Origin: Alistipes sp.
GTDB lineage: Bacteria; Bacteroidota; Bacteroidia; Bacteroidales; Rikenellaceae
Direction: 5' to 3'
Length of the DNA: 64,000 nt
NCBI GenBank assembly: GCA_017623115.1
Contig: JAGAPT010000017.1
Location: 100,687-164,686, forward strand
Below are positions 1 to 64,000 of this stretch, one piece after another. The notes below the pieces were generated by a model. The model ran no database searches. It saw nothing but the letters and a program-made list of their open reading frames with translations, and was not told where the DNA came from. A program made the translations under genes and the position numbers. The number at the start of each line of letters is the position of its first letter. Position 1 is the first letter of the stretch.

Positions 1-7
1 TTTTCAT
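1..7 (-). CDS. Possible start of the next gene of the SusCD operon (2 codons only)
   Basis: On the minus strand an ATG followed by AAA begins immediately after the TAG stop of the thioredoxin-domain lipoprotein (stop at 8-10). Other genes of this operon are spaced by only 22-28 bases, so this could be the first codons of a further operon member lying outside the window. Nothing can be said about its product. Confidence 0.3.
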
Positions 8-1996
8 CTATTTTTCCTTTTTGATATGGTTCACAGCGCAGGTAATCTCATCGGCCAGACGGCTCGGACTGCCCGAATACCCCTCCGAGGTGTAGCGCAA
101 ACGCCCCTTGTGCAGGATTACCTTGCGGGGGATTCCCGACGAGTTGAATCGCTCGGCAAACACCCGGAATGCCGCACCCGTATTGCGACCCTGTTCACGT
201 GGCTGGTCGTAGCAGATACGGAACGTATAGCCCTTATCCTCTACCAGATGACGCACACGCGCCACCAGTTCCTCACTATAGGGACGATCCTGGGTGCAGA
301 CGAAAAGGAACAGCACCTCCTTATCCTTGGCAAAGCGGTCAACGGCCATCTGCATACCGGGGAAAGCGGCCTGGCACGGGCCACACCACGTTGCCCAGAA
401 GTCGATGACGACCACCTTGTCGCCCCACTCTTCGCTACTGATCGGCTCCCCTTCGGCATCGAGTACCGTGAAGGGTTCGAACGGCTCATCAAGCAGGTGG
501 TTGCGAACCTCACGCTCCAAGCCACGACGGGTCTCCTCCGACTGCAAGGCGTAGAGATACTCCTCGAAGCCCTCCTTCGAGCCCTTTTCAGCCACATAGG
601 CTGTTTGCAAGGCCTCGTGCATGGTCGGCGACAGGGCATTCACGGCAGCCGCAGCCATCAGCGTGGCCTCCGCCTCCTCCGAACGACCCATCTTCACCAG
701 CACATCATAACGCAAACCACTGCGCGAGGCGGTGCGATAGCGCATGTCGGGCGCAATCTGATTCAAGGCCGCCAACGCCTCCTCGTATTTTCCGGCACGG
801 TCGAGCAGGATAGCCTGCGTCTCCGAACGGTCATCGATTTGCGCCTGCACAGAGGCAGCCACCTCCAGGGGTGTCAGCCGCATACCATCCACCATCGATC
901 CATCATCCCGCTTACGCAGCAATTCGGCGTAGAAGGCCTCCGCCACGGGCACCAACTCCTCGGTCGGCACATTGCGACGTTTCACGGCAGCAAAGATATT
1001 CCAGCGATAGACCTCGCTGAGCGATTGAAAATCCATATCGGGTAGCAACGCCAAGAGTTCTTCGTAGCGATGCTGGGCAAAAAGGACATTCCCCAACACG
1101 CGATAGCAACGATAGTAGTGTTGCTGTGCCGACGGATGCTCCGCACGCGGATAGCGTTGCAGGAAGCGCATCAATGCATCAGCAATCTTCGGATTGGGGT
1201 TCGACTCAATCTTGCGCAAGTCATCTCGCATCGCTATATCGCCCTTCGGGAAACGGCGAACCAGCTCCCGATAAATCGAATCGGCACGCACCTCGTCACG
1301 CAACGCGAAGCGGAACTGATGATAGAACGTAGCCATCGAGCGTTCGGTAGGGCCGAATTGCGCATCGTATTGCTCCATGATTTGCGGCAAGGCTCGTGCA
1401 TAGTTCTCGCCCGAGCGCAACGCCACCATGCGCAGGTAGTAGTCGAGGAAATCCGGCAGACGATTCCCGTTGCGCTGAATCTCCTTCGTAACCCACATCT
1501 CCAACGCCTCATCGGCGATATCGAACTCCTGGAAATAGTTGGCAATACCGAAGGTCTTGCTCTTGCGGAAGACACCCCAGGCCAAATCGCCACCGGGGAG
1601 TCGATTGCCCAAACTATCGGCCGTCACATAGACAAAACCCTGATCGTCGTTCGTATCCCAAAGCCAACTACCGGCATCCGCCGAGCGAAATTTCAAGGCC
1701 ATGAAGGCGCAATCCGTCGGCAGCGTCGTCTGACCACCCCACGATTTCCCTTTGCGCTCCAAGAGTACATCATCGACCGTCCAGCGATAATCATCGTAGC
1801 GATAGATAATGCCGACAATCGAGTCACATGCTGCCAATGGCCCCTCTTTCGGCCAATAGCGAATATCGAGTGTGCTTCCCGCAACGGGAACTCCCAGGTC
1901 CGACAAACGACCTTCAGGCTCCGGCTCGCCACAAGCGGCCAGGCTGAGGAGCATCGCGCCAAGCGCGATACTCCTTGTCCAAAATTTGAGGTTCAT
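8..1996 (-). CDS. Thioredoxin-domain (TlpA/ResA-like) lipoprotein
   Basis: A 662-residue exported lipoprotein. The N-terminus has a signal peptide ending in a lipobox (LSLAACGE), so the protein is probably anchored to a membrane facing the periplasm. About 500 residues of helical, TPR-like sequence follow, then a C-terminal thioredoxin-fold domain with the CXXC motif in FWATWCGPC near residue 540. That active site is typical of TlpA/ResA thiol-disulfide oxidoreductases. It is the last fully visible gene of the SusC-SusD operon, 25 bases after the SusD-associated lipoprotein. TlpA-like lipoproteins are common in Bacteroidetes, but their presence behind a SusCD pair instead of glycoside hydrolases suggests a non-glycan or redox-sensitive substrate; this is inference. 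The substrate is unknown. Confidence 0.85.
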   Translation of the reverse strand: MNLKFWTRSIALGAMLLSLAACGEPEPEGRLSDLGVPVAGSTLDIRYWPKEGPLAACDSIVGIIYRYDDYRWTVDDVLLERKGKSWGGQTTLPTDCAFMALKFRSADAGSWLWDTNDDQGFVYVTADSLGNRLPGGDLAWGVFRKSKTFGIANYFQEFDIADEALEMWVTKEIQRNGNRLPDFLDYYLRMVALRSGENYARALPQIMEQYDAQFGPTERSMATFYHQFRFALRDEVRADSIYRELVRRFPKGDIAMRDDLRKIESNPNPKIADALMRFLQRYPRAEHPSAQQHYYRCYRVLGNVLFAQHRYEELLALLPDMDFQSLSEVYRWNIFAAVKRRNVPTEELVPVAEAFYAELLRKRDDGSMVDGMRLTPLEVAASVQAQIDDRSETQAILLDRAGKYEEALAALNQIAPDMRYRTASRSGLRYDVLVKMGRSEEAEATLMAAAAVNALSPTMHEALQTAYVAEKGSKEGFEEYLYALQSEETRRGLEREVRNHLLDEPFEPFTVLDAEGEPISSEEWGDKVVVIDFWATWCGPCQAAFPGMQMAVDRFAKDKEVLFLFVCTQDRPYSEELVARVRHLVEDKGYTFRICYDQPREQGRNTGAAFRVFAERFNSSGIPRKVILHKGRLRYTSEGYSGSPSRLADEITCAVNHIKKEK

Positions 1997-2021
1997 AAAA
2001 CGAATGATTTAACCGATATGT

Positions 2022-2975
2022 TTAGGGATTGACACCTGCAGCACGGTTACCCATCTCATGCAGGTTGATGCCATACTCCTTCTGGAAGAAATCGAGTACC
2101 ACGGCCGTCTTCTGCTTGATGTAGTAGTGATAAACATAATCACCCCATTCACCAATCGAGCTATCCCACGACGAGCCGGCATCGAAGGTCGGGTCATAAG
2201 CCCACGCCTCGTAAGCCTCCTGCGACATCGTCGTCAGGTACTTCACATAAAGACCAAAGTCGTAGTAGACATCGATAGCCGCATTGTACTCGAGGTGACC
2301 ACGGCCGCTATAACCCCACTGACCCGAGTAATCCGAGTTACTACCGGTCTGGGTACCCTGCGTATAGAGGTCTTTGAATTCCTGCGGAATATCCATCAGA
2401 CCACGCGAGGTGGCGTAACCAACCAAGGCACACGAGAACTGTCCCACCGCCTTCAACTTATCGGCATCGGACTTCGTAGCAAAACTGCTGTTCACCACGC
2501 CAATCGAGAGGTGGTTGAAGCCGTAAATGGCATCGTAGTGCTTATCGACAACCTCCTGCTGGGTCGAAGTCTGCGTATTGGGATCCCAGACCCACGACGT
2601 TTTCTTATCGTAGATATCGCTTGCCAAGAAGATTTTGGTCGGCAGATAGCTGCGCAGAAAATCGTCGGGCCACACAGTCAGGCATCGCGATGTAAAGAAG
2701 TTCCACACATCCGATACGGCTGACATCTCGGGAGCCGTCGGATAGTAGGGCAACATGGTCGTTACATTCCAACGGAAATCGGTCTCTCCATAGTCATACA
2801 GCACATAGGTGCCATAATCCTCGTAGAATGCCACAAACTCGGCATCGTAGGCATTATCCCCCTGCGGAAACTCGATAAACTCCTGCGGATCGGAGGGGGT
2901 AAGTGCCTCCTCGCTGCACCCAACCGAGAGGGTCAGCAGCGCAAAGCTCATAAGAATCAAATATGCTTTTTTCAT
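2022..2975 (-). CDS. SusD-associated lipoprotein, putative zinc-metallohydrolase (Mx1-like) homologue with no HExxH
   Basis: A 317-residue lipoprotein. I start it at the ATG at 2975, because the sequence from there (MKKAYLILMSFALL, lipobox VGC) is a clean lipoprotein signal, while the longer reading frame runs into the SusD gene. Overall layout and position directly after SusD match the substrate import-associated zinc metallohydrolase lipoproteins (Peptidase_Mx1 type) of Bacteroidetes SusCD loci. The usual HExxH zinc motif is not visible: the region where it is expected reads GQFSCALVGYA. If the family call is right, this copy is probably a non-catalytic binding protein. The family call rests on context and general similarity, so it is moderate only. 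It could instead be an unrelated surface-glycan- or peptide-binding lipoprotein. Confidence 0.6.
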   Translation of the reverse strand: MKKAYLILMSFALLTLSVGCSEEALTPSDPQEFIEFPQGDNAYDAEFVAFYEDYGTYVLYDYGETDFRWNVTTMLPYYPTAPEMSAVSDVWNFFTSRCLTVWPDDFLRSYLPTKIFLASDIYDKKTSWVWDPNTQTSTQQEVVDKHYDAIYGFNHLSIGVVNSSFATKSDADKLKAVGQFSCALVGYATSRGLMDIPQEFKDLYTQGTQTGSNSDYSGQWGYSGRGHLEYNAAIDVYYDFGLYVKYLTTMSQEAYEAWAYDPTFDAGSSWDSSIGEWGDYVYHYYIKQKTAVVLDFFQKEYGINLHEMGNRAAGVNP

Positions 2976-3003
2976 AACTCTTCTGTTTTTCGATTCGTAA
3001 AGT

Positions 3004-4485
3004 TTAGATACCCGTAGCCTCACGACGCGGTGCCATCTCATTCTGCTCGAGGTTCGGATTACGCGTCAAGGCAGCCGGCGGGAAAGGCAATACCCAACCC
3101 GGATCACCGGTCGGCAAGGTGTACTTGTTGTGTACATTCGAAGCATCGATGAAGACGTGCTCGATGGTCGGCATGCCATAGCGGCGCAGGTCGAACCAGC
3201 GATGACCCTCGAAGCAAAGTTCACGACGACGCTCGGCACGAATCTCCTCAACCAAAGCCTCGGCCGACGAAGGTGTATAGCCCGAATAGGTCTGGTAGCG
3301 GTTGCGACACAACTCGTTCAAATCAGCCACAGCCTTGGCACCTGCATCTGCTTGGCCGGCAGCATACAGCTCGGCATAGGCCTCTGCACGATTCAAATAG
3401 AGCTCGGCCGTACGAATCACATACGAGAACTCGGAAGTTGCACCTTTATGCCATACGGCAGCACCCGTCCAGTTCACACCGAAGAACTCGGTTTTACGGA
3501 TATCGTTATCGGCAAATGTAGCGGTCAGGTTCGGCGAAACGCAGAAGGTTGCACTACCGGAGAGCGACCAATTGCTGCTCATAAAGCCCATCAACAGGAT
3601 ATTCTCCGGATAGTTGCGCGTCATCACATGATTCGCACCCGACGACGGTTTGTTATAGGGATTCGTATAACCAAAGTCGTAGGTGTGATAATCAGCCACC
3701 TTCGGTGCATAACGCAGTGCTTCGGTTGCCTTCTCTACCACCTTATCCCACTGCTCCATATAGAGGTAAACACGCGAAGCAAAGGCGCAAGCGGCCGTAT
3801 AGCCCACACGTAACAAGCCATTGTTGCGTTTCTCCTGACCAAGCAGCGTGATGGCCTGCTCGATATCCTTGACAATCTGCGTATAGACATCTGCCACCGA
3901 ATTGCGCACCGGACCCTCGTCGAGAATCTCCGAAGCGATAATCACCGGCACACCGGGCAACTGCTCGGGAGTCGTTCCAGGCGTATTATAGGGCTTGGCA
4001 AAGAGGTTCACCAGCTGGAAATAGTACATCGCACGCAGTGCATAAGCCTGACCCATGACATTGGCCTTATCGGCCTCCGAGCCCTGCGAATCGGGAGTCG
4101 ATTCGATGACGATGTTGCAGGGCATAATCTGGGCGTACAAATCCTGATAGAGCTCTGCATTGCCAAATGTTGACTTCTCCTCTAGGGTCTGATAAAAGGT
4201 CGACTGCCACGAGAAGGCCTCCAAAATCACATTGGTAGTCTCCGTGTAGTAGTATTGCGGCGTCGAAGGATTCGGGTTCACATTGGCAGCATCATCGGAC
4301 ATGATCTCCAACACCTCCCCCATATGGAAAGCAAAGTTATAACCCTCACCCATCAACAATTCATCGAAGGCAGTGGTCGTTTTGGGCTCAAACTCATCCT
4401 GCGAGTACTCCTCGAGGAAATCGCTGCACGCCCCCAGGGCCATCACAGCGAAAGCGAGCGCCATCAATTGAAATATCTTTTTCAT
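3004..4485 (-). CDS. SusD/RagB-family outer-membrane nutrient-binding lipoprotein
   Basis: A 493-residue SusD/RagB protein, the surface lipoprotein that caps a SusC transporter and captures substrate. It begins with a lipoprotein signal (AVMALGACSDFLEE), and the N-terminal CSDFL-E pattern is characteristic of the family. TPR-like helices follow (AYALRAMYYFQLVNLFAKPYN), and the C-terminal SusD signature includes IRAERRRELCFEGHRWFDLRRYG, quoted here as its halves RAERRRELCFEGHR and FDLRRYG. It lies 22 bases downstream of susC and 28 bases before the next lipoprotein, so the four genes form one operon. The ligand cannot be read from the sequence. Confidence 0.95.
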   Translation of the reverse strand: MKKIFQLMALAFAVMALGACSDFLEEYSQDEFEPKTTTAFDELLMGEGYNFAFHMGEVLEIMSDDAANVNPNPSTPQYYYTETTNVILEAFSWQSTFYQTLEEKSTFGNAELYQDLYAQIMPCNIVIESTPDSQGSEADKANVMGQAYALRAMYYFQLVNLFAKPYNTPGTTPEQLPGVPVIIASEILDEGPVRNSVADVYTQIVKDIEQAITLLGQEKRNNGLLRVGYTAACAFASRVYLYMEQWDKVVEKATEALRYAPKVADYHTYDFGYTNPYNKPSSGANHVMTRNYPENILLMGFMSSNWSLSGSATFCVSPNLTATFADNDIRKTEFFGVNWTGAAVWHKGATSEFSYVIRTAELYLNRAEAYAELYAAGQADAGAKAVADLNELCRNRYQTYSGYTPSSAEALVEEIRAERRRELCFEGHRWFDLRRYGMPTIEHVFIDASNVHNKYTLPTGDPGWVLPFPPAALTRNPNLEQNEMAPRREATGI

Positions 4486-4507
4486 GCTATAATTCGTTGT
4501 TTAAGGG

Positions 4508-7500
4508 TTAGAAACCAATGTTTACCGAAAGCGAATAGGTCTGCGCGATAGGCAGTGCTACGTTACCCGTATTCTCCAATTCAGGATCCTGACCATTGAA
4601 TCGCTTGCTGCAAATCGTGAACGGATTGGTCACGTTGAACGAGCAGCTCAGATTCTGCATGTGCAGTTTACCGGCCAACTTCTTCGGTGCATACCACGTC
4701 AGCATCAAATTACGGCAACGGAAGAAGTCTCCCTTCACGATGCGAGCCGACGAGTAGTTATACATCTCATAGGTGTTCATCTGGCTATTCACACCGGTCG
4801 GTACATAGGTGTTATAGGACATCTTATCGTCGAAGACAAAGCCCGGAATCGACGTGTAGGCCTCATCACCGGGCTGACGCCAGCGACCGAGCAACTCGAC
4901 ATTGAGGTTCTCGTGCGGCTGGGGCATCAGAGCAGCACCATTGTAGAGGAAGTTCAGACGACGCACATTGCCAAAGGCATAGGCGAAATTACCCGTCAGC
5001 GAGAAGTTCTTATAGCGGAACGACATGGTCAGACCACCGCTGATCTTCGGGTCTTTCTGTCCCGAGTAAACCAGATAATCCTTCGGATCATCGCTCACCT
5101 CCACCTGCGAAGCATCACGCGACGTGTGGGCAAACTGGGCATAACCCTTCTCGGGATCGAGGCCCGTGAACTCCCACGAATAGATGGCATTCACCGGACG
5201 GCCGTTCTCATAAGCGTTACCTACCAGATAATCCATATAGGTATACTTCTGGTCGGTGGTCTTCGAGATGTTGTTCGTATTCTTCGACCAGTTGGGCGTA
5301 ATGGTCCATTGGAAATCCTTCGTGCGAATCGGAATGAAGGTGATGGCCAACTCGAAACCGGTGTTCTTCAACGAAGCGCCATTGCGATAGGTGTTCTGCG
5401 TACCATACTCGGCAGCAACCGGCAGGTTGAAGATGATATCCTCGCCTCGCTTCTCGTAGTAGTCGAACGTACCGGCGATGCGACCATCGAACAACGAGAA
5501 GTCAACACCCAGGTTGATCGTATTGGTCTTCTCCCAGCGCAGGTTGGGATAGGGCAGACGGCTGATACCAATCTGGTAGTCGCCCGTCCAGCGGTTGATG
5601 GTCGGCGACATATACTTCGCCACCACGTTCGGGCCCACCGAGGTCGGCACATTACCCTGACGTCCATACGAAGCGCGGAAACTCAAATCATTAATCACAC
5701 GCTGATTCTTCATCCACTCCTCCTCGGCCATGCTCCAACGAGCAGCCACACTCCATACGGGCTGGAACTTGTTGTTCGTGTACTGTCCGAAGCGGTTCGA
5801 AGCATCACCACGCACGTTGAAGTTGAGCACATAGCGGTTCTTATAGGCATATACCAACGTACCGAAGGCCGAAATCGTATTGCTCTTCTGATCCGTGATT
5901 TTCACCGTGTGCTTGTTGAGCGACGACTGCGAGCCGGCCCAACTGCCGGTCTGACCCGAGGTTGTCGAGTCATACTCGTAACTTACATTCTTACCACGCT
6001 CGGGGAAGTAGCCATACTCCACAGTCGAGAAACCGTCGTACTGCACCGAACGCGCCTCATAACCGGCCATGACGTTGATGGCGTGATCCTTACCGAAGGT
6101 CTTGTTGTACTGCAACTGAACACGGGCCGTGTAACTCGTATTGTTCGTATTGTCGTAATTCAGGATACCACCCTGCGGCAACTTCGAAGCCAACTGCTCG
6201 GCACTACCCGGAGCAACGGCTCCATAATCATAGCCACGAATCGTAGCGATATAGTAGGACATCTCGTCGGCCCAACTCTGCTGATTCGAGTTCGAGTAAC
6301 CAACACCGAGCAAGACATTGGCACGCAGACCCGGCAACAGATCGGCATTCAGACCCACGCTGGCATTTACCGAGCGAACCTTCGCCTCGTTGCCCGTGTG
6401 GTTGAGCTCATTGAAGATGTTATATTTGAGCGGATAGTTCGATGTGCCGACACCCGGGAAGGTGGTTACCTGCGTCGTGTAGTACTCATCGGGATGGATG
6501 GCACGCGACGTCGAGGTCGCATAGTCGAACGGATTGACCGTATAGAAACTCTCCGACTTACGATCGGCAAACGAAAGTTTCGTATCCACCTCCAACCAAC
6601 GGGTCAGGCGGGTCATCAGGTTCGACGAGAAGGTGTATTGACGAGCCTCATCGCCCTTTGCCGTACCTTGGCTGTTGTTATAACCGAGCGATACATAGTA
6701 ACTCGTCTTATCCGTACCACCCGAGATGCTGGCCGAATAGTCCTGGCTGAACGAGTTCTGGAACAGCAAATCGAACCAGTCGGTATTCATCGTCTCGAGC
6801 GAGGCTACGCGAGCATCAAACTCACTCTTCGTAATCTTATTGTCATAATAGTCGAACAAGGCACCTTCGTAACCCGTGTTATAGGGCATCGAGCTATACA
6901 GGTAACCATCTTCCACCACCTCGCGCGATACGCCGATACGCTGCTTCGAGTTCATCAGGTTGTACTGATCGTAACGCGGAGCGGCCGAGAAACCGAGCGA
7001 CATCGAGTAGTTCACCGACGGAGCACCCGTCTTACCACGTTTCGTGGTCACGACAATCACACCATTTGCTGCACGCGTACCATAGATAGCCGTTGCCGAA
7101 GCATCCTTCAGGAAGGTAATCGACTCGATATCATTGGGATTCACACCCGAAATGGCGTTACCAATCAGGCTCAGGCTGGCATTCTCATTCATCTGATCGG
7201 TCAGCACATCCGTACCACCATAGAGCACGTTGTTCAACTCGTCGTTCGACAGGGGCACGGGATCCTCACGGATGATGCCATCCACTACCCATACCGGAGC
7301 GGCATTACCGAAGATGGTCGACGAACCACGGACACGGATACGCGGAACAGCATTCGGACTACCCGAGGTCTGCTGCACCGTAACACCCGGCACATGACCC
7401 TGAATCATGTTACCCAGATTGGTCACATTGGGCATCTGAATCTCCTCCATCATAATCTGCGTCGTAGCACTTGCGCTCAAACGCTTATCGAGTTTCTGAT

Positions 7501-8155
7501 AACCCGTAACCACCACATCCTCGATGTCGTTACCGGCATCAGCCAAGGCTACATTGATGCGTGTTTGGGCATCCGAATAGGTAACCTCCTCGGTCTTCTT
7601 GCCCACATAGGAGAAGACAAGCGTACCACCACCGGCCGGCACCGAGATGCTATAACTACCGTCCGAACTCGTTGTCTTGCCAATGGTCATGCCCTTGACA
7701 TAGACAGCAGCACCGATCAGCGGCTCTCCCAACTCCTTATCGGTTACCACACCTGAGATGTGCACCTTCGATAACTCTTGTTGCAACATCTGGCGGTTGC
7801 TCACGAAGACCGTAATCGTGTTTTGGTTGATTTTATAATCCAGACCCGAATCGCGGAACAGCACATCGAGTGCCTCGCGCAACGGGGTGCGATTGAAACT
7901 GGCCGTCACACGCTTACCGGTCAGCAGCATAGCCTGCTCACCATAGAAGAAGGTAAACGGAGCCTTCGAATCAATCGTCTTCAATGCCTTTTCGATGGTC
8001 ACATTCGACAGCTCGAGCGTGATAGTCACATCGTCGGGCGATTGTGCAACTGCCTTATCCGCTGCCAACACACAGGCAAGCAGCAAGGCCACCAGTCGGA
8101 AGTTGCGATACGATGCCGCAACAACCCGTCTCAACAGAACGTAAATTTGGGGCAT
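4508..8155 (-). CDS. SusC/RagA-family TonB-dependent outer-membrane transporter with N-terminal STN domain
   Basis: A 1215-residue TonB-dependent transporter. The ATG at 8155 is preferred over a TTG two codons upstream. Domains in order are a signal peptide (LVALLLACVLAADKAVAQ), a secretin/TonB short N-terminal (STN) domain at about 45-100, a carboxypeptidase-regulatory-like beta-sandwich at about 130-210 (SGVVTDKELGEPLIGAAVYV), a plug domain (residues about 230-370, with ATAIYGTRAANGVIVVTTK) and a large beta-barrel to the C-terminus. The STN domain marks transporters that signal across the envelope to a FecR-type anti-sigma factor, and a FecR/ECF-sigma pair lies just upstream. The transporter should therefore sense and import the same ligand. 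No enzyme nearby identifies that ligand. Confidence 0.97.
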   Translation of the reverse strand: MPQIYVLLRRVVAASYRNFRLVALLLACVLAADKAVAQSPDDVTITLELSNVTIEKALKTIDSKAPFTFFYGEQAMLLTGKRVTASFNRTPLREALDVLFRDSGLDYKINQNTITVFVSNRQMLQQELSKVHISGVVTDKELGEPLIGAAVYVKGMTIGKTTSSDGSYSISVPAGGGTLVFSYVGKKTEEVTYSDAQTRINVALADAGNDIEDVVVTGYQKLDKRLSASATTQIMMEEIQMPNVTNLGNMIQGHVPGVTVQQTSGSPNAVPRIRVRGSSTIFGNAAPVWVVDGIIREDPVPLSNDELNNVLYGGTDVLTDQMNENASLSLIGNAISGVNPNDIESITFLKDASATAIYGTRAANGVIVVTTKRGKTGAPSVNYSMSLGFSAAPRYDQYNLMNSKQRIGVSREVVEDGYLYSSMPYNTGYEGALFDYYDNKITKSEFDARVASLETMNTDWFDLLFQNSFSQDYSASISGGTDKTSYYVSLGYNNSQGTAKGDEARQYTFSSNLMTRLTRWLEVDTKLSFADRKSESFYTVNPFDYATSTSRAIHPDEYYTTQVTTFPGVGTSNYPLKYNIFNELNHTGNEAKVRSVNASVGLNADLLPGLRANVLLGVGYSNSNQQSWADEMSYYIATIRGYDYGAVAPGSAEQLASKLPQGGILNYDNTNNTSYTARVQLQYNKTFGKDHAINVMAGYEARSVQYDGFSTVEYGYFPERGKNVSYEYDSTTSGQTGSWAGSQSSLNKHTVKITDQKSNTISAFGTLVYAYKNRYVLNFNVRGDASNRFGQYTNNKFQPVWSVAARWSMAEEEWMKNQRVINDLSFRASYGRQGNVPTSVGPNVVAKYMSPTINRWTGDYQIGISRLPYPNLRWEKTNTINLGVDFSLFDGRIAGTFDYYEKRGEDIIFNLPVAAEYGTQNTYRNGASLKNTGFELAITFIPIRTKDFQWTITPNWSKNTNNISKTTDQKYTYMDYLVGNAYENGRPVNAIYSWEFTGLDPEKGYAQFAHTSRDASQVEVSDDPKDYLVYSGQKDPKISGGLTMSFRYKNFSLTGNFAYAFGNVRRLNFLYNGAALMPQPHENLNVELLGRWRQPGDEAYTSIPGFVFDDKMSYNTYVPTGVNSQMNTYEMYNYSSARIVKGDFFRCRNLMLTWYAPKKLAGKLHMQNLSCSFNVTNPFTICSKRFNGQDPELENTGNVALPIAQTYSLSVNIGF

Positions 8156-8389
8156 AAGCAATAAATTTAAGGGTTAGTTTTTTTCATGCGTTTCTTATAT
8201 AAGTTACATATCACCAAAAAAGACCTTACAATTTTTTCAAAAAATTCAACATCCCTGCACTTTTTTTCATGACACCGACGATTTCAAGCCCCAAAAAAAT
8301 CACATCAATACGCTGGTTTACAGCAAGAAACAAAAAACCTCTCCAATGCAGTCATCGAAGAGGTTATGCGCTAAAAAATTGTAAGTTTA
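8156..8389. other. Intergenic region between fecR-like gene and susC
   Basis: This 234-base AT-rich stretch separates the 3' end of the anti-sigma gene from the susC start. It must hold the susC promoter and leader. No match to the housekeeping TTTG/TAnnTTTG promoter was found on the minus strand, which is what would be expected if the linked ECF sigma factor recognises a different element. No convincing hairpin or ORF was seen. Confidence 0.5.
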
Positions 8390-9418
8390 CTATTGATAGA
8401 GCAGATATCCGTCGTCAATTTTCCGCACCCGAATTCCTTCGCTTTGATTCAGCACTTTGAAAATTTGCTCCAACGAGAGGGAATGAGGCAGATAGCCGTA
8501 GAAGGTCACATCCTCAATCAGCGGGTCTCCGATATAGATTTCGGTATTGTATTGACGGCTGATTTTCCGTGCCAACACCGACAGCGGCTCATTGTCGCAG
8601 CTGATACTTTCACCAAACCAGGCTGTGCTCATCTTCGTGTCGACCCAACGCACGTCAAAGCCCTCTTCGGCCACACGGGCCTGCTGTCCGGGCAGCAGAC
8701 GACAGGTATCGCACTGCGAAAGCACCCGTACCGCACCATCGAGCAGCGTTACGGCACAAGGAGTTTCGGGATAGGCCGTTACATTGAATTGCGTACCCAG
8801 CACCTGCGTTTGTACGCCATGTTCGGTAATCACACGGAAGGGGCGCATGCGGTCTGCCGTAACCTCAAACATAGCCTCACCACACAGTTCCACCTGGCGT
8901 ACCGAGTCGGCGAACTCCACCGGATAGCGCAATCGGCTATCGGCATTCAGCGTCACGCAACTACCATCGGAGAGGGTCAGCGAATAACGATGTCCCGGCG
9001 GAACGGTCAAGGTGGCATATTGCATCGGGCGCACCTCGATACGATAGGCCATGCTATCCGTAGCCTCACTGATCACCTCCAAGGTCTGGCAATCGCCCCG
9101 CAGGCTGCTTTCGGCTGACAACTCGGCGATGAAATCCTCATCCACAGCCAACTGAATACCTGTCGTAGCAACAAATTGACGCACCGGCGGCGTCGAAGGT
9201 TCAAAGCGATTCGGCCAGATAAGCAAGAGACCGATGGCCAACAATGCAGCAACAGCCGTAGCACTTATCGTGATACGGTGCATCCATCTTCGGCGTTGGA
9301 GATGTTGCCACATGCGGTTGGATGCTCCATGGGCATTCCATTCGCCCTCCACATCCAACGTGTGCTCCCAAATCCATTCCAACGAACGATTTTCGCTATG
9401 CTGCCACTCGTTATTCAT
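8390..9418 (-). CDS. FecR-family anti-sigma factor
   Basis: A 342-residue inner-membrane anti-sigma factor. The N-terminal ~80 residues are cytoplasmic and would bind the sigma factor. One membrane helix follows (ATAVAALLAIGLLLIW, about 53-70), then a periplasmic FecR domain rich in beta strands (YSLTLSDGSCVTLNADSRLRYP and VLGTQFNVTAYPE, the canonical FecR signatures). The C-terminal region (DVTFYGYLPHSLSLEQIFKVL) resembles the DUF4974/STN-interacting domain that receives the signal from a SusC transporter. It lies 81 bases downstream of the ECF sigma gene and directly upstream of susC. Together these form a standard trans-envelope switch for the SusCD operon. Confidence 0.95.
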   Translation of the reverse strand: MNNEWQHSENRSLEWIWEHTLDVEGEWNAHGASNRMWQHLQRRRWMHRITISATAVAALLAIGLLLIWPNRFEPSTPPVRQFVATTGIQLAVDEDFIAELSAESSLRGDCQTLEVISEATDSMAYRIEVRPMQYATLTVPPGHRYSLTLSDGSCVTLNADSRLRYPVEFADSVRQVELCGEAMFEVTADRMRPFRVITEHGVQTQVLGTQFNVTAYPETPCAVTLLDGAVRVLSQCDTCRLLPGQQARVAEEGFDVRWVDTKMSTAWFGESISCDNEPLSVLARKISRQYNTEIYIGDPLIEDVTFYGYLPHSLSLEQIFKVLNQSEGIRVRKIDDGYLLYQ

Positions 9419-9499
9419 ATTTTCCGTCGCACTCCTACTTAATAGTTATTTTTTTCGCAAAAACACCTTACAAAAATAAACATTTATTTATATCGCCTG

Positions 9500-10114
9500 C
9501 TATTTTTGGGTGAAAATATCATCCTTTGCGTTCGCGGTTGTCTCCTTTTTGTGCAATTGTCGCAGCTGCACATACTCCTTGATTTTCCGCACAGCACGAG
9601 TAATCTGCGTATCTACCGTTTTAATCGAGAGGGAGAGCATGGCTGCAATCTCTTTTTGGCGCAACCCCTCACGCTTATTCAGCAGGAAGATGCGCCGACA
9701 TTGTTCCGGTAGTTGTTCTATGGCCGTATGCACCATCTCCAAGCGACGGATCTCCTCATCCGAAAAACCCTCGGGCCATCCCTCGCCTTCCGTACCCTTC
9801 GGGAAAAGGTCGGACAGCGGTTGTTGCTGGTGAATACGTGTATGATGCTGGAGTGCAAGGTTATAGACACTGCGCATCAGGTAGTGGTCGACCGAGGTGT
9901 GAATGATCAATTCGCGGCGACGTTTCCACAGCGAAAGAAAGGCCTCCTGCACCACATCCTCCACGGCACTGCGGTCGTGCAGAATCAACGAGGCAAAAGC
10001 GCAAAGTCGGGGATAGAGCCGTTCGTAGATACGCTCGAACTCCTGCGTACTCGCAATGGAATACGCCTCACCCACGGGGGGGGGAATTTTTGCAGGTCGG
10101 TCGAGTTTGTTCAT
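9500..10114 (-). CDS. ECF-type RNA polymerase sigma factor
   Basis: A 204-residue sigma-70 family ECF factor. The ATG at 10114 (MNKLDRPAKI) is chosen because a consensus promoter sits just upstream (10133-10164) and because the longer reading frame has no sigma-like sequence. Region 2 contains DVVQEAFLSLW for core and -10 binding. Region 4 contains the helix-turn-helix (KEIAAMLSLSIKTVDTQITRAVRKIKEY). It is cotranscribed with the FecR-like anti-sigma gene and should switch on the downstream SusC-SusD operon when ligand is sensed. Codons 11-13 lie in a run of nine G on the plus strand (10076-10084), so length changes there would shift the frame near the start. Confidence 0.95.
   Translation of the reverse strand: MNKLDRPAKIPPPVGEAYSIASTQEFERIYERLYPRLCAFASLILHDRSAVEDVVQEAFLSLWKRRRELIIHTSVDHYLMRSVYNLALQHHTRIHQQQPLSDLFPKGTEGEGWPEGFSDEEIRRLEMVHTAIEQLPEQCRRIFLLNKREGLRQKEIAAMLSLSIKTVDTQITRAVRKIKEYVQLRQLHKKETTANAKDDIFTQK
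10076..10084. repeat. Run of nine G (C9 in the coding strand) near the 5' end of the sigma gene
   Basis: Nine consecutive G on the plus strand encode Pro-Pro-Pro in the ECF sigma factor at about residues 11-13. A gain or loss of one base would abolish the protein. Such runs can be phase-variable contingency sites and are also common sites of sequencing error. Only one state is visible here, and it is in frame. Confidence 0.9.
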
Positions 10115-10132
10115 ACGAATAGCAAGAAAGGG

Positions 10133-10164
10133 CAAATATAGCAATCTTTTGGTAAATCGACAAA
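10133..10164 (-). promoter_or_regulatory. Housekeeping promoter for the sigma/FecR operon
   Basis: On the minus strand a TATATTTG -7 element (10133-10140) is preceded by TTTG (10161-10164) at 20 bases. This matches the Bacteroidetes sigma-ABfr consensus exactly, and it supports the start codon at 10114. Confidence 0.8.
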
Positions 10165-10395
10165 TAGGAAGCCGGCAGAGATTGGAGGCTATGAACGAAA
10201 TTGGCGGTTGGTTGTTGTAAGGCGGTAAGGTGGTCGAGATTGGCTCCTTCGCACGCCTGTGGCTTGCTTCGTAACTTCTTGCTCTTTCCCGCCGGAGGTA
10301 TCCTTGCAAAAAGCCAAACAAGATTGATTTGAACGGTTACAAAGTAACTTACTTTTTGCTTTTAAGGGTAATCTTATGCGAGCACAAATCCCCTT
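10165..10395. other. Intergenic region with no recognisable gene
   Basis: The 231 bases between the sigma-gene promoter and the tRNA terminator hold only short, unsupported reading frames. No RNA gene, promoter match or strong hairpin was recognised. Confidence 0.5.
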
Positions 10396-10427
10396 AAAAA
10401 AAAAAGACCTCTGCAAAAGCAGAGGTC
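10396..10427 (-). terminator. Rho-independent terminator downstream of tRNA-Ser
   Basis: A perfect 9-bp stem (GACCTCTGC / GCAGAGGTC) with an AAAA loop on the plus strand is flanked on its left by a run of ten A. On the minus strand this is a hairpin followed by a U tract, correctly placed to end the tRNA transcript. Confidence 0.9.
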
Positions 10428-10455
10428 GTGCAAATCCATCTTGTTTGCCTTTTTG

Positions 10456-10543
10456 CGGAGAGGACGAGATTCGAACTCGTGGTACCCTAATCAGGTACGT
10501 CGGTTTAGCAAACCGGTGGTTTCAGCCACTCACCCACCTCTCC
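10456..10543 (-). tRNA. tRNA-Ser (anticodon GCU)
   Basis: An 88-base class II tRNA on the minus strand. The acceptor stem is GGAGAGG/CCTCTCC with discriminator G. The anticodon loop is TTGCTAA, giving anticodon GCU for AGC/AGU serine codons. It has a long variable arm (GTACC...GGTAC) typical of tRNA-Ser, and a T-arm with GAGTTCGAATCTC. The 3' CCA is not encoded, so it must be added after transcription. It has its own promoter and terminator. Confidence 0.95.
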
Positions 10544-10571
10544 GTTTGGCCTTTCTCGTTGAAAGGGTGTG

Positions 10572-10602
10572 CAAATATAGGTGCTTTTTTGGAATTAACA
10601 AA
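10572..10602 (-). promoter_or_regulatory. Promoter of tRNA-Ser
   Basis: Minus-strand TATATTTG (10572-10579) with TTTG (10599-10602) at 19 bases, a perfect Bacteroidetes consensus, ending about 28 bases before the tRNA 5' end. Confidence 0.85.
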
Positions 10603-10636
10603 ATTTTGTGCTGAAAAATTAGCGTTAATCTACAGC

Positions 10637-12034
10637 TTACTCATCTCCAAGTTGCGCATGCTCACTATCGGCATGCAACACCACCCGCTCTGCAATCCGA
10701 CGGATTGTTTGAGCCGTTTCCGGATTTACACCGCAGCAGGAGACCGTTGCCGTAAATGGCGCACGATAAATCAATAAATAATTGATACAGGCCTTCATAT
10801 ATGCACCCTCACGGCTTTGATGGCGATGATCGGTATGAAGCAACGAGAGGTTTTGCGCGCGTCCAAGGGTAAACCCCTTCCCGATGGGACTTACCCATAT
10901 TTCATACTCCGCGAGCTGTTCGGTAAGTTGTTGAGTGCCACGTTCAAGTAGCTCTTCAAGACGTTCATAGCTGCCATATCCACGATAGTTGCCATACGGG
11001 CATCCCCACGTATGCTCGTAAATGAGTTGACAATTCGGCGAATAACATAACGTAAGATCATTGATCTTCTTACAAGCCTCCAGAATTGCAGCATCGTGAG
11101 TGTCAGCGTATTTGGCAGCATTGGGGGATGTATCCTGCAAAAAGGCATAATCAAACCCGCCCCGTGTTATCGCCTCGATGGTTCGCTCCAGTTCAAGGTG
11201 TTCGCTAAACTCCTGTCCACCCTTTACAGACACCACAATATCGACCTGATGACCCTCGGAACGGGCAATCTCCTTAAACATAAAAGGCGTACCATAAAAA
11301 TAGGTAAATGAGTTGCCGACAAAGAGGATTCGTCGCTGATCACGCACATCGGGGGCACCCTTATATCGGAGTAGTTGCAGGCTTACATATTTACTACTAC
11401 CCGTCAGTTTCACCTTCCCCTCACCGGCCGCAAGGGTGCGCAAACGCACCTTCACACGGCCGTTCTCGATGGGTTGCATGAGCGTAAACGACTGTGCAAA
11501 TGTCACAGGATGTGCTGATTGAAAATATTTGGTATAGAAGGAGTAACGGATGGAAGAATCCTCCTCGGCACTATGCAATGCGGCATCCACGCTATTCCAA
11601 CGCCCACAATCCCAATACTCAAACACCCAATACTTCGGAGCATCGGGCTCTACCGCAGTCATCGTACACATAAAGTCAAACTGCTCACCGGCCATCACAT
11701 GTGTCACGGGTACCTCCAAAAGGTAGTAATCCCCCAGACCCATACCTGCAACCGTTGCGCCCTGTTCGTTGGTTGTAAAGAGGGTATTTCCGCTTTCACT
11801 CACAACACTGAGTCGAGCATCACTCCCTTGTAGCGAACAACATCCATAACGGCTCCACTGTGCGGTATCATATCGTTGCGTCTCCATACGCACCGGGAAG
11901 CTATCCACAGCTTTTGCATTGCCCGGCAACGCACCAACCATCGCCGCACCTCCATGTTCCCCACGTTCCCCGGCCATTGCCTGATGGCCACCGATTGCAA
12001 TCAGCACCGCTACATAAAGCAAAAATCTTCTCAT
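10637..12034 (-). CDS. Exported SGNH-type hydrolase, DUF4886 family
   Basis: A 465-residue secreted protein with an N-terminal signal peptide (LLYVAVLIAIGGHQAMA). The first half is a beta-rich region with no recognised motif. The second half begins with ILFVGNSFTYFYG, the block I serine motif of the SGNH-like DUF4886 family, and continues to LLHTDHRHQSREGAY, where the Asp/His pair of the catalytic site is expected. Related enzymes are esterases or deacetylases acting on carbohydrates, but no substrate is established for DUF4886. It is the last gene of the operon that begins with the corrinoid protein, 21 bases after the small membrane protein. It could remove an acyl group from the glycan that the divergent operon degrades; this is inference from position. 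Confidence 0.75.
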   Translation of the reverse strand: MRRFLLYVAVLIAIGGHQAMAGERGEHGGAAMVGALPGNAKAVDSFPVRMETQRYDTAQWSRYGCCSLQGSDARLSVVSESGNTLFTTNEQGATVAGMGLGDYYLLEVPVTHVMAGEQFDFMCTMTAVEPDAPKYWVFEYWDCGRWNSVDAALHSAEEDSSIRYSFYTKYFQSAHPVTFAQSFTLMQPIENGRVKVRLRTLAAGEGKVKLTGSSKYVSLQLLRYKGAPDVRDQRRILFVGNSFTYFYGTPFMFKEIARSEGHQVDIVVSVKGGQEFSEHLELERTIEAITRGGFDYAFLQDTSPNAAKYADTHDAAILEACKKINDLTLCYSPNCQLIYEHTWGCPYGNYRGYGSYERLEELLERGTQQLTEQLAEYEIWVSPIGKGFTLGRAQNLSLLHTDHRHQSREGAYMKACINYLLIYRAPFTATVSCCGVNPETAQTIRRIAERVVLHADSEHAQLGDE

Positions 12035-12055
12035 ACCACCATCTATTTCAATGTG

Positions 12056-12340
12056 CTATTTTATCGAAAGCTGTATCGCCACAGCCGTACCTAAAGCAAA
12101 GGGAATACACACGGCCGGTGGTATCAGGTCATGATCGACGCCACACCCATACAGCACCAACAATATCAAAGCCGGCATCATCAGCCCCACGAAGGCTATT
12201 CGCCCCACCTTGCGACGATCCATGCGTCGTTTCTGCTCGGCTGAAAGGCCGTTAATCAACTGCGGAAAAGCCCCCGTCAGGCAGGCACAAAGTGCCAAGA
12301 TACTTGCCGTCAGCAAATAGGTCATAGGCTCTTTTTTCAC
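12056..12340 (-). CDS. Small three-helix inner-membrane protein, function unknown
   Basis: A 94-residue protein I cannot assign to a function. It shows three hydrophobic segments (TYLLTASILALCACLTGAF, VGLMMPALILLVLYGCG and PPAVCIPFALGTAVAIQL) and a short basic loop (KRRMDRRKVGR) that should be cytoplasmic. The longest form starts at a GTG that overlaps the stop of the reactivation gene by four bases (GTGA). An ATG five codons in, at 12325, is an alternative. Its place between the corrinoid-reactivation gene and the DUF4886 hydrolase makes it part of the corrinoid operon. Confidence 0.6.
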   Translation of the reverse strand: MKKEPMTYLLTASILALCACLTGAFPQLINGLSAEQKRRMDRRKVGRIAFVGLMMPALILLVLYGCGVDHDLIPPAVCIPFALGTAVAIQLSIK

Positions 12341-13053
12341 ATCTCGCCCTGCTCACGTGCCACAATCTTGCGATAGATGCAGGTCTTATTCTGGCAAATC
12401 ACACAGCCATAGGCACGACGACGCGCCTTCGTGCCGATACCGATGATACCGCTCACCGATTTAATCGGGTGCATCAGACACGAATTGCTCAACACGATGC
12501 CCGTCGGATTCTCCCCGACAAAGGCAAACAACGCTCGCTGATCGACCAACGGCCAATTGCAGTAGCCCGGGCTGTAGCGATTCGTGATTTTTAATCCGCG
12601 GCCGGCTTGTTCCTCGGCTAGAGCCCGGTGGATACGATCCATGGCGTGCTCCACGGTCATCGACCCGATGGTATCGATGATGTAGGCCTCGAGAAACTCC
12701 CCCTGTTCATTCAGGGCATGTGCCTCATCGGAGAACAATGCACCCGCCGTACACAAAAAGAGAGCCGCCTCTTCGGCCTCTTTCAGGTAGCCACAGACCT
12801 GCACCCCCACCCGAAAATCGTAGCCTTCGACCGTCACGATGCCTGCTGCCGTATCCATGCGCTCGACACGACCGAGCACATAGCCTCCGATCGTCTCCAA
12901 CGTCGATGCCGCAAGTTCGGCCAGCCGCTGTTGCATATAGTGATAAGCAGGATGCTCGACATCTCCCTCCATGTGGAGATGCCGAGCAAGCTCATCGAGC
13001 GAGGGCAAGACCTCGCACAAAGGGTAGCGATAGGTATGGAAACACCTCTCCAC
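12337..13053 (-). CDS. Methionine synthase activation-domain-like protein (putative corrinoid reactivation)
   Basis: About 238 residues. The C-terminal half resembles the cobalamin-dependent methionine synthase activation domain, with the hallmark RYSPGYCNWPLVDQ, close to the RxSxGY motif that binds S-adenosylmethionine there. It ends with a cysteine cluster (CVICQNKTCIYR) that could hold a metal or iron-sulfur centre. In related corrinoid systems such stand-alone proteins are proposed to reduce and re-methylate the inactive Co(II) cofactor. No ATG lies near the junction with the upstream methyltransferase gene, whose stop is at 13058-13060. I chose the GTG at 13053, while the open frame continues to 13161 inside the neighbour. 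The operon context, with corrinoid protein and UROD-type methyltransferase, supports the call. Confidence 0.75.
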   Translation of the reverse strand: MERCFHTYRYPLCEVLPSLDELARHLHMEGDVEHPAYHYMQQRLAELAASTLETIGGYVLGRVERMDTAAGIVTVEGYDFRVGVQVCGYLKEAEEAALFLCTAGALFSDEAHALNEQGEFLEAYIIDTIGSMTVEHAMDRIHRALAEEQAGRGLKITNRYSPGYCNWPLVDQRALFAFVGENPTGIVLSNSCLMHPIKSVSGIIGIGTKARRRAYGCVICQNKTCIYRKIVAREQGEM

Positions 13054-13057
13054 TCCC

Positions 13058-14050
13058 CTATTTATTATAGGCCTCAACCGCACCAAAGAAGGCCTCAAGA
13101 TTGGCCTCGGGCACAGCAGGAGGCAGGTCACAACCCGACGAGATGACAAAGTTCTTGGCACCCCGTGTCTTCTCCAGCAGATCGGTCGTAGCAGCGGCCA
13201 CCTGTTCGGGGGTTCCCTGCTTGAAAATGCCCACCGGATCCAGATTACCCATCACAAGCATATGCTCGGGCACCTCGGTCAGAGCCTGCGGGATATCAAC
13301 CAGGTTGCCGAAGTGCATTGCAGCAGCCCCCGTTTCGACCATGGCACCGGTACACTGTCCCGTATTACCGCAGTTGTGCAGAATCACCGTGAAGTCATCA
13401 TCCTGCACGGCATCGACAATCTGCTTCACATAGGGTGTAGCATACATCTGGTGGTCTTCGTTCGAAAGCAGACCGGCAGCCGGCTCGGCCATCACCACGC
13501 CGGCGACACCCGTTGCCTTCAAGGCCTTGCAATAGTCAATGAGGAAGGCCGTACACTTATCGAGCAGGGCCATAATGACATCCGGCTCGATGTAGATGGC
13601 CACCATAATCTCACTCATGTCGTACAGACGACCGGCCAACGAGAAGGGGCCGATACAGCCTGCCAACACCGGCCGGTCGGTGATATGTTCCGCAGCCAAG
13701 CGATTGGCTTTAAGGTATTCGGGCACACGACCGGCATCGAGCGATGGCACCTGCAACGCCTCCACCGAGGCTGCATCCGACACCAAGCGTTCGGTAACGG
13801 TCGGAATCTCCTCCTCGGGAATCAGAATCTTTGCACCGAAGGCCTCGGCCTCGACCGTCAAGTCCATAATCACCGTGCAGGCAGCCGAAGGATAACGCTC
13901 GGCCAGCGCCTTGATGGCAGCGAAGTGCACTTCGCCATCGGTTACGGCTTCACGCACCGTCTTACCCACATACTCGATACCCGGGTGGGTCATAATCGGG
14001 AGGGCAATGCGCTTCTCCGATGCCAACACCTCCTCAATCCACTTTTTCAT
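13058..14050 (-). CDS. UROD-family corrinoid methyltransferase (MtaA/MtbA/CmuA-like)
   Basis: A 330-residue (alpha/beta)8 barrel of the uroporphyrinogen decarboxylase superfamily in its methyltransferase branch. Zinc ligands typical of MtaA/MtbA-type enzymes are present: His225 and Cys227 in LHNCGNT, and Cys307 in SSGCDLPP. Zinc activates a thiol acceptor (coenzyme M in methanogens) or, in other members, the methyl donor. True HemE is unlikely because of these ligands and because the gene is paired with a corrinoid protein. It begins 12 bases after the corrinoid-protein stop and is followed 4 bases later by the reactivation gene. It may move a methyl group between the corrinoid and its final acceptor, or from a methyl donor to the corrinoid; sequence alone does not decide. 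Confidence 0.85.
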   Translation of the reverse strand: MKKWIEEVLASEKRIALPIMTHPGIEYVGKTVREAVTDGEVHFAAIKALAERYPSAACTVIMDLTVEAEAFGAKILIPEEEIPTVTERLVSDAASVEALQVPSLDAGRVPEYLKANRLAAEHITDRPVLAGCIGPFSLAGRLYDMSEIMVAIYIEPDVIMALLDKCTAFLIDYCKALKATGVAGVVMAEPAAGLLSNEDHQMYATPYVKQIVDAVQDDDFTVILHNCGNTGQCTGAMVETGAAAMHFGNLVDIPQALTEVPEHMLVMGNLDPVGIFKQGTPEQVAAATTDLLEKTRGAKNFVISSGCDLPPAVPEANLEAFFGAVEAYNK

Positions 14051-14062
14051 GGGTGTAATGGC

Positions 14063-14734
14063 TTATGCGTTCAGGAAACTCTCCAGAATCTTGATGTCGT
14101 CCTGCGGGTCGGCAGCATAGCCGTCGGCACCAATCTCGGCAGCAAACTCGGCCGACACAGGAGCACCTCCGACGATGAACTTCGTCTCGGGATACTTCTC
14201 ATGCACCTGGTCGATGATGGTCTTCATGTTGGTCATCGTCGTCGTCAACAGCGCCGACAGACCTACATAGGCATTCGGATGCTCATCGAGGGCAGCAATA
14301 AATTTCTCGGCCGAAGCATCCACTCCCAGATCGACAACCTCCCAGCCGGCACCCTCGACCATCATGCAGACGAGGTTCTTGCCGATGTCGTGCAGGTCGC
14401 CAAAGACCGTACCGATGATAAACGTACCCTTACGCTGCACCTCACCCGACGAGAAATAGGGCTTGATATAGGTCAAAGCGGCATTCATCGCCTTGGCCGA
14501 GAGCAACATCTGTGGCACAAAAACCTTTCCCTCGGTGAATTTCTGCCCCACACAAGTCATGGCCGGAATCAACGCCTCGTCCATAATCTGCGACGGAGCA
14601 ATACCGGCTGCAAGAGCCTGCTGAGTCAATTCCTGGGCACCATCCTCGCCACGCATCTGAGGCGGATAGGGCGACGCTGCATTGATTTTTCCGAACTCAA
14701 CGCAGGTAAACAATTTTTGCAATAATTCGTTCAT
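14063..14734 (-). CDS. Corrinoid (B12)-binding methyltransferase protein, MtaC/MtbC/MttC-like
   Basis: A 223-residue two-domain corrinoid protein. Residues 1-95 form the helical cap domain, and residues 100-223 the Rossmann-like B12-binding domain. The cobalt-ligand motif DxHxxG is intact as Asp113-Leu-His115-Asp-Ile-Gly118. The other B12 signatures are present too, for example VVDLGVD, GLSALLTTTM and FIVGGAPV. It shuttles a methyl group between two methyltransferases. It is the first gene of a five-gene operon and has a near-consensus promoter at 14775-14806. It is divergent from a glycan-degradation operon that contains a second UROD-like protein, a likely partner. Confidence 0.93.
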   Translation of the reverse strand: MNELLQKLFTCVEFGKINAASPYPPQMRGEDGAQELTQQALAAGIAPSQIMDEALIPAMTCVGQKFTEGKVFVPQMLLSAKAMNAALTYIKPYFSSGEVQRKGTFIIGTVFGDLHDIGKNLVCMMVEGAGWEVVDLGVDASAEKFIAALDEHPNAYVGLSALLTTTMTNMKTIIDQVHEKYPETKFIVGGAPVSAEFAAEIGADGYAADPQDDIKILESFLNA

Positions 14735-14774
14735 AGTTTATTTGGGTATTGTTGTTTGCTACACTAAAAACATG

Positions 14775-14806
14775 CGAATATACAAAATTTTGCAGAGTTT
14801 TTCAAA
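14775..14806 (-). promoter_or_regulatory. Promoter of the corrinoid methyl-transfer operon
   Basis: Minus-strand TATATTCG (14775-14782, one mismatch to TAnnTTTG) with TTTG (14803-14806) at 20 bases. It lies about 40 bases upstream of the corrinoid-protein ATG. No cobalamin-riboswitch-like structure was recognised in the leader, which is too short for one. Confidence 0.65.
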
Positions 14807-14852
14807 CATTTTTGCCGAAAGGTTATCGCATTTGATTTTTCAATCCCCTGCC

Positions 14853-14884
14853 GTTGTTTTTTCACACGCAAATCGTTATATTTG
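14853..14884 (+). promoter_or_regulatory. Promoter of the glycan operon
   Basis: TATATTTG (14877-14884) with GTTG (14853-14856) at 20 bases, one mismatch from consensus. The expected transcription start is about 20 bases before the ATG at 14911. It is 46 bases from the opposing promoter, so one regulator could control both operons. Confidence 0.7.
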
Positions 14885-14910
14885 TTCGATTTTAGCCTAA
14901 CCTAACCGCT

Positions 14911-16689
14911 ATGACCCGAAAACTCGCCCTCTTACTCCTGTTCGTGGCCGCACCATTGGTGGTATCGGCAGGAACGATTTATGTGTCGCCCAAGGGCAAT
15001 GACCAGGCTGATGGTTCGCAACAAAGTCCGCTCCGCACGCCTCACGCAGCCTTGAAAATGGCGCGCGAATGGCGTCGTATCGGTGACCCTCGTATCGAGG
15101 GGGGCATTGAGATTCGTTTTCAGGAGGGCATCTACACGCTCGACCGTCCGCTCTACATCCGACCCGAAGACAGCGGAACGGCCGATTCGCCAACCACGCT
15201 GCGTGCCGAAGAGGGACAAGAGGTTGTCTTCAGCGGAGGCACTCCGCTGGCTTCGTTCCGCCGCGCAGACGGCTATTGGGTTGCCGAGGCACCCAGGATA
15301 CATGGGCGGCCACTCCTCGTGCGCGAGTTATGGGGTGGCACGCTGCGCCGAGCCACGCAATTCGGAGCCGAAGAGATGGCCCGCATGATTGCCTTTGACC
15401 CTGCGACCGAAAGCATCACCATTCCCCGCCCCGCCATCGAGGGGTTAGAACAGGCCGAGGGGCTCGAAATGTTGGTGCATCAACGCTGGGCGGTGGCCAT
15501 TCTGCGCATCAAAGCCATCCGTTACGAGGGGGAGCAAGCCGTCGTCACGTTCCTCAACCCGGAGAGCTATTTGGAGTTTGCCCACCCGTGGCCCCAACCG
15601 GTCATTGACGGCGAGCGTGGCAACTCCTCCTTCATGCTCATGAACGCCAAAGCACTCCTCGATGAAAATGACGAGTGGTGGCAGGACTATGCTACAGGGC
15701 GCATCTATACGCTTCGTAAACCTCGGACAACCATCTATGCGCCCCATCTGGAGCGATTGATGACTATCGAGGGAGCCCGACAGAAAGCCGTACAGCATCT
15801 TCGGTTCGAAGGCATTCGCTTTGCCCATACGGCCTGGAATCGACCCATGGAGCAAGGTCATGTTACCTTGCAGGGCGGCTTCGCCTTTATCGACGGCTAT
15901 AAACTCTACGAGAAGGAGGGCTTTGCGTGGGATCCCAACCTCGAAAATCAGGCCTGGCTCGAACGCCCCGAGGCGGCTATCTCGGTGCGCAATGCCTCGC
16001 ACATCACCTTCGAGGGGTGTTCGTTCCACGAATTGGGGGCAACGGGTCTCGATTTGGTCTCCAACGTACACCACACCTCGGTACGCGGTTGTACGTTCCA
16101 GCGTATTGGCGGCACAGCGTTGTTGGCCGGCTCATTCGGGGAGGGAGCAACCGAAGTTCACATTCCGTTCGATCGAATTGGCGACCCAACGGATTTCTGT
16201 TCTCACCTGCACATCGAGGCCAATCGTATCTACGACGTTACCTGCACCGATTGGGGTGCGGTGGCCATCGGATGTGGCTATGTTCGTGACACGGAGATTG
16301 TCGACAACCACATCAATAAGGTCAACTATTCGGGTATCTGCGTCGGCTGGGGATGGACCAAGCACGACACGGGCATGCACCGCAACCGCATTGCCCGCAA
16401 TCGGGTCGAGAACTACGCCCGTCAACTCTATGATGCCGGTGGCATCTACACCCTCTCGAATCAGCCCGGTTCGGTCATCGAGCAAAACATCGTTTCGAAG
16501 CCCTACCCGGCACCTTATGCCACCAACCATCGCGGATTCTGCATCTACCTCGATGCGGCTACCGACGGCTACACGATTCGCAACAATTGGTTGGAGGTCG
16601 AAGCGTCCATCGGCTTCAACAACCCCGGACCGGCCGTGCGCTTCGAGGGTACAAATGGACCGGAAACGCCACTTCCGCAACAGCAATAA
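14911..16689 (+). CDS. Exported right-handed parallel beta-helix protein (putative polysaccharide-active enzyme)
   Basis: A 592-residue secreted protein with a signal peptide (LALLLLFVAAPLVVSAG). The mature N-terminus starts IYVSPKGNDQADGS, the usual opening of Bacteroidetes beta-helix enzymes. The C-terminal half shows repeated rungs such as HITFEGCSFHELGATGLDL, TSVRGCTFQRIGGTALL and IVDNHINKVNYSGICVG. Such folds occur in polysaccharide lyases, glycosidases and epimerases, and I cannot name a family. It is the first gene of the operon with GH31, a UROD-like protein, a symporter and GH105. The most likely role is cleavage of an acidic or branched polysaccharide outside the cytoplasm. Confidence 0.8.
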   Translation: MTRKLALLLLFVAAPLVVSAGTIYVSPKGNDQADGSQQSPLRTPHAALKMAREWRRIGDPRIEGGIEIRFQEGIYTLDRPLYIRPEDSGTADSPTTLRAEEGQEVVFSGGTPLASFRRADGYWVAEAPRIHGRPLLVRELWGGTLRRATQFGAEEMARMIAFDPATESITIPRPAIEGLEQAEGLEMLVHQRWAVAILRIKAIRYEGEQAVVTFLNPESYLEFAHPWPQPVIDGERGNSSFMLMNAKALLDENDEWWQDYATGRIYTLRKPRTTIYAPHLERLMTIEGARQKAVQHLRFEGIRFAHTAWNRPMEQGHVTLQGGFAFIDGYKLYEKEGFAWDPNLENQAWLERPEAAISVRNASHITFEGCSFHELGATGLDLVSNVHHTSVRGCTFQRIGGTALLAGSFGEGATEVHIPFDRIGDPTDFCSHLHIEANRIYDVTCTDWGAVAIGCGYVRDTEIVDNHINKVNYSGICVGWGWTKHDTGMHRNRIARNRVENYARQLYDAGGIYTLSNQPGSVIEQNIVSKPYPAPYATNHRGFCIYLDAATDGYTIRNNWLEVEASIGFNNPGPAVRFEGTNGPETPLPQQQ

Positions 16690-16718
16690 CAAAAGAACTT
16701 AATTACCTATATACACAC

Positions 16719-18974
16719 GTGAAACAGACTAATTATCATCTTTTCGATTTCCTCGACTTCGATCCCGATTTACAGGTAAACGAGTCGTTGTGGAAAGCCT
16801 ATAAACCCACGGCCGTCGAGGTGGTGGAGGGTGAGATTCACATCACCGTTCCCTTCCAGAAACAGCAGTTGGCAGCCGACATGGCGGCCGATACGACCAC
16901 AGCTCCGGTCAACCATACGTTGCGCCTGCGCGCCTATGGCGATCAAATCCTGCGCCTGCAGCTCTCGGCCGAGGATATCGCCCCTCGTGAAACCTCCGAG
17001 ATGCTCGATATCGCTCCTACGTTGCAGCGTGAGCCCCTGACGGCAAACCTGCTCGACAACGTATGGCAGTTCCACGACACGAAGGGCGTGTTGCGTGGCG
17101 AGTTGAATCTCCGCGAGGCCGAAATCGACTTTTGGAGCGACCTGCAACCGGCCCCCCAATCGACCATCGACCTGACGCTCTATCCCGATGGAAAACATTC
17201 GAAGCCGGTGCGTCTGTCGGCCTATGATCACTTCTCGCCCCCGCGTTACGATGCCCTTCCGTTAGCCTACTGCGAGAAGGAGGGCAAACCCGAACGGGCT
17301 ACACTCTCGTTCGAGTGCAAGGCTGACGAGTGCTTTGTCGGCACGGGTGAGCGTTTCACGAAGATGGACCTCGCCGGCCACACCTTCCAACTCAAGAATC
17401 AGGATGGGCAGGGCGTCAACAACCGCCGTGCCTACAAGAATATTCCGTTCTACCTCTCGAGCCGCATGTATGGTGTCTTCTACCACACCAGCGACTACTG
17501 CAAACTCTCGCTGGCCGACCATTCGACCCGTTCGGTGCAGTTCCTGGCCGATGGTGCCGAGGTCGATGCCTTCCTCATCGGCGGTGCCACCCCCGAGCGT
17601 ATCCTCTACAACTACCGCTCGCTGACCGGCTTCCCGACCCTGCCTCCGCTGTGGAGTTTCGGTATCTGGATGAGCCGCATGACCTATTTCAGTGCCGATG
17701 AGGTAGAGGATATTTGCGCCCGTCTGCGTCGGGAGCACTATCCCTGCGATGTCATTCACCTCGACACGGGTTGGTTCCGCACCGACTGGCTCTGCGAATG
17801 GAAATTCAACCCCGAGCGTTTCCCCGATCCGAAGGGATTCCTCACCCGTTTGAAAGATGATGGTTACCGTGTATCGCTCTGGCAGCTGCCCTATGTAGCG
17901 CAGGGTGCTGAGCAGATTGACGAGGCGAAAGCCAACCGCTATATCGCCCCGCTGACCAAGGAGCAGGAGCGCAGCGAGGGGTCGAATTTCTCGACACTGG
18001 ACTATGCCGGCACCATCGACTTTACCTATCCGAAGGCTACGGAGTGGTACAAGGGTTTGCTGAAGGAGTTGCTCGATATGGGCGTGGTCTGCATCAAGAC
18101 CGACTTTGGCGAAAATATCCACATGGATGCCGATTACTACGGCATGAAGCCCGAACAACTCAACAACCTCTATGCGTTACTCTACCAAAAAGCCGCTTAC
18201 GAGATTACGAAGGAGGTAACGGGCGACGGCATCGTCTGGGCGCGTGCAGCCTGGGCCGGATGCCAGCGTTATCCGCTCCATTGGGGTGGCGACTCGGCCT
18301 CGACATGGGACGGCATGGCCGGCTCGATTAAGGGAGGTCTGCACTTCGGCTTGTCGGGATTCGGCTTCTGGAGCCACGATGTACCGGGGTTCCATTCGCT
18401 GCCCAACTTCATGAACTCGCCGCTCGACGAGAAGGTCTATGTACGCTGGTCGCAGTTCGGTGTCTTTACCTCGCACATGCGCTACCACGGCTCGTTCAAG
18501 CGTGAGCCTTGGCACTACCCCGCCATCGCCCCCATCGTGAAGCGTTGGTGGAAATTGCGCTATCGCCTGATGCCCTACATCATGGAGGAGGCCAAGGTGG
18601 CTACCGAAACGGGCTATCCGATGTTACGAGCCCTGATGATGCACCACCCCGAAGACCGCACCGTATGGCACATCGACGACGAGTATTACTTCGGCTCGCA
18701 GTTCCTCGTTGCCCCCGTGATGAACGACGAGGGGGTGCGCGATATCTATCTACCCGAGGGTCAATGGGTCGATTTCTTCACGGGCGAACGCCATGCGGGA
18801 GGTCGCTGGTTACGCGATGTCGAAGTACCGCTTGAGCGCATGCCCGTCTTTGTACGCGAGGGGGCACAAATCGCTCTCTACCCTGATGAGGAGGTCGAGT
18901 GCACCGACCAGATGGATCTTGCGAAGGCCGAAATCCTCACCATCGACAACACATTCCACGGATTTAAGTTCTAA
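16719..18974 (+). CDS. Glycoside hydrolase family 31 (alpha-xylosidase/alpha-glucosidase-like)
   Basis: A 751-residue GH31 enzyme. The open frame extends back into the upstream gene, but the only start codon after that gene's stop is the GTG at 16719 (reading Met-Lys-Gln-Thr-Asn-Tyr). The catalytic nucleophile is Asp462 in CIKTDFGENI and the acid/base is Asp525 in WGGDSAST. The KTDFGE context is the one seen in YicI-type alpha-xylosidases. There is no signal peptide, so it should act in the cytoplasm on short oligosaccharides taken up by the neighbouring symporter. It begins 29 bases after the beta-helix gene and ends 7 bases before the UROD-like gene. Exact substrate (alpha-xyloside, alpha-glucoside or alpha-galactoside) is not decided by sequence. 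Confidence 0.93.
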   Translation: MKQTNYHLFDFLDFDPDLQVNESLWKAYKPTAVEVVEGEIHITVPFQKQQLAADMAADTTTAPVNHTLRLRAYGDQILRLQLSAEDIAPRETSEMLDIAPTLQREPLTANLLDNVWQFHDTKGVLRGELNLREAEIDFWSDLQPAPQSTIDLTLYPDGKHSKPVRLSAYDHFSPPRYDALPLAYCEKEGKPERATLSFECKADECFVGTGERFTKMDLAGHTFQLKNQDGQGVNNRRAYKNIPFYLSSRMYGVFYHTSDYCKLSLADHSTRSVQFLADGAEVDAFLIGGATPERILYNYRSLTGFPTLPPLWSFGIWMSRMTYFSADEVEDICARLRREHYPCDVIHLDTGWFRTDWLCEWKFNPERFPDPKGFLTRLKDDGYRVSLWQLPYVAQGAEQIDEAKANRYIAPLTKEQERSEGSNFSTLDYAGTIDFTYPKATEWYKGLLKELLDMGVVCIKTDFGENIHMDADYYGMKPEQLNNLYALLYQKAAYEITKEVTGDGIVWARAAWAGCQRYPLHWGGDSASTWDGMAGSIKGGLHFGLSGFGFWSHDVPGFHSLPNFMNSPLDEKVYVRWSQFGVFTSHMRYHGSFKREPWHYPAIAPIVKRWWKLRYRLMPYIMEEAKVATETGYPMLRALMMHHPEDRTVWHIDDEYYFGSQFLVAPVMNDEGVRDIYLPEGQWVDFFTGERHAGGRWLRDVEVPLERMPVFVREGAQIALYPDEEVECTDQMDLAKAEILTIDNTFHGFKF

Positions 18975-18981
18975 CCACGCT

Positions 18982-20046
18982 ATGAAAACTTGGAAAACAA
19001 ATTGGGAGGAGTCGAAGCAGCACTACCTCGATTGGTGGCAACACAAAGGGTGCGTCGTCACGATGTGGGAGCATTTCCAGCAGGGGGTAACCCCGCATGC
19101 GCCGATTGCGGCACCTGCGCCCGCTGCGGATTGGAACCAGCGTTGGTTTGACCCCGCATGGCGTTCAGCCGAACTCGACCACTATGTGGCTCATAGTTCG
19201 CTCAAAGCCGATATGATTCCCGTGGCCAACACCCAGCTCGGGCCGGGCTCATTGGCGGCCATTCTGGGCGGTCGTCTCGAGGGAGGCCCCGACACGATCT
19301 GGATTCATCCGGCCGATGCGGTCGGTGAGGAGATTCGCTTCGACCCCGAGAACGAGGCTTACAAACTCCACAAGGCTCTGCTCAAAGCCTGCAAAGAGCG
19401 TGCGCAAGGCAACTATTATGTCGGCATGCCCGACCTGATGGAGGGCCTCGACGTGCTGGCTGCCATTCGTGGCACGGACAACGTACTGCTCGACACGATG
19501 ATTAACCCCGAGTTGCTTGATGCGCAATTGCAGCAGGTAAACGACATCTACTTCAAGGTCTACGACGAGTTGTACGACATCGTGCGCGAGGATGACGGCA
19601 TGGCCTTCTGTTACTTCTCGATTTGGGGACCGGGCCGTGTCAGCAAACTGCAGAGCGACATCTCCATCATGATTTCGGAGGAGGATTATCGTCGCTTCGT
19701 ACAGCCCTACATCCGTCAGCAGTGCCAAAAATTGGATTACACGCTCTACCACCTCGATGGCGTGGGTGCCATTCGACACCTCGATGCCCTGCTCGAGATT
19801 GAGGAGCTCGACGCCATCCAATGGACCCCCGGTGTGGGTGAGCCGCAGGGGGGCGACAAGAAGTGGTACGACCTCTATCGTCGCATCAAGGCCGGCGGGA
19901 AATCGATTGAAGCCAACTGGATTACCCTCGACGAGCTGGAGCCCCTGCTGGACAATGTCGGTGCCGAGGGTATGCTCCTCTCGATGGATTTCCACCACGA
20001 AGCGGAGGTCGATAAGGCACTAAAGATTGTTGAACGCTATCGCTAA
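18982..20046 (+). CDS. UROD-like protein, putative methyltransferase I of a corrinoid system
   Basis: A 354-residue protein of the uroporphyrinogen decarboxylase superfamily, starting at the ATG at 18982, 7 bases after the GH31 stop. The barrel layout is recognisable, but the H-x-C zinc motif of MtaA-type enzymes is replaced by YHLDGVGAIRHL (His257-x-Asp259), and the third cysteine is missing; that region reads SMDFHHEAEV. It is thus neither an ordinary HemE nor an ordinary MtaA. Its position among glycan enzymes, next to the divergent corrinoid operon, suggests it moves a methyl group from a methylated sugar to the corrinoid protein. That role is inference. Confidence 0.75.
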   Translation: MKTWKTNWEESKQHYLDWWQHKGCVVTMWEHFQQGVTPHAPIAAPAPAADWNQRWFDPAWRSAELDHYVAHSSLKADMIPVANTQLGPGSLAAILGGRLEGGPDTIWIHPADAVGEEIRFDPENEAYKLHKALLKACKERAQGNYYVGMPDLMEGLDVLAAIRGTDNVLLDTMINPELLDAQLQQVNDIYFKVYDELYDIVREDDGMAFCYFSIWGPGRVSKLQSDISIMISEEDYRRFVQPYIRQQCQKLDYTLYHLDGVGAIRHLDALLEIEELDAIQWTPGVGEPQGGDKKWYDLYRRIKAGGKSIEANWITLDELEPLLDNVGAEGMLLSMDFHHEAEVDKALKIVERYR

Positions 20047-20085
20047 CTAAACTACCAACCTGGACTCACAACCTAACCAACACCT

Positions 20086-21669
20086 ATGCTACACCTTTTA
20101 CAAATCAGTTCCGAGCAATTACACCTGCTCGACTGGTCGATTTTGGTCGGCTACTTCATCGTGCTGCTGGCCATCGGCGTCTGGGCCAGCACAAAACGCC
20201 AGAAGGGAAGTTCGCTCTTCTTGGCCGAGAACTCGTTGCGCTGGCATCACATCGGTTTCTCGATGTGGGGCACGAACGTAGGCCCCTCGATGCTCATCGC
20301 ATCGGCATCAGCCGGTTTTACGACCGGTATCGTATCGGGTAACTTCGCCTGGTATGCCTTCATCTTCATCTGCCTGCTGGCCTTTGTCTTTGCCCCACGC
20401 TATCTGGGAGCCAAGGTCTCGACCCTGCCCGAATTTATGGGTAAACGCTTCGGACAATCGACCCGCAACATCCTGGCGTGGTACACGATGGTGACGATTC
20501 TCATCTCGTGGCTGGCCCTCACGCTCTTTGCCGGCGGCGTGCTGATTCGTCAGGTCTTCGATGTTCCGATGTGGCAATCGGCCCTCATCCTGCTGGCTAT
20601 CTCGGCCTTCTTCACGATGCTGGGAGGATTGAAGGCTGTGGCCTACACGAATGTCTACCAGATGTTGCTTCTGATTTTCGTCTCGGCCACCATCGTCATC
20701 GTCGGTCTCTACAAGGTTGGCGGTGTAGATGGGCTCATTGCCGCTACGCCCGAAGATTATTGGGTGCTCTTCCGCCCCAATTCGGATGTCGATTTCCCCT
20801 GGTTGCCGATTATCTTGGGCTACCCGATTTCGGGTGTCTGGTTCTGGTGTACCGACCAATCGATGGTGCAACCTGTCTTGGCAGCTCGCAGTCTGAAAGA
20901 GGGACAACTCGGCACAAACTTCACGGGGTGGCTCAAAATCCTTGATGTACCCCTCTACATCCTGCCCGGTATCATCTGCTTTGCCCTCTACCCCACGTTG
21001 GCAAATCCCGACGAGGCCTATATGACGATGGTCAAGAACCTCTTCCCGATTGGTATGGTCGGATTGGTATTGGCCGTACTGACTGCAGCCCTTGTCAGCA
21101 CCATCGGCTCGGCACTCAATGCCTTGAGTACGGTCTTCACGATGGACATCTATGTCAAGAAGTTTAACCCCAAGGCCTCGAACCGCGAGATTATCCGCAT
21201 GGGGCAACTCGTTACGGTAGTCGGTGCCATCATCTCGGTATTGATTTGCATCGCCATCGACTCAATCAAGGGGCTCAATCTTTTCAATGTCTTCCAGTCG
21301 GTTTTGGGCTTCATCGCACCCCCGATGACCGCCGTCTTCCTCATGGGTGTCTTCTGGAAACGTGCCACGAAGCGTGCTGCCAACCTGGCCCTGACGCTCG
21401 GAACGCTCATCAGCATCGGCACGGGTGTCATGTACCTCTGGGCATGGCCCGAGGGGTTGGCCAAGCCGCACTTCATGCTGCTCTCGTTCTACCTCTGCGT
21501 ATTTATCCTCATAGCCATGACACTCATCTCGCTCTTCGACCACTCAAAGCCCGAGAGCGGCACAACAACCTTCGACAAGGTGGAGCGTGCACATACCGGT
21601 CGTATGGTAGCCGGTCTGTGGATTGCCCTGATTGTGGTCATGGTAGGCCTTTATATCTTCTTTAACTAA
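20086..21669 (+). CDS. Sodium:solute symporter (SSS family, SGLT-like)
   Basis: A 527-residue inner-membrane symporter with about 13-14 hydrophobic segments, from WSILVGYFIVLLAIGVW to the C-terminal GLWIALIVVMVGLYIFF. Family signatures include MWGTNVGPSMLIASASAGF near the first helices and a long central motif around FWCTDQSMVQPVLAARSLKE. These resemble sugar-transporting members. It lies 39 bases after the UROD-like gene and 22 before GH105, so it should import the mono- or oligosaccharide product of this operon using sodium. Substrate identity is unknown. Confidence 0.93.
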   Translation: MLHLLQISSEQLHLLDWSILVGYFIVLLAIGVWASTKRQKGSSLFLAENSLRWHHIGFSMWGTNVGPSMLIASASAGFTTGIVSGNFAWYAFIFICLLAFVFAPRYLGAKVSTLPEFMGKRFGQSTRNILAWYTMVTILISWLALTLFAGGVLIRQVFDVPMWQSALILLAISAFFTMLGGLKAVAYTNVYQMLLLIFVSATIVIVGLYKVGGVDGLIAATPEDYWVLFRPNSDVDFPWLPIILGYPISGVWFWCTDQSMVQPVLAARSLKEGQLGTNFTGWLKILDVPLYILPGIICFALYPTLANPDEAYMTMVKNLFPIGMVGLVLAVLTAALVSTIGSALNALSTVFTMDIYVKKFNPKASNREIIRMGQLVTVVGAIISVLICIAIDSIKGLNLFNVFQSVLGFIAPPMTAVFLMGVFWKRATKRAANLALTLGTLISIGTGVMYLWAWPEGLAKPHFMLLSFYLCVFILIAMTLISLFDHSKPESGTTTFDKVERAHTGRMVAGLWIALIVVMVGLYIFFN

Positions 21670-21691
21670 CCCTCGAAAATCTAACGAAACA

Positions 21692-23044
21692 ATGAAACGA
21701 TTGACACTTACCACCCTGCTGGCTGCTTTGGCATTGACCGCCTGCACAACACAGCCTGCCGAGCAACCGCTCTCCCAACAGATGGTCGAGGCGCACGGTC
21801 TCGGCGATTTCTACTGCAACCGCCATTACCAAACACAACTGTCTGAAACCGGCTGGGACTATGTATCGGGCTTGGTAGCAGGCGCTGTACTCAAAACATG
21901 GGTACTCTATCCCGAGCAGCAGGCCTACTACGATGCCGTCAAGGCCTTTGCCGACTTCAGCCTCAACGAGGATGGCACCTTCATCAAAACCCTCAAAGGG
22001 GGCAATGCTCTGCGTCCGAGTAACATCGACGACCTGGCTGCCGGCAACATCTATTTTGCCCTCTACCGTGAGGAGCTGCGCAAGGGAAATACCACCGATG
22101 CCGAGCGTTATCGTGCCGCTGCCACGATGATTCGCAACAAACTCAAATATGACCACAGCCGTATTCCCGAGGGGATGCCCGGAGCCGGTGGCTTCTACCA
22201 CAAGGCGGTCTATCCGAATCAGATGTGGCTCGATGGTCTCTACATGGGCTCGCCCGTCTACGCCATGTGGCAAGCCGCGTTTGGCGCGGAAAACGAGGCC
22301 GAGAATCTGGAAAGCTGGAACGACATCGCCCACCAATTCAAGACCATTCATCAATACACCTACGATGCCGAGAAGCAACTCAACTACCACGCTTGGTCGG
22401 CCGAGCCGGAGAACGCCGACTCGTTCTGGGCACGTCGTGAAGAGCCTTTCAAAGGGTGCAGTCCCGAGTTCTGGGCACGAGGCATGGGCTGGTACTTTGC
22501 CGCCTTGGTCGATGTGCTGGAGGTAATGCCCAAGGAGCATGCCGACTACGCTGCGATGGTTGCTATCTACAACGAGGTGGCTGCCGGTCTGGCTCGTTGG
22601 CAGGATAAGGAGTCGGGCGTATGGTATCAGTTGTTGCAGTATGGTGCCGATGTAACGGCTGACGGTATCGGCGACACGGTACAAGGCCAGGTGTACAATG
22701 TCGGCACGCAGCCGAACTACCTGGAGGCTTCGGCATCGTGTATCTTCACCTACGCCTACCTGAAAGGTCTGCGTTTAGGCCTGCTAGATGAGGCAACCTA
22801 TGCCCCCATAGCCGAGAAGGCCTATCAAGGTATTCTCGACACCTTCATCACCGAGCAGGAGGGTAAGATGGCCATTGTGCAGACCTGCGCCTCGGCCGGT
22901 TTGGGCCCCGCCAAGAACCTCTCACGCACAGGTACCATCAACTACTACCTGGCCGGCAAAGATGTCGGCATCACGCAAAATGAGGGCAAAGCCGTCGGCA
23001 CCTTCATCCTCGCCTCGCTCGAATACGAGATGCGCAAGATGTAA
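21692..23044 (+). CDS. GH105/GH88-like unsaturated uronyl hydrolase, lipoprotein
   Basis: A 450-residue lipoprotein (signal LLAALALTACTTQ) with an (alpha/alpha)6-barrel glycosidase domain. Motifs match GH105 unsaturated rhamnogalacturonyl/glucuronyl hydrolases: NIDDLAAGN with the likely catalytic Asp, YPNQMWLDGLYMGSPVYAMW, and FWARGMGWYFAALVDVLE. These enzymes hydrate and remove the 4,5-unsaturated uronic acid left by a polysaccharide lyase. Its presence implies that a lyase acts upstream, perhaps the beta-helix protein of the same operon. It is the last gene and is followed by a shared bidirectional terminator. Confidence 0.9.
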   Translation: MKRLTLTTLLAALALTACTTQPAEQPLSQQMVEAHGLGDFYCNRHYQTQLSETGWDYVSGLVAGAVLKTWVLYPEQQAYYDAVKAFADFSLNEDGTFIKTLKGGNALRPSNIDDLAAGNIYFALYREELRKGNTTDAERYRAAATMIRNKLKYDHSRIPEGMPGAGGFYHKAVYPNQMWLDGLYMGSPVYAMWQAAFGAENEAENLESWNDIAHQFKTIHQYTYDAEKQLNYHAWSAEPENADSFWARREEPFKGCSPEFWARGMGWYFAALVDVLEVMPKEHADYAAMVAIYNEVAAGLARWQDKESGVWYQLLQYGADVTADGIGDTVQGQVYNVGTQPNYLEASASCIFTYAYLKGLRLGLLDEATYAPIAEKAYQGILDTFITEQEGKMAIVQTCASAGLGPAKNLSRTGTINYYLAGKDVGITQNEGKAVGTFILASLEYEMRKM

Positions 23045-23063
23045 CAAATACCATACGATTACG

Positions 23064-23098
23064 AACAAAGAAGCAGCCTTCGGGGCTGCTTCTTTGTT
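23064..23098. terminator. Bidirectional terminator between convergent operons
   Basis: A 15-bp perfect stem (AACAAAGAAGCAGCC / GGCTGCTTCTTTGTT) with a TTCGG loop. T-rich sequence on both outer sides lets it work for the GH105 operon and for the polyene operon, whose last stop codon (23097-23099) overlaps the stem. Confidence 0.9.
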
Positions 23099-24395
23099 AA
23101 TGGCGCAAATCGACAAACTTGACCACCTTGCGGCTCATCGGTGGCATCTGCTGCCGAGCAATCAGTTCGACCGGCTCGAAGCGAATATCGGGGGCTACAC
23201 GCACCTTCGAGCGGAAAATATCCTTAATCTGCTTGATAAAGGCCTCCGAATGGTTGCGACTGCCAATCTTAATTTGAATCTGATCCGTCCCGAGGTCGTT
23301 CGTGAAGACCTCGACCAGATAGTTCTCCACCTCGGGGATATTATCCAAAATATCGAACAGCGCAGGCGGATAGAGCGTCGTACCTTTGAACTTAATCATC
23401 TGCCCCTTACGGCCGATGACCGAACTGAGACGAGCCGTCTGACGACCACAACGACATGGCTCGGAGTAACGGATACAGATATCGCCGGTCTTAAAGCGCA
23501 GCAACGGCATTCCCTCCACGCCAAGCGTCGTAATGGTCACCTCGCCGGGGGTACCATCCGCTACGGGCTGATGCTGTTCGTCGAGCAACTCCACGATAAT
23601 CAAATCGGCCGGGATATGCCCACCGCAATGGTACTCACACTCGGTAAACGAGGCCTGCATCTCGGTCGAAGCATAGGTCGAAAAGAGTTCGAGCGAGGGC
23701 CAGCGACGGACAATACGTTGCCCCAGCGTTGTCAGTTCGCCATCGGGTGTACGCAGTGCCTCGCCAATACAAATGGCGCGACGCAACGAACTTGCATTGC
23801 AATCAAAGCCGTGTGCATCGGCAAAATCAATCAGTTTCATCAGGAACGAGGGAACCACCATACAAGCGGTCGATTCGACACGTCGTATCGTATCCCACTG
23901 CAACTCGGGAATGCCATTCCCGACACGCACGACACCACACCCCAATTCACGGGCTCCGAGGAAGTAGGCCAAACCGGCCATGAAACGACGGTCGATAGTC
24001 GTCATGAGTTGCATCACATCCTCGCGCGTGCAACCGGCCATCGTAAAGGAGCAGGCCTCGTTGTAGGCCAGGCGTTGCAGGTCGCCCTCGGTCAGGGCAA
24101 AGGTAACCGGCTCTCCGAGTGTACCCGAGGTCGTCACATAATCGATGATTTCACTTCTCGGCACGCATATAAAGTCGGTGTTATGTTGCTGCAACTCCCG
24201 CTTGGTAGTTACAGGCAATCGTTGCAAATCGGCCAGCGTACAAATCGACTGTGGGTCAATCTGCGCTTCCGCAAACATACGTTGATAGAAGGGCGATTTG
24301 GTAGTTAGATAGGCAACCGTTTCGCGCAAACGTTCCTCCTGAAAGGCCTGAATCTCGGCAGGCGAGAGTGCATGCAAATGACTATTTCGTATCAT
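23097..24395 (-). CDS. PaaK-like acyl-activating (AMP-forming) ligase of the aryl polyene cluster
   Basis: A 432-residue member of the phenylacetate-CoA ligase branch of adenylate-forming enzymes. The core motifs are YVTTSGTLGEPV (phosphate-binding loop), YASTEMQ, the acidic hinge LLRFKTGDIC and GRKGQMIKFKGTTLYP near the C-terminus. In aryl polyene clusters an enzyme of this type activates 4-hydroxycinnamate, made by the ammonia-lyase at the other end of the operon, for loading on the acyl carrier protein. It overlaps the C45 acyltransferase gene by 14 bases and is the last gene of the operon. A benzoate- or phenylacetate-type substrate is possible but less likely here. Confidence 0.85.
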   Translation of the reverse strand: MIRNSHLHALSPAEIQAFQEERLRETVAYLTTKSPFYQRMFAEAQIDPQSICTLADLQRLPVTTKRELQQHNTDFICVPRSEIIDYVTTSGTLGEPVTFALTEGDLQRLAYNEACSFTMAGCTREDVMQLMTTIDRRFMAGLAYFLGARELGCGVVRVGNGIPELQWDTIRRVESTACMVVPSFLMKLIDFADAHGFDCNASSLRRAICIGEALRTPDGELTTLGQRIVRRWPSLELFSTYASTEMQASFTECEYHCGGHIPADLIIVELLDEQHQPVADGTPGEVTITTLGVEGMPLLRFKTGDICIRYSEPCRCGRQTARLSSVIGRKGQMIKFKGTTLYPPALFDILDNIPEVENYLVEVFTNDLGTDQIQIKIGSRNHSEAFIKQIKDIFRSKVRVAPDIRFEPVELIARQQMPPMSRKVVKFVDLRH

Positions 24396-26070
24396 ATCGT
24401 TTCAGTTTTTTCTCGATAGCAAGGCGTTGTGCCACACGCGGTATCTCCTTACCGAGGGCTGTACGCCACATCTGTAACGCCTCATCCATCCGTGTATGTG
24501 CTCGATAGTAATCCCCTACCAGGTCATAGGTCTCATAGAAACAGGGATTCAAAGCGATATACTCCCGCACGAAATTTTCAGAGAGCATCACTCGGTTTGC
24601 TGTAGCCTCCTTCAACTGCTTCGTGCGACGACGATAGGAGCCGATGCGCGGATACTCATCGGCCAAAAAGGTGGTATCGGCACCGATTATACGCTCCTCA
24701 TCGTTCCACGAATGGCGTTGTGGCAACGTATCGGCAAAGACCTCATCCAAATCGTAGCAAAGCATGGCACCCGCCTGCCAGGGGGATGTCGATACCCACA
24801 TGCGACGAGCCATCGGCTCGAACAGGACTGCGTGGTGCGCAATCGACTGATTGAGTGCCATTTCATTCGCCAGGCCAATATCCTCACCCCCCAACCCATA
24901 TCGGTTGCGCAAGATGGATGCACCGCGTTCGGGCGTCAGCGGAGCCTCCTCGGTGAGCAGTTCGGTCAATCGAGCATGCCGATAACGGCTATCGCTCACG
25001 GCTATATTCTCTATATTATAGGGGTCGGCTGCAAACGTATGCGACTGGTAGTGATTCGTCACGGCCAACGATTGCCCATGTCCGCGATACAACCCGATAC
25101 GTTCCGGGCTCTTCTCAATAACGGCTGCAGCCCCATCGGCCGCTGAACCTATCAAGAATGATTCGGAGACAAACGTGCGGTGTTCGGAGGCGATACGATA
25201 GGCCTCATCAATCGTCGAGGCATACTGCAAAATATGCCGCGCCAGCAACGATATCGGCAGGGCCGAGGAGGTCGGCAAGGCACCTTTGGCGGCATTGAGG
25301 GTCACGGTCAAGCCCTTCTCGTTCATACCCGAAACGACACCCAGCATGCCGGGCCAGGTAATCGACGCAAAGCGGTAACCCTCGTCGGGTTCCACGAACA
25401 ACACCAGTTTCTGTCGTGCAAACTCATCACCCACATAGAAATCGAAGTTGCGACCCACAAGGAGCGTCTCATCGGCCGTTTCACCTCCCCATGCGGCAAA
25501 CGAGCTGCATCCGACCAACATATACTCCTGCATCGTATGCCCAATATCATGGGCTGCATGGTAGTTCAGTTGTCGTTCATAGGGCGTTCCGAAGAGATCG
25601 TAATCGTGGGTACAAAAGTGAGCCATAGCGGCAATCTCCCGGCGATACTCTTCCGGGATATGACGGGCCATATGGCGATTGAAAACCGCAATGCAGGCGC
25701 GCAGGAAGCGCAAGTAACGCTCCGAGGGAATCATGTCACGAATCTGTTCGACAAAGACCTGCTCCTGTCGATAAATCAGGTCGTGGGCCATGGCACCGAG
25801 GGCGGCACCTCGCTCCACAGCCGTTCCGCCAACCTTGGCCTCCCACAAACCGTAACGATTCAGTAGCAGAGTGTTTTCTCCACATCGACGCAACGAGTCG
25901 CGCTCTTCGGAGAGCAGGTAATCTGTTGCCCGAAGACGCAACTGCGGCTCTTGAAAGTCGGCTCGGGTATATAGCCACAGAAACCAGCCGATGAAGAACA
26001 ACCCAACAACGAAGATGACCAACAAGCAAAGAGCCACCCCCTTCAGCACCCATTTCATCTCTTTACGCAT
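24382..26070 (-). CDS. Membrane-anchored C45-family (Ntn) acyltransferase/hydrolase
   Basis: A 562-residue protein starting at the ATG at 26070 (MRKEMKWVLKG), which overlaps the preceding stop by 8 bases. A signal anchor (LCLLVIFVVGLFFIGWFLWLY, residues about 13-34) is followed by a domain of the acyl-CoA:6-aminopenicillanate acyltransferase (peptidase C45) family. The Ntn nucleophile is probably Cys188 in VGCSSFAAW, at the start of the GCSS-GRNFDF region. Supporting motifs are LLVGRNFDFY and GMNEKGLTVTLNAAKG. In a polyene pathway it could form or break the ester or amide joining the polyene to its anchor; this role is inferred from cluster context. The C-terminal 100 residues look helical (TPR-like). 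Confidence 0.8.
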   Translation of the reverse strand: MRKEMKWVLKGVALCLLVIFVVGLFFIGWFLWLYTRADFQEPQLRLRATDYLLSEERDSLRRCGENTLLLNRYGLWEAKVGGTAVERGAALGAMAHDLIYRQEQVFVEQIRDMIPSERYLRFLRACIAVFNRHMARHIPEEYRREIAAMAHFCTHDYDLFGTPYERQLNYHAAHDIGHTMQEYMLVGCSSFAAWGGETADETLLVGRNFDFYVGDEFARQKLVLFVEPDEGYRFASITWPGMLGVVSGMNEKGLTVTLNAAKGALPTSSALPISLLARHILQYASTIDEAYRIASEHRTFVSESFLIGSAADGAAAVIEKSPERIGLYRGHGQSLAVTNHYQSHTFAADPYNIENIAVSDSRYRHARLTELLTEEAPLTPERGASILRNRYGLGGEDIGLANEMALNQSIAHHAVLFEPMARRMWVSTSPWQAGAMLCYDLDEVFADTLPQRHSWNDEERIIGADTTFLADEYPRIGSYRRRTKQLKEATANRVMLSENFVREYIALNPCFYETYDLVGDYYRAHTRMDEALQMWRTALGKEIPRVAQRLAIEKKLKRYDTK

Positions 26071-27559
26071 GACCGATTTTTTTTGCCAAATATTCAACAC
26101 CCAACAATTCACTGCAGGTAACCGCTGCCGATACGGCGACACCCAGACAGCCATGTACATTCAGATTTTGTCCCGTCAGGAACAGATTCCCGATTTTGGT
26201 ACGAGCCGAGAGGTGTGAAACAATCGGATTGTGATAATCTTTCACAATACCATAAGCACTCCCCTGCGGCGTTGCTGTATAATCACGGTAGGTCAGCGGA
26301 GAGGCCACCTCCACGGCCGCTACCGCCTCGCGCAGTCCCGGGAAAAACGCTTCGGCAAACGCCGTTATGCAGGCTGCATAATGCGCTTTGAAAGCCTCAT
26401 ACTCCTCACCTCGATGCCCCGTACGGCTCTCCTCCCAGCGAGCTACCATCTCATAGGGCATCGGCGTCAAAAGGGTGATTACCTCCGTCGAACGACGCGC
26501 CTCATCGGGTTGCATACAGAGCAAGACCGTGGAGATATTGCACCCCCGATAATCGGCCTGGCGATTCCACACATCCGATGTATTATGCAGGTAGTAATTA
26601 CGCGCCTGATAGGGCCACCGGCCGGGCTTCATCATCAGATAGGTCGTAAAGAGACCAAATGAGTTCTCCAAAGCACGTACTCGGCTGAAGAAGGCACGTT
26701 TAATGATGGTGTTATTCTCCAACAGCTCCAACATCCGCAACGGATGGATGGCCGCGATGACCTCTTTGGCCTCGATGCGCTCCTCACCCCCATTGATTTC
26801 GAGATAGGTAACCCGATCCCCCTCCAAATGGATGGATGTCACGGTAGCACGTGTATAGACATCACCTCCATGTCGACGAATCTCCTCGACCAAGGCATCG
26901 GCCACCTGCTGGGTACCTCCCACAAAGCAGTGCGCACCCTCGATATTCGAGTGATTGATCATCGCATGCTCATAAAACGAGGACTTCTTCGCCAAACCAC
27001 TATATAGCAAATTGTTGCCGGCCAACACGTTGCGCAAGCGTTCGTCACGAATCGAGTCCGCAATCTCCTGCCTTGCCGAGAGCCCCATATACTCCATGCC
27101 ACCACTCGAAAGCACGCCACTACGCAACACGTCGGGCTTAATTAGACCTCCTACCTGTTGTAATTTTCGGCAATAATCCTGCAGACCGGCACGCTCATGG
27201 GGGAATGCTTCGCTTAAGCGATTCACAAAACGCTCATAACCCATGGCATGCGCATAACGCATTCCATCCGTGAAGCACATCACATCGAAGGCCTCCTCAT
27301 CGAGTCGTTGCAGGTTTAGGCGATCGACAATGCCCAGATACTTGAAATATTGGTACATCGTCTGCCCCTCCTCCAGACTACCGACATAATGAATACCCGT
27401 ATCAAGTCGGTATCCACGACGACAGAACGATTGGAAGCATCCCCCGACAACCGCTTGTTGCTCCAGGATGCAGACCCGCATTCCCTCGCGGCTCAGCATC
27501 ACACCCGAGGCTAATCCCCCCAGGCCACTACCTATGATGGCTACGTCATACGGTTTCAT
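26063..27559 (-). CDS. FAD-dependent oxidoreductase (phytoene desaturase/CrtI-like)
   Basis: A 498-residue flavoprotein starting at the ATG at 27559, where the dinucleotide-binding motif AIIGSGLGGLASGVML begins seven residues in. A second FAD signature, FLTGQNLNVHGCLGVAVSAA, lies near the C-terminus. The overall layout resembles phytoene desaturases and related polyene or carotenoid oxidoreductases. In this operon it may introduce, saturate or isomerise double bonds in the polyene chain or modify its head group. It overlaps the MMPL fusion gene by 14 bases and the C45 gene by 8. Confidence 0.87.
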   Translation of the reverse strand: MKPYDVAIIGSGLGGLASGVMLSREGMRVCILEQQAVVGGCFQSFCRRGYRLDTGIHYVGSLEEGQTMYQYFKYLGIVDRLNLQRLDEEAFDVMCFTDGMRYAHAMGYERFVNRLSEAFPHERAGLQDYCRKLQQVGGLIKPDVLRSGVLSSGGMEYMGLSARQEIADSIRDERLRNVLAGNNLLYSGLAKKSSFYEHAMINHSNIEGAHCFVGGTQQVADALVEEIRRHGGDVYTRATVTSIHLEGDRVTYLEINGGEERIEAKEVIAAIHPLRMLELLENNTIIKRAFFSRVRALENSFGLFTTYLMMKPGRWPYQARNYYLHNTSDVWNRQADYRGCNISTVLLCMQPDEARRSTEVITLLTPMPYEMVARWEESRTGHRGEEYEAFKAHYAACITAFAEAFFPGLREAVAAVEVASPLTYRDYTATPQGSAYGIVKDYHNPIVSHLSARTKIGNLFLTGQNLNVHGCLGVAVSAAVTCSELLGVEYLAKKIGHA

Positions 27560-30500
27560 CGGCAATCGGTTTTTTGAATACATAGAGGGTCTCCGAGCTC
27601 TTACGATCGCAACGCTCAATGCGCAGGTGAAGCCCATGCTGTACAGCAAAGGCCTCCATCCGCTCCCTGCCGACAAACTCGAGGGGGCGCGAGGTCTTGT
27701 TGAAGCGCAAAATCTCGGTCGACCAGCGTTCGGTGCGATTGATAGCCTGCTGTCCCACCCGATCCGAGGCATCACCATCGCGCACGATAAGCATGCCATC
27801 GGCAGGCAGAAGGTTCACGGCTCGTGTCAACAATTGCTCCTGCTCGGCAGCCGATATATAGTGTAGGCTGTCGTTGAATAGGAAGACATCCGAGATAGGC
27901 AGTTCTGTGGTACGCATATCGGCACACACGAATCGCATGCGCTCATTACACAGAAAACTATGTTTTGCAAGCGTTATCTTGCGCTCGTCATAATCGATAC
28001 CCGTCACCTCACGTTCAGGCGATAATTGCGCCAACATGAAGGCCATCTGTCCGTAACCGCATCCCACATCGGTCACCTTGGCACTGCGGGGAATCAAACG
28101 ATCCCAGAGTGCATAATAACCATCAATACGCATCTTAACGCGCATATACCATTCGAGGATAGGCCCTTTGTAGATATAGTTTTTCACCACCGCATCACGG
28201 AAGTAGGGGTTCGAGGTACGCCCATACTCCTCGTTCATGGCATGATAAGCCTCCCGGAACCAACGTCGCCAAGCCTTCGCCTTCTCCCGCGGGGTTTCGC
28301 CAAATCGGCTATCGGAGGCCGAAACACGTTGCAGGGTCTTGGCAACCACAACACCTCGTTTGATGTAAAAGCCTTGTCGTTTCGAGGAGATTTGCCCCGT
28401 GCCATAGAGCACCATCGGCAGGATATCGAGCCCCAACGCCTCGGCCAGATAGAACGCACCCTTATGGAAGCGGCCTATCGACCCGTCGACCGAGCGGGTG
28501 CCTTCGGGGAAAATCACGACCGAGTAGCCCTCCTCGACACGCGGTCGAAGTTGCTCGACCAACGCCTCATGGCCATCCGCCGTATGGAACCCGTCGGCAT
28601 AGCGAACAATCCGTCCAAAGAAGGGCGAATGCCACACCCAGCTATTCGTCACCATCACGATTTTGGGCGAAGTGGAGAGCATCAACAAGATATCGATGAA
28701 CGATTGGTGGTTGGCAATGATAACGGCAGGCCGGCTGTAATCCTCACCATAAGGATTGGGGCGACAGGTCCGCACCGTTACCATGGTCGATAGAAAGAGT
28801 CGTGTGAAACGATACAGCAATCGATGGAACGAGTCCCGCTTCCAACGACGTGATACGGGCAGCAGCCACAATACCGCCATATAGAGCTGGGCAATCAAAC
28901 ACCCCAATAGGAAATAGAGGAAGCAATAGAGCGTATTGAGGAGTGTGAGGAGCGTATAAGGATATCCTCCTCGCTCGGTCTGTGCCGTCACCAACCACCG
29001 GAACAGGAAGGGCTGCACCGTATAGGAGACCAACACCACCACACACAAGCCCAGCACCGAGATAAGTGCCATCGACCGCAATGCCGGATGCTCGGCCAAC
29101 AGCAACACCCCCATACCGACCAACGTCGTAAAGGCCGAGAAGAAGATAGCCGTCTTATGCACCCCTATCATCCGCTCGCCCGTACGATACTCCTGCAACA
29201 GACCATCCATAATAAAGATGCTGAAGTCATCCCCGATACCGAAGATAAAGGTGGCCAGAATGACATTGACAATATTGAAACGGATGTCGCACAACGCCAT
29301 CAACCCCAGGATAATCACCCAGCTGATGCACATCGGGAGGAAGGTCAGCAGAGCCAACTCGATACGACCATAAGAGAGTATCAACGCCACAAAGACCAAG
29401 AGCGACGAGACCCACAAAATATAGTTAAAGTCGTCTCCGGCCGTGGTAACCATCTTCGAGGAGAAGTAGGCCCGGTCGATGATGGCCGTACCGCCCAACG
29501 CCTCGATTTGGGCATAGACCGCAGGTTTTTGCTCTTCGGGGAGTGTAATACGGCTGACCAGCATGGGGGTTGTACCCGTGCTGCCAATCCAATCCGCCAA
29601 CAAGGGTACCCCGTCGAGCTCCTCATCGCTAAAGCCACAAGCCGAGCGTGGCTCCGTAACAAGCTGTTCAAAGGTGCGGAAGGCTCCTTCCCGAAATCCC
29701 GTAGCCACAGCACATCGATCAATCTCCTCGATGACCTTCGCACGATGCGCCTCCCAGAAACGATGCCACCGCTCGAGGCGTTGCTCCTGCACCTCGGGGG
29801 CAATGACAAAATCGGCAGCCGAAACAAACGACTCCACGACACCGGCCTGGTGCAGCGAATCGCACAACCTACCCAGTCGCTCATAGGCCGCTGTCGTCGT
29901 CGTAAAATCCTCGCCAACCGAAACCAGATAGACCGATCGTTTCTCGTCGGCAAAATGATGGGTTAGTTTTGCCTCTGCCTGCTCGATATGCTTCGGCACA
30001 TAGTTAATATGCGACATATCGTCATCGAACCGCACCTCGTCATAGAAGCACAATCCGACCAACAAAGCCCCGACAATCAGCAGAACAATCGGCCGATTGC
30101 GCTCATAGGAGTAGCCGTTTCCACGTTCGATCAGTTGCAGCAGATGCGTGGGAGCCTGCTGTCGCATGCCATCCAACAAATGAGGCAGGACAATCAGGCA
30201 GAAAAGGGTCGTACCCACCAATGTCAAAGCCGAAAAAAGGCCTAAATCACGCAGAAGCACCGATTGGGTAAAAAGCAACGCCAGGAAGGCACCAATCGTT
30301 GTCAGACAACCCACCGTTAGCGGCTCGGCCAGGTCACGAATGAGCCGACGCGGATCGGTCGTATGATTGAGGTGGGCAATCACATGAATCGAATAGCTCA
30401 ATGCGATACCCAGCACCACGGCACCCGCACCAATGGCAATAGCCGAAATCGAACCCTTCACAACCCCGATAAAAGCGAGTGCCGAGAGTGCACCAAAGGC

Positions 30501-31394
30501 CGGAGGAAGCACCATGAGCGGAATGGCTCGACGACTGCGGAACGAACAGCCGATAACCGCCACAATGACCAACAGAGCCAAACTCAACGTCAGCGTGGTA
30601 TCGGCCTTGATGCGTCGTGCATTATGCACCGCCACTACCGGGCCACCGATGCAGGTAACCTCAACACCTTCCACCTGTTGCTGTACCGATGAGGCAGCCG
30701 CCTCCAAGGTAGCAACCAACCGCTCATTATCGCCCGTACTTCCCATTCCATATGCCGGATCGATAAACATCACCAGCATCGAATAGTCCGACGTAAAGAG
30801 TCGCCCGTCGTAGAGTTCATAATCAAAGCCTCCCTCAAAACGCGAGAAGCGTTGCACCAAATGCGTACCGATATCCAGCGGGTCACGCATCACCACCTCG
30901 CCCACGGCAAAGCCCGAGACCGAGGTAAGGCGTTCGTAACTGCGGGCTACAGCCTCACGAATGCGTTCAGGCTGAAGCAACGAGTCCAAGTCCTCAAAGT
31001 CCTGCTCCTCTAAAAATATCGGCAGATGACGATAGATGAAATCGGTGGTGCGAACCATCAATTCGCCATCAATACCCTGCGTAACGGAACGAATCAGCCC
31101 CTCTTCAAGCAAAGGATCTACCGCCTCAACAAAACATGCGGCAGCCTCCACCATCGCATCGGGCTCCTCACCCGTGATCTGCACAATCAGTTTATCTTTG
31201 ATGCGGAGTTTGGCAAAGAGCGCACGACGCTCGGGACGATGCGTACCATCGTCGAAGAAACTCGAGATATTCTCATCCAGGCGCAACTGCGAAAGGCCGA
31301 TAGCGCAAAGTCCCAGCCACACCACCAAACCGAGGTAGAGCAGTCGACGACGATACTCCAATCGGTTATAGAGCCACAAAAAGAGTTTACTCAT
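27546..31394 (-). CDS. Trifunctional MMPL transporter / PlsC-type acyltransferase / SAM methyltransferase fusion
   Basis: A 1282-residue fusion starting at the ATG at 31394, which overlaps the glycosyltransferase stop by 8 bases. Residues 1 to about 790 form an MMPL/RND-type exporter with two sets of membrane helices (for example IAIGAGAVVLGIALSYSIHVI and ILATFIFGIGDDFSIF). An acyltransferase domain follows, with NHQSFID (HX4D) near 892 and FPEGTR near 961. The last ~230 residues form a class I methyltransferase with DVGCGYGQM near 1109. The three parts could acylate, methylate and export the polyene lipid in one assembly. The same arrangement is known from other Bacteroidetes flexirubin/aryl polyene loci. 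It is one uninterrupted reading frame. Confidence 0.93.
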   Translation of the reverse strand: MSKLFLWLYNRLEYRRRLLYLGLVVWLGLCAIGLSQLRLDENISSFFDDGTHRPERRALFAKLRIKDKLIVQITGEEPDAMVEAAACFVEAVDPLLEEGLIRSVTQGIDGELMVRTTDFIYRHLPIFLEEQDFEDLDSLLQPERIREAVARSYERLTSVSGFAVGEVVMRDPLDIGTHLVQRFSRFEGGFDYELYDGRLFTSDYSMLVMFIDPAYGMGSTGDNERLVATLEAAASSVQQQVEGVEVTCIGGPVVAVHNARRIKADTTLTLSLALLVIVAVIGCSFRSRRAIPLMVLPPAFGALSALAFIGVVKGSISAIAIGAGAVVLGIALSYSIHVIAHLNHTTDPRRLIRDLAEPLTVGCLTTIGAFLALLFTQSVLLRDLGLFSALTLVGTTLFCLIVLPHLLDGMRQQAPTHLLQLIERGNGYSYERNRPIVLLIVGALLVGLCFYDEVRFDDDMSHINYVPKHIEQAEAKLTHHFADEKRSVYLVSVGEDFTTTTAAYERLGRLCDSLHQAGVVESFVSAADFVIAPEVQEQRLERWHRFWEAHRAKVIEEIDRCAVATGFREGAFRTFEQLVTEPRSACGFSDEELDGVPLLADWIGSTGTTPMLVSRITLPEEQKPAVYAQIEALGGTAIIDRAYFSSKMVTTAGDDFNYILWVSSLLVFVALILSYGRIELALLTFLPMCISWVIILGLMALCDIRFNIVNVILATFIFGIGDDFSIFIMDGLLQEYRTGERMIGVHKTAIFFSAFTTLVGMGVLLLAEHPALRSMALISVLGLCVVVLVSYTVQPFLFRWLVTAQTERGGYPYTLLTLLNTLYCFLYFLLGCLIAQLYMAVLWLLPVSRRWKRDSFHRLLYRFTRLFLSTMVTVRTCRPNPYGEDYSRPAVIIANHQSFIDILLMLSTSPKIVMVTNSWVWHSPFFGRIVRYADGFHTADGHEALVEQLRPRVEEGYSVVIFPEGTRSVDGSIGRFHKGAFYLAEALGLDILPMVLYGTGQISSKRQGFYIKRGVVVAKTLQRVSASDSRFGETPREKAKAWRRWFREAYHAMNEEYGRTSNPYFRDAVVKNYIYKGPILEWYMRVKMRIDGYYALWDRLIPRSAKVTDVGCGYGQMAFMLAQLSPEREVTGIDYDERKITLAKHSFLCNERMRFVCADMRTTELPISDVFLFNDSLHYISAAEQEQLLTRAVNLLPADGMLIVRDGDASDRVGQQAINRTERWSTEILRFNKTSRPLEFVGRERMEAFAVQHGLHLRIERCDRKSSETLYVFKKPIADETV

Positions 31395-32571
31395 GCGCAC
31401 CTCCTCGCCGACACAGCGTCATTACAAACCAAGCAACAATCGTTACCACCACACCGGCCAACAGTGCCAATGCGATGCTTCCCACCACATATTGCGTAAG
31501 CGATTGCGCAATCTCCTCGAAGGAGATGCGCTGGAACGAAAAACCATTCTCCAACCCCAGCACCCATGCCCCCATCACGACGCTGCCATAGAGGATCAAG
31601 GGTATCATGGGCGGAATACTGATATTCGAGCAGACAACAGCCACCACCCGATTCAGGCGCAGCAGATGCGCCGTAGCCAACGCAAAGACCATCTGATAGC
31701 CCCACAACGGGATAATGCCACAGAAGACACCCCACCCTATCGAAAGAGCCATCCGCAGATTGCTCTCCGGACTACGCAACACCTCTCGTTCAAAGAAATG
31801 CCGAATATTTTCCCGCGTCAGAGCCCGCACAAACCGCCACGGATAATAGACCAGCAGGGCATAGAGCACCAACACCGTATTGAGCAGGCTGATGCGCGTA
31901 AAATCCTGCAAAGGACGGAAGTGTGATACGCGCTCCCCCTCGGGTGGATAATAGACCTGTATCGGGATATTTTCCACACGAACTCCTCGCCAGGCCGCAC
32001 GCACGATAATCTCGACCTCAAACTCATAACGGCTTGTGAGCAAGCGTATATTGCGCAGCTTCTGTACAGGATAGAGGCGGTAACCCGACTGGGTATCCTC
32101 CAACCGCAGACCGGTCTCGACCCGATACCAGAAATTCGAAAAACGATTGGCAAAGGTATTTTTCGAGGGCATATTCTCGGCCGTAAGGTTGCGTGCACCA
32201 ATCAGCAAAGAGCCGGGAATCTCCTCAATACGCTCCACAAAGCGCGGAATATCCTCGGCATAATGCTGACCATCGGCATCGAGTGTCAAGGCGTAATCAA
32301 ACCCCTCGTCGGCGGCATATTGCAACGCCAGACGTAGCGCGTGTCCCTTCCCTCGATTCTTCGGATAACTGATGCAACGTATGCCCTCAAGGGCAGCAAT
32401 ACGTTCGGGGGTACGATCCGTCGAACCATCATTGACAACCAACACCTCATCGGCATAGCGACGTACCGCAGCAACCACCTCGACGATGGTTCCTTCGTTG
32501 TTATAGGTCGGAATCACCACCAGGCACTTCAACCAGCGTAATGCCTCACGATATCTTGCCAAATCCTGCAT
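31387..32571 (-). CDS. Glycosyltransferase family 2 fused to a DUF2062 membrane domain
   Basis: A 394-residue protein. The N-terminal ~240 residues form a DPM1-type GT2 domain with LVVIPTYNNEGTI, VVNDGSTD and the metal-binding LDADGQH. The C-terminal ~150 residues are a DUF2062 membrane domain with several helices (IGWGVFCGIIPLWGYQMVF, ALALLAGVVVTIVAWFVM). Such enzymes usually transfer a sugar from a nucleotide or polyprenyl donor to a lipid acceptor at the inner membrane. Together with the deacetylase in the same operon, this hints that the polyene is attached to a sugar-bearing lipid. It starts 1 base after the upstream dehydratase stop. Confidence 0.9.
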   Translation of the reverse strand: MQDLARYREALRWLKCLVVIPTYNNEGTIVEVVAAVRRYADEVLVVNDGSTDRTPERIAALEGIRCISYPKNRGKGHALRLALQYAADEGFDYALTLDADGQHYAEDIPRFVERIEEIPGSLLIGARNLTAENMPSKNTFANRFSNFWYRVETGLRLEDTQSGYRLYPVQKLRNIRLLTSRYEFEVEIIVRAAWRGVRVENIPIQVYYPPEGERVSHFRPLQDFTRISLLNTVLVLYALLVYYPWRFVRALTRENIRHFFEREVLRSPESNLRMALSIGWGVFCGIIPLWGYQMVFALATAHLLRLNRVVAVVCSNISIPPMIPLILYGSVVMGAWVLGLENGFSFQRISFEEIAQSLTQYVVGSIALALLAGVVVTIVAWFVMTLCRRGGAHE

Positions 32572-32572
32572 C

Positions 32573-32935
32573 TTATGCTATTTTCTCCCATGTGGCTCGC
32601 AGTTTCAGGACCACCTGTCCATCACTGCTTGCCGTGCAACGCAAATCACCCGCTACACCCACCTCCGCATCGAGGTCGAGTGTCAGCCCTTCACGCGGCA
32701 ATAGCGCAGCCACAAATTTACATTCACGAATGGCCGAAAAACGCACCACCGCGCCAAGCACCTGCGCCAACTGCTCACGCACCAACGTCAGCGTACAGAC
32801 CCCGGGGACCACCCCTTGTGTCGGGAAATGGCCCTCATAGATCGGATGGTCGGCTCGCAACACCAAGCGGGCATAAAAACCTTTTTCGGTCAATGTCCGC
32901 TCCTCAACTTGATAAAAATCCCCTTCCAAACGCAT
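32573..32935 (-). CDS. Hotdog-fold 3-hydroxyacyl-ACP dehydratase (FabZ-like)
   Basis: A 120-residue single hotdog domain. The motif YEGHFPTQGVVPGVCTL matches the FabZ/FabA active-site histidine region (GHFP) closely. It would dehydrate the 3-hydroxyacyl intermediate in each polyene elongation cycle. It is one of two small hotdog dehydratases in the operon, the other being at 38631-39047, and may be the partner subunit of that one. Flanking gaps of 2 bases or less indicate translational coupling. Confidence 0.85.
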   Translation of the reverse strand: MRLEGDFYQVEERTLTEKGFYARLVLRADHPIYEGHFPTQGVVPGVCTLTLVREQLAQVLGAVVRFSAIRECKFVAALLPREGLTLDLDAEVGVAGDLRCTASSDGQVVLKLRATWEKIA

Positions 32936-32937
32936 CG

Positions 32938-33561
32938 CTATTCTGTTGCGAACAACCCCTCTTCGATGGGTTCATTCAGCGTTTTCTCCATAAATTGATA
33001 CTCCGTACTATCACCCGAAGGCTGCTCCATACGCAGACGCTTCAGGGTCATATCGCCCTTATCAAACAGCAGCACCATGCGACTGACACGGGCGGCACTA
33101 CGACCTCGTTGGGGCACGAGCGTCATCACATACCCCGACTTATCGCTCGTCACTGCCACATCAAAACCGACCGTAATCTGTCGGATATCACCGGTCATGC
33201 AGGCCGTCAGCATCCGTTTCAACTCTTTCAACATCGGATTGGCATTGATTCTGGTGCGAGTTACATGGCCGGCACTCTGCATACGGAAGGTGGTTGCATC
33301 CATACGAATGTAATCACCATCGTCGAATTGCAGCAGCATACGCTCGGGATGGGCATAGCGGAAATCACCTGCTTTCCGCACCTCCGAGGCCAATACAGCC
33401 AACGACCGCACCTGCACAAACCGACAGGCGATGGTCTGCACCTGCTGACTCTTGGAGGCTAATTGTTGCTCAAATTCAGCCCATACCTGCTCTTGTTCCT
33501 GCGCCATCAACGACAGGCCGGACAAGAGTAGCAACCCTATGCTTATCAGCAACTTTCTCAT
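32938..33561 (-). CDS. LolA-like periplasmic lipid/lipoprotein carrier
   Basis: A 207-residue exported protein with a signal peptide (LLISIGLLLLSGLSLMAQ) and the LolA-type beta-sheet pattern. Examples are CRFVQVRSLAVLASEVRKAG, FRYAHPERMLLQFDDGDYIRMD and RMVLLFDKGDMTLKRLRM. LolA-like proteins occur in aryl polyene clusters and are thought to ferry the lipid polyene across the periplasm. Alternative starts at 33570 (ATG) or 33573 (GTG) would add up to four residues. Confidence 0.85.
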   Translation of the reverse strand: MRKLLISIGLLLLSGLSLMAQEQEQVWAEFEQQLASKSQQVQTIACRFVQVRSLAVLASEVRKAGDFRYAHPERMLLQFDDGDYIRMDATTFRMQSAGHVTRTRINANPMLKELKRMLTACMTGDIRQITVGFDVAVTSDKSGYVMTLVPQRGRSAARVSRMVLLFDKGDMTLKRLRMEQPSGDSTEYQFMEKTLNEPIEEGLFATE

Positions 33562-33580
33562 CTGTATCATCACACGCTTT

Positions 33581-34246
33581 TCATCCTATCTTTCTTACGC
33601 CGTATCCTCTTCGATGCAGCGTCGTCAACAACTGCTCCAACAACACATCGGCTTCCGCCATACGATCGTGCAGTAAAATCACAGCCCCGGGATGCAACCG
33701 CTTTTCAATGCGACGGCACACGCGTTCGCGCGACCAACAGCTCAAGGTATCCAGCGAACGAATACTCCAACCCACAACCTGCACCTCACACGCCTTCACG
33801 GCACGACCAACCATCGGATTGGTTACGCCAAACGGAGGGCGAAACAGCCGCACCGCTTGACCTGTCAACTGTTCCAGCACCGCTCGGGTGCGGGTAATCT
33901 CCTCCGTCATCCGCCGCACCGAAAGGAGCGGAAACAGGGCTCCATGCCGATAACTATGTCCTCCAATAGCATGTCCCTCTGCCACAATTTGTCGTACCAG
34001 ATCGGGATACGCCTCGGCACGTTCTCCAACCAAAAAGAAGGTTGCCTGCACCCCATGACGTCGCAACACCTCCAACACACGCGGTGTCTGCTCCGGATCG
34101 GGGCCATCATCGAACGTGAGCGAGACCTCACGTCCCTCGGCATGTGCGCAATAGGCCGTGAGGTAAACCCCACTGCCGATATCGGTCGAGGCCCACACAA
34201 GCCACGACACAAGTACCACGATGCCTATACCAATGAGCCAACCCAT
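33581..34246 (-). CDS. Polysaccharide deacetylase (NodB homology domain), membrane-anchored
   Basis: A 221-residue protein with an N-terminal membrane anchor (LIGIGIVVLVSWLVWAS) and a complete NodB domain. The five motifs are SLTFDDGPD (catalytic Asp pair), GHSYRHG (metal-binding His), RLFRPPFG, VVGWSIRSLD and VILLHDR. It should remove an N- or O-acetyl group from a carbohydrate on the periplasmic side. It overlaps the KS-like gene by 22 bases, so it belongs to the polyene operon. Together with the glycosyltransferase this suggests an amino-sugar head group on the product; that is inference. Confidence 0.9.
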   Translation of the reverse strand: MGWLIGIGIVVLVSWLVWASTDIGSGVYLTAYCAHAEGREVSLTFDDGPDPEQTPRVLEVLRRHGVQATFFLVGERAEAYPDLVRQIVAEGHAIGGHSYRHGALFPLLSVRRMTEEITRTRAVLEQLTGQAVRLFRPPFGVTNPMVGRAVKACEVQVVGWSIRSLDTLSCWSRERVCRRIEKRLHPGAVILLHDRMAEADVLLEQLLTTLHRRGYGVRKIG

Positions 34247-35043
34247 CGCACTACGATTACCGTGGGGGTACTCCCCATATAACTATGATAGACGACAACC
34301 TCCGGAACCTCCGCCGAAAGCATACGCACCGCACGGGCAAAGGCGTGAGCCGAAGCCGTCGGATAGCAACCGGCCTCCGCGTAATCATTCCACACCAGAG
34401 CCGTGCGGTCGGTCGTAGCATAGCGTGCTCGGCAACTCGTTTCATCGAGTGGCTCGGTCGGAAAATCCAGCGTGGTCAGCTCGGCTACCACCCCATCCCG
34501 TTGCGTGGTGGTTAACTTCACAAATACGGCCCCCTCACCATCTTGCACCCGGCGGAAAAGCCCCATGCGCCCCATGATGCGATGTTGCGATGGCGTTTGC
34601 TCATCAAAAGCACCCACCAACACCTCCTTACCATCGCCATCCAACATGCGGAGGCGGGCATCGAGCAGCGCATCCTCAAAACTATGTCCCCGATGGACAT
34701 AGGTTACATTATAGCAATGGTTATGGCGCAACAAAGCCACCTGACCACCTACCGTATTGAAGGTCGATTGAATAAAGGGGGTGGGATTGAGCAGTTGCTC
34801 CCGTTCGACAATCAGCGTGCGCAGAAACCGCTCGCTATCGGCCAAACAGCCCCAACCGGTAGCCGTAACCAGGGTATCGAGGCGGTCGATATGCTCGACC
34901 CCGCCCATGCACTCCACGGCGGTCATCACACCCATCTTCACAACACGACTCATGCGACGCCGCATCGCCGGATCGGGAATCAACTCCTTCGCATCGTGCG
35001 TCACCTCTCGCTCGCAGACGACTCGTTCGATATAGCAACCCAT
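34225..35043 (-). CDS. Short beta-ketoacyl synthase-like protein without catalytic cysteine (chain-length-factor-like)
   Basis: A 272-residue protein of the thiolase fold, resembling the Ketoacyl-synt_2 group. Related proteins act as chain-length or stabilising partners of an active ketosynthase. The position that holds the nucleophilic Cys in active enzymes reads FNTVGGQVAL, with no Cys. It starts 1 base after the ketosynthase gene upstream, its probable heterodimer partner. The C-terminal domain of the 557-residue ketosynthase (36521-38194) looks like a diverged copy of this protein. Confidence 0.75.
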   Translation of the reverse strand: MGCYIERVVCEREVTHDAKELIPDPAMRRRMSRVVKMGVMTAVECMGGVEHIDRLDTLVTATGWGCLADSERFLRTLIVEREQLLNPTPFIQSTFNTVGGQVALLRHNHCYNVTYVHRGHSFEDALLDARLRMLDGDGKEVLVGAFDEQTPSQHRIMGRMGLFRRVQDGEGAVFVKLTTTQRDGVVAELTTLDFPTEPLDETSCRARYATTDRTALVWNDYAEAGCYPTASAHAFARAVRMLSAEVPEVVVYHSYMGSTPTVIVVRWVGSLV

Positions 35044-35044
35044 C

Positions 35045-36229
35045 CTACTTCTCCTCTTTCGTAAATACTACCGACGAACAGTTTCCACCAAAACCAAACG
35101 AGTTGGAGAGTACACAGCGTACCTCAACATCGGTTCGGAAGGTGGTTTCGGGTATCAACTCCAATCCTGCAATAGGGGTCGTAAAGCGCAAATTCGGGTA
35201 GATAAACCCTTCATGCACAGCGACAGCCGACAAGACCGCCTCCACACCACCGGCAGCTGCCAGGGTATGTCCCGTAAACCCCTTGGTCGAACTGAACGGA
35301 GGCATTTTTGCGCCAAACAGACGACGAAGAGCCTGCCCCTCAGAGCGGTCGTTATTGCCCGTACCCGTACCATGCACATTGATATAGTCAACCGCCTCGG
35401 GAGCAACCCCTGCACGTCGCAACGCCTCGCTCATGGCCAGGAAAGCCCCTTCGCCCTCCTCCGACGAGGCAGTTTGGTGGAAGGCATCGTTGCTATTTGC
35501 AACACCGGCCACTCGGCAATAGCACTTCGCTGCATCCTCGGCTCGCATCAGCACCAGATAGCCGGCACCCTCGCCCAAATTCAGCCCTTGGCGGCTTTCG
35601 TCAAAGGGACGACACGGCTCCGCATCGAGAATCATCAGCGACTTGAATCCGTTGAGCGTAAAGGCACTCAGCGCATCGGTACCACCCACGACACAACAAT
35701 CCACCACGCCATGGCGAATCAATCGTTCGCCTGCTAAAATAGCATTGGCAGCCGACGAGCATGCCGTACTGATGGTGGTTCGATAACCTCGAATATCGTT
35801 ATAGCGGGCAATCGCCTCGGTCGATGCGGCACAATCGTGCATCCGCACCTCCCGCAAACGACCGGCTCGATCGTTCACCAAAAACTCGGCAAAGAAGTGT
35901 TCGGTAAGATCCATACCACCTACCGAGGTGGCCGATACAAGACCTTTACGCAAACCCTCGGGCACTCGGGCATCGGCCAAAGCCTCCTGCACGGCCAACA
36001 TACCCAGCAATGCCGTGCGCGATAGCGTAGCAGCTTCGGGAAGCCCCAAGCGTGTTTGCAGGGCTTCATTGCTCATGGCCAACTCCCCCACCGGCAAGTG
36101 GTGCAACGTCTTTAACAACGCAGGCTCCGCCGCAATGCCACTGCGTCCTTGGCGGATGGCCGTAAGATTCTCGGCGACCCCCACACCGAGAGCCGTCACC
36201 AAACCTACACCACCGACAACGATGCGCAT
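35045..36229 (-). CDS. Beta-ketoacyl-ACP synthase (FabF-like)
   Basis: A 394-residue ketosynthase with the Cys-His-His triad: Cys157 in ISTACSSAAN, His in NVHGTGTGNND and His in KGFTGHTLAAAGG. It carries out decarboxylative condensation of malonyl-ACP with the growing aryl polyene. It sits 12 bases after an acyl carrier protein gene and 1 base before the KS-like partner gene. Three active-looking ketosynthases occur in this operon, and which one elongates and which one primes is not visible from sequence. Confidence 0.93.
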   Translation of the reverse strand: MRIVVGGVGLVTALGVGVAENLTAIRQGRSGIAAEPALLKTLHHLPVGELAMSNEALQTRLGLPEAATLSRTALLGMLAVQEALADARVPEGLRKGLVSATSVGGMDLTEHFFAEFLVNDRAGRLREVRMHDCAASTEAIARYNDIRGYRTTISTACSSAANAILAGERLIRHGVVDCCVVGGTDALSAFTLNGFKSLMILDAEPCRPFDESRQGLNLGEGAGYLVLMRAEDAAKCYCRVAGVANSNDAFHQTASSEEGEGAFLAMSEALRRAGVAPEAVDYINVHGTGTGNNDRSEGQALRRLFGAKMPPFSSTKGFTGHTLAAAGGVEAVLSAVAVHEGFIYPNLRFTTPIAGLELIPETTFRTDVEVRCVLSNSFGFGGNCSSVVFTKEEK

Positions 36230-36241
36230 CTTCAGCCCGCT

Positions 36242-36496
36242 TTATTGACGATGTTGCATGACATATTCGGCCAACGTCTTGACCGAATAGAAGACCGGCT
36301 TGGCCTCGGCCGAGTTGGCCAAACGCACGCCGTAGTTCTTCTCCAGAATCAGGATAATCTCCAGCGCATCAATCGAATCCAGCCCCAGGCCATCACCAAA
36401 CAACGGAGCCTCGGCATCGATATCGGCCGGTGTAATATCCTCCAGATTCAGCTCCTCAATCAGGTGCTGCTTCAACTCTTCAATCAACTTTTCCAT
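36242..36496 (-). CDS. Acyl carrier protein
   Basis: An 84-residue acyl carrier protein. The phosphopantetheine attachment serine is Ser41 in GLGLDSIDALEI, the standard DS[IL] motif at the start of helix II. It lies between two ketosynthase genes and probably carries the aryl or polyene intermediate. A second acyl carrier protein is encoded at 41057-41302. Confidence 0.95.
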   Translation of the reverse strand: MEKLIEELKQHLIEELNLEDITPADIDAEAPLFGDGLGLDSIDALEIILILEKNYGVRLANSAEAKPVFYSVKTLAEYVMQHRQ

Positions 36497-36520
36497 CTCT
36501 TGATCTATTTTTTTTATCTG

Positions 36521-38194
36521 TTATGCTTGTTGTAACAATTTCAATCGGTAGTTCCACTCCTCGCCCAACTTCTCGGCCCAGCCACAAACCACTCGGTCGG
36601 CTCGTCCTTGTCGAATCAGCAGACGACCATAAGCCTCCGCTGCCCCCGTATCCTCCGTTTCGATAAAGAAGGTGTTATCGCCTTGTATTTGGTGACGGAT
36701 GCACATCTCACCGGCCGCCACATTGGGCAGTGTATAGACAAAAAGCGCAGGCGACGTACCCTCGGGCGCATGCCGATTGACCTCCTTCTGGTGCGCCCAG
36801 TCGGCTTCGAGCGACGACGAGCAATTCGCCAGCACCAAGGCTCGGCGCGTAGGTTCCACCTCTGCCCATGCGGGCTCGGCAGCCAACAACGTCTCCATGG
36901 CCACATAGAGTCCCTTTGCTAGGTCGCTCATCTTATAAAACTTCATATTCGGAGCACCCAAGGCCTTGAACCGTTCACGAATATAGGCTGCAAATGGTGC
37001 ATCACACGAAGCCATCGCATAGGTTGCTCCCTCTTGTACCTCCTTCGTCGGCAACGGCTTGGGACGGCACATCGTTTCAGCCAGCAGCACTACGGCCGCA
37101 TTGCATCCGCCAAAGCCCGAGGCGGTCTTCACACAGCACGGTTTTGCAATCGGCTGTGTCGCTCCCGATACCTGCAACGGACAAGGCGTATCGCTCACAC
37201 GAAAGCCCTGTGTCGCGAAGAGCTCCCCTCCACGCATGGCCTCCACCGAAAGAATACTTTCCACAACGCCCGATGCGCCCAGCGTATGGCCGATATAGCC
37301 CTTCAGCCCGGCCGTCGGCACTTCGGATAAGCCGGCCCAAGCCAGAGCCTTGCTCTCCATCTCGTCGTTATAGCGGGTAGCCGTGCCATGCGGATTGACC
37401 ATTCCCACCTCATCGGCCGTCACACCGGCCTCTTGCAGGGCCTCCCGAATCGCATAATATAGTCCATCGCCCGTGCGTGAGGGACCCGAAATATGATTCG
37501 CGTCGTTCGTCACCGCACCTCCGGCCAGGCAAACCACCGGCTCCTCGGCACGGCTGCGGTCACAGGTCAGCAACAACGCTCCACAGGCCTCTCCCAACGT
37601 CAAACCATCCCGCTCGGCATCATAGGGTCGACATGGCTGCTCGCTAATCGACTTAAACGAGGCAAACCCCGAGGTAATAAACTCCGAGAGTTCATCCCCT
37701 CCGGCCACAATCACATGACGACATTGTCCATCGAGCAGCAGATTGCGGGCAACAACCATCGCCGAAAGCCCCGAAATACAGGCATTCGAGATAAGTATCG
37801 GTGCTCTTCCACCACCCAGATAGGACACAATACGTTGTGCCGTATGCGCCAAAAAGGCCTCATCGGGAATCGTGGAATGGTCGGCCAGAGATGCGACATT
37901 ACCCTTCGTGGTCGACAGAATCAGCTGTACCCCATCATCGGCCAAAGTAAGTGCCGCAGCCCTACACACCGCCTCGATTTGTCGCACCATGAGCGATTCG
38001 AAACGGGTCAACCCGGCAATAGGTTCGGCCATCGGATGCCGGGCTGGAATTGCCCCAACCGGCATCGCATACTGCGCACTCCACCCAAGGCCACACTCAC
38101 CACGACGAATCGCCACCAGGCTTTCATCGCGGTCGCCCAGAGCCGACAGCAGGCTCGTAGCACCTACATATATCGCACTTATTGTTTCAGCCAT
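36521..38194 (-). CDS. Beta-ketoacyl-ACP synthase with a C-terminal degenerate KS-like domain
   Basis: A 557-residue protein starting at the ATG at 38194; a GTG four codons upstream is less likely. Residues 1 to about 375 form a complete ketosynthase: Cys139 in ISNACISGLSA, His in NPHGTATRYND and His in KGYIGHTLGASG. About 175 residues follow that ordinary FabF enzymes lack. They contain SPALFVYTLPNVAAGEM and GDNTFFIETED, similar in pattern to the stand-alone KS-like protein at 34225-35043 and without a nucleophilic Cys in context. The gene overlaps the thioesterase gene by 16 bases. The tail may act as a built-in partner domain. Confidence 0.88.
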   Translation of the reverse strand: MAETISAIYVGATSLLSALGDRDESLVAIRRGECGLGWSAQYAMPVGAIPARHPMAEPIAGLTRFESLMVRQIEAVCRAAALTLADDGVQLILSTTKGNVASLADHSTIPDEAFLAHTAQRIVSYLGGGRAPILISNACISGLSAMVVARNLLLDGQCRHVIVAGGDELSEFITSGFASFKSISEQPCRPYDAERDGLTLGEACGALLLTCDRSRAEEPVVCLAGGAVTNDANHISGPSRTGDGLYYAIREALQEAGVTADEVGMVNPHGTATRYNDEMESKALAWAGLSEVPTAGLKGYIGHTLGASGVVESILSVEAMRGGELFATQGFRVSDTPCPLQVSGATQPIAKPCCVKTASGFGGCNAAVVLLAETMCRPKPLPTKEVQEGATYAMASCDAPFAAYIRERFKALGAPNMKFYKMSDLAKGLYVAMETLLAAEPAWAEVEPTRRALVLANCSSSLEADWAHQKEVNRHAPEGTSPALFVYTLPNVAAGEMCIRHQIQGDNTFFIETEDTGAAEAYGRLLIRQGRADRVVCGWAEKLGEEWNYRLKLLQQA

Positions 38195-38634
38195 TTCGCT
38201 TTCCACTCCTCATAAAACGGGGGACAATTCAACGCCATCTCACCCGCCGCATCGACAAATACCTGCATCGAACTACCCCGAGCGACCACCGCTCCATCAC
38301 GATCACGACGTACCGTATATTCAAAGCACAACTTGGCACCGGCCACGGCCATATAACGTGTCTCAACCGTTGCCGTATCATCCACCGTCAGCGGTGAGAG
38401 GTATTGCAACTGCATATCGACAATCGGCGCCGTATAGCCATTGCGGTAGAAATCCATGTATCCGATACCGGGATAGGTACGCCCAAAGGCCTCGCGTCCA
38501 TCCTCAAAGTAGCGCACATACTCCCCATGCCACACCACCTGCATCGAGTCCACCTCACTGAAACGAACCCGAATGGAGGTCGTGGCACACAAGGCTGCCT
38601 CCGTCTCTTTTGCTTTGCGTCTGCGTCGTGTCAT
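38179..38634 (-). CDS. Acyl-CoA/acyl-ACP thioesterase (4HBT hotdog family)
   Basis: A 151-residue hotdog thioesterase. The 4-hydroxybenzoyl-CoA thioesterase signature is visible as RFSEVDSMQVVWHGEYVRYFEDGREAF. It may release the finished polyene from its carrier or clear stalled intermediates. The start overlaps the preceding dehydratase stop (ATGA), and the end overlaps the ketosynthase start. Confidence 0.9.
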   Translation of the reverse strand: MTRRRRKAKETEAALCATTSIRVRFSEVDSMQVVWHGEYVRYFEDGREAFGRTYPGIGYMDFYRNGYTAPIVDMQLQYLSPLTVDDTATVETRYMAVAGAKLCFEYTVRRDRDGAVVARGSSMQVFVDAAGEMALNCPPFYEEWKAKWLKQ

Positions 38635-39047
38635 CCTTTCAATACTATTTTCATGCGGCAGGTAGCCACGATTTGTCTTCCCACCCGCGTTTCAGCCTCC
38701 ACAAGCGTTACCTGAAAGACCTCTTGCAACACACGGATGGTCGTCTGTAACTGCTCGCCCACAGCCGGCAGGGATACCACCTGCAGGTTATTCACCGAGC
38801 CGATAAAGCCCAACTGCACCTCTTCGCCTCGCATGCGGGCCAAGTAGCCCACACGCGCTGCGGCCGATTGTGCCATATGCTCAATCAATCCGCACTCGGT
38901 CATCCGCCCCTGCTCGACAAAGAAATTGGGCTCCTTTACCTCAAAGGTGGTATACGACCCCTCGTCATCCATCCCAACGAAATGGTCGACCATCACCATC
39001 GGCGGACGTTGCGGAATCAAATCGAGTATGGAATATGGTTGCTGCAT
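38631..39047 (-). CDS. Hotdog-fold beta-hydroxyacyl-ACP dehydratase-like protein
   Basis: A 138-residue hotdog protein (ATG at 39047; a GTG two codons upstream is possible). It begins with YSILDLIPQRPPMVMVDHF, matching the N-terminal pattern of FabZ-like proteins (LLPHRYPFLLVDRV type), but the GHFP histidine motif reads EPNFFVEQGRMTECG, so the usual catalytic residues are changed. Proteins of this type occur in aryl polyene clusters, where two hotdog proteins may form one dehydratase. Here it likely pairs with the GHFP-containing protein at 32573-32935. Confidence 0.8.
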   Translation of the reverse strand: MQQPYSILDLIPQRPPMVMVDHFVGMDDEGSYTTFEVKEPNFFVEQGRMTECGLIEHMAQSAAARVGYLARMRGEEVQLGFIGSVNNLQVVSLPAVGEQLQTTIRVLQEVFQVTLVEAETRVGRQIVATCRMKIVLKG

Positions 39048-39067
39048 CTTCACCTCGTTTTTTCTCC

Positions 39068-40168
39068 CTAACGAGCCGCACGTTTACATACCATAATCGT
39101 ATGTCCCAAACCCAGGCCATCGATACACTGCTCGACCTCCAGACCGGCAGCCTCCACGCAGCGAATCATATCCTCCGAGTGGTACATCTTGCTATTGCCG
39201 TTGGCCATCGCTGTAAAGTAGATGCTGGTCAGCGTCAAACAATAGGCCGCTGTCTCAAAGCGTTGGCGATCCCAGAAGGTCTCCATGATATAGAGGCGAC
39301 TCGCATCGTCTATCGAAGCAGCCGCACGACGGCAGATGCTCGTTACCTGCTCCTCGGAGAAGCAGTCGAGGAATTGGCTCATCCAAATCACATCGAAAGC
39401 AGGTTGCGGGAAGGCTGTCTGCTCATCGAGCAGATTGCAACCATAGCCATGAATACGCTCCGCTCCCGCTTGTCCGGCCGTCGCCTCGCGCATCAAGGCC
39501 AACTGTTGCGGCAAATCCATGATGGTTACCTCCACCTCTGCATCATGCTGCACACACTGCATCGCCCAGCGGCCCGTATTGCCGCCCACATCGAGCAGGC
39601 GACGCACCTTTCGCTCGCCGCCAAAGACCACCTTCAAAGCCTCCTGAAACGATTCGTCGGAGTAGAAGTGGTCGAAGCCGAACCAACTGCGTTGCACCTC
39701 CTCAGGCAGGCTCGAAAGCCCCTCATAGATGGTGGGCCAATCGCCAAAGACCTTCAATCCCGCAGGACGCTCTTCACGCAACGCCTCATCGAGATGAAAC
39801 AAGCCCAGGTAATTGACATCGTGGTTAAAATCGAGATTGGCGCGAGCCATCGGGTCGTTCAGCAGAAACCAGCCCGCCTTCGACAAGCGATACTGCTCAC
39901 CCTCGACGAGCACCGTACCAATCGAAAGCGAGGCTTCGAGCAACACTTGAGCCGCATAGGAGGAGATTGCCGCTGCCTCGGCAATCTGTTGCTGCGTAGC
40001 CCCCTCACGATGCTCGGCCAAATAGGCCAGGATGCCATATTTGAGCATCAGGCGCGAAACCTGAAAGACCACCGGTGCAAAGGCTATCTCCTGTGCACGA
40101 CGTTGTGCCGCGAGTGCCGTCTGCTGCTCGTGGCCATATATTTTTGCTAATTGCGGTGTCAGTTTCAT
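39068..40168 (-). CDS. SAM-dependent O-methyltransferase (acetylserotonin-type)
   Basis: A 366-residue methyltransferase with an N-terminal helical dimerisation/winged-helix region (TQQQIAEAAAISSYAAQVLLE) and a class I SAM domain: LLDVGGNTGRWAMQ, TIMDLPQQLALM and DVIWMSQFLDCFSEEQ. It may methylate the aryl ring or a hydroxyl of the polyene head. It lies 2 bases after the LpxL-like gene. Whether it modifies O or C is not certain. Confidence 0.88.
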   Translation of the reverse strand: MKLTPQLAKIYGHEQQTALAAQRRAQEIAFAPVVFQVSRLMLKYGILAYLAEHREGATQQQIAEAAAISSYAAQVLLEASLSIGTVLVEGEQYRLSKAGWFLLNDPMARANLDFNHDVNYLGLFHLDEALREERPAGLKVFGDWPTIYEGLSSLPEEVQRSWFGFDHFYSDESFQEALKVVFGGERKVRRLLDVGGNTGRWAMQCVQHDAEVEVTIMDLPQQLALMREATAGQAGAERIHGYGCNLLDEQTAFPQPAFDVIWMSQFLDCFSEEQVTSICRRAAASIDDASRLYIMETFWDRQRFETAAYCLTLTSIYFTAMANGNSKMYHSEDMIRCVEAAGLEVEQCIDGLGLGHTIMVCKRAAR

Positions 40169-40170
40169 CG

Positions 40171-41064
40171 TTATTCGTTCCAGAAAGGATAAAAGTTAAA
40201 CCACTGATAAGGATAGTGTTGCATCAACGTCTCCAACGACGTGGCATAGTGTTGCATCAAGGTCGGCACCTCGGCTCGTCCCCCCTCGGAAGCTATCGTA
40301 AAATGGAAACGATAGGTACGTTTCGGCTCACGCATGGTATAATAAAAAATCACGGGAACGCGACATTTCGAGGCTATGAGGAAGGGGCCTTTAGGCAACT
40401 TTACCCGACCACCCATCAGCTCCATCTCCTCCGCCGAGTTCGGATCGAGGTAGCGATCGCCGTTGAAGCAGACCAACTCTCCCCTATCCAAAGCCGCCTT
40501 CATGCGCAGCAACGCTTCGATGGGATCTTCGTTTACCGGAATAATCGAATAGGCGTGCTCCTCCATCTCCTCCTTGTCGAGCAACTCCTTGATGCGTTGA
40601 TGCTCGGCATCGTACATGACGATGTTGATTTTTCGGCCATATTGCCCGAAGAAACCGGCTCCGGCCTCCCAGCACCCGACATGTGCGCCAATGAGAACCG
40701 CACCATGCCCCTGCTCCAGCAGGGCAAGAAACGACTCGAATGCCTCGCCAAAGCAAAAATGATAGCGATTGGCCAGGCCGCCTCGCAGCGCAATTTTATC
40801 AATCAGCGTCTGCCCGAAGCAATAGTAGTGGCGATAGAGTGCCACCATCGCTGCCATGCGACTCAACCCGCGACGACGACGATGGTAGTTCCAAATAGCC
40901 CGCGTTGCCCGCGGAGCAAACGGAATGAAGTACAGTGCCACAAAGGCCAACAAAGTATACGCCCCACGAATCCCCAGCAGACGAATTACACGAACAAAAA
41001 TCAAATAACCCGTATGCCCTCCGCGCGACTTACCATCCCAGCCTTTATGTGCCTCGTTAGCCAT
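40171..41064 (-). CDS. LpxL/HtrB-like lysophospholipid acyltransferase
   Basis: A 297-residue membrane acyltransferase starting at the ATG at 41064, overlapping the acyl carrier protein gene by 8 bases. An N-terminal hydrophobic segment (GAYTLLAFVALYFIPFA) precedes the acyltransferase core with the HX4E motif in IGAHVGCWEAG. It uses acyl-ACP donors in homologous lipid A synthesis. Here it may attach the polyene acyl chain, carried by the adjacent acyl carrier protein, to a lipid anchor. Confidence 0.88.
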   Translation of the reverse strand: MANEAHKGWDGKSRGGHTGYLIFVRVIRLLGIRGAYTLLAFVALYFIPFAPRATRAIWNYHRRRRGLSRMAAMVALYRHYYCFGQTLIDKIALRGGLANRYHFCFGEAFESFLALLEQGHGAVLIGAHVGCWEAGAGFFGQYGRKINIVMYDAEHQRIKELLDKEEMEEHAYSIIPVNEDPIEALLRMKAALDRGELVCFNGDRYLDPNSAEEMELMGGRVKLPKGPFLIASKCRVPVIFYYTMREPKRTYRFHFTIASEGGRAEVPTLMQHYATSLETLMQHYPYQWFNFYPFWNE

Positions 41065-41302
41065 TGATTTTACGCCACAACATCTCGTAGAAATCGGCAA
41101 AGGTGGCAACACCCACAAAGTCGGGACCCTTCAACGTAATGCCGAAGTTCTGCTCAACCAAGACCACCACATCGACCAAATCGAGACTATCCAGTCCCAA
41201 CGTCTCCGTCAGCAAGGCCTCGGGCGTGATGGCCGCCGCTTCGATTTCAAACTCCTCGGCCAATACCACAATGGCCTTTTCAATCAATTCCTCTTTTGTC
41301 AT
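41057..41302 (-). CDS. Acyl carrier protein
   Basis: An 81-residue acyl carrier protein starting at the ATG at 41302. The attachment serine is Ser39 in TLGLDSLDLVD. It lies between a ketosynthase and an acyltransferase gene, overlapping the latter by 8 bases. With the other carrier protein of this operon it allows separate starter and extension carriers. Confidence 0.95.
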   Translation of the reverse strand: MTKEELIEKAIVVLAEEFEIEAAAITPEALLTETLGLDSLDLVDVVVLVEQNFGITLKGPDFVGVATFADFYEMLWRKING

Positions 41303-41324
41303 CTCTCTTATACTTGTTTTTTCG

Positions 41325-42551
41325 TTACTGTTTGATTTTCCGTATAATAAGGGTCGAATTTGTACCGCCAAATCCAAACGAATTGCTCAAGAAGGTATCA
41401 AACGCTCTATCGACACGTTCGCGTGGAATATTGAGCAGAGCCGATGCTTCATCGGGCTCCTCGAAATTCAGATTCGGAGCAATAAAATCGTGCTGCATCA
41501 TCAACATCGAGTAGACCACCTCACTCGCTCCGGCCATCCACATCTCGTGGCCTGTAAAGGATTTGGTCGAGGTAACAAGCGGACGATGTGCGCCAAAGAC
41601 CTCGGCAATCGCACGCGCCTCATTCTGATCGCCAATCGGGGTCGAAGTCGCATGGGCATTGACATAATCAATCTGCTCGGGAGTCATTTCCGCATCACGC
41701 AACGCCATACGCAACGAACGCGCAGGTCCATCGACATTCGGCACCGAGATATGGTCGCCATTCGACGAGAATCCGTATCCCACCACCTCGGCCAGAATCG
41801 TTGCACCACGACGCACAGCCGACTCGCAACTCTCCAAAATAACCGTAGCAGCACCGCCACTCGGCACCAAGCCATCCCGGTTTTTATCAAATGGGCGTGA
41901 GGCCTTTGCCGGCTCGTCCTCGCGCATCGAGAAGGCACTCAGGGCATCGAAATTACCCACCGAATAGACATTGACCTCCTCGGCTCCTCCGCAGATGACA
42001 CACTCCTGCAAGCCCTGACGAATCAGCATATAGCCCATACCAATGGCATGTGAACCACTCGCGCAGGCTCCCGAGATGGTAAAGTTGACACCTCGCAGAT
42101 TGAAAATCGTTGAGAGGTTCATCGTGATGGTCGAGTTCATCGACTGGAAAATATTGCCCGAGCCGACAAGAGCCGTATTGCGCTTAGCACGGATGATATC
42201 CACCCCATTAATCACCGGCTCGGCCGAACTGTCATTCCCATAGAGGATACCCACCTCGTGGGCAGCCAGAAAGTCGGCATCAATACCCGCCTCGGCCATC
42301 GCCTCGACGGTCGCCACATAGGCATATTGCCCCTGCTCGGGCAAGCAAAGACGCTGACGACGATCTAGTTTCCCCTTCAACTCGGGTTTCTCGAGTATAC
42401 CCGTCAATGCCGAACGATAGCCCAACTCTTTGCGTGCAGGGTCGATACCAATGCCCGAACGCCCCTCATAGAGCGAACGCGTTACCTCCTCTTTATTTTT
42501 TCCGATGCAGGAATAGATACCCATTCCCGTGATGACTACTCTGTTTTTCAT
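41325..42551 (-). CDS. Beta-ketoacyl-ACP synthase (FabF/FabB-like)
   Basis: A 408-residue ketosynthase. The triad is Cys163 in ISGACASGSHA, His in NAHATSTPIGD and His in KSFTGHEMWMAG. Sequence near the active site resembles the FabB/FabF type used in aryl polyene elongation. It lies 3 bases after the ketoreductase gene and 22 before the acyl carrier protein gene. Confidence 0.93.
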   Translation of the reverse strand: MKNRVVITGMGIYSCIGKNKEEVTRSLYEGRSGIGIDPARKELGYRSALTGILEKPELKGKLDRRQRLCLPEQGQYAYVATVEAMAEAGIDADFLAAHEVGILYGNDSSAEPVINGVDIIRAKRNTALVGSGNIFQSMNSTITMNLSTIFNLRGVNFTISGACASGSHAIGMGYMLIRQGLQECVICGGAEEVNVYSVGNFDALSAFSMREDEPAKASRPFDKNRDGLVPSGGAATVILESCESAVRRGATILAEVVGYGFSSNGDHISVPNVDGPARSLRMALRDAEMTPEQIDYVNAHATSTPIGDQNEARAIAEVFGAHRPLVTSTKSFTGHEMWMAGASEVVYSMLMMQHDFIAPNLNFEEPDEASALLNIPRERVDRAFDTFLSNSFGFGGTNSTLIIRKIKQ

Positions 42552-42554
42552 CGC

Positions 42555-43295
42555 TTACATGTATATTCCGCCATTAATCGATATCACCTCTCCGGTGATG
42601 TAGGCTGCACCATCCGAGCAAAGGAAGGCCACCAAATCGGCCACCTCCTCCGCCTCGCCAAAACGGCCGACTGGAATCAGTTTTTTGAGTTCCGCCTCAT
42701 TCAGATCGCCTGTCATATCGGTACGAATAAAACCCGGTGCCACGGCATTTACCGTGATGTGTTTCTTGGCTACCTCCTGTGCCAGAGCCTTGGTCGCGGC
42801 AATCAATCCACCTTTGGCGGCCGAATAATTGGTCTGGCCGGGCAGTCCCTTGATACCCGAGAGGGATACGATATTGACCACTCGCCCCCACTTACGGACA
42901 ATCATATTCTTCAACAGCGGCTGGGTGACGTGATAGAATCCATCGAGCGAGGTAGCCAGGACTCGATGCCAATCTTCGCGCGGCATCCACATCAAGAGGT
43001 TATCTTTGCGAATGCCCGCATTATTGACCACCACCGAGATAACCTCCCCCGGATGCGCCTCTTGCCACGCCTCGAGTGCCTGCTCGACAGCCGCACCATC
43101 CGACACATCGAACGGGAGCAACTCCCCCTCCGACCCGGTTGCACGCACCGCCGCCAGGGTCTCCTCGGCAGCCGCATGGTTCGAGGCATAATTAATCAGC
43201 AGGCGATACCCGGCTTGGGCCAATCGAATGGCCACAGCACGACCGATACCTCGGCTTGCACCCGTTACGAGGGCATATCGTTGTTCACTCATCAT
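42555..43295 (-). CDS. 3-oxoacyl-ACP reductase (FabG-like SDR)
   Basis: A 246-residue short-chain dehydrogenase/reductase with the NADP-binding TGASRGIG motif, NNAG, and the Ser144-Tyr157-Lys161 catalytic residues (SLSG, YSAAK). It reduces the beta-keto group after each condensation in polyene synthesis. The start may be either of two adjacent ATG codons (43295 or 43292). It lies 5 bases after the ammonia-lyase stop. Confidence 0.93.
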   Translation of the reverse strand: MMSEQRYALVTGASRGIGRAVAIRLAQAGYRLLINYASNHAAAEETLAAVRATGSEGELLPFDVSDGAAVEQALEAWQEAHPGEVISVVVNNAGIRKDNLLMWMPREDWHRVLATSLDGFYHVTQPLLKNMIVRKWGRVVNIVSLSGIKGLPGQTNYSAAKGGLIAATKALAQEVAKKHITVNAVAPGFIRTDMTGDLNEAELKKLIPVGRFGEAEEVADLVAFLCSDGAAYITGEVISINGGIYM

Positions 43296-43300
43296 GGCTC

Positions 43301-44815
43301 TTATCTGGCTTTTATCATCGCTATCAAGCGTTCGATTTCACGGTATTTCGGGCTATCTTCGACAAAGGTCGGCACCTCGGCTCGCACACGGTCGTAGAGC
43401 GCACGGGTGGCGGGAGCCAACTCATCGGCAATCTTCAGACAATCGACCGCCTGCGCCAAGGCCATCAAGTGAATCGCCATCACCTGACATGCATTGTCGA
43501 GGACACGGCGGCAAATCAGTGCCGCATTCGTACCCATGCTGACCACATCCTGATTGTCGTTGTTATTCGGAATCGAGTGCACATACATCGGATTCGAGAG
43601 GGTCTGACACTCGGCCGTCGTCGATGTCGCCGTAAACTGCGAGGCCTGCAATCCATAGTTCAAGCCCAGCACACCCAAGTTCACGAAGGGAGGCAGGATG
43701 CCGTTGATGCGGTCGTGGAAGAGGTAGTTCATCTGTCGCTCGACCAACATCGTGAGCTTCGTCACGGCAATCTTCATCTTGTCCATCTCGAACGAGACAT
43801 AATCGCCATGGAAGTTACCGCCGTGTATCACCGTGCGATGTACCGGATCGACAATCGGATTGTCATCGGCCGCATTCAGCTCATGGAAGAGCACACGCTC
43901 GGCATTGGCCAGCGCATCATAGACCGGCCCCAGAATCTGCGGGATGCAACGCAACGAGTAGTAGGGCTGCACCTTGTGTTGGAACGTAGTCTGCTCGTGT
44001 CGGCGATAGAGCACCTCCTCGCGCTTGAGCAGACGACGACTTCCGACCGCCCATTCACGCATGCGGGCAGCCACCCGCTGTTGTCCCTCGTGGTGTTTCA
44101 GCGCATTGAGCTCCTCCGACATCAAGTCGTCGTACGAGGCAGCTATTTCGTTCATCAGCACCGACCCCAGCAGTGCCCAATCGGCCAAACGCTCGGCCAG
44201 CAGCAGGTTATTGAGTCCGATACCGGTCATCACCGCCGTACCATTCGTCACGGCCAACCCCTCACGCACATACATACGCAACGGTTGCAGCCCGCAAGCC
44301 GCGAGCACCTCACCGGCAGCACGACGCTCTCCCTGCCAGAAGACCTCACCCTCGCCAATGAGTGCCAATGCCAAATGGGCCAACTGCACCAAATCGCCAC
44401 TCGCCCCAACACTGCCGTGCTGGGGAATTACGGGATAGATTTCATGGTTGAGCATCTCGACCAGCAGGTCGACCGTATCGACATGCACACCCGAATGGGC
44501 TTGCAGGAAGGTCATCAGACGAGCCACCATTGCAGCTCGCACACACTCCTCACCGAGCGGCTCGCCGGCACCGGTCGAGTGGCTGCGAATGATGTTGTAT
44601 TGCAACGCTTCGAGGTCAGCGTCGTCGATACGCCATTGGGCCATCGGGCCAAAGCCCGTATTGATGCCATAGATGACTTTATCTTTCGAAAAATCTGCTA
44701 AAAATCGGTAACACTCCTCAACAGCCCGGCGTGTCTCCGGGGCTATTTCGATATGTTCACGGCCAATGAGTATACGCTCCAACTCGGCTCGCGTCAATTG
44801 ATGGGTTATCTTCAT
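43301..44815 (-). CDS. Aromatic amino acid ammonia-lyase (HAL/TAL family), probable tyrosine ammonia-lyase
   Basis: A 504-residue MIO-dependent lyase. The MIO prosthetic group forms from Ala-Ser-Gly in GSVGASGDLV at about residues 138-140. Other family motifs include YGINTGFGPM and QYNIIRSHSTGAGEP. Sequence alone does not separate histidine from tyrosine lyases, but in aryl polyene/flexirubin clusters this gene supplies 4-hydroxycinnamate from tyrosine as the starter, and the acyl-activating ligase in the same operon fits. I prefer the ATG at 44815; another ATG at 44842 would add nine residues. It is the first gene after a perfect promoter at 44875-44905, so tyrosine use starts the 20-gene operon. 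Confidence 0.9.
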   Translation of the reverse strand: MKITHQLTRAELERILIGREHIEIAPETRRAVEECYRFLADFSKDKVIYGINTGFGPMAQWRIDDADLEALQYNIIRSHSTGAGEPLGEECVRAAMVARLMTFLQAHSGVHVDTVDLLVEMLNHEIYPVIPQHGSVGASGDLVQLAHLALALIGEGEVFWQGERRAAGEVLAACGLQPLRMYVREGLAVTNGTAVMTGIGLNNLLLAERLADWALLGSVLMNEIAASYDDLMSEELNALKHHEGQQRVAARMREWAVGSRRLLKREEVLYRRHEQTTFQHKVQPYYSLRCIPQILGPVYDALANAERVLFHELNAADDNPIVDPVHRTVIHGGNFHGDYVSFEMDKMKIAVTKLTMLVERQMNYLFHDRINGILPPFVNLGVLGLNYGLQASQFTATSTTAECQTLSNPMYVHSIPNNNDNQDVVSMGTNAALICRRVLDNACQVMAIHLMALAQAVDCLKIADELAPATRALYDRVRAEVPTFVEDSPKYREIERLIAMIKAR

Positions 44816-44874
44816 GATTCTCGAGTCAAAAAATCCCTTCATTCAGGCATTCACACAACAGCCCAAATGAACTA

Positions 44875-44905
44875 CAAAAATACAATTTTTATCTTATCGG
44901 ACAAA
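44875..44905 (-). promoter_or_regulatory. Promoter of the aryl polyene operon
   Basis: Minus-strand TATTTTTG (44875-44882) with TTTG (44902-44905) at 19 bases, a perfect Bacteroidetes consensus. It is the only clear promoter found for the 20 genes that follow down to 23097. Confidence 0.85.
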
Positions 44906-45042
44906 CTTTTCAGGCCATTTTCAGGCATAAACCAACCAAAAAACGACCCGAAAAGTTCAGTGCCACCCATCAGCTATCCGCTCCCCGACTTTTCCCACAA
45001 AACAAACATTCTTTTTTCCGCCCACCTTTTCCGACATAGCAT

Positions 45043-45073
45043 ATTGCAATTTCAAAAAAAATCGCTATTTTTG
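45043..45073 (+). promoter_or_regulatory. Promoter of the L-galactose-type operon
   Basis: TATTTTTG (45066-45073) with ATTG (45043-45046) at 19 bases, one mismatch to consensus. It lies about 42 bases upstream of the aldo/keto reductase ATG. Confidence 0.75.
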
Positions 45074-45114
45074 TTTGTTTGCAATAGAATTTTTCAACCA
45101 AAAAGAATAACCCA

Positions 45115-46047
45115 ATGAAATCCAACGAAATCGGTAAAACCGGCATGAAGGTATCGGCACTGAGTTTCGGTGCATCGTCGCTCGGCAGCGTCTTTCGCTC
45201 GACCCGTGAAGAGGAGGCCCTCGAAGCGGTCTACACCGCCATCGAAGGTGGCATGAACTTCATCGACGTATCGCCCTACTACGGCCACTACAAGGCCGAA
45301 ACAGTACTCGGCAAAGCCCTGAAGAACATTCCGCGCGACAAATACTACCTCTCGACCAAGGTGGGTCGATACGGCAAGGATGGCGTAAATACGTGGGACT
45401 ACTCGGCCAAGCGCGCCCAGGAGAGCGTTTACGAGAGCATGGAGCGTCTGCATATCGACCACATCGACCTGATTAATGTGCACGACGTGGAGTTTGCCGA
45501 CCTGAATCAGGTGGTAGGCGAAACCCTCCCGGCACTTGTCGAACTGCGCGAGAAGGGCATCGTAAGCCACGTCGGTATCACAGATCTGCAACTCGAAAAT
45601 CTCCGTTGGGTCATCGAGCATGTACCTGCGGGCACGGTCGAGAGTGTGCTCAACTTCTGCCACTACTGCTTGTGCGACGACAAGATGGTCGACTTCCTCG
45701 ACTTCTTCGAGGAGCACAACGTAGGTATCATCAGTGCATCGCCCCTCTCGATGGGTCTCTTGTCGCAGCGTGGCGTACCCGATTGGCACCCCGCACCCAA
45801 ACCGCTCGTCGAGGCGTGCAAGAAGGCCGCCGAGCATTGTGCCTCGAAGGGCTACCCCATCGAGAAGCTCGCCATGCAGTATGCCCTCTCGAACGACCGC
45901 ATCGCCACGACGCTCTTCTCGTCGGCCAACCCCGAGAATGTGAAGAAGAACCTTGCCTTCATCGAGGAGCCGATCGACTGGCAGCTCGTAGAGGAGGTGC
46001 GCGAGATCATCGGCGACCAACAGCGCGTAAGCTGGGCCAACTCCTAA
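45115..46047 (+). CDS. Aldo/keto reductase, probable L-galactose (or L-fucose-type) dehydrogenase
   Basis: A 310-residue cytoplasmic aldo/keto reductase. The catalytic tetrad is visible: Asp and Tyr in NFIDVSPYYGHY, Lys in LSTKVGRYG and His in INVHDVEF. It is the first of three closely spaced plus-strand genes together with a COG3618-type lactonase and a zinc dehydrogenase. The same trio forms the L-galactose pathway described in Bacteroides vulgatus, where the reductase-family enzyme oxidises L-galactose to its lactone. L-fucose or another 6-deoxy sugar is an alternative. Confidence 0.85.
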   Translation: MKSNEIGKTGMKVSALSFGASSLGSVFRSTREEEALEAVYTAIEGGMNFIDVSPYYGHYKAETVLGKALKNIPRDKYYLSTKVGRYGKDGVNTWDYSAKRAQESVYESMERLHIDHIDLINVHDVEFADLNQVVGETLPALVELREKGIVSHVGITDLQLENLRWVIEHVPAGTVESVLNFCHYCLCDDKMVDFLDFFEEHNVGIISASPLSMGLLSQRGVPDWHPAPKPLVEACKKAAEHCASKGYPIEKLAMQYALSNDRIATTLFSSANPENVKKNLAFIEEPIDWQLVEEVREIIGDQQRVSWANS

Positions 46048-46059
46048 ACCACATCGCAC

Positions 46060-46983
46060 ATGGATTATAAAATCATCGATGCCCATGCCCACCTGTGGCT
46101 CCGCCAGGATGCCGTATGGAATGGCAAGCGCATCCAGACACTCGAAAACGGCCGTTCGCACTTCCTCGGTGAGGAGGTGCAGATGGTGCCGCCCTTCCTA
46201 ATTGACGGGCGCAACTCGGCCGAGGTATTCCTCTCGAACATGAACTACGCACAGGTGTCGGCAGCCGTCATCACACAAGAGTATATCGACGGCCTGCAAA
46301 ACGACTACCTCGAAGAGGTCATGCAGCGTTACCCCGACCGATTCTTCTGCTGCGGCATGTGCGACTACTTCCGTGACGATGTTGTCGAGCAGGCCGAGGC
46401 TCTTCGTGCCCGCGGATTCCGTGCCATCAAGATTCCGGCTAACCGCCTCAAGACGGATACGGTAACCGTACAACTCACCGACGAGAAGATGGTGCGTCTG
46501 TTCGACTACATGGAGGCACACGCCATGTGGCTCTCCATCGACCTCGACGATGACCCCGTGCAGATTGGCCAGTTGGAGGAAATCATCATCGACCACCCCA
46601 CGCTGCGTGTCGCCATCGGCCACTTCGGCATGGCCACCTATCCCCATTTCATGGAGCAGGTTCGATTGGCTCGCCATCCGCATGTCATGATTGAATCAGG
46701 TGGCATCACCTGGCTCTACAACAGCGAGTTCTACCCCTTCCACGGAGCCATCCGCGCCATCCGCCAAGCGGCCGACGAGGTGGGTATGGAGAAGTTGATG
46801 TGGGGGTCGGATTACCCCCGCACGATTACAGCTATCACCTACCGCATGTCGTATGACTTCGTGCAAAAGACAACCGAACTAACCGACGAGGAGAAGGCGA
46901 TGTTTCTCGGCCGCAACGCCGAGCGTTTCTACGGTTTCGAGCACCTGGTCGAGTTACCCTACATCAAAAACATGTCTGAATAA
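46060..46983 (+). CDS. Amidohydrolase-family sugar lactonase (COG3618-like)
   Basis: A 307-residue TIM-barrel hydrolase of the amidohydrolase_2 group. The first metal/substrate motif is IDAHAHLW at the N-terminus. A conserved RAIKIPANRL and the terminal MWGSDYPRTI motif (catalytic Asp) fit aldonolactonases such as L-fucono- and L-galactono-1,5-lactonase. It begins 12 bases after the aldo/keto reductase and should open the lactone that enzyme makes. Confidence 0.87.
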   Translation: MDYKIIDAHAHLWLRQDAVWNGKRIQTLENGRSHFLGEEVQMVPPFLIDGRNSAEVFLSNMNYAQVSAAVITQEYIDGLQNDYLEEVMQRYPDRFFCCGMCDYFRDDVVEQAEALRARGFRAIKIPANRLKTDTVTVQLTDEKMVRLFDYMEAHAMWLSIDLDDDPVQIGQLEEIIIDHPTLRVAIGHFGMATYPHFMEQVRLARHPHVMIESGGITWLYNSEFYPFHGAIRAIRQAADEVGMEKLMWGSDYPRTITAITYRMSYDFVQKTTELTDEEKAMFLGRNAERFYGFEHLVELPYIKNMSE

Positions 46984-47003
46984 CAACAAAACAGCATAAC
47001 AAC

Positions 47004-48023
47004 ATGAAAGCAGTACAGATTGTCGCTCCCTCCGAGATGCGCGTTGTCGAGGTGGAGCAACCCAAACCCCAGGCAGGCGAAGTGCTTGTCAAGATGTGTT
47101 ACGTCGGCTATTGCGGCTCGGACCTGAATACCTATCTCGGTCGTAACCCGATGGTGCAGCTCCCCGTCATCCCGGGTCATGAGATTGGTGGCGCGATTGC
47201 GGCTCTGGGCGAAGGCGTTCCCGCATCGCTCACCGTAGGCCAAACCGTCACGATTAACCCCTACACGAACTGCGGCACATGTGCCTCGTGTCTGGCCGGT
47301 CGCGTGAATGCCTGCCAGTTCAACCAGACACTCGGAGTGCAGCGCAACGGTGCCATGTCCGACTACATCGTCGTACCTTGGCAGAAGGTGATTCCGGCCG
47401 ATGGCGTCTCTCCGCGCGATGCCGCCCTCATCGAGCCGATGAGCGTCGGCTTCCATGCCGTAGAGCGTGCCGAGGTGACCGACCTGGATGTCGTGATGGT
47501 CATCGGATGCGGTATGATTGGCGTAGGTGCCATCGTTCGTGCCGCACTGCGTGGTGCTACGGTCATTGCCGCTGACATCGACGATGAGAAGCTGGCCCTC
47601 GCCAAGGAGCTGGGTGCCACCTACACGGTCAACACGATGCAGGAGGATGTCCACGCTCGCCTGCAGGAGCTGACCGGCGGACATGGCCCGAATGTCGTTA
47701 TCGAGGCTGTCGGCTCGCCCATCACCTATGTCATGGCGGTCGACGAGGTGGCCTTTGCCGGCCGTGTGGTCTGCATCGGCTACGCCAAGAGTAACGTAGA
47801 GTTCCAAACAAAACTCTTCGTGCAGAAGGAGCTCGACATCCGTGGCTCGCGCAACGCCATGCCCTCGGATTTCCGCGCCGTGATTCGCTTCTTCGACGAG
47901 CACCCTGCATTCCCCAAGGAGCGGCTGATTTCCGCCATTGCCACCCCCGAAACAGCCGAGGAGGTGATGAAGCAGTGGGCCGAGGCTCCGGGTAAGGTGT
48001 TCCGTATCTTGGTAAAGTTCTAA
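47004..48023 (+). CDS. Zinc-dependent medium-chain dehydrogenase, probable L-galactonate 5-dehydrogenase
   Basis: A 339-residue MDR-family dehydrogenase. Catalytic zinc ligands are in YCGSDLN and PGHEIGG. The structural zinc site has four Cys in NCGTCASCLAGRVNAC. The NAD-binding motif is GCGMIGVGA. In the L-galactose pathway this enzyme turns L-galactonate into D-tagaturonate, which joins the uronate route. It is 20 bases after the lactonase gene and is followed by a terminator. Sorbitol- or threonine-dehydrogenase-like substrates cannot be excluded. Confidence 0.87.
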   Translation: MKAVQIVAPSEMRVVEVEQPKPQAGEVLVKMCYVGYCGSDLNTYLGRNPMVQLPVIPGHEIGGAIAALGEGVPASLTVGQTVTINPYTNCGTCASCLAGRVNACQFNQTLGVQRNGAMSDYIVVPWQKVIPADGVSPRDAALIEPMSVGFHAVERAEVTDLDVVMVIGCGMIGVGAIVRAALRGATVIAADIDDEKLALAKELGATYTVNTMQEDVHARLQELTGGHGPNVVIEAVGSPITYVMAVDEVAFAGRVVCIGYAKSNVEFQTKLFVQKELDIRGSRNAMPSDFRAVIRFFDEHPAFPKERLISAIATPETAEEVMKQWAEAPGKVFRILVKF

Positions 48024-48044
48024 CGAGCGATATATCGCTACAGC

Positions 48045-48085
48045 AAAGGAGCGTTCAACTGCTTGGTTGAACGCTCCTTTTATTT
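48045..48085. terminator. Terminator between convergent zinc dehydrogenase and guaA genes
   Basis: A 15-bp stem (AAAGGAGCGTTCAAC / GTTGAACGCTCCTTT) with a 6-base loop, followed on the plus strand by TATTT. It clearly serves the plus-strand operon; the short A run on the left may allow weak use by guaA. Confidence 0.85.
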
Positions 48086-48109
48086 GGCAGGAAGGTCGAA
48101 GTCGTTCGA

Positions 48110-49417
48110 CTACTCCCACTCAATCGTAGCACTCGGCTTCGGCGAAAGGTCGTAGCAGACGCGATTCACATTGGGCACCTCGGCCAAGATACGACCGGCA
48201 ATCTTGTGGAGCAACGGCCACTCAATCTCCTCGATCGTGGCGGTCATGGCATCAACCGTATTGACGGCACGAATAATCACCGGCCAATCATACGAGCGAG
48301 CATTGTTGCGCACACCCACCGACTTGAAGTCGGGAACCAGCGTAAAGTATTGCCATACTTTCTTGTCGAGACCGGCACGCTTGAACTCCTCACGCAGGAT
48401 AGCATCCGACTCACGAACAGCCTCCAGACGGTCGCGGGTAATAGCACCCAGGCAACGCACACCCAGACCCGGACCCGGGAAGGGCTGACGATAAACCATA
48501 TCATAGGGCAGACCCAACTCAACACCGCAGGCACGCACCTCATCCTTGAACAACTGACGCAACGGCTCAACGAGCTCGAACTGCAAATCCTCCGGCAGAC
48601 CACCTACATTGTGGTGGCTCTTAACCATTTTGGCCGTCTTCGTACCACTCTCCACGATGTCGGGATAGATGGTACCCTGACCGAGGAAGTCAACACCGTC
48701 GAGTTTGCGAGCCTCCTCCTCGAAAACACGGATAAACTCGCCACCGATAATCTTACGCTTCTGCTCGGGATCCTCGACACCTTCGAGCTTCGTGAGGAAA
48801 CGCTCCGTAGCATCGACATAGACCAAATTGGCATTGAGCTGATTGCGGAACACCTCCACGACATCCTCCGACTCGCCCTTGCGCATCAGGCCATGGTTGA
48901 CGTGTACGCAAACGAGTTTATCGCCAATAGCCTTCAAGAGCAGGGCTGCCAGCACCGACGAATCGACACCACCCGACAAGGCCAGCAACACCTTCTTATC
49001 GCCTACCTGACGACGAACAAGTTCTACCTGGTCGTCGATAAAATTCTTCATGTTCCAGTTCGTCTCGGCCTTGCACGTCTCGAAGACAAACGACTTCACG
49101 GCCTCCTTGATGGCCTCCATATCGTTGCCAAAGGCGGGCAGCGTCACTGCGCATTGCGCCTTTGCATGACCGGCAGCCATCACCGGATAACCCGCTTCGT
49201 AGATAGCCGGCAACACATCAATCTCCTCGCCGTCGATCACATTATTCGGGCCTCCGTTGATAATCACACCCTTTACATTGGGCAGTGCTTTCAACTCCTC
49301 GACTGTGATATCATGGGGATAAATCTCGCTATATACGCCCAAATCTCGAATAGCTCGCGCCAACGTCGTATTCTCATGGCTACCCAAATCCAAGATGACA
49401 ATCATATCCTGCTTCAT
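48110..49417 (-). CDS. guaA: GMP synthase with a truncated, probably inactive glutaminase domain
   Basis: A 435-residue protein, against about 510-525 for usual GuaA. The ATP-pyrophosphatase half is intact, with the PP-loop SGGVDSS at 148-154, KSHHNVGGLP and the C-terminal SKPSATIEWE ending shared by GuaA enzymes. It makes GMP from XMP. The N-terminal glutamine amidotransferase region spans only about 117 residues instead of about 190. The nucleophile motif (GICYG in relatives) reads AAGHAKAQ with His84 in the place of Cys, and the HPE histidine/glutamate segment is missing. The enzyme would need free ammonia or another glutaminase subunit. The reading frame is continuous, so this is not a frameshift. 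It lies 130 bases after guaB. Confidence 0.93.
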   Translation of the reverse strand: MKQDMIVILDLGSHENTTLARAIRDLGVYSEIYPHDITVEELKALPNVKGVIINGGPNNVIDGEEIDVLPAIYEAGYPVMAAGHAKAQCAVTLPAFGNDMEAIKEAVKSFVFETCKAETNWNMKNFIDDQVELVRRQVGDKKVLLALSGGVDSSVLAALLLKAIGDKLVCVHVNHGLMRKGESEDVVEVFRNQLNANLVYVDATERFLTKLEGVEDPEQKRKIIGGEFIRVFEEEARKLDGVDFLGQGTIYPDIVESGTKTAKMVKSHHNVGGLPEDLQFELVEPLRQLFKDEVRACGVELGLPYDMVYRQPFPGPGLGVRCLGAITRDRLEAVRESDAILREEFKRAGLDKKVWQYFTLVPDFKSVGVRNNARSYDWPVIIRAVNTVDAMTATIEEIEWPLLHKIAGRILAEVPNVNRVCYDLSPKPSATIEWE

Positions 49418-49546
49418 ATTGCTCTTTTTTTTAATGTGTTAAATTTTATTACTCATCAACCTTAAAACAACTCAGCCCACAAAACGACGCACCATATCAA
49501 GTGTTCGAATTTGTGAGCTGAAGTCTTTTTCACATAACCTATCGGT

Positions 49547-51025
49547 TTATCGTTCGCTCGAATAGTTCGGAGCCTCACGCGTGATGGCCACATCGTGCGG
49601 GTGGCTCTCCTGCATACCCGATGCCGTGATGCGGATAAACTTCGCAGTTTGGAGTGTCGGAATATCCTTCGCTCCGCAGTAACCCATGCCCGAGCGCAAA
49701 CCACCAATGAGCTGGAAGACCGTCTCGTTTAACGTACCCTTATACGGCACACGAGCCACAATGCCTTCGGGAACCAGCTTATTGATATTGCCCTCGCATC
49801 CCTTCTGGAAGTAACGGTCAGCCGAGCCCGCCTTCATGGCATCAATCGAACCCATGCCACGATAGGACTTAAACTTTCGACCATTGAAGATAATCGTCTC
49901 ACCCGGAGCCTCCTCCGTACCGGCAAACATCGAGCCGACCATCACCGAATCACCGCCGGCAGCCAAGGCCTTCACGATATCGCCCGAGTAACGCAAGCCA
50001 CCATCGGCAATCACCGGTACGCCGGACTTCTTAGCCTCCTGAGCGGCAGCATAGATGGCCGAGAGTTGCGGCACACCGACACCGGCAATGATACGGGTCG
50101 TACAAATCGAGCCCGGACCGATACCTACCTTGATACCGTCTGCACCGGCCTCAATCAGGAAACGAGCCGCCTCGGCCGTAGCAATGTTACCGGCCACGAC
50201 ATCCAACTCGGGGAACTCGGCCTTGATTTCACGCAACTTCTTGGCGATGTTGGCCGAGTGACCATGCGCCGAGTCGAGCACAACGGCATCCACGCCCTCT
50301 GCCACCAAAGCACGTACACGCTGTATGGCATCCTCCGTGATACCGACACCGGCAGCCACACGCAGACGACCTTTGGCATCTTTGCAGGCATTCGGATGGT
50401 CCTGAATCTTCGTAATGTCCTTATAGGTAATCAAGCCAACGAGTTTGCCGTTGTCATCCACCACCGGCAGTTTCTCGATTTTCGAACCGAGCAATACATC
50501 CTTGGCATTTTCCAAATCGGTCGAGTGGGTCGTCACGAGGCGTTCGCGCGGGGTCATCACATCGCCAATCAGGCGTGTCATATCACGTTGGAAGCGCAAG
50601 TCGCGGTTCGTCACGATACCAATCAGTTTTTTCGCCTCATCCACAACCGGAATACCACCGATTTTATTCTCGTGCATCAACGCAAGCGCATCGCCCACGG
50701 TCGCCTCCTTCGAGATGGTTACCGGGTCGTAAATCATACCATTCTCGGCACGCTTCACACGACGCACATGAGCAGCCTGTTCGGTAATCGACATATTCTT
50801 GTGAATGACACCGATACCGCCCTCACGCGCCAAGGCAATAGCCATAGGAGCCTCTGTAACGGTATCCATAGCCGCCGAAACAATCGGGATATTGAGATTG
50901 ATATTACGCGAAAAACGGGTCTCGGTCGAAACCTCTCGCGGCAACACTTCAGAATAGGCGGGCACCAACAGCACATCATCGAAGGTCAGACCTTCAGGCT
51001 GTACCCTTTCATTAATAAAGGACAT
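49547..51025 (-). CDS. guaB: IMP dehydrogenase
   Basis: A 492-residue IMP dehydrogenase that oxidises IMP to XMP in guanine nucleotide synthesis. The start is the ATG at 51025 ([20 protein letters not shown]). The catalytic Cys lies in [11 protein letters not shown] pair of CBS domains is inserted at about 95-220 ([20 protein letters not shown] and [12 protein letters not shown]). It is followed 130 bases later by guaA, so the two last steps to GMP are neighbours. A TACTTTTG element lies 24 bases upstream. Confidence 0.97.
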
Positions 51026-51048
51026 AATGAATGCGATTTTGTTGCCTG

Positions 51049-51056
51049 CAAAAGTA
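51049..51056 (-). promoter_or_regulatory. -7 element of guaB promoter
   Basis: Minus-strand TACTTTTG matches TAnnTTTG and lies 24 bases upstream of the guaB ATG. The -33 element is poor (TTTA at 21 bases). Confidence 0.55.
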
Positions 51057-51086
51057 CACATTATTTCCGAAATAACCTAAACAATA

Positions 51087-51133
51087 CGCCTCTCCGACGA
51101 AAAAAATATAAACATTTTTTCATCAGAGAGGCG
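51087..51133. other. Long imperfect inverted repeat between guaB and the Fe-S aldo/keto reductase gene
   Basis: CGCCTCTC (51087-51094) pairs with GAGAGGCG (51126-51133), and inside it GAAAAAAT can pair with ATTTTTTC. It lies just downstream of the 3' end of the reductase gene and upstream of guaB. It could be a terminator of the former, although no strong U run follows on the minus strand. Confidence 0.4.
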
Positions 51134-51152
51134 ATTCTCAACGTGCATCTAT

Positions 51153-52538
51153 TTAGAAATGCTTACCCTGCTTCAAATCTTCGACATAAGCATCGATTTT
51201 CCGCATTTGTGCCGGAATATCGATCCGCTGCGGACAATGCTCGACACACTCACGACAACCAATGCAATGTGCCGCCTGTCGCAGTTTCGGCACCGAACGG
51301 TCGTAGCCCACCAGGAAGGCACGCCGCGCTCGTCGATAATCGGCATCGCCCGACGAAGCCGAGACATTGCCCTCGTTGATACATTTATTATAATGCTTAA
51401 AGATGGCCGGAATATCCAATCCATAGGGGCACGGCATGCAGTAGAGGCAATCGGTGCAGTTAATCAGCGGATAGCGCAGGTAGCGTTGTGCCGTATCTTC
51501 AAGCAGCGTCAACTCCTCGTCAGTGCAGGGCTCCAACGGTGAGTAGGTCTTCAGATTATCCTCCAAATGCTCCTGATAAGTCATACCACTCAACACCGTC
51601 AGTACCCCCTCCGGTGTTCCGGCAAAGCGGAAGGCCCACGAGGCGATGCTCTCCTCCGGACGACGCTCTTTGAGGCGGGTCGTAAGGTGCTCGTTGAGCG
51701 AAGCCAGACGACCACCCAAGAGCGGCTCCATGATGACCGACGGAATACCCCGTTTCCACAGTTCATCGTAGAGATAATCGGCATTCGTGTTGCGACGACC
51801 GGCATGCTTCCAATCGACATAGTTGAGCTGAATCTGCACGAAGTCCCACCGAATCTCATCGTGCAACGAAAGCAGGTAATCAAAGGCCTTCACATCCCCG
51901 TGATAGGAGAATCCAAGGTTGCGAATGCGCCCTGCCTCGCGCTCTTTGAGCAGGAACTCCAACACCCCATTATCGAAGAAGCGTTTGCGCACGGTCGGAA
52001 TACCATCACCACCGCCTATCGAGTGGAGCAGGTAGTAGTCGATGTAATCGACCTGCAACTCCTCGAACGATTTGCGATACATCGCCAGAGCCCCCTCCCG
52101 CGAGAAGTCTCGCATGTTCGAGAGTTTCGTGGCAATGAAGTATTTCTCGCGCGGATGGCGTTTCAGTGCCGTTCCCGTCACACGTTCCGAGAGTCCTCGA
52201 CCATAGACAGGGGCCGTATCAAAGTAGTTCACGCCGTGTTCGATGGCGTAATCGACCAATCGATTGACCTGCTCCTGATCCATCGGAGAGTTGCGGTCTT
52301 CGGGATCCACCAGCGGCCAACGCATACAACCATACCCCAGCAACGACACCTTATCCCCCGTAGTCGGGGTGGTGCGATAGGTCATCTTCGCGGCATCAGG
52401 ACGACGCTCCGAAGCCGTATCCGCAGTACGCCCCTTCGGTGTGCAACCCACGAGGGAGGTGGCGGCAAACGCACCTCCTACGCCCAATCGGCGCAGAAAC
52501 TCACGTCGTGTAACCTGTTTCTTATCATTCGTATTCAT
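51153..52538 (-). CDS. Tat-exported lipoprotein aldo/keto reductase with two C-terminal 4Fe-4S clusters
   Basis: A 461-residue protein starting at the ATG at 52538. The N-terminus has a twin-arginine signal (TRREFLRRLGVGG) with a lipobox Cys32 (SLVGC), indicating folded export and lipid anchoring. Residues about 55-340 are an aldo/keto reductase domain that keeps the tetrad: Asp and Tyr in YFDTAPVYG, Lys in IATKLSN and His in YLLHSIGG. The C-terminus has two ferredoxin motifs, CTDCLYCMPCPYGLDIP and CIGCRECVEHCPQRI. NADPH is not expected outside the cytoplasm, so the clusters may deliver electrons from the polyferredoxin encoded 13 bases upstream in the same operon. Substrate unknown. Confidence 0.88.
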   Translation of the reverse strand: MNTNDKKQVTRREFLRRLGVGGAFAATSLVGCTPKGRTADTASERRPDAAKMTYRTTPTTGDKVSLLGYGCMRWPLVDPEDRNSPMDQEQVNRLVDYAIEHGVNYFDTAPVYGRGLSERVTGTALKRHPREKYFIATKLSNMRDFSREGALAMYRKSFEELQVDYIDYYLLHSIGGGDGIPTVRKRFFDNGVLEFLLKEREAGRIRNLGFSYHGDVKAFDYLLSLHDEIRWDFVQIQLNYVDWKHAGRRNTNADYLYDELWKRGIPSVIMEPLLGGRLASLNEHLTTRLKERRPEESIASWAFRFAGTPEGVLTVLSGMTYQEHLEDNLKTYSPLEPCTDEELTLLEDTAQRYLRYPLINCTDCLYCMPCPYGLDIPAIFKHYNKCINEGNVSASSGDADYRRARRAFLVGYDRSVPKLRQAAHCIGCRECVEHCPQRIDIPAQMRKIDAYVEDLKQGKHF

Positions 52539-52551
52539 GGCTCGCTCCAAA

Positions 52552-54027
52552 TTAAAGGGTTCGTTGCACCTCATGTCCCTCGACATACAGCGCACTGAAG
52601 GGACGTGCCGGACAGAGGTATTCGCAGGCACCACAACCGATGCAACGCTCGGCATCGACCGTCGGAATCTTCGCCTTACCCTCGCCCTGTTCGACCATCT
52701 GAATAGCCCCCGTCGGACAATGGCGGGCGCAATTATCGCACTGCACCTCCCGCGAGGCGGCTACGCAGTTCTCGCGCACCCACACGGCATGTCCTACCTG
52801 ACGTGACGATTTTTCCTCACGGGTCAGGAGCGAGATGGCATCGGTCGGGCAGACCTCCGAGCACTTCGTACATTCGGGGCGACAGTAGCCCCGCTCGAAC
52901 GAGAGGGTCGGTTGCAACAGGGTCATCACCCCACCAGAGGGGCGCAACACCCCATTCGGGCAGGCCGCCACGCACAATTGGCAGGCCGTGCAATGTTGTG
53001 CAAAATGGCTTGCTGAACGTGCTCCGGGAGGCAGAATCGGGGTTTGACGATTAGGAATCTGCTTATCGAGGATGGTCGCCACGCCGCCATCGACCTTCTT
53101 TTGTTGCTGGGCCACAACCGTCGATGCAACCACCGCTGCTCCCATCGTCAAGAAGGAGCGTCGTGCGCCATCCGTCGGCTGCGATTGTTTCGCCGGACCT
53201 TTTTTGCGGCGCACCTCATAGCGAATCGCCCCCTGGCGACAACTATCGAGGCAGTCGAAACAAACCACACAGCGGCTCATATCAATCGTATGGCTCTTCG
53301 GGTCGATGCAGGCCGCCTTGCAACGACGGGCACACAACCCACAGCCATTGCACTTCTCGGTATCTATCACGGGACGCATCCACGCGTAGCGGGAGATAAA
53401 GCCAAGCAGCGTACCTACCGGGCAGATGGTATTGCACCATGTGCGACCACCCCGCCAAGCCAGCAGACCGACCACCACGAGCGTCACCACCGCCGTAAGC
53501 AAGGATGCCAACCCCTTCCACCAGACCGTCACCTCATAGAAGGCGTAACTATCGTAGTGGGCAGCAACCATGGCCAGCAGATTATTCCCCCACATCCAAA
53601 GGGGTTGCAGGAGGTTGGTCACGATACGGCCAAAGGCACTATAGGGAGCCAGCAGCGCAAAGAGCGAACCGACACCTCCGAGGAACAGCACCCCGAAGAG
53701 CACCAACACCCCGACACGCAACAAGGTGCGAGGGCGGGTATAGCCATAGCGATTTTTTTTGGCTCGCAGTCCCAGGCGAGCAATGCCATCCTGCATCACA
53801 CCCAGCGGACAGATCACCGAGCAATACAAACGCCCAAAGAGGAGCGTCAAGAGCACCAGAGCGACCACGACCACCACATTGACCGCCAACAAAGCGGGTA
53901 ATAGTTGAACTTCGGCCAACCACCCCAAATAGCGGTGTATGGTACCCGAGAAATCCAAAAACAAGAGCGTCACGGCCACAAAAACAAGCGTTGCCGCCAC
54001 GATGCGCCCTTTGCGATAAAAATTCAT
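52552..54027 (-). CDS. NapH-NapG-like fused polyferredoxin with internal Tat-like motif
   Basis: A 491-residue membrane polyferredoxin starting at the ATG at 54027. The first ~210 residues are NapH/MauN-like with about four membrane helices and two CxxxCP motifs (CSVICP, CNTICP). Two 4Fe-4S motifs follow, with Cys at 226-236 and 253-263. At 288-305 a twin-arginine motif and hydrophobic stretch (ARRSFLTMGAAVVASTVVA) look like the start of a NapG-type protein. The last ~150 residues hold four more four-Cys sites (346-356, 382-393, 421-437, 462-472). This suggests a quinol-linked electron path ending outside the membrane, feeding the Tat-exported reductase next to it. The fusion reading is inferred from motif order. 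Confidence 0.87.
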   Translation of the reverse strand: MNFYRKGRIVAATLVFVAVTLLFLDFSGTIHRYLGWLAEVQLLPALLAVNVVVVVALVLLTLLFGRLYCSVICPLGVMQDGIARLGLRAKKNRYGYTRPRTLLRVGVLVLFGVLFLGGVGSLFALLAPYSAFGRIVTNLLQPLWMWGNNLLAMVAAHYDSYAFYEVTVWWKGLASLLTAVVTLVVVGLLAWRGGRTWCNTICPVGTLLGFISRYAWMRPVIDTEKCNGCGLCARRCKAACIDPKSHTIDMSRCVVCFDCLDSCRQGAIRYEVRRKKGPAKQSQPTDGARRSFLTMGAAVVASTVVAQQQKKVDGGVATILDKQIPNRQTPILPPGARSASHFAQHCTACQLCVAACPNGVLRPSGGVMTLLQPTLSFERGYCRPECTKCSEVCPTDAISLLTREEKSSRQVGHAVWVRENCVAASREVQCDNCARHCPTGAIQMVEQGEGKAKIPTVDAERCIGCGACEYLCPARPFSALYVEGHEVQRTL

Positions 54028-54057
54028 TGTTCTTACAGTTCTTGATGTCCGAAAAGA

Positions 54058-54065
54058 CAAAGATA
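54058..54065 (-). promoter_or_regulatory. -7 element for the polyferredoxin/reductase operon
   Basis: Minus-strand TATCTTTG matches TAnnTTTG and lies 31 bases upstream of the polyferredoxin ATG. No good TTTG was found at the -33 position. Confidence 0.5.
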
Positions 54066-54093
54066 GTAAAAAATAGGAGATAAATCGTATTTT

Positions 54094-54123
54094 GGGGTGT
54101 TTGGGGATTTTGGGTGTTTTGGG
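54094..54123 (+). other. G-quadruplex motif downstream of panB
   Basis: Four G tracts (GGGG, GGGG, GGG, GGG) separated by loops of 5, 5 and 6 bases, a canonical quadruplex pattern on the plus strand. It starts 30 bases beyond the -7 element of the polyferredoxin operon and ends 10 bases before the panB stop codon. Confidence 0.7.
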
Positions 54124-54132
54124 TGTTTTGGA

Positions 54133-54948
54133 TTAATATTGCTCCTGCTCGTTGGGGAAATCACCCGACTTCACATCCCCCACATAACGACCGATGGCAT
54201 CGGTCATCACGGCATGCAGGTCGGCATACTGGCGCAAGAACTTCGGCTTGAAGCCCTTGTTCATGCCGAGCATATCGTGCACCACCAGCACCTGACCATC
54301 ACAGCCCGCACCGGCGCCAATACCGATGGTCGGCATCGACACGCTGCGCGTTACACGCTCGGCCAAAGCCGCCGGAATCTTCTCCATAACCATAGCAAAG
54401 CAACCGGCCTCGTCAAGCAACTGCGCATCGCGCAGCAGTTTCTCGGCTTCGGCCTCCTCCTTGGCGCGCAGACCATAGCCTCCGAGTTGGTGAATCGACT
54501 GCGGAGTCAATCCGAGGTGGCCCATCACGGGAATACCGGCTGCGATAATCTTCTTGATGCAGGGTAACAACTCCTCGCCACCCTCAATCTTCACCCCATC
54601 GGCACCTGTCTCCTTCATGATGCGGATAGCGGCCTCCAACGCCACACGCTCATCGCCGCTACACGTTCCAAAGGGCATGTCGACCACCACAAAGGCGCGC
54701 TCCGTACCACGCACGACCGAGGCCGCGTGATAGATCATCTGGTCGAGGGTAATAGGAAGCGTAGTCGTGTGTCCGGCCATCACATTGGCAGCCGAATCGC
54801 CCACCAGAATAATATCAATACCTGCCCCATCGACAATCTTTGCCATCGTAAAATCATAGGCGGTAAGCATGGCTATCTTCTCGCCCTCGTGTTTCATCTT
54901 TGCCAGCGTGGCCGTAGTCACTGCTCGTACTTTACTCTCTACCGACAT
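54133..54948 (-). CDS. panB: 3-methyl-2-oxobutanoate hydroxymethyltransferase
   Basis: A 271-residue PanB that makes ketopantoate from alpha-ketoisovalerate and methylene-tetrahydrofolate, the first step of pantothenate synthesis. Family motifs are present throughout: [41 protein letters not shown] and [15 protein letters not shown]. Length is typical. It appears to be a single-gene unit flanked on both sides by G-rich quadruplex motifs. Confidence 0.97.
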
Positions 54949-54985
54949 ACTATTAAATTCAAAAAAATTAGCTTGTAGTTTTTTT

Positions 54986-55006
54986 GGGAGGGTTGGGAGT
55001 TTTGGG
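54986..55006 (+). other. G-quadruplex motif upstream of panB
   Basis: Four GGG tracts separated by loops of 1, 2 and 6 bases on the plus strand, 37 bases upstream of the panB ATG (panB is on the minus strand). It lies where the panB promoter is expected. Confidence 0.7.
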
Positions 55007-55169
55007 AATTTTGAGAGGACACCAAAAAATTCTTAATTGCCCCGAACTTCTCTTTCCTCTTTAATCCTGCTTCGCAGACTTGACTTTGCTACGGCTCGGC
55101 ATACTCCGCAAGCGGCCTCTGCCCTCGCCTTAATCGCAAAGTTCCTCTTTCCTCTTTCCTCTCTCCTCT
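55007..55169. other. Intergenic region with pyrimidine-rich repeats, no gene
   Basis: No reading frame or RNA gene is supported. TTCCTCT-type units occur at 55051-55063 and repeatedly at 55141-55180. Between them is a GC-rich segment (TTTGCTACGGCTCGGCATAC) that resembles decayed or dispersed repeat DNA more than a gene. It separates panB from the TrmH-type gene. Confidence 0.5.
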
Positions 55170-55700
55170 TTACTCTTTGCTCTGCTTAAAAAATTCCCAT
55201 AGCACGACACCGCCCGAAACCGAGACATTAATCGAGTGTTTCGTACCCACCTGCGGAATCTCAATCGAGCCGTCGACCAGATCGACCACCTCCTGCGCTA
55301 CGCCCTCAACCTCATTGCCAAAGACAAGGGCATATTTTACGCCCGCCTCGACCTCAAAGCAATCGAGCATCACAGCCCCTTCGACCTGCTCGATGGCCAG
55401 CACCCGATAGCCTTCTGCCTGCAGTTGCTCAACCACCGTCCGGGTCATCGGCGCATACGCCCACTCGACCGTCATCTCGGCACCAAGAGCCGTCTTGTGA
55501 ATGTCGCGTGCCGGAGGCGTAGCCGTAATACCGCACAGATAGATTTTCTCGATAGCAAAGGCGTCTCCCGTGCGGAAGAAGGCCCCCACATTCTGCATCG
55601 AACGCACATTGTCCAGCACCACCACTACGGGCATCTTCTGCATCGCAGCAAAGGCTTCAACCGAGGGACGGTGCAACTCTTCGTTGGTAATTTTTCGCAT
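55170..55700 (-). CDS. TrmH/SpoU-family RNA 2'-O-methyltransferase
   Basis: A 176-residue SPOUT methyltransferase. I start it at the ATG at 55700 (MRKITNEELHR); the longer frame crosses glnS on the other strand. The three SpoU motifs are LDNVRSMQNVGAFFRTGDAF, ALVFGNEVEGV and IEIPQVGTKHSINVSVSGGV, seen as parts NVRSMQNVGAFFRT, VFGNEVEGV and SINVSVSGG. It probably methylates a tRNA or rRNA ribose; the target base is unknown. A TACTTTTG element lies 20 bases upstream, divergent from glnS. Confidence 0.93.
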   Translation of the reverse strand: MRKITNEELHRPSVEAFAAMQKMPVVVVLDNVRSMQNVGAFFRTGDAFAIEKIYLCGITATPPARDIHKTALGAEMTVEWAYAPMTRTVVEQLQAEGYRVLAIEQVEGAVMLDCFEVEAGVKYALVFGNEVEGVAQEVVDLVDGSIEIPQVGTKHSINVSVSGGVVLWEFFKQSKE

Positions 55701-55720
55701 ATCTGACCGATTCTTCGCTG

Positions 55721-55728
55721 CAAAAGTA
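55721..55728 (-). promoter_or_regulatory. -7 element of the TrmH-type gene
   Basis: Minus-strand TACTTTTG, an exact TAnnTTTG match, 20 bases upstream of the ATG at 55700. No clear -33 element was seen. Confidence 0.5.
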
Positions 55729-55750
55729 ATCAAAATTAAAATCTTTTCCC

Positions 55751-55758
55751 TATTTTTG
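55751..55758 (+). promoter_or_regulatory. -7 element of glnS
   Basis: TATTTTTG, an exact TAnnTTTG match, 41 bases upstream of the glnS ATG. The -33 element is not obvious. Confidence 0.5.
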
Positions 55759-55799
55759 TCGGTCGAAGAGCATTCAACCGAACAAAACACAGAAAATAT

Positions 55800-57482
55800 A
55801 TGGCAATCGAAACCACCGAAACACGCGAGAAATCGCTCAATTTCATCGAGGAAATCATCGAAGAGTCCATCGCCAAAGGCGAAAAGGAGATTCAAACCCG
55901 CTTCCCGCCCGAGCCAAACGGCTACCTGCATATCGGCCACGCCAAGAGCATCTGCATCAACTTCGGCATGGCTAAGAAATATGGCGGCAAGTGCAACCTG
56001 CGTTTCGACGACACGAACCCCGTCAAGGAGGATACCGAGTATGTCGATTCGATTAAACGCGACATTCAGTGGCTTGGTTTCGATTGGGCACTGGAGCGTT
56101 ACGCCTCGGACTATTTCGATCAACTCTACGAGTGGGCCGTAAAGCTCATCAAGAAGGGGCTGGCTTACGTCGATGACCAGACGCAGGAGCAGATTCGTGA
56201 AAATCGCGGTACAGTATCGGTTCCCGGAACCCCCTCACCGTGGCGTGACCGCTCGGTGGAGGAGAACCTCGACCTCTTCGAGCGCATGAAGGCCGGTGAG
56301 TTCGAGGATGGTGCAAAGGTACTGCGTGCCAAAATCGACATGGCGCATCCGAACATGCTGTTCCGCGACCCGATTATGTATCGCATCCTGCATGCCGAAC
56401 ACCACCGCACCGGCAACAAGTGGTGCATCTACCCGATGTACGACTACGCCCACGGCCAGTGCGACTCGATCGAGCGCATCACCCACTCGATCTGTACGCT
56501 CGAGTTCGACGTACACCGTCCGCTCTACGACTGGTTTATCGAGGCGTTGGAGATCTACCCCTCGCACCAATACGAGTTCGCTCGCCTGAACCTCACCTAT
56601 ACGATGATGTCGAAACGTCGCCTGCTGAAACTCGTGCAGGAGGGTGCCGTCATGGGTTGGGATGACCCGCGCATGCCGACCATCTGCGCCCTGCGCCGCA
56701 AGGGCTACACGCCCGCCTCGGTGCGTAACTTCGCCGAGATGGTGGGTGTCGCCAAGCGTGACAACGTCATCGACCTCGGTAAATTGGAGTTCTGCGTACG
56801 CGAGGACCTGAACAAGGTCGCCGAGCGTCGCATGGCGGTGCTGAACCCCTTGAAGGTGGTTATCACGAACTACGAGGAGGGCAAGACCGAGCTCTTCACG
56901 GCCATCAACAACCCCGAGGATGAGGCTGCCGGCACACGTCAGGTACCCTTCTCGAAGGTGATCTACATCGAGCGTGACGACTTCATGGAGAATCCCCCCA
57001 AGAAGTTCTTCCGCCTGCAACCGGGTGGCGAGGTGCGTCTGCGCTACTCCTACCTCATCAAATACGAGGAGGTCATCAAAGACGAGGAGGGCAACATCAT
57101 CGAGCTGCATTGCACGCACGACCCGATGTCGGGTGGTGGCTCGTCGAGCGACGGCCGTCGTGTGAAGGGTGTGATCCACTGGGTATCGGCCAAGGATGCC
57201 GTGGAGGCCGAGGTGCGTCTGTTCAACCCCTTGTTCCTCACCGAAGACCCCAACGAGGGTTGCGAAGAGGGCGGCAAGACGTGGGAGGATAACCTCAACC
57301 CCGATTCGCTGGTGAAGATTACCGGTTACCTGGAGCCGTCGCTCCGTGAGGTACCTGTCGGCAAGGCCGTGCAGTTCGAGCGTGTGGGTTACTTCTGCCC
57401 CGACACCGACTCAACGCCCGAGCATCTGGTGTTTAACCGCACGGTAACGCTCAAAGACTCCTGGGCAAAAATCAATAAGTAG
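55800..57482 (+). CDS. glnS: Glutaminyl-tRNA synthetase
   Basis: A 560-residue class I synthetase that charges tRNA-Gln. The HIGH signature is in [14 protein letters not shown] near residue 45 and the KMSKS-like site is MMSKRRLL near 270. The rest follows GlnRS, including [21 protein letters not shown] in the beta-barrel anticodon-binding part, and the length is normal. It is monocistronic, divergent from the TrmH-type gene and followed by a strong terminator. Confidence 0.97.
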
Positions 57483-57509
57483 AGACTTCGAACGAAGACT
57501 GCTGATAGC

Positions 57510-57554
57510 AAAAGGGTGTGTCCAACATCGTTTGGAACACACCCTTTTCGTTTG
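57510..57554. terminator. Bidirectional terminator between glnS and the GNAT gene
   Basis: AAAAGGGTGTGT pairs with ACACACCCTTTT, with an inner CCAA/TTGG extension. T- or A-rich flanks on both sides fit termination from either direction between these convergent genes. Confidence 0.85.
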
Positions 57555-57657
57555 CAGGTGTATAACGAGTGCTGAAGACGTGCGCAAACCGAGAAAGCGC
57601 AGGTCGTCGGGTGTATGAGCATATTTCGAGGAGAAGTACAACGACAAAACAGCCTCT

Positions 57658-58284
57658 TTAGACAGCTTCTTTTGCGTATCGCAAGGTGGAGAATCTTCGC
57701 CCCCACCATCGGCCAAACCGATAATGCTCGAGCGGGAGATAGCCGATGCGTTCAAAACCTCGACGGGAGGCTCGATTGAAGCGGGCAACGACACTCAACG
57801 CCCGTTGTTTCCCCGCCTGAAGCAACAGCTGTTCGCGGATGCGAATCAACGCTCCATGCCACCCCTGCCCACGATAATCGGGGTGGGTATAATCATCCCA
57901 CAAATAGCCATCGCCATCGGCTAATTTCAGTCTCGAGTAGCCCATATATTGCTCCGAAATCCAACCATAGGCCACCAAGCGGCCATCGACCACGCATCCA
58001 ACAGCCCGACTTCCGGGTGGGCGATAGGCCCGAGCCAGCCGCTCCATCTTCGAAGGGGTAAACCACCGCGGGTCATCCCCCTGATGGCGTTCAAAATCGG
58101 CAAAACGCAACTCCTGCCAAGCAGGAAGCGGTTCGGCCGGCGTCACCCGCTCCAGCGGATGCGCCAGGAGTGTCATATGGCGCACCTCAATACGCACACA
58201 AGCACAGATGCGTTCGAGGAGGTTCAACAAAACCCCTCGTGCGCCATACCTGCGCCATGCGCTGATATAGTGGGTCGAATGCAT
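57658..58284 (-). CDS. GNAT-family N-acetyltransferase
   Basis: A 208-residue protein. The acetyl-CoA binding motif is visible as WDDYTHPDYRGQGWHGALIRIRE (V-x-P-x-[RQ]-GxG type, RGQGWHG). RFNRASRRGFERIGY is the usual motif B region. The ATG at 58284 overlaps the glycosyltransferase stop by one base (TAATG), indicating translational coupling. It is the last gene of an envelope-related operon; substrate unknown. Confidence 0.85.
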   Translation of the reverse strand: MHSTHYISAWRRYGARGVLLNLLERICACVRIEVRHMTLLAHPLERVTPAEPLPAWQELRFADFERHQGDDPRWFTPSKMERLARAYRPPGSRAVGCVVDGRLVAYGWISEQYMGYSRLKLADGDGYLWDDYTHPDYRGQGWHGALIRIREQLLLQAGKQRALSVVARFNRASRRGFERIGYLPLEHYRFGRWWGRRFSTLRYAKEAV

Positions 58285-59300
58285 TAAAAATGGAGTTGGT
58301 CAAAACGGCGTACCCCAAACAGGTAACGCAACAAGAGCGAACCATGATAGATATGGGCCGAGGCATCGCAATTTTGCACCCGATGAATCGCTCTGCGTTT
58401 GCGGCGCAGCACGGCACGGCTCGCCAAGAAATCGCGCCACGCACGGAATACGGCACAGAAATTACCTCCCTGCCCTTGTGCCAAATAGGTAACGGCCGCC
58501 AACACATCGAGCCACGGGCGCAAAATCCACACAAAGCGTCGCTGCGAGGCCGAAGCACACTTAAACAGCATCGAGAGATTGTTGCGGTGATTGAGGTAGA
58601 TTTTACGAGGCGAATCGGTTTGTAGCGTACCCCCACCATAATGGTAAACCACGCTTTGCGGTACCACACGAAGTCGCCATCCGGCCAGTTGCATGCGCCA
58701 CGAGAGGTCGATCTCCTCCATATGGGCAAAGTAATCGCCATCGAATCCGCCCATGGCACGGAACACCTCCAACCGGCAACAGAAGGCCGCTCCCGTTACC
58801 CAGAAGACATCACGCTCGTCATCGTATTGGCCCGCATCCCGTTCGATGGAGCGCAACAAACGTCCCCGACAGAAGGGATAGCCCAGGAAATCGATATAGC
58901 CACCTGCCGCTCCGGCATACTCAAAGGTATCCCGCTGCTCCGTCGAACGCAACTTTGGCGCACATGCCGCCACATCGGGGTTTTCATCCAGACATTGCAG
59001 CAACGGCTCCACCCACCCTCGAGGTGTTTCTACATCGGAGTTCAGCAGGATGACATACTCCGCCTCGACCTGTTGCAGGGCGCGGTTATACCCCTCGGCA
59101 AAGCCGTAATTACGGTCGAGCAACACCCGTTCCACCGTTGGGAACTGTTGTTCGAGCAGAGCCACCGACTCATCACTTGAGCCATTGTCGGCCACCACGA
59201 CCCCTACATCATCACCCACCGAAGCCACTACGCTCGGCAGGAAACGACGAAGGTGCGCTGCGCCATTCCAATTTAATATGACAATCTTACACCGCTTCAT
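58284..59300 (-). CDS. Glycosyltransferase family 2 (rhamnosyltransferase-like)
   Basis: A 338-residue GT2 enzyme with IVILNWNGAAHLRRFLPSV, VVADNGSSDES, RNYGFAEGYNRAL and the metal-binding LLNSDVE. The pattern is close to WbbL-type rhamnosyltransferases acting on cell-surface glycans. A C-terminal amphipathic part probably associates with the membrane. It overlaps the preceding acyltransferase gene by 14 bases. Confidence 0.92.
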   Translation of the reverse strand: MKRCKIVILNWNGAAHLRRFLPSVVASVGDDVGVVVADNGSSDESVALLEQQFPTVERVLLDRNYGFAEGYNRALQQVEAEYVILLNSDVETPRGWVEPLLQCLDENPDVAACAPKLRSTEQRDTFEYAGAAGGYIDFLGYPFCRGRLLRSIERDAGQYDDERDVFWVTGAAFCCRLEVFRAMGGFDGDYFAHMEEIDLSWRMQLAGWRLRVVPQSVVYHYGGGTLQTDSPRKIYLNHRNNLSMLFKCASASQRRFVWILRPWLDVLAAVTYLAQGQGGNFCAVFRAWRDFLASRAVLRRKRRAIHRVQNCDASAHIYHGSLLLRYLFGVRRFDQLHF

Positions 59301-60213
59301 CGGGTGTTCGTTTATTCTTCCATCGACGATGTGACCACATCCAAAGTTCGGGCCGTTTACGAATCACCTGCTCCAAATGACGGACATAGCGTTCCGTGAA
59401 GGCATATTTCGGGAGTTCCTCCTTCCCATCGTAAAGCATCTCAACCCGTATGGTGTAGACACCGGGCTTGGTGCGGTCGAAGTCGGCATAGGCAACCGGC
59501 AGATGATAGCGCAAAGCCAACTGTTCGGGACCATCGTAGAAGAGCGTATCCTGATTCAGGAAACGATACCAATGTGAATCGGGTCGCAAATGAGCACTTT
59601 GATCGGCAATGAGTCCGATAGCCAATTTGCGCCCCTCCCAGCCCTGCTCGCGGTTGCGCAGATAGAAACGCATCACCTCGCGTTTCGACACAGGGTAAGA
59701 GTAAGGCGTGGTGCGCAAGCGTTGATAAAAGCAATCCATCACGGCACTATGCAACGGCTTATACACCCCTATCGACACCCATTCGGGTCGCAGATGATCC
59801 CAAAAAGCACCCAGCTCCCACAAGCCATAGTGAGCAAAAGCGACGATCACATCACTCCCTTCAAAGTGTCGACTCTGCTCGACAAAATCGGGTGTAATCA
59901 CATAACGGCGAATCTTCTTCAAGGGCATATGAGCCATGTTCATCGTACCAACAAACACTTCGGCCAAATTGCGATAATAGCCCTTCATAATACGCTTCAA
60001 CTCCGCTTCACTCTTCTCGGGAAAAGAGCTGGTAAGGTTCTCCCATATTACTCGACGGCGATAGCGCAGCAAACAACGCAAGACGAAATCCAGGAGCGGA
60101 GCCACCACATAAAACTTAAACCAATAGGGGGTAACCGCAAAGCACCACGCAAAGCCCCATAGCACTTCCAATGAGATACGTTGGGCGATATTCAGTTCAC
60201 TAATCTTCGCCAT
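59287..60213 (-). CDS. LpxL-like lipid A/lysophospholipid acyltransferase
   Basis: A 308-residue membrane acyltransferase. The hydrophobic N-terminus (LEVLWGFAWCFAVTPYWF) is followed by the HX4E motif in AFAHYGLWELG. Later motifs such as IGLIADQSAH and LPVAYADFDR match the lipid A late acyltransferase family. It should add a fatty acyl chain to lipid A or a related lipid. It overlaps rsmI by 14 bases at one end and the glycosyltransferase at the other. Confidence 0.9.
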   Translation of the reverse strand: MAKISELNIAQRISLEVLWGFAWCFAVTPYWFKFYVVAPLLDFVLRCLLRYRRRVIWENLTSSFPEKSEAELKRIMKGYYRNLAEVFVGTMNMAHMPLKKIRRYVITPDFVEQSRHFEGSDVIVAFAHYGLWELGAFWDHLRPEWVSIGVYKPLHSAVMDCFYQRLRTTPYSYPVSKREVMRFYLRNREQGWEGRKLAIGLIADQSAHLRPDSHWYRFLNQDTLFYDGPEQLALRYHLPVAYADFDRTKPGVYTIRVEMLYDGKEELPKYAFTERYVRHLEQVIRKRPELWMWSHRRWKNKRTPDEAV

Positions 60214-60916
60214 CTTCGTCGTTTATTTCTTGTTTCTTCTTTTTGGTGGGTTTGCCGGCTACAACCACCACAAACTCCCCTTTGGGTTCATGTGCGCGGA
60301 AGTGGTCGAGCACCTCGGCTACCGTACCACGCACGGTCTCTTCAAACTTCTTGGTCAATTCGCGCGACACGGAGAGCGGTCGGTCGGCACCAAACACCTC
60401 GGCAAACTGCTCAAGACACTTTACAATGCGATAGGGCGACTCGTAAAAAATCATCGTGCGCTCCTCCTCGGCCAGGCGTTGCAACTGCTTCATACGCCCC
60501 TTCTTCTGCGGCAGGAATCCCTCGAAGCAGAAGCGGTCGCACGGAAAGCCGCTGTTGACCAAGGCCGGAATCAAGGCCGTAGGGCCGGGCAGCGTCTCCA
60601 CCTCAACGCCCTGCTCGACACAGGTACGCACCAGCAGGAATCCCGGATCAGAGATACCCGGGGTGCCGGCATCCGATACCAAGGCGATATCACGCCCCGC
60701 AGCAATCGTCTCCGAGAAGAGTTGCGCCGTGGCATGCTCGTTGAATTTATGGTGGGATTTGAGCGGTTTCTCGATCCCGAGGTGGCGTAGCAGAAACGAG
60801 GTGGTACGGGTATCCTCGGCCAAAATCAAATCGACCGAACGCAACACCTCCACCGCCCGCAGGGTGATATCATCCAAATTGCCGATGGGAGTCGGCACCA
60901 AATAGAGCTTGGCCAT
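60200..60916 (-). CDS. rsmI: 16S rRNA (cytidine1402-2'-O)-methyltransferase
   Basis: A 238-residue tetrapyrrole-methylase-fold enzyme that methylates 16S rRNA C1402. Family motifs are LYLVPTPIGNLDDITLRAVE, LAEDTRTTSFLLRHLGI, LVSDAGTPGISDPG, CFEGFLPQKKGRMKQL and ESPYRIVKCL, of normal spacing. It lies 3 bases after the upstream hypothetical gene. Confidence 0.96.
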   Translation of the reverse strand: MAKLYLVPTPIGNLDDITLRAVEVLRSVDLILAEDTRTTSFLLRHLGIEKPLKSHHKFNEHATAQLFSETIAAGRDIALVSDAGTPGISDPGFLLVRTCVEQGVEVETLPGPTALIPALVNSGFPCDRFCFEGFLPQKKGRMKQLQRLAEEERTMIFYESPYRIVKCLEQFAEVFGADRPLSVSRELTKKFEETVRGTVAEVLDHFRAHEPKGEFVVVVAGKPTKKKKQEINDEDGED

Positions 60917-60919
60917 AGG

Positions 60920-62026
60920 TTACGCTTGTTCGAATTTACGTTCGAGCAGTTCCATCATCAACTTCGCACCATCCGAGTTGGGATTCCAGGCAAAATGCTC
61001 GGCAATGTAAATCATGCAATCGTCAAAATTATCAAACTCATTGAGTCGACGAATCGTAATCTCGTAGAGTGCTCCGTTGCCATTGAAGAGGTCGCGAATC
61101 AGCAGGAACTTATCGTTCAGCCCCACCGCCCGACGTAAATCGGTAATGGGCTCGCGGTGGCGCAGTTCGGAGGCCACATCTCGCGGCGGTGCAATGGTAT
61201 CGGCCAGGGTCTGCACGGGGGCAATCACCTCGCCCAACACAGTTCCTGCGGCAGGGGCTTCTGTTTCAACCTCCGACGATGCCATGTCGCCCATCGAAGA
61301 GGGGGCTTCCACGGCTTCTACCTTCGGCTCTTCCATCGGCTCTTCCAATTCCGATTCGGTTACCTCTATCACCTCGGGCTCACACGCCACAGCCACCAGT
61401 TCGCTCTCGGCCGGAACAATCTCCTCGGCACGCGGAACGGGTTGTGAGGTCAAGGCGGGGTGCGACGACACAACAGGCTCATCGTAGAGCGACATAATCA
61501 CACGTTGCTTGTGACGATGGCGTACCACCACCTCCTCCTCGCCAAACAGACTTTGCGCCATGGAGGCCATCGGTTCGGGTGCAGCCTTCGATTCAGGTGC
61601 GGGCACAGATTCGGGTGCGGGCTCGGGTTCGGGCTCAGATGCGGGTGCGGGTTCCGACGCCACAAGCGTATCGAGCGATAAGAAAGCTTCCGCATCCAAA
61701 GCTACAAACTCCTCCTCAACCTGAGGCTGTGGCTCTTCCGACAGGGCCGTATCCGACGAAACAGCTGTGTCGTCAACCGCCACAGCCGCCAATGGCGCAG
61801 CAACCATCGCAGGCATCTCTTCATCCATTTTGGGCTCAACAGCCTCCGCCTCACCCATCACCGACGTGCACGCTTCGCCTACTTCAAAGCGGATCATCGC
61901 ATAGAGATCACGCAGACGTGCCAGCATCAAATCTCGCTCGATAGCCGATACCTCCTCCGTGGTGTGCCATGCTTCAGCCATCTCGGCCAAGCGGCGCAAC
62001 TCGGTTTGTACTTTTTTCAGTTCCAT
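60920..62026 (-). CDS. Conserved hypothetical protein, Glu/Pro-rich
   Basis: A 368-residue protein of unknown function, starting at the ATG at 62026 (MELKKVQTELRRLAEMAE). The N-terminal ~60 residues look helical. The middle ~220 residues are low-complexity and rich in Glu, Pro, Ala and Val (for example EPEPEPAPESVPAPES), probably disordered. The C-terminal ~80 residues are ordered (ITDLRRAVGLNDKFLLIRDL, IAEHFAWNPNSDGAKLMMELL) and look like the conserved part of a Bacteroidetes-specific family. It is first in the operon with rsmI. A possible role as a scaffold or adaptor is only a guess. Confidence 0.75.
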   Translation of the reverse strand: MELKKVQTELRRLAEMAEAWHTTEEVSAIERDLMLARLRDLYAMIRFEVGEACTSVMGEAEAVEPKMDEEMPAMVAAPLAAVAVDDTAVSSDTALSEEPQPQVEEEFVALDAEAFLSLDTLVASEPAPASEPEPEPAPESVPAPESKAAPEPMASMAQSLFGEEEVVVRHRHKQRVIMSLYDEPVVSSHPALTSQPVPRAEEIVPAESELVAVACEPEVIEVTESELEEPMEEPKVEAVEAPSSMGDMASSEVETEAPAAGTVLGEVIAPVQTLADTIAPPRDVASELRHREPITDLRRAVGLNDKFLLIRDLFNGNGALYEITIRRLNEFDNFDDCMIYIAEHFAWNPNSDGAKLMMELLERKFEQA

Positions 62027-62054
62027 ATCCAACTGCCGTATATATACATTTTTG

Positions 62055-62062
62055 CAAAGATA
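62055..62062 (-). promoter_or_regulatory. -7 element of the hypothetical/rsmI operon
   Basis: Minus-strand TATCTTTG, an exact TAnnTTTG match, 29 bases upstream of the ATG at 62026. No good -33 at 19-21 bases. Confidence 0.5.
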
Positions 62063-62093
62063 GCAATTATTCCCGAATTGCATGCGCTCCCAA

Positions 62094-62124
62094 TTTGCTT
62101 TTTTATCAAAATTCGTTACTTTTG
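62094..62124 (+). promoter_or_regulatory. Promoter of the pectate-lyase-like gene
   Basis: TTTG (62094-62097), 19 bases, then TACTTTTG (62117-62124), a perfect Bacteroidetes consensus, 17 bases before the ATG at 62141. Confidence 0.85.
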
Positions 62125-62140
62125 CAGGAAAACAAATCAC

Positions 62141-63751
62141 ATGCGCATTCACGCCTATATCGCAGCCCTGCTATGGGCGTCCTTCCTCTTTACTTATAGT
62201 TGCGGAGGCGACGACGGGGTTACCGACGAACAGGAGGATCAGACCGAAGAATCCACCCCCGGACAGGAGGAAGAACCCGAACCGGAGCCCGAACCCGAAC
62301 CCGAACCGGAGCCCGAGCCCGAACCGGAGCCCGAGCCCGAACCCGAACCGGAGCCAACCGGAGAATTTCCCGACTATGGTGCCATAAAAGCCTTCCCCAC
62401 CGCCGAGGGATTTGGGCGCAATGCCACGGGCGGTCGAGGAGGCGAGATTTTCCATGTTACCTCCCTGGCCGATTCGGGAACAGGCACCCTGCGCGATGCC
62501 GTCAGCCAAAGCAACCGCACGATTGTATTCGATGTGGCAGGTGTCATCGAACTCAAATCGGCACTCGTACTCAAAAGCAACCAGACACTCCTGTTCCAAA
62601 CCGCCCCGGGCGACGGCATCGAAATCTACAACAACCGTGTTTCGGCATCGGGAGCAACCAACCTCATCGTGCGTTATATGCGCGTCAGGGTCGGCAAGCA
62701 AGCCCCCGGCGAAAATCTCGATGCAGGCGGTTTGTCAAACGGCTCGAACATCATCTTCGACCACTGCTCGTTTGCCTGGGCCGAGGATGAGAATTTCTCG
62801 ATCAATTCCGACGGAAAAGGCACACGCCCACAGAAGATTACATTGCAGAATTCAATCATTGGTCAAGGTTGTATGAACCACTCCTGCGGAGGTCTGATTC
62901 AGACCTCCGACACCGAAGGTGTGACCATCTTCGGCAACCTGCTCATCGACAACCACACCCGTAATTTCAAAGTCAAGGGTCTCAACCAATACATCAACAA
63001 TATAGTCTATAATTGGGGCAGCGGAGGATGCTATGATATGGGAGGCGACTCATCGGGACACTCCGACACCTGGATCGAAAACAACTACTTCATCAAAGGC
63101 CCCGGCTACACCTGGACAAACACAAAGGCCTCGGAGGTGAGCGATGAGATCAAAAACAACCCCGACATCTGCATTCCCAACGGCACGGACTATTACGAGG
63201 TACTCAAGAAAAACAACCCGTCCAAGCCGTTCAAGGGAGGCAACAATCTCTTCGACACCTACTGCGTGGGCAACTATTACGACCCCGACTGCGATGGCAC
63301 GCTGAATGGCGTGGAGATTACAACCAACAATTGGAGCACCTATTGCAGCGGCACGCCTTCGTTCCTCTCCGCGCCCTCATCAAAGCATCCCGAGATTGCG
63401 ACCAAAGTCTCTTCCGTAGAGGCTTACAACCGCATTGTCAAAGGGGTTGGAGCCACGCTCCCACGCCGCGATAAAGTCGATGCCTACATGATTGACGAGC
63501 TCACTTCACTCGGCAAAAAAGGGGTCATCCTCCGCAATCAGCGCAACACCCGACAATACACATTGGGGGATTCGTGGAAGCAGATTGATACGACCGACAA
63601 CCGTCCTACCGACAGCGATAAAGATGGCATTCCGGACTCCGTCGAAGCGCAGTATAGCCTCGATAAGCATAACCCTTCGGATGCAGCCAATATAGCCGCC
63701 AACGGATATTCGAATATCGAAAACTACACCTTCCTGTTGGAAAAAGAGTAA
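62141..63751 (+). CDS. Pectate-lyase-like (PL1-type) exported lipoprotein
   Basis: A 536-residue lipoprotein starting at the ATG at 62141 (signal ALLWASFLFTYSCGG). A linker of 14 Glu-Pro repeats (residues 45-72) joins the lipid anchor to the catalytic domain. The domain shows the right-handed beta-helix of PL1-type lyases: FPTAEGFGRNATGGRGG, TLRDAVSQSNRTIVFDVAGVI, LIVRYMRVRVG and NIIFDHCSFAW. The C-terminus has DSDKDGIPDSVEAQY, a calcium-binding thrombospondin-3-like repeat. It should cleave pectin or a related uronan at the cell surface by beta-elimination. It has its own promoter and terminator and is not in a Sus operon. Confidence 0.88.
   Translation: MRIHAYIAALLWASFLFTYSCGGDDGVTDEQEDQTEESTPGQEEEPEPEPEPEPEPEPEPEPEPEPEPEPEPTGEFPDYGAIKAFPTAEGFGRNATGGRGGEIFHVTSLADSGTGTLRDAVSQSNRTIVFDVAGVIELKSALVLKSNQTLLFQTAPGDGIEIYNNRVSASGATNLIVRYMRVRVGKQAPGENLDAGGLSNGSNIIFDHCSFAWAEDENFSINSDGKGTRPQKITLQNSIIGQGCMNHSCGGLIQTSDTEGVTIFGNLLIDNHTRNFKVKGLNQYINNIVYNWGSGGCYDMGGDSSGHSDTWIENNYFIKGPGYTWTNTKASEVSDEIKNNPDICIPNGTDYYEVLKKNNPSKPFKGGNNLFDTYCVGNYYDPDCDGTLNGVEITTNNWSTYCSGTPSFLSAPSSKHPEIATKVSSVEAYNRIVKGVGATLPRRDKVDAYMIDELTSLGKKGVILRNQRNTRQYTLGDSWKQIDTTDNRPTDSDKDGIPDSVEAQYSLDKHNPSDAANIAANGYSNIENYTFLLEKE
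62273..62356 (+). repeat. Tandem repeat encoding 14 Glu-Pro pairs
   Basis: 84 bases of alternating GAA/GAG and CCC/CCG codons, with a 12-base subrepeat (GAACCGGAGCCC and variants). It codes for a stiff spacer between lipid anchor and enzyme, and such tracts often vary in copy number between strains. Confidence 0.9.
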
Positions 63752-63772
63752 CGCACAAGCATAGCCATAAAA

Positions 63773-63815
63773 AAAAAGAGCAGCATCCGACGTGATTTTG
63801 CTCTTTTTCTTTTTC
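63773..63815 (+). terminator. Terminator of the pectate-lyase-like gene
   Basis: AAAAAGAGCA pairs with TGCTCTTTTT across a 16-base loop and is followed by CTTTTTC, 22 bases after the stop codon. Confidence 0.8.
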
Positions 63816-63880
63816 TGCTCCCAAAAGATTTTGTTAAATTTGCAGGTTAAAAAAACTGAAACCAACAAAAAGAGAGATAC

Positions 63881-64000
63881 ATGGCATTACAATGCGGCAT
63901 CGTAGGCCTTCCCAATGTGGGCAAGTCCACCCTATTCAACTGTCTGTCCAATGCGAAAGCACAGGCAGCCAACTTCCCGTTCTGCACCATCGAACCCAAC
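63881..64000 (+). CDS. ychF: YchF-type Obg-like ATPase/GTPase (5' end only)
   Basis: Only the first 40 codons are inside the window. [19 protein letters not shown] contains the P-loop (GLPNVGKST), and the following [17 protein letters not shown] matches the switch region of YchF. YchF is a ribosome-associated ATPase. A TAAATTTG element at 63835-63842 may be its -7 promoter box. Confidence 0.93.

Follow-up and report, generated by a model that had tools for sequence, protein, structure and literature searches.

A candidate corrinoid-dependent O-demethylation system linking methylated glycan sugars to methionine synthesis in Bacteroidales

Comparison of related loci supports the view that two divergent operons within the window, by which we mean the whole 64,000 nt stretch of Alistipes sp. 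DNA analyzed, form one system. The view is based on the fusion, adjacency and genome-level co-occurrence of a corrinoid protein (CORR), encoded in one operon, and a second UROD-type protein (UROD2), encoded in the other; the same evidence supports UROD2 working with CORR. On balance we favor the system being one of anaerobic O-demethylation, in which the methyl group of a glycan-derived methyl sugar would be passed to methionine synthesis.

The minus-strand operon encodes CORR (14063..14734; PF02310, B12-binding, and PF02607, B12-binding_2), whose sequence GDLHDIG matches the DxHxxG motif, a UROD-family methyltransferase with a His-Cys-Cys site, MTBA (13058..14050; PF01208, E 9e-60), and a stand-alone MetH-type reactivation protein, ACT, listed as an open reading frame at 12337..13161 with its true start probably near 13060. 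ACT matches PF02965 (E 5e-6) and, in a PDB sequence search, 1j6r (E 2.4e-6), an entry listed as methionine synthase. The putative MTBA ligands H225, C227 and C307 are invariant in 20 of 20 aligned sequences. Adjoining the ACT gene on the same strand is a small protein of weak DUF3784 similarity (12056..12340), which is present in four of 80 related loci and is probably dispensable. Beyond the shared divergent promoter region (176 bp, 14735..14910), the plus-strand operon runs through a GH141 beta-helix glycosidase (14911..16689), an alpha-xylosidase-like GH31 (16719..18974, with 16719 the most likely start; PF01055, E 6e-86), UROD2 (18982..20046), a sodium:solute symporter (20086..21669; PF00474, E 6e-54) and a GH88/GH105-type protein (21692..23044; PF07470, E 1e-69) that by eye is a lipoprotein. 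The sequence-only reading had described the minus-strand trio, the zinc ligands of its methyltransferase, the 176 bp gap and the plus-strand gene order in the same way, and the Pfam, PDB and alignment results agree with it, its beta-helix protein now being placed in GH141. No Rfam family reached gathering score in the promoter region, nor did any riboswitch across the window, where the only match was a tRNA. Counts from promoter and terminator scans hardly differed from those for shuffled sequence.

Searches with UROD2, the candidate O-methyl sugar:corrinoid methyltransferase (methyltransferase I), gave no Pfam match at E values up to 10, no NCBIfam match at E values up to 0.001 and no meaningful match among PDB sequences. 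Profile-profile comparison (hhalign) with UROD proteins of the family gave a probability of 96.4% and an E value of 1e-9 over 137 columns; only this broader UROD set matched, the narrower MTBA profile giving no useful match. The profile match points to UROD2 being a member of the UROD superfamily, and to that extent the original description of a second UROD-like protein stands, although the direct database searches do not bear it out. His257 and Asp259 of UROD2 are invariant in 40 of 40 aligned sequences, forming an H-x-D motif in contrast to the H-x-C and C of MTBA; the third metal ligand of UROD2 is uncertain. In Kountz and Balskus (PMC10418091), His-Cys-Cys sites go with S/Se-methyltransferases and carboxylate ligands with O-methyltransferases, and the putative H-x-D site would suit an oxygen substrate better than a thiol one. 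MTBA is a candidate methylcorrinoid:thiol methyltransferase. Metal ligands are nevertheless a weak guide to substrate, because some O-demethylases lack zinc, according to the available text of PMC13222342.

The comparison set consisted of 80 UROD2 loci from named genomes, with genes found by codon-model calling and tblastn. CORR is present in 78 of these loci; one of the two exceptions is a 3.2 kb contig and the other has a corrinoid gene about 11 kb away. Among loci with full flanks, 42 of 43 include CORR. A single polypeptide contains both proteins in 66 of the 80 loci, 11 as UROD2-CORR and 55 as UROD2-HcyMT-CORR, where HcyMT is a homocysteine S-methyltransferase domain (PF02574), and one further fusion, UROD2-HcyMT, is cut by a contig end. 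By hand count of 150 genomes of the family, stand-alone CORR occurs in 10 of 10 genomes with UROD2 and in 16 of 140 others (hypergeometric 4.5e-9, kinship ignored). Four genomes (G213, G257, G529 and G155) have no CORR in the UROD2 stretch examined and carry elsewhere a stand-alone corrinoid protein, 44–47% identical to the query, which may serve another system. The sequence-only reading had held that the two operons belong together and had proposed looking for their co-occurrence in related genomes, a search that proved positive for UROD2 and CORR. Although the window and most near Alistipes relatives have the operons in divergent orientation, the idea that they are unrelated neighbors has next to no chance of being correct, since it is refuted by the UROD2-CORR fusions and is also opposed by two loci (L149, and L044, which lacks MTBA) in which all parts found lie on one strand.

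The homocysteine domain follows UROD2 in 56 of the 67 fusions, including the one cut by a contig end. In all 56, the match to the domain spans 303 residues or more and GGCCG is retained under a strict pattern. PF02574 was confirmed in eight of eight long fusions scanned (E 2e-87 to 8e-74), and the methyl-folate domain, Pterin_bind, was found in none of the eight. The middle domain was also considered as another UROD, which was rejected in favor of PF02574. UROD2-HcyMT-CORR would thus resemble a methionine synthase in which UROD2 occupies the position of the folate module, and this makes homocysteine the likely methyl acceptor. At one unfused locus (L150), HcyMT as a separate gene (PF02574, E 1e-72), ACT (PF02965, E 2e-13), GH31, UROD2 and the symporter are all on one strand. 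The window locus has no PF02574. In the window genome and in P. vulgatus, PF02574 is found solely in a MetH-size frame, so homocysteine as acceptor is extrapolated to them. A MetH-size frame turned up in 12 of the 14 genomes examined for it, and methionine supply is therefore not the sole need.

A search of the window genome with PF00809 returned only a FolP-size and a MetH-size frame; as neither is a separate folate methyltransferase, tetrahydrofolate was dropped as acceptor there. Homocysteine, rather than tetrahydrofolate, probably accepts the methyl group. RACE (PF14574) had no matches in the window genome; as a control, the same search was positive in one of 14 genomes, Methanosarcina. 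The putative SAM-dependent reactivation domain (PF02965) is on a separate protein both in the window and at L150, and its family points to a reactivator like that of methionine synthase instead of the ATP-dependent RACE. Of the four O-demethylase roles that the first reading had considered covered, the pairing of a methyltransferase I candidate with CORR is upheld by linkage and fusion, but neither a separate folate methyltransferase II nor RACE was found in the window genome. The H-x-D motif and the glycosidase partners are indirect pointers to a methyl ether as substrate.

In the scheme that we favor, the secreted GH141 would release an O-methylated di- or oligosaccharide, which the sodium symporter would take up and from which the cytoplasmic GH31 would cleave the methylated sugar. 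UROD2 would use the O-methyl group to methylate the Co(I) of CORR, its physical partner in the fusions of relatives, and methyl-CORR would then methylate homocysteine to methionine. This last transfer would be carried out by the HcyMT domain of the same polypeptide in Prevotellaceae and some other Bacteroidales, and probably by MTBA in the window's Alistipes-like organism. ACT, judging from its family, would restore oxidized Co(II) corrinoid in the manner of methionine synthase, by means of SAM and a reductant. This simple scheme leaves unexplained the retention of MTBA in 25 of the 40 tri-fusion loci whose right side extends beyond 6.5 kb.

Among the 80 loci, UROD2 is frequently accompanied by GH31, GH141 and the symporter. 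The window's GH141 is closest to BT_1002 (PDB 5mqp), which it matches with 471 bits (E 6.5e-140) over residues 17–585 of 592; it contains the insertion domain PF21231 (E 5e-48) and by eye has a signal peptide. GH31 scores 1280 bits against PDB 5f7c, 370–389 bits against YicI and 495 bits against the NCBIfam alpha-xylosidase model PRK10658, under the cut-off of 606. It is probably cytoplasmic, since no signal peptide was seen by eye. GH31 is linked to UROD2 in 53 of 80 loci and was not found in the examined stretch of the other 27. Eleven of 12 genomes chosen for having no GH31 in the flank carry an orthologue elsewhere (main stretch 68–74% identical), while G549 (locus L114) has none. A homologue of the symporter, a candidate importer of the methylated glycoside, is present at 35% identity or more in 47 of 80 loci. 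Only two of 80 loci carry GH105 close to UROD2, and this enzyme is a local addition outside the conserved set; it had initially been counted as part of the system, and the example of a 4-O-methyl uronate substrate, which depended on it, was dropped as a general idea for this reason.

A trio of aldo-keto reductase, amidohydrolase and Zn-dehydrogenase genes (45115..48020, plus strand; tblastn 61–93% identity) lies 22 kb from the system in the window, adjoins it in near relatives and is present in 16–17 of 80 loci. It is a possible partner of the system, and we presume that it may be a route of L-fucose oxidation. Clusters c18 and c15 were rejected as fucose-pathway genes, being phosphoglycerate kinase and a DUF3298 protein (one member each scanned); they and cluster c7, EF-G (one member scanned), are taken as chromosomal neighbors. 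Some sister cassettes with other UROD proteins adjoin GH92, GH2 or SusD genes, and sister cassettes also occur with plain non-glycan neighbors (L050 and L061).

A more specific and decidedly tentative reading is that this system completes the use of side chain A of rhamnogalacturonan II (RG-II), for which it would be the missing last step. As far as the accessible text of PMC7939467 goes, BT_1002, a GH141 like that of the window, frees 2-O-methyl-xylosyl-fucose from RG-II, Bacteroides thetaiotaomicron (B. theta) is reported unable to cleave this disaccharide, which accumulates, and no demethylation step is described. GH141 would here liberate 2-O-methyl-xylose-alpha-1,3-fucose, the symporter would import it, GH31 would split it and UROD2 would demethylate the 2-O-methyl-xylose, the methyl group going to methionine. 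However, B. theta apparently has the cluster as well (BT_0338-0343), and its reported accumulation of the disaccharide counts against this reading. If the RG-II reading were true, an oxygen-free sugar O-demethylase would be at the same time a methionine synthase with a plant cell-wall sugar as methyl donor.

Other donors can be considered. GH78 rhamnosidases are common enzymes of flavonoid glycosides, and a GH78 family is found upstream of UROD2 in five of 80 loci (one member scanned), as might be expected if the donor were a methoxylated aromatic aglycone of plant glycosides that the glycosidases merely expose. Known anaerobic O-demethylases do act on methoxyphenols, with methyltransferase I, a corrinoid protein and methyltransferase II (PMC13222342, accessible text). 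Yet what frequently accompanies UROD2 is a BT_1002-like GH141 and a YicI-like GH31, four of the five GH78 loci include an L-fucose isomerase family (near UROD2 in six of 80 loci; one member scanned), and on the window's contig (locus L060) pectin genes, one of them for a pectinesterase, lie immediately upstream of the window, all of which make an aromatic donor unlikely.

An S- or Se-methyl compound (dimethylsulfide, methanethiol, methylthioadenosine or dimethylselenide), demethylated by UROD2, would agree with the site in MTBA, which is that of S/Se methyltransferases in PMC10418091, and with the homocysteine domain fused in relatives. We consider it quite unlikely given the H-x-D, not H-x-C, of UROD2, its linkage to GH31, GH141 and the symporter, and the failure to find RACE in the window genome. 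Methanol from pectin methyl esters would suit the upstream pectin genes but is improbable, as methanol would need neither a cytoplasmic GH31 nor a symporter, both of which often occur with UROD2. The known methanol:corrinoid methyltransferase, MtaB, is presumably of another family, which also counts against methanol. A methylamine or trimethylamine system, as printed names of B. theta proteins would have it, is very improbable: the partners are glycosidases, none of the methyltransferases encoded here scored up to the cut-off of any NCBIfam amine methyltransferase model, and the NCBIfam matches of CORR and MTBA are all below cut-off and to models of several substrates.

Several known systems share features with the favored scheme. 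Type 1 mlp clusters (PMC10418091) likewise have a His-Cys-Cys UROD methyltransferase, a corrinoid protein and a reactivator, with no folate methyltransferase; however, Mlp2 and Mlp3 are both His-Cys-Cys UROD proteins, whereas the window locus has one such protein, no Ram/RACE, and glycosidases as partners. The predicted flow of methyl from corrinoid protein directly to homocysteine resembles that of the folate-independent methionine synthases MesA-MesC (PMC7857596), although those are MetE-like. In the favored scheme that step would fall to a PF02574 domain or a UROD protein, with a demethylase supplying the methyl group. The corrinoid O-demethylases of acetogens share a UROD-superfamily methyltransferase I candidate, a stand-alone corrinoid protein, a second methyltransferase and a reactivator, but differ in having an aromatic donor rather than the predicted sugar, tetrahydrofolate rather than homocysteine or another thiol as acceptor, and RACE rather than MetH-type reactivation. 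With MetH itself the family has in common a corrinoid domain and a MetH-type reactivation protein, in 56 of 80 relatives and at L150 also the homocysteine domain, and probably the product, methionine. Unlike MetH, UROD2 stands in for the folate module, reactivation is on a separate protein and the window's locus is without the homocysteine domain.

Among the sugars of plants and algae, many are shielded by methyl ethers. For a methyl-galactose, the route described depends on oxygen and a P450 and would be unworkable in the gut or rumen. In the open-access literature, searched partly with narrow queries, we found no description of an anaerobic sugar O-demethylase. The fused parts in related gut bacteria suggest that methyl groups of dietary sugars may be stripped without oxygen and reused for methionine, in a system accessible in tractable species such as P. 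vulgatus and B. theta. If this is true, the methyl-donor module of a methionine synthase would be exchangeable, which would inform the evolution of this enzyme, and gut Bacteroidales would use B12 to turn sugar methyl groups into methionine, tying their use of fiber to competition for cobalamin.

The system lies in a 2.19-Mb draft genome and comprises two divergent gene sets separated by 176 bp, for which the sequence-only reading had given correct coordinates. The minus strand carries the corrinoid protein (CORR, 14063-14734), a UROD-family methyltransferase (MTBA, 13058-14050), a MetH-activation-like protein (ACT, 12337-13161) and a small protein with weak DUF3784 similarity. The plus strand carries a GH141 beta-helix protein, a GH31, the second UROD-like protein (UROD2, 18982-20046), a sodium symporter and a GH88/GH105-type protein. 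After the system, the minus strand (23097-31400) encodes coenzyme A ligase-like, acyltransferase-like, FAD-oxidoreductase and 1284-aa MMPL-acyltransferase-methyltransferase-like proteins, a set that by eye resembles an aryl polyene or flexirubin-type cluster. Upstream of the window on the same contig is a pectin cluster (fetched stretch L060, 7905-15468) with GH28, GH105, a pectinesterase with a GDSL domain and DUF4861. The genome holds two more UROD-family genes (G000:C31:5039-5785 and G000:C41:89570-90286), and neither of the stretches fetched around them (L058, L059) showed a corrinoid gene.

Several counts tie the two operons to each other. Among 150 genomes drawn from the family, UROD2 was present in 10, own genome counted, and a stand-alone corrinoid protein was found in all 10 of these versus 16 of the 140 others (chance 4.5e-9, a figure that ignores kinship). 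The hand-counted total of 26/150 consists of 25 at E below 1e-40 plus one cut by a contig end (genome G005). At order level, a UROD2 profile search matched 15 of 393 genomes, and in five of these the match was to distant relatives only. Named bacterial and archaeal genomes yielded 271 UROD2 relatives, the best 80 of which include Phocaeicola vulgatus ATCC 8482, Bacteroides faecis, many Prevotella and herbivore-gut Alistipes genomes; six are contigs also among the whole-genome loci. Within these best 80 loci, CORR lies near UROD2 in 78, GH31 in 53, GH141 in 51, the symporter in 51 (47 with identity of at least 35%), MTBA in 49 and ACT in 48 (42 with identity of at least 35%), many of the stretches ending early at contig ends. 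The idea that the operons form one system was thus borne out, while GH105, found in only 2/80, dropped out as a conserved part.

Where at least 9.5 kb was available on both sides (n=43, identity at least 35%), the counts were CORR 42, GH31 35, symporter 35, GH141 32, MTBA 31 and ACT 28. The two CORR misses among the 80 are a 3.2-kb contig (L098) and a locus where a two-gene insertion precedes CORR, which lies about 11 kb away (L069). All six genomes whose UROD2 stretch was cut or lacked CORR do have a corrinoid protein; in G213, G257, G529 and G155, however, it is encoded elsewhere in the genome, shares only 44-47% identity with the query and may therefore serve another system. At one locus (L038 6960-12864, genome G144) two large minus-strand ORFs of about 961 and 989 aa lie between GH141 and GH31.

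UROD2 and CORR form a single ORF in 66 of the best 80 loci, 11 of 564-612 aa and 55 of 875-1074 aa, with three of the 66 also reaching a contig end (L117, L132, L136); L098 holds UROD2 and the middle domain before being cut by its contig end. The middle domain of the long form is a homocysteine S-methyltransferase (PF02574), with a Pfam match in 8/8 scanned and, in 56/56, a blastp match spanning 303 residues or more and an intact GGCCG motif. The P. vulgatus protein is a short form in which Pfam finds corrinoid domains only. Full-length MetH is built of homocysteine, folate, corrinoid and reactivation modules; the long form has UROD2 where MetH has its folate module, and reactivation is assigned to a separate protein, ACT, rather than to a module. 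L150, from a distant genome of the same order, has the homocysteine enzyme unfused, as a 294-aa gene of its own (PF02574 E 1e-72); behind it come ACT (PF02965 E 2e-13), GH31, UROD2, a gene judged by eye to encode an oxidoreductase, and the symporter, while GH141 lies upstream. MTBA is kept in 25 of the 40 tri-fusion loci having room for it, a persistence that the proposed methyl route does not account for. In 20-21 loci (e.g. L093 6562-9943) the fusion is preceded by genes for an EF-G-like protein and a HemN-like radical SAM protein, which probably mark a fixed chromosomal site. In a Prevotellaceae variant (L091, L092, L109, L143) a gene of the GH78 rhamnosidase family lies upstream of the tri-domain fusion, and genes of the DHDPS and L-fucose isomerase families and for a distant symporter are present as well (one member per cluster scanned).

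The gene order in P. vulgatus is GH141, GH31, UROD2-CORR and symporter, then ACT and MTBA. It matches published annotations of B. theta, in which BT_0338 is described as GH141 (PMC8264420), BT_0339 as an alpha-xylosidase (PMC10434189) and BT_0340, BT_0342 and BT_0343 as 'Mta' corrinoid proteins (PMC8941943).

On a UROD2 tree of 54 rows, made by a quick method and with some long branches, the fused forms are one group (100% SH-aLRT). The closest relatives of the window protein are from genomes labelled Alistipes or Rikenellaceae. Because it groups with other Alistipes rows beside two unfused proteins from Phocaeicola-labelled genomes (97% for the nine) and stands apart from two other Rikenellaceae, the tree suggests horizontal transfer of the system. 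A tRNA-Ser gene (10455-10543) adjoins it.

Other CORR, ACT and MTBA cassettes of the family adjoin different UROD proteins. Their neighbours include GH92 and GxGYxYP (L064 73-8461), GH2 (L062 608-10589), SusD (L057 6248-12322) and an MFS transporter (L061), together with plain neighbours such as glutamine synthetase (L061) and a tRNA synthetase and AraC regulator (L050); L063 is one more such cassette. Their UROD proteins carry H-x-C, or H-x-D in L050 and L054, and often a C-terminal His.

As to the substrate, the link of GH31 to UROD2 goes further than adjacency: of 12 genomes showing no GH31 in the available UROD2 flank, 11 hold an orthologue at another place (main stretch 68-74% identical; two are split or have a weaker N-terminal piece); the twelfth, G549 (locus L114), has no GH31 closer than 40%. 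GH31 matches 5f7c (1280 bits) and YicI, with the NCBIfam alpha-xylosidase model below cut-off. As GH141 has a signal peptide and GH31 shows none, both judged by eye, cleavage outside, import and cleavage inside is a plausible route. An L-fucose isomerase family gene is near UROD2 in 6 of the best 80 loci (one member scanned), and a trio of aldo-keto reductase, amidohydrolase and Zn-dehydrogenase in 16-17; the trio lies 22 kb from the system in the window (45115-48020), whereas in the closest relative, L068, only a few kb separate it from UROD2. GH141 matches BT_1002 (471 bits), which is reviewed as freeing 2-O-methyl-D-xylose-alpha-1,3-L-fucose from RG-II (PMC10154630). Against RG-II as the source stands the reported behaviour of B. 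theta, which cleaves 21/22 RG-II linkages but not the one within 2-O-Me-Xyl-alpha-1,3-Fuc and accumulates this disaccharide (PMC7939467).

Gene content, conserved linkage, fusions and domain identities were computed directly. The component families are known already; a search of open-access PMC literature found no description of their combination. UROD2 is distantly yet significantly similar to UROD proteins, and its H257-x-D259, putative metal ligands, aligns to the His-x-Cys of thiol-type enzymes, with D336 a candidate third ligand. MTBA retains His-Cys-Cys in 20/20 aligned, described as a mark of S and Se methyltransferases, with one or both Cys replaced by carboxylates or non-binding residues in O-methyltransferases (Kountz and Balskus, PMC10418091). 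These patterns point to UROD2 as the O-demethylating side, for which a sugar would be the methyl donor, and MTBA as the thiol side; they are a weak guide, because zinc is reported absent from some O-demethylases (PMC13222342) and the third UROD2 ligand is only a candidate. Because the organism's own draft genome gave no match to a separate folate methyltransferase or to RACE, and holds PF02574 only within a MetH-size frame (such a frame occurs in 12 of the 14 genomes examined), the methyl group would most likely pass via MTBA to a thiol, with homocysteine, by analogy with the fused relatives, the best guess for the acceptor.
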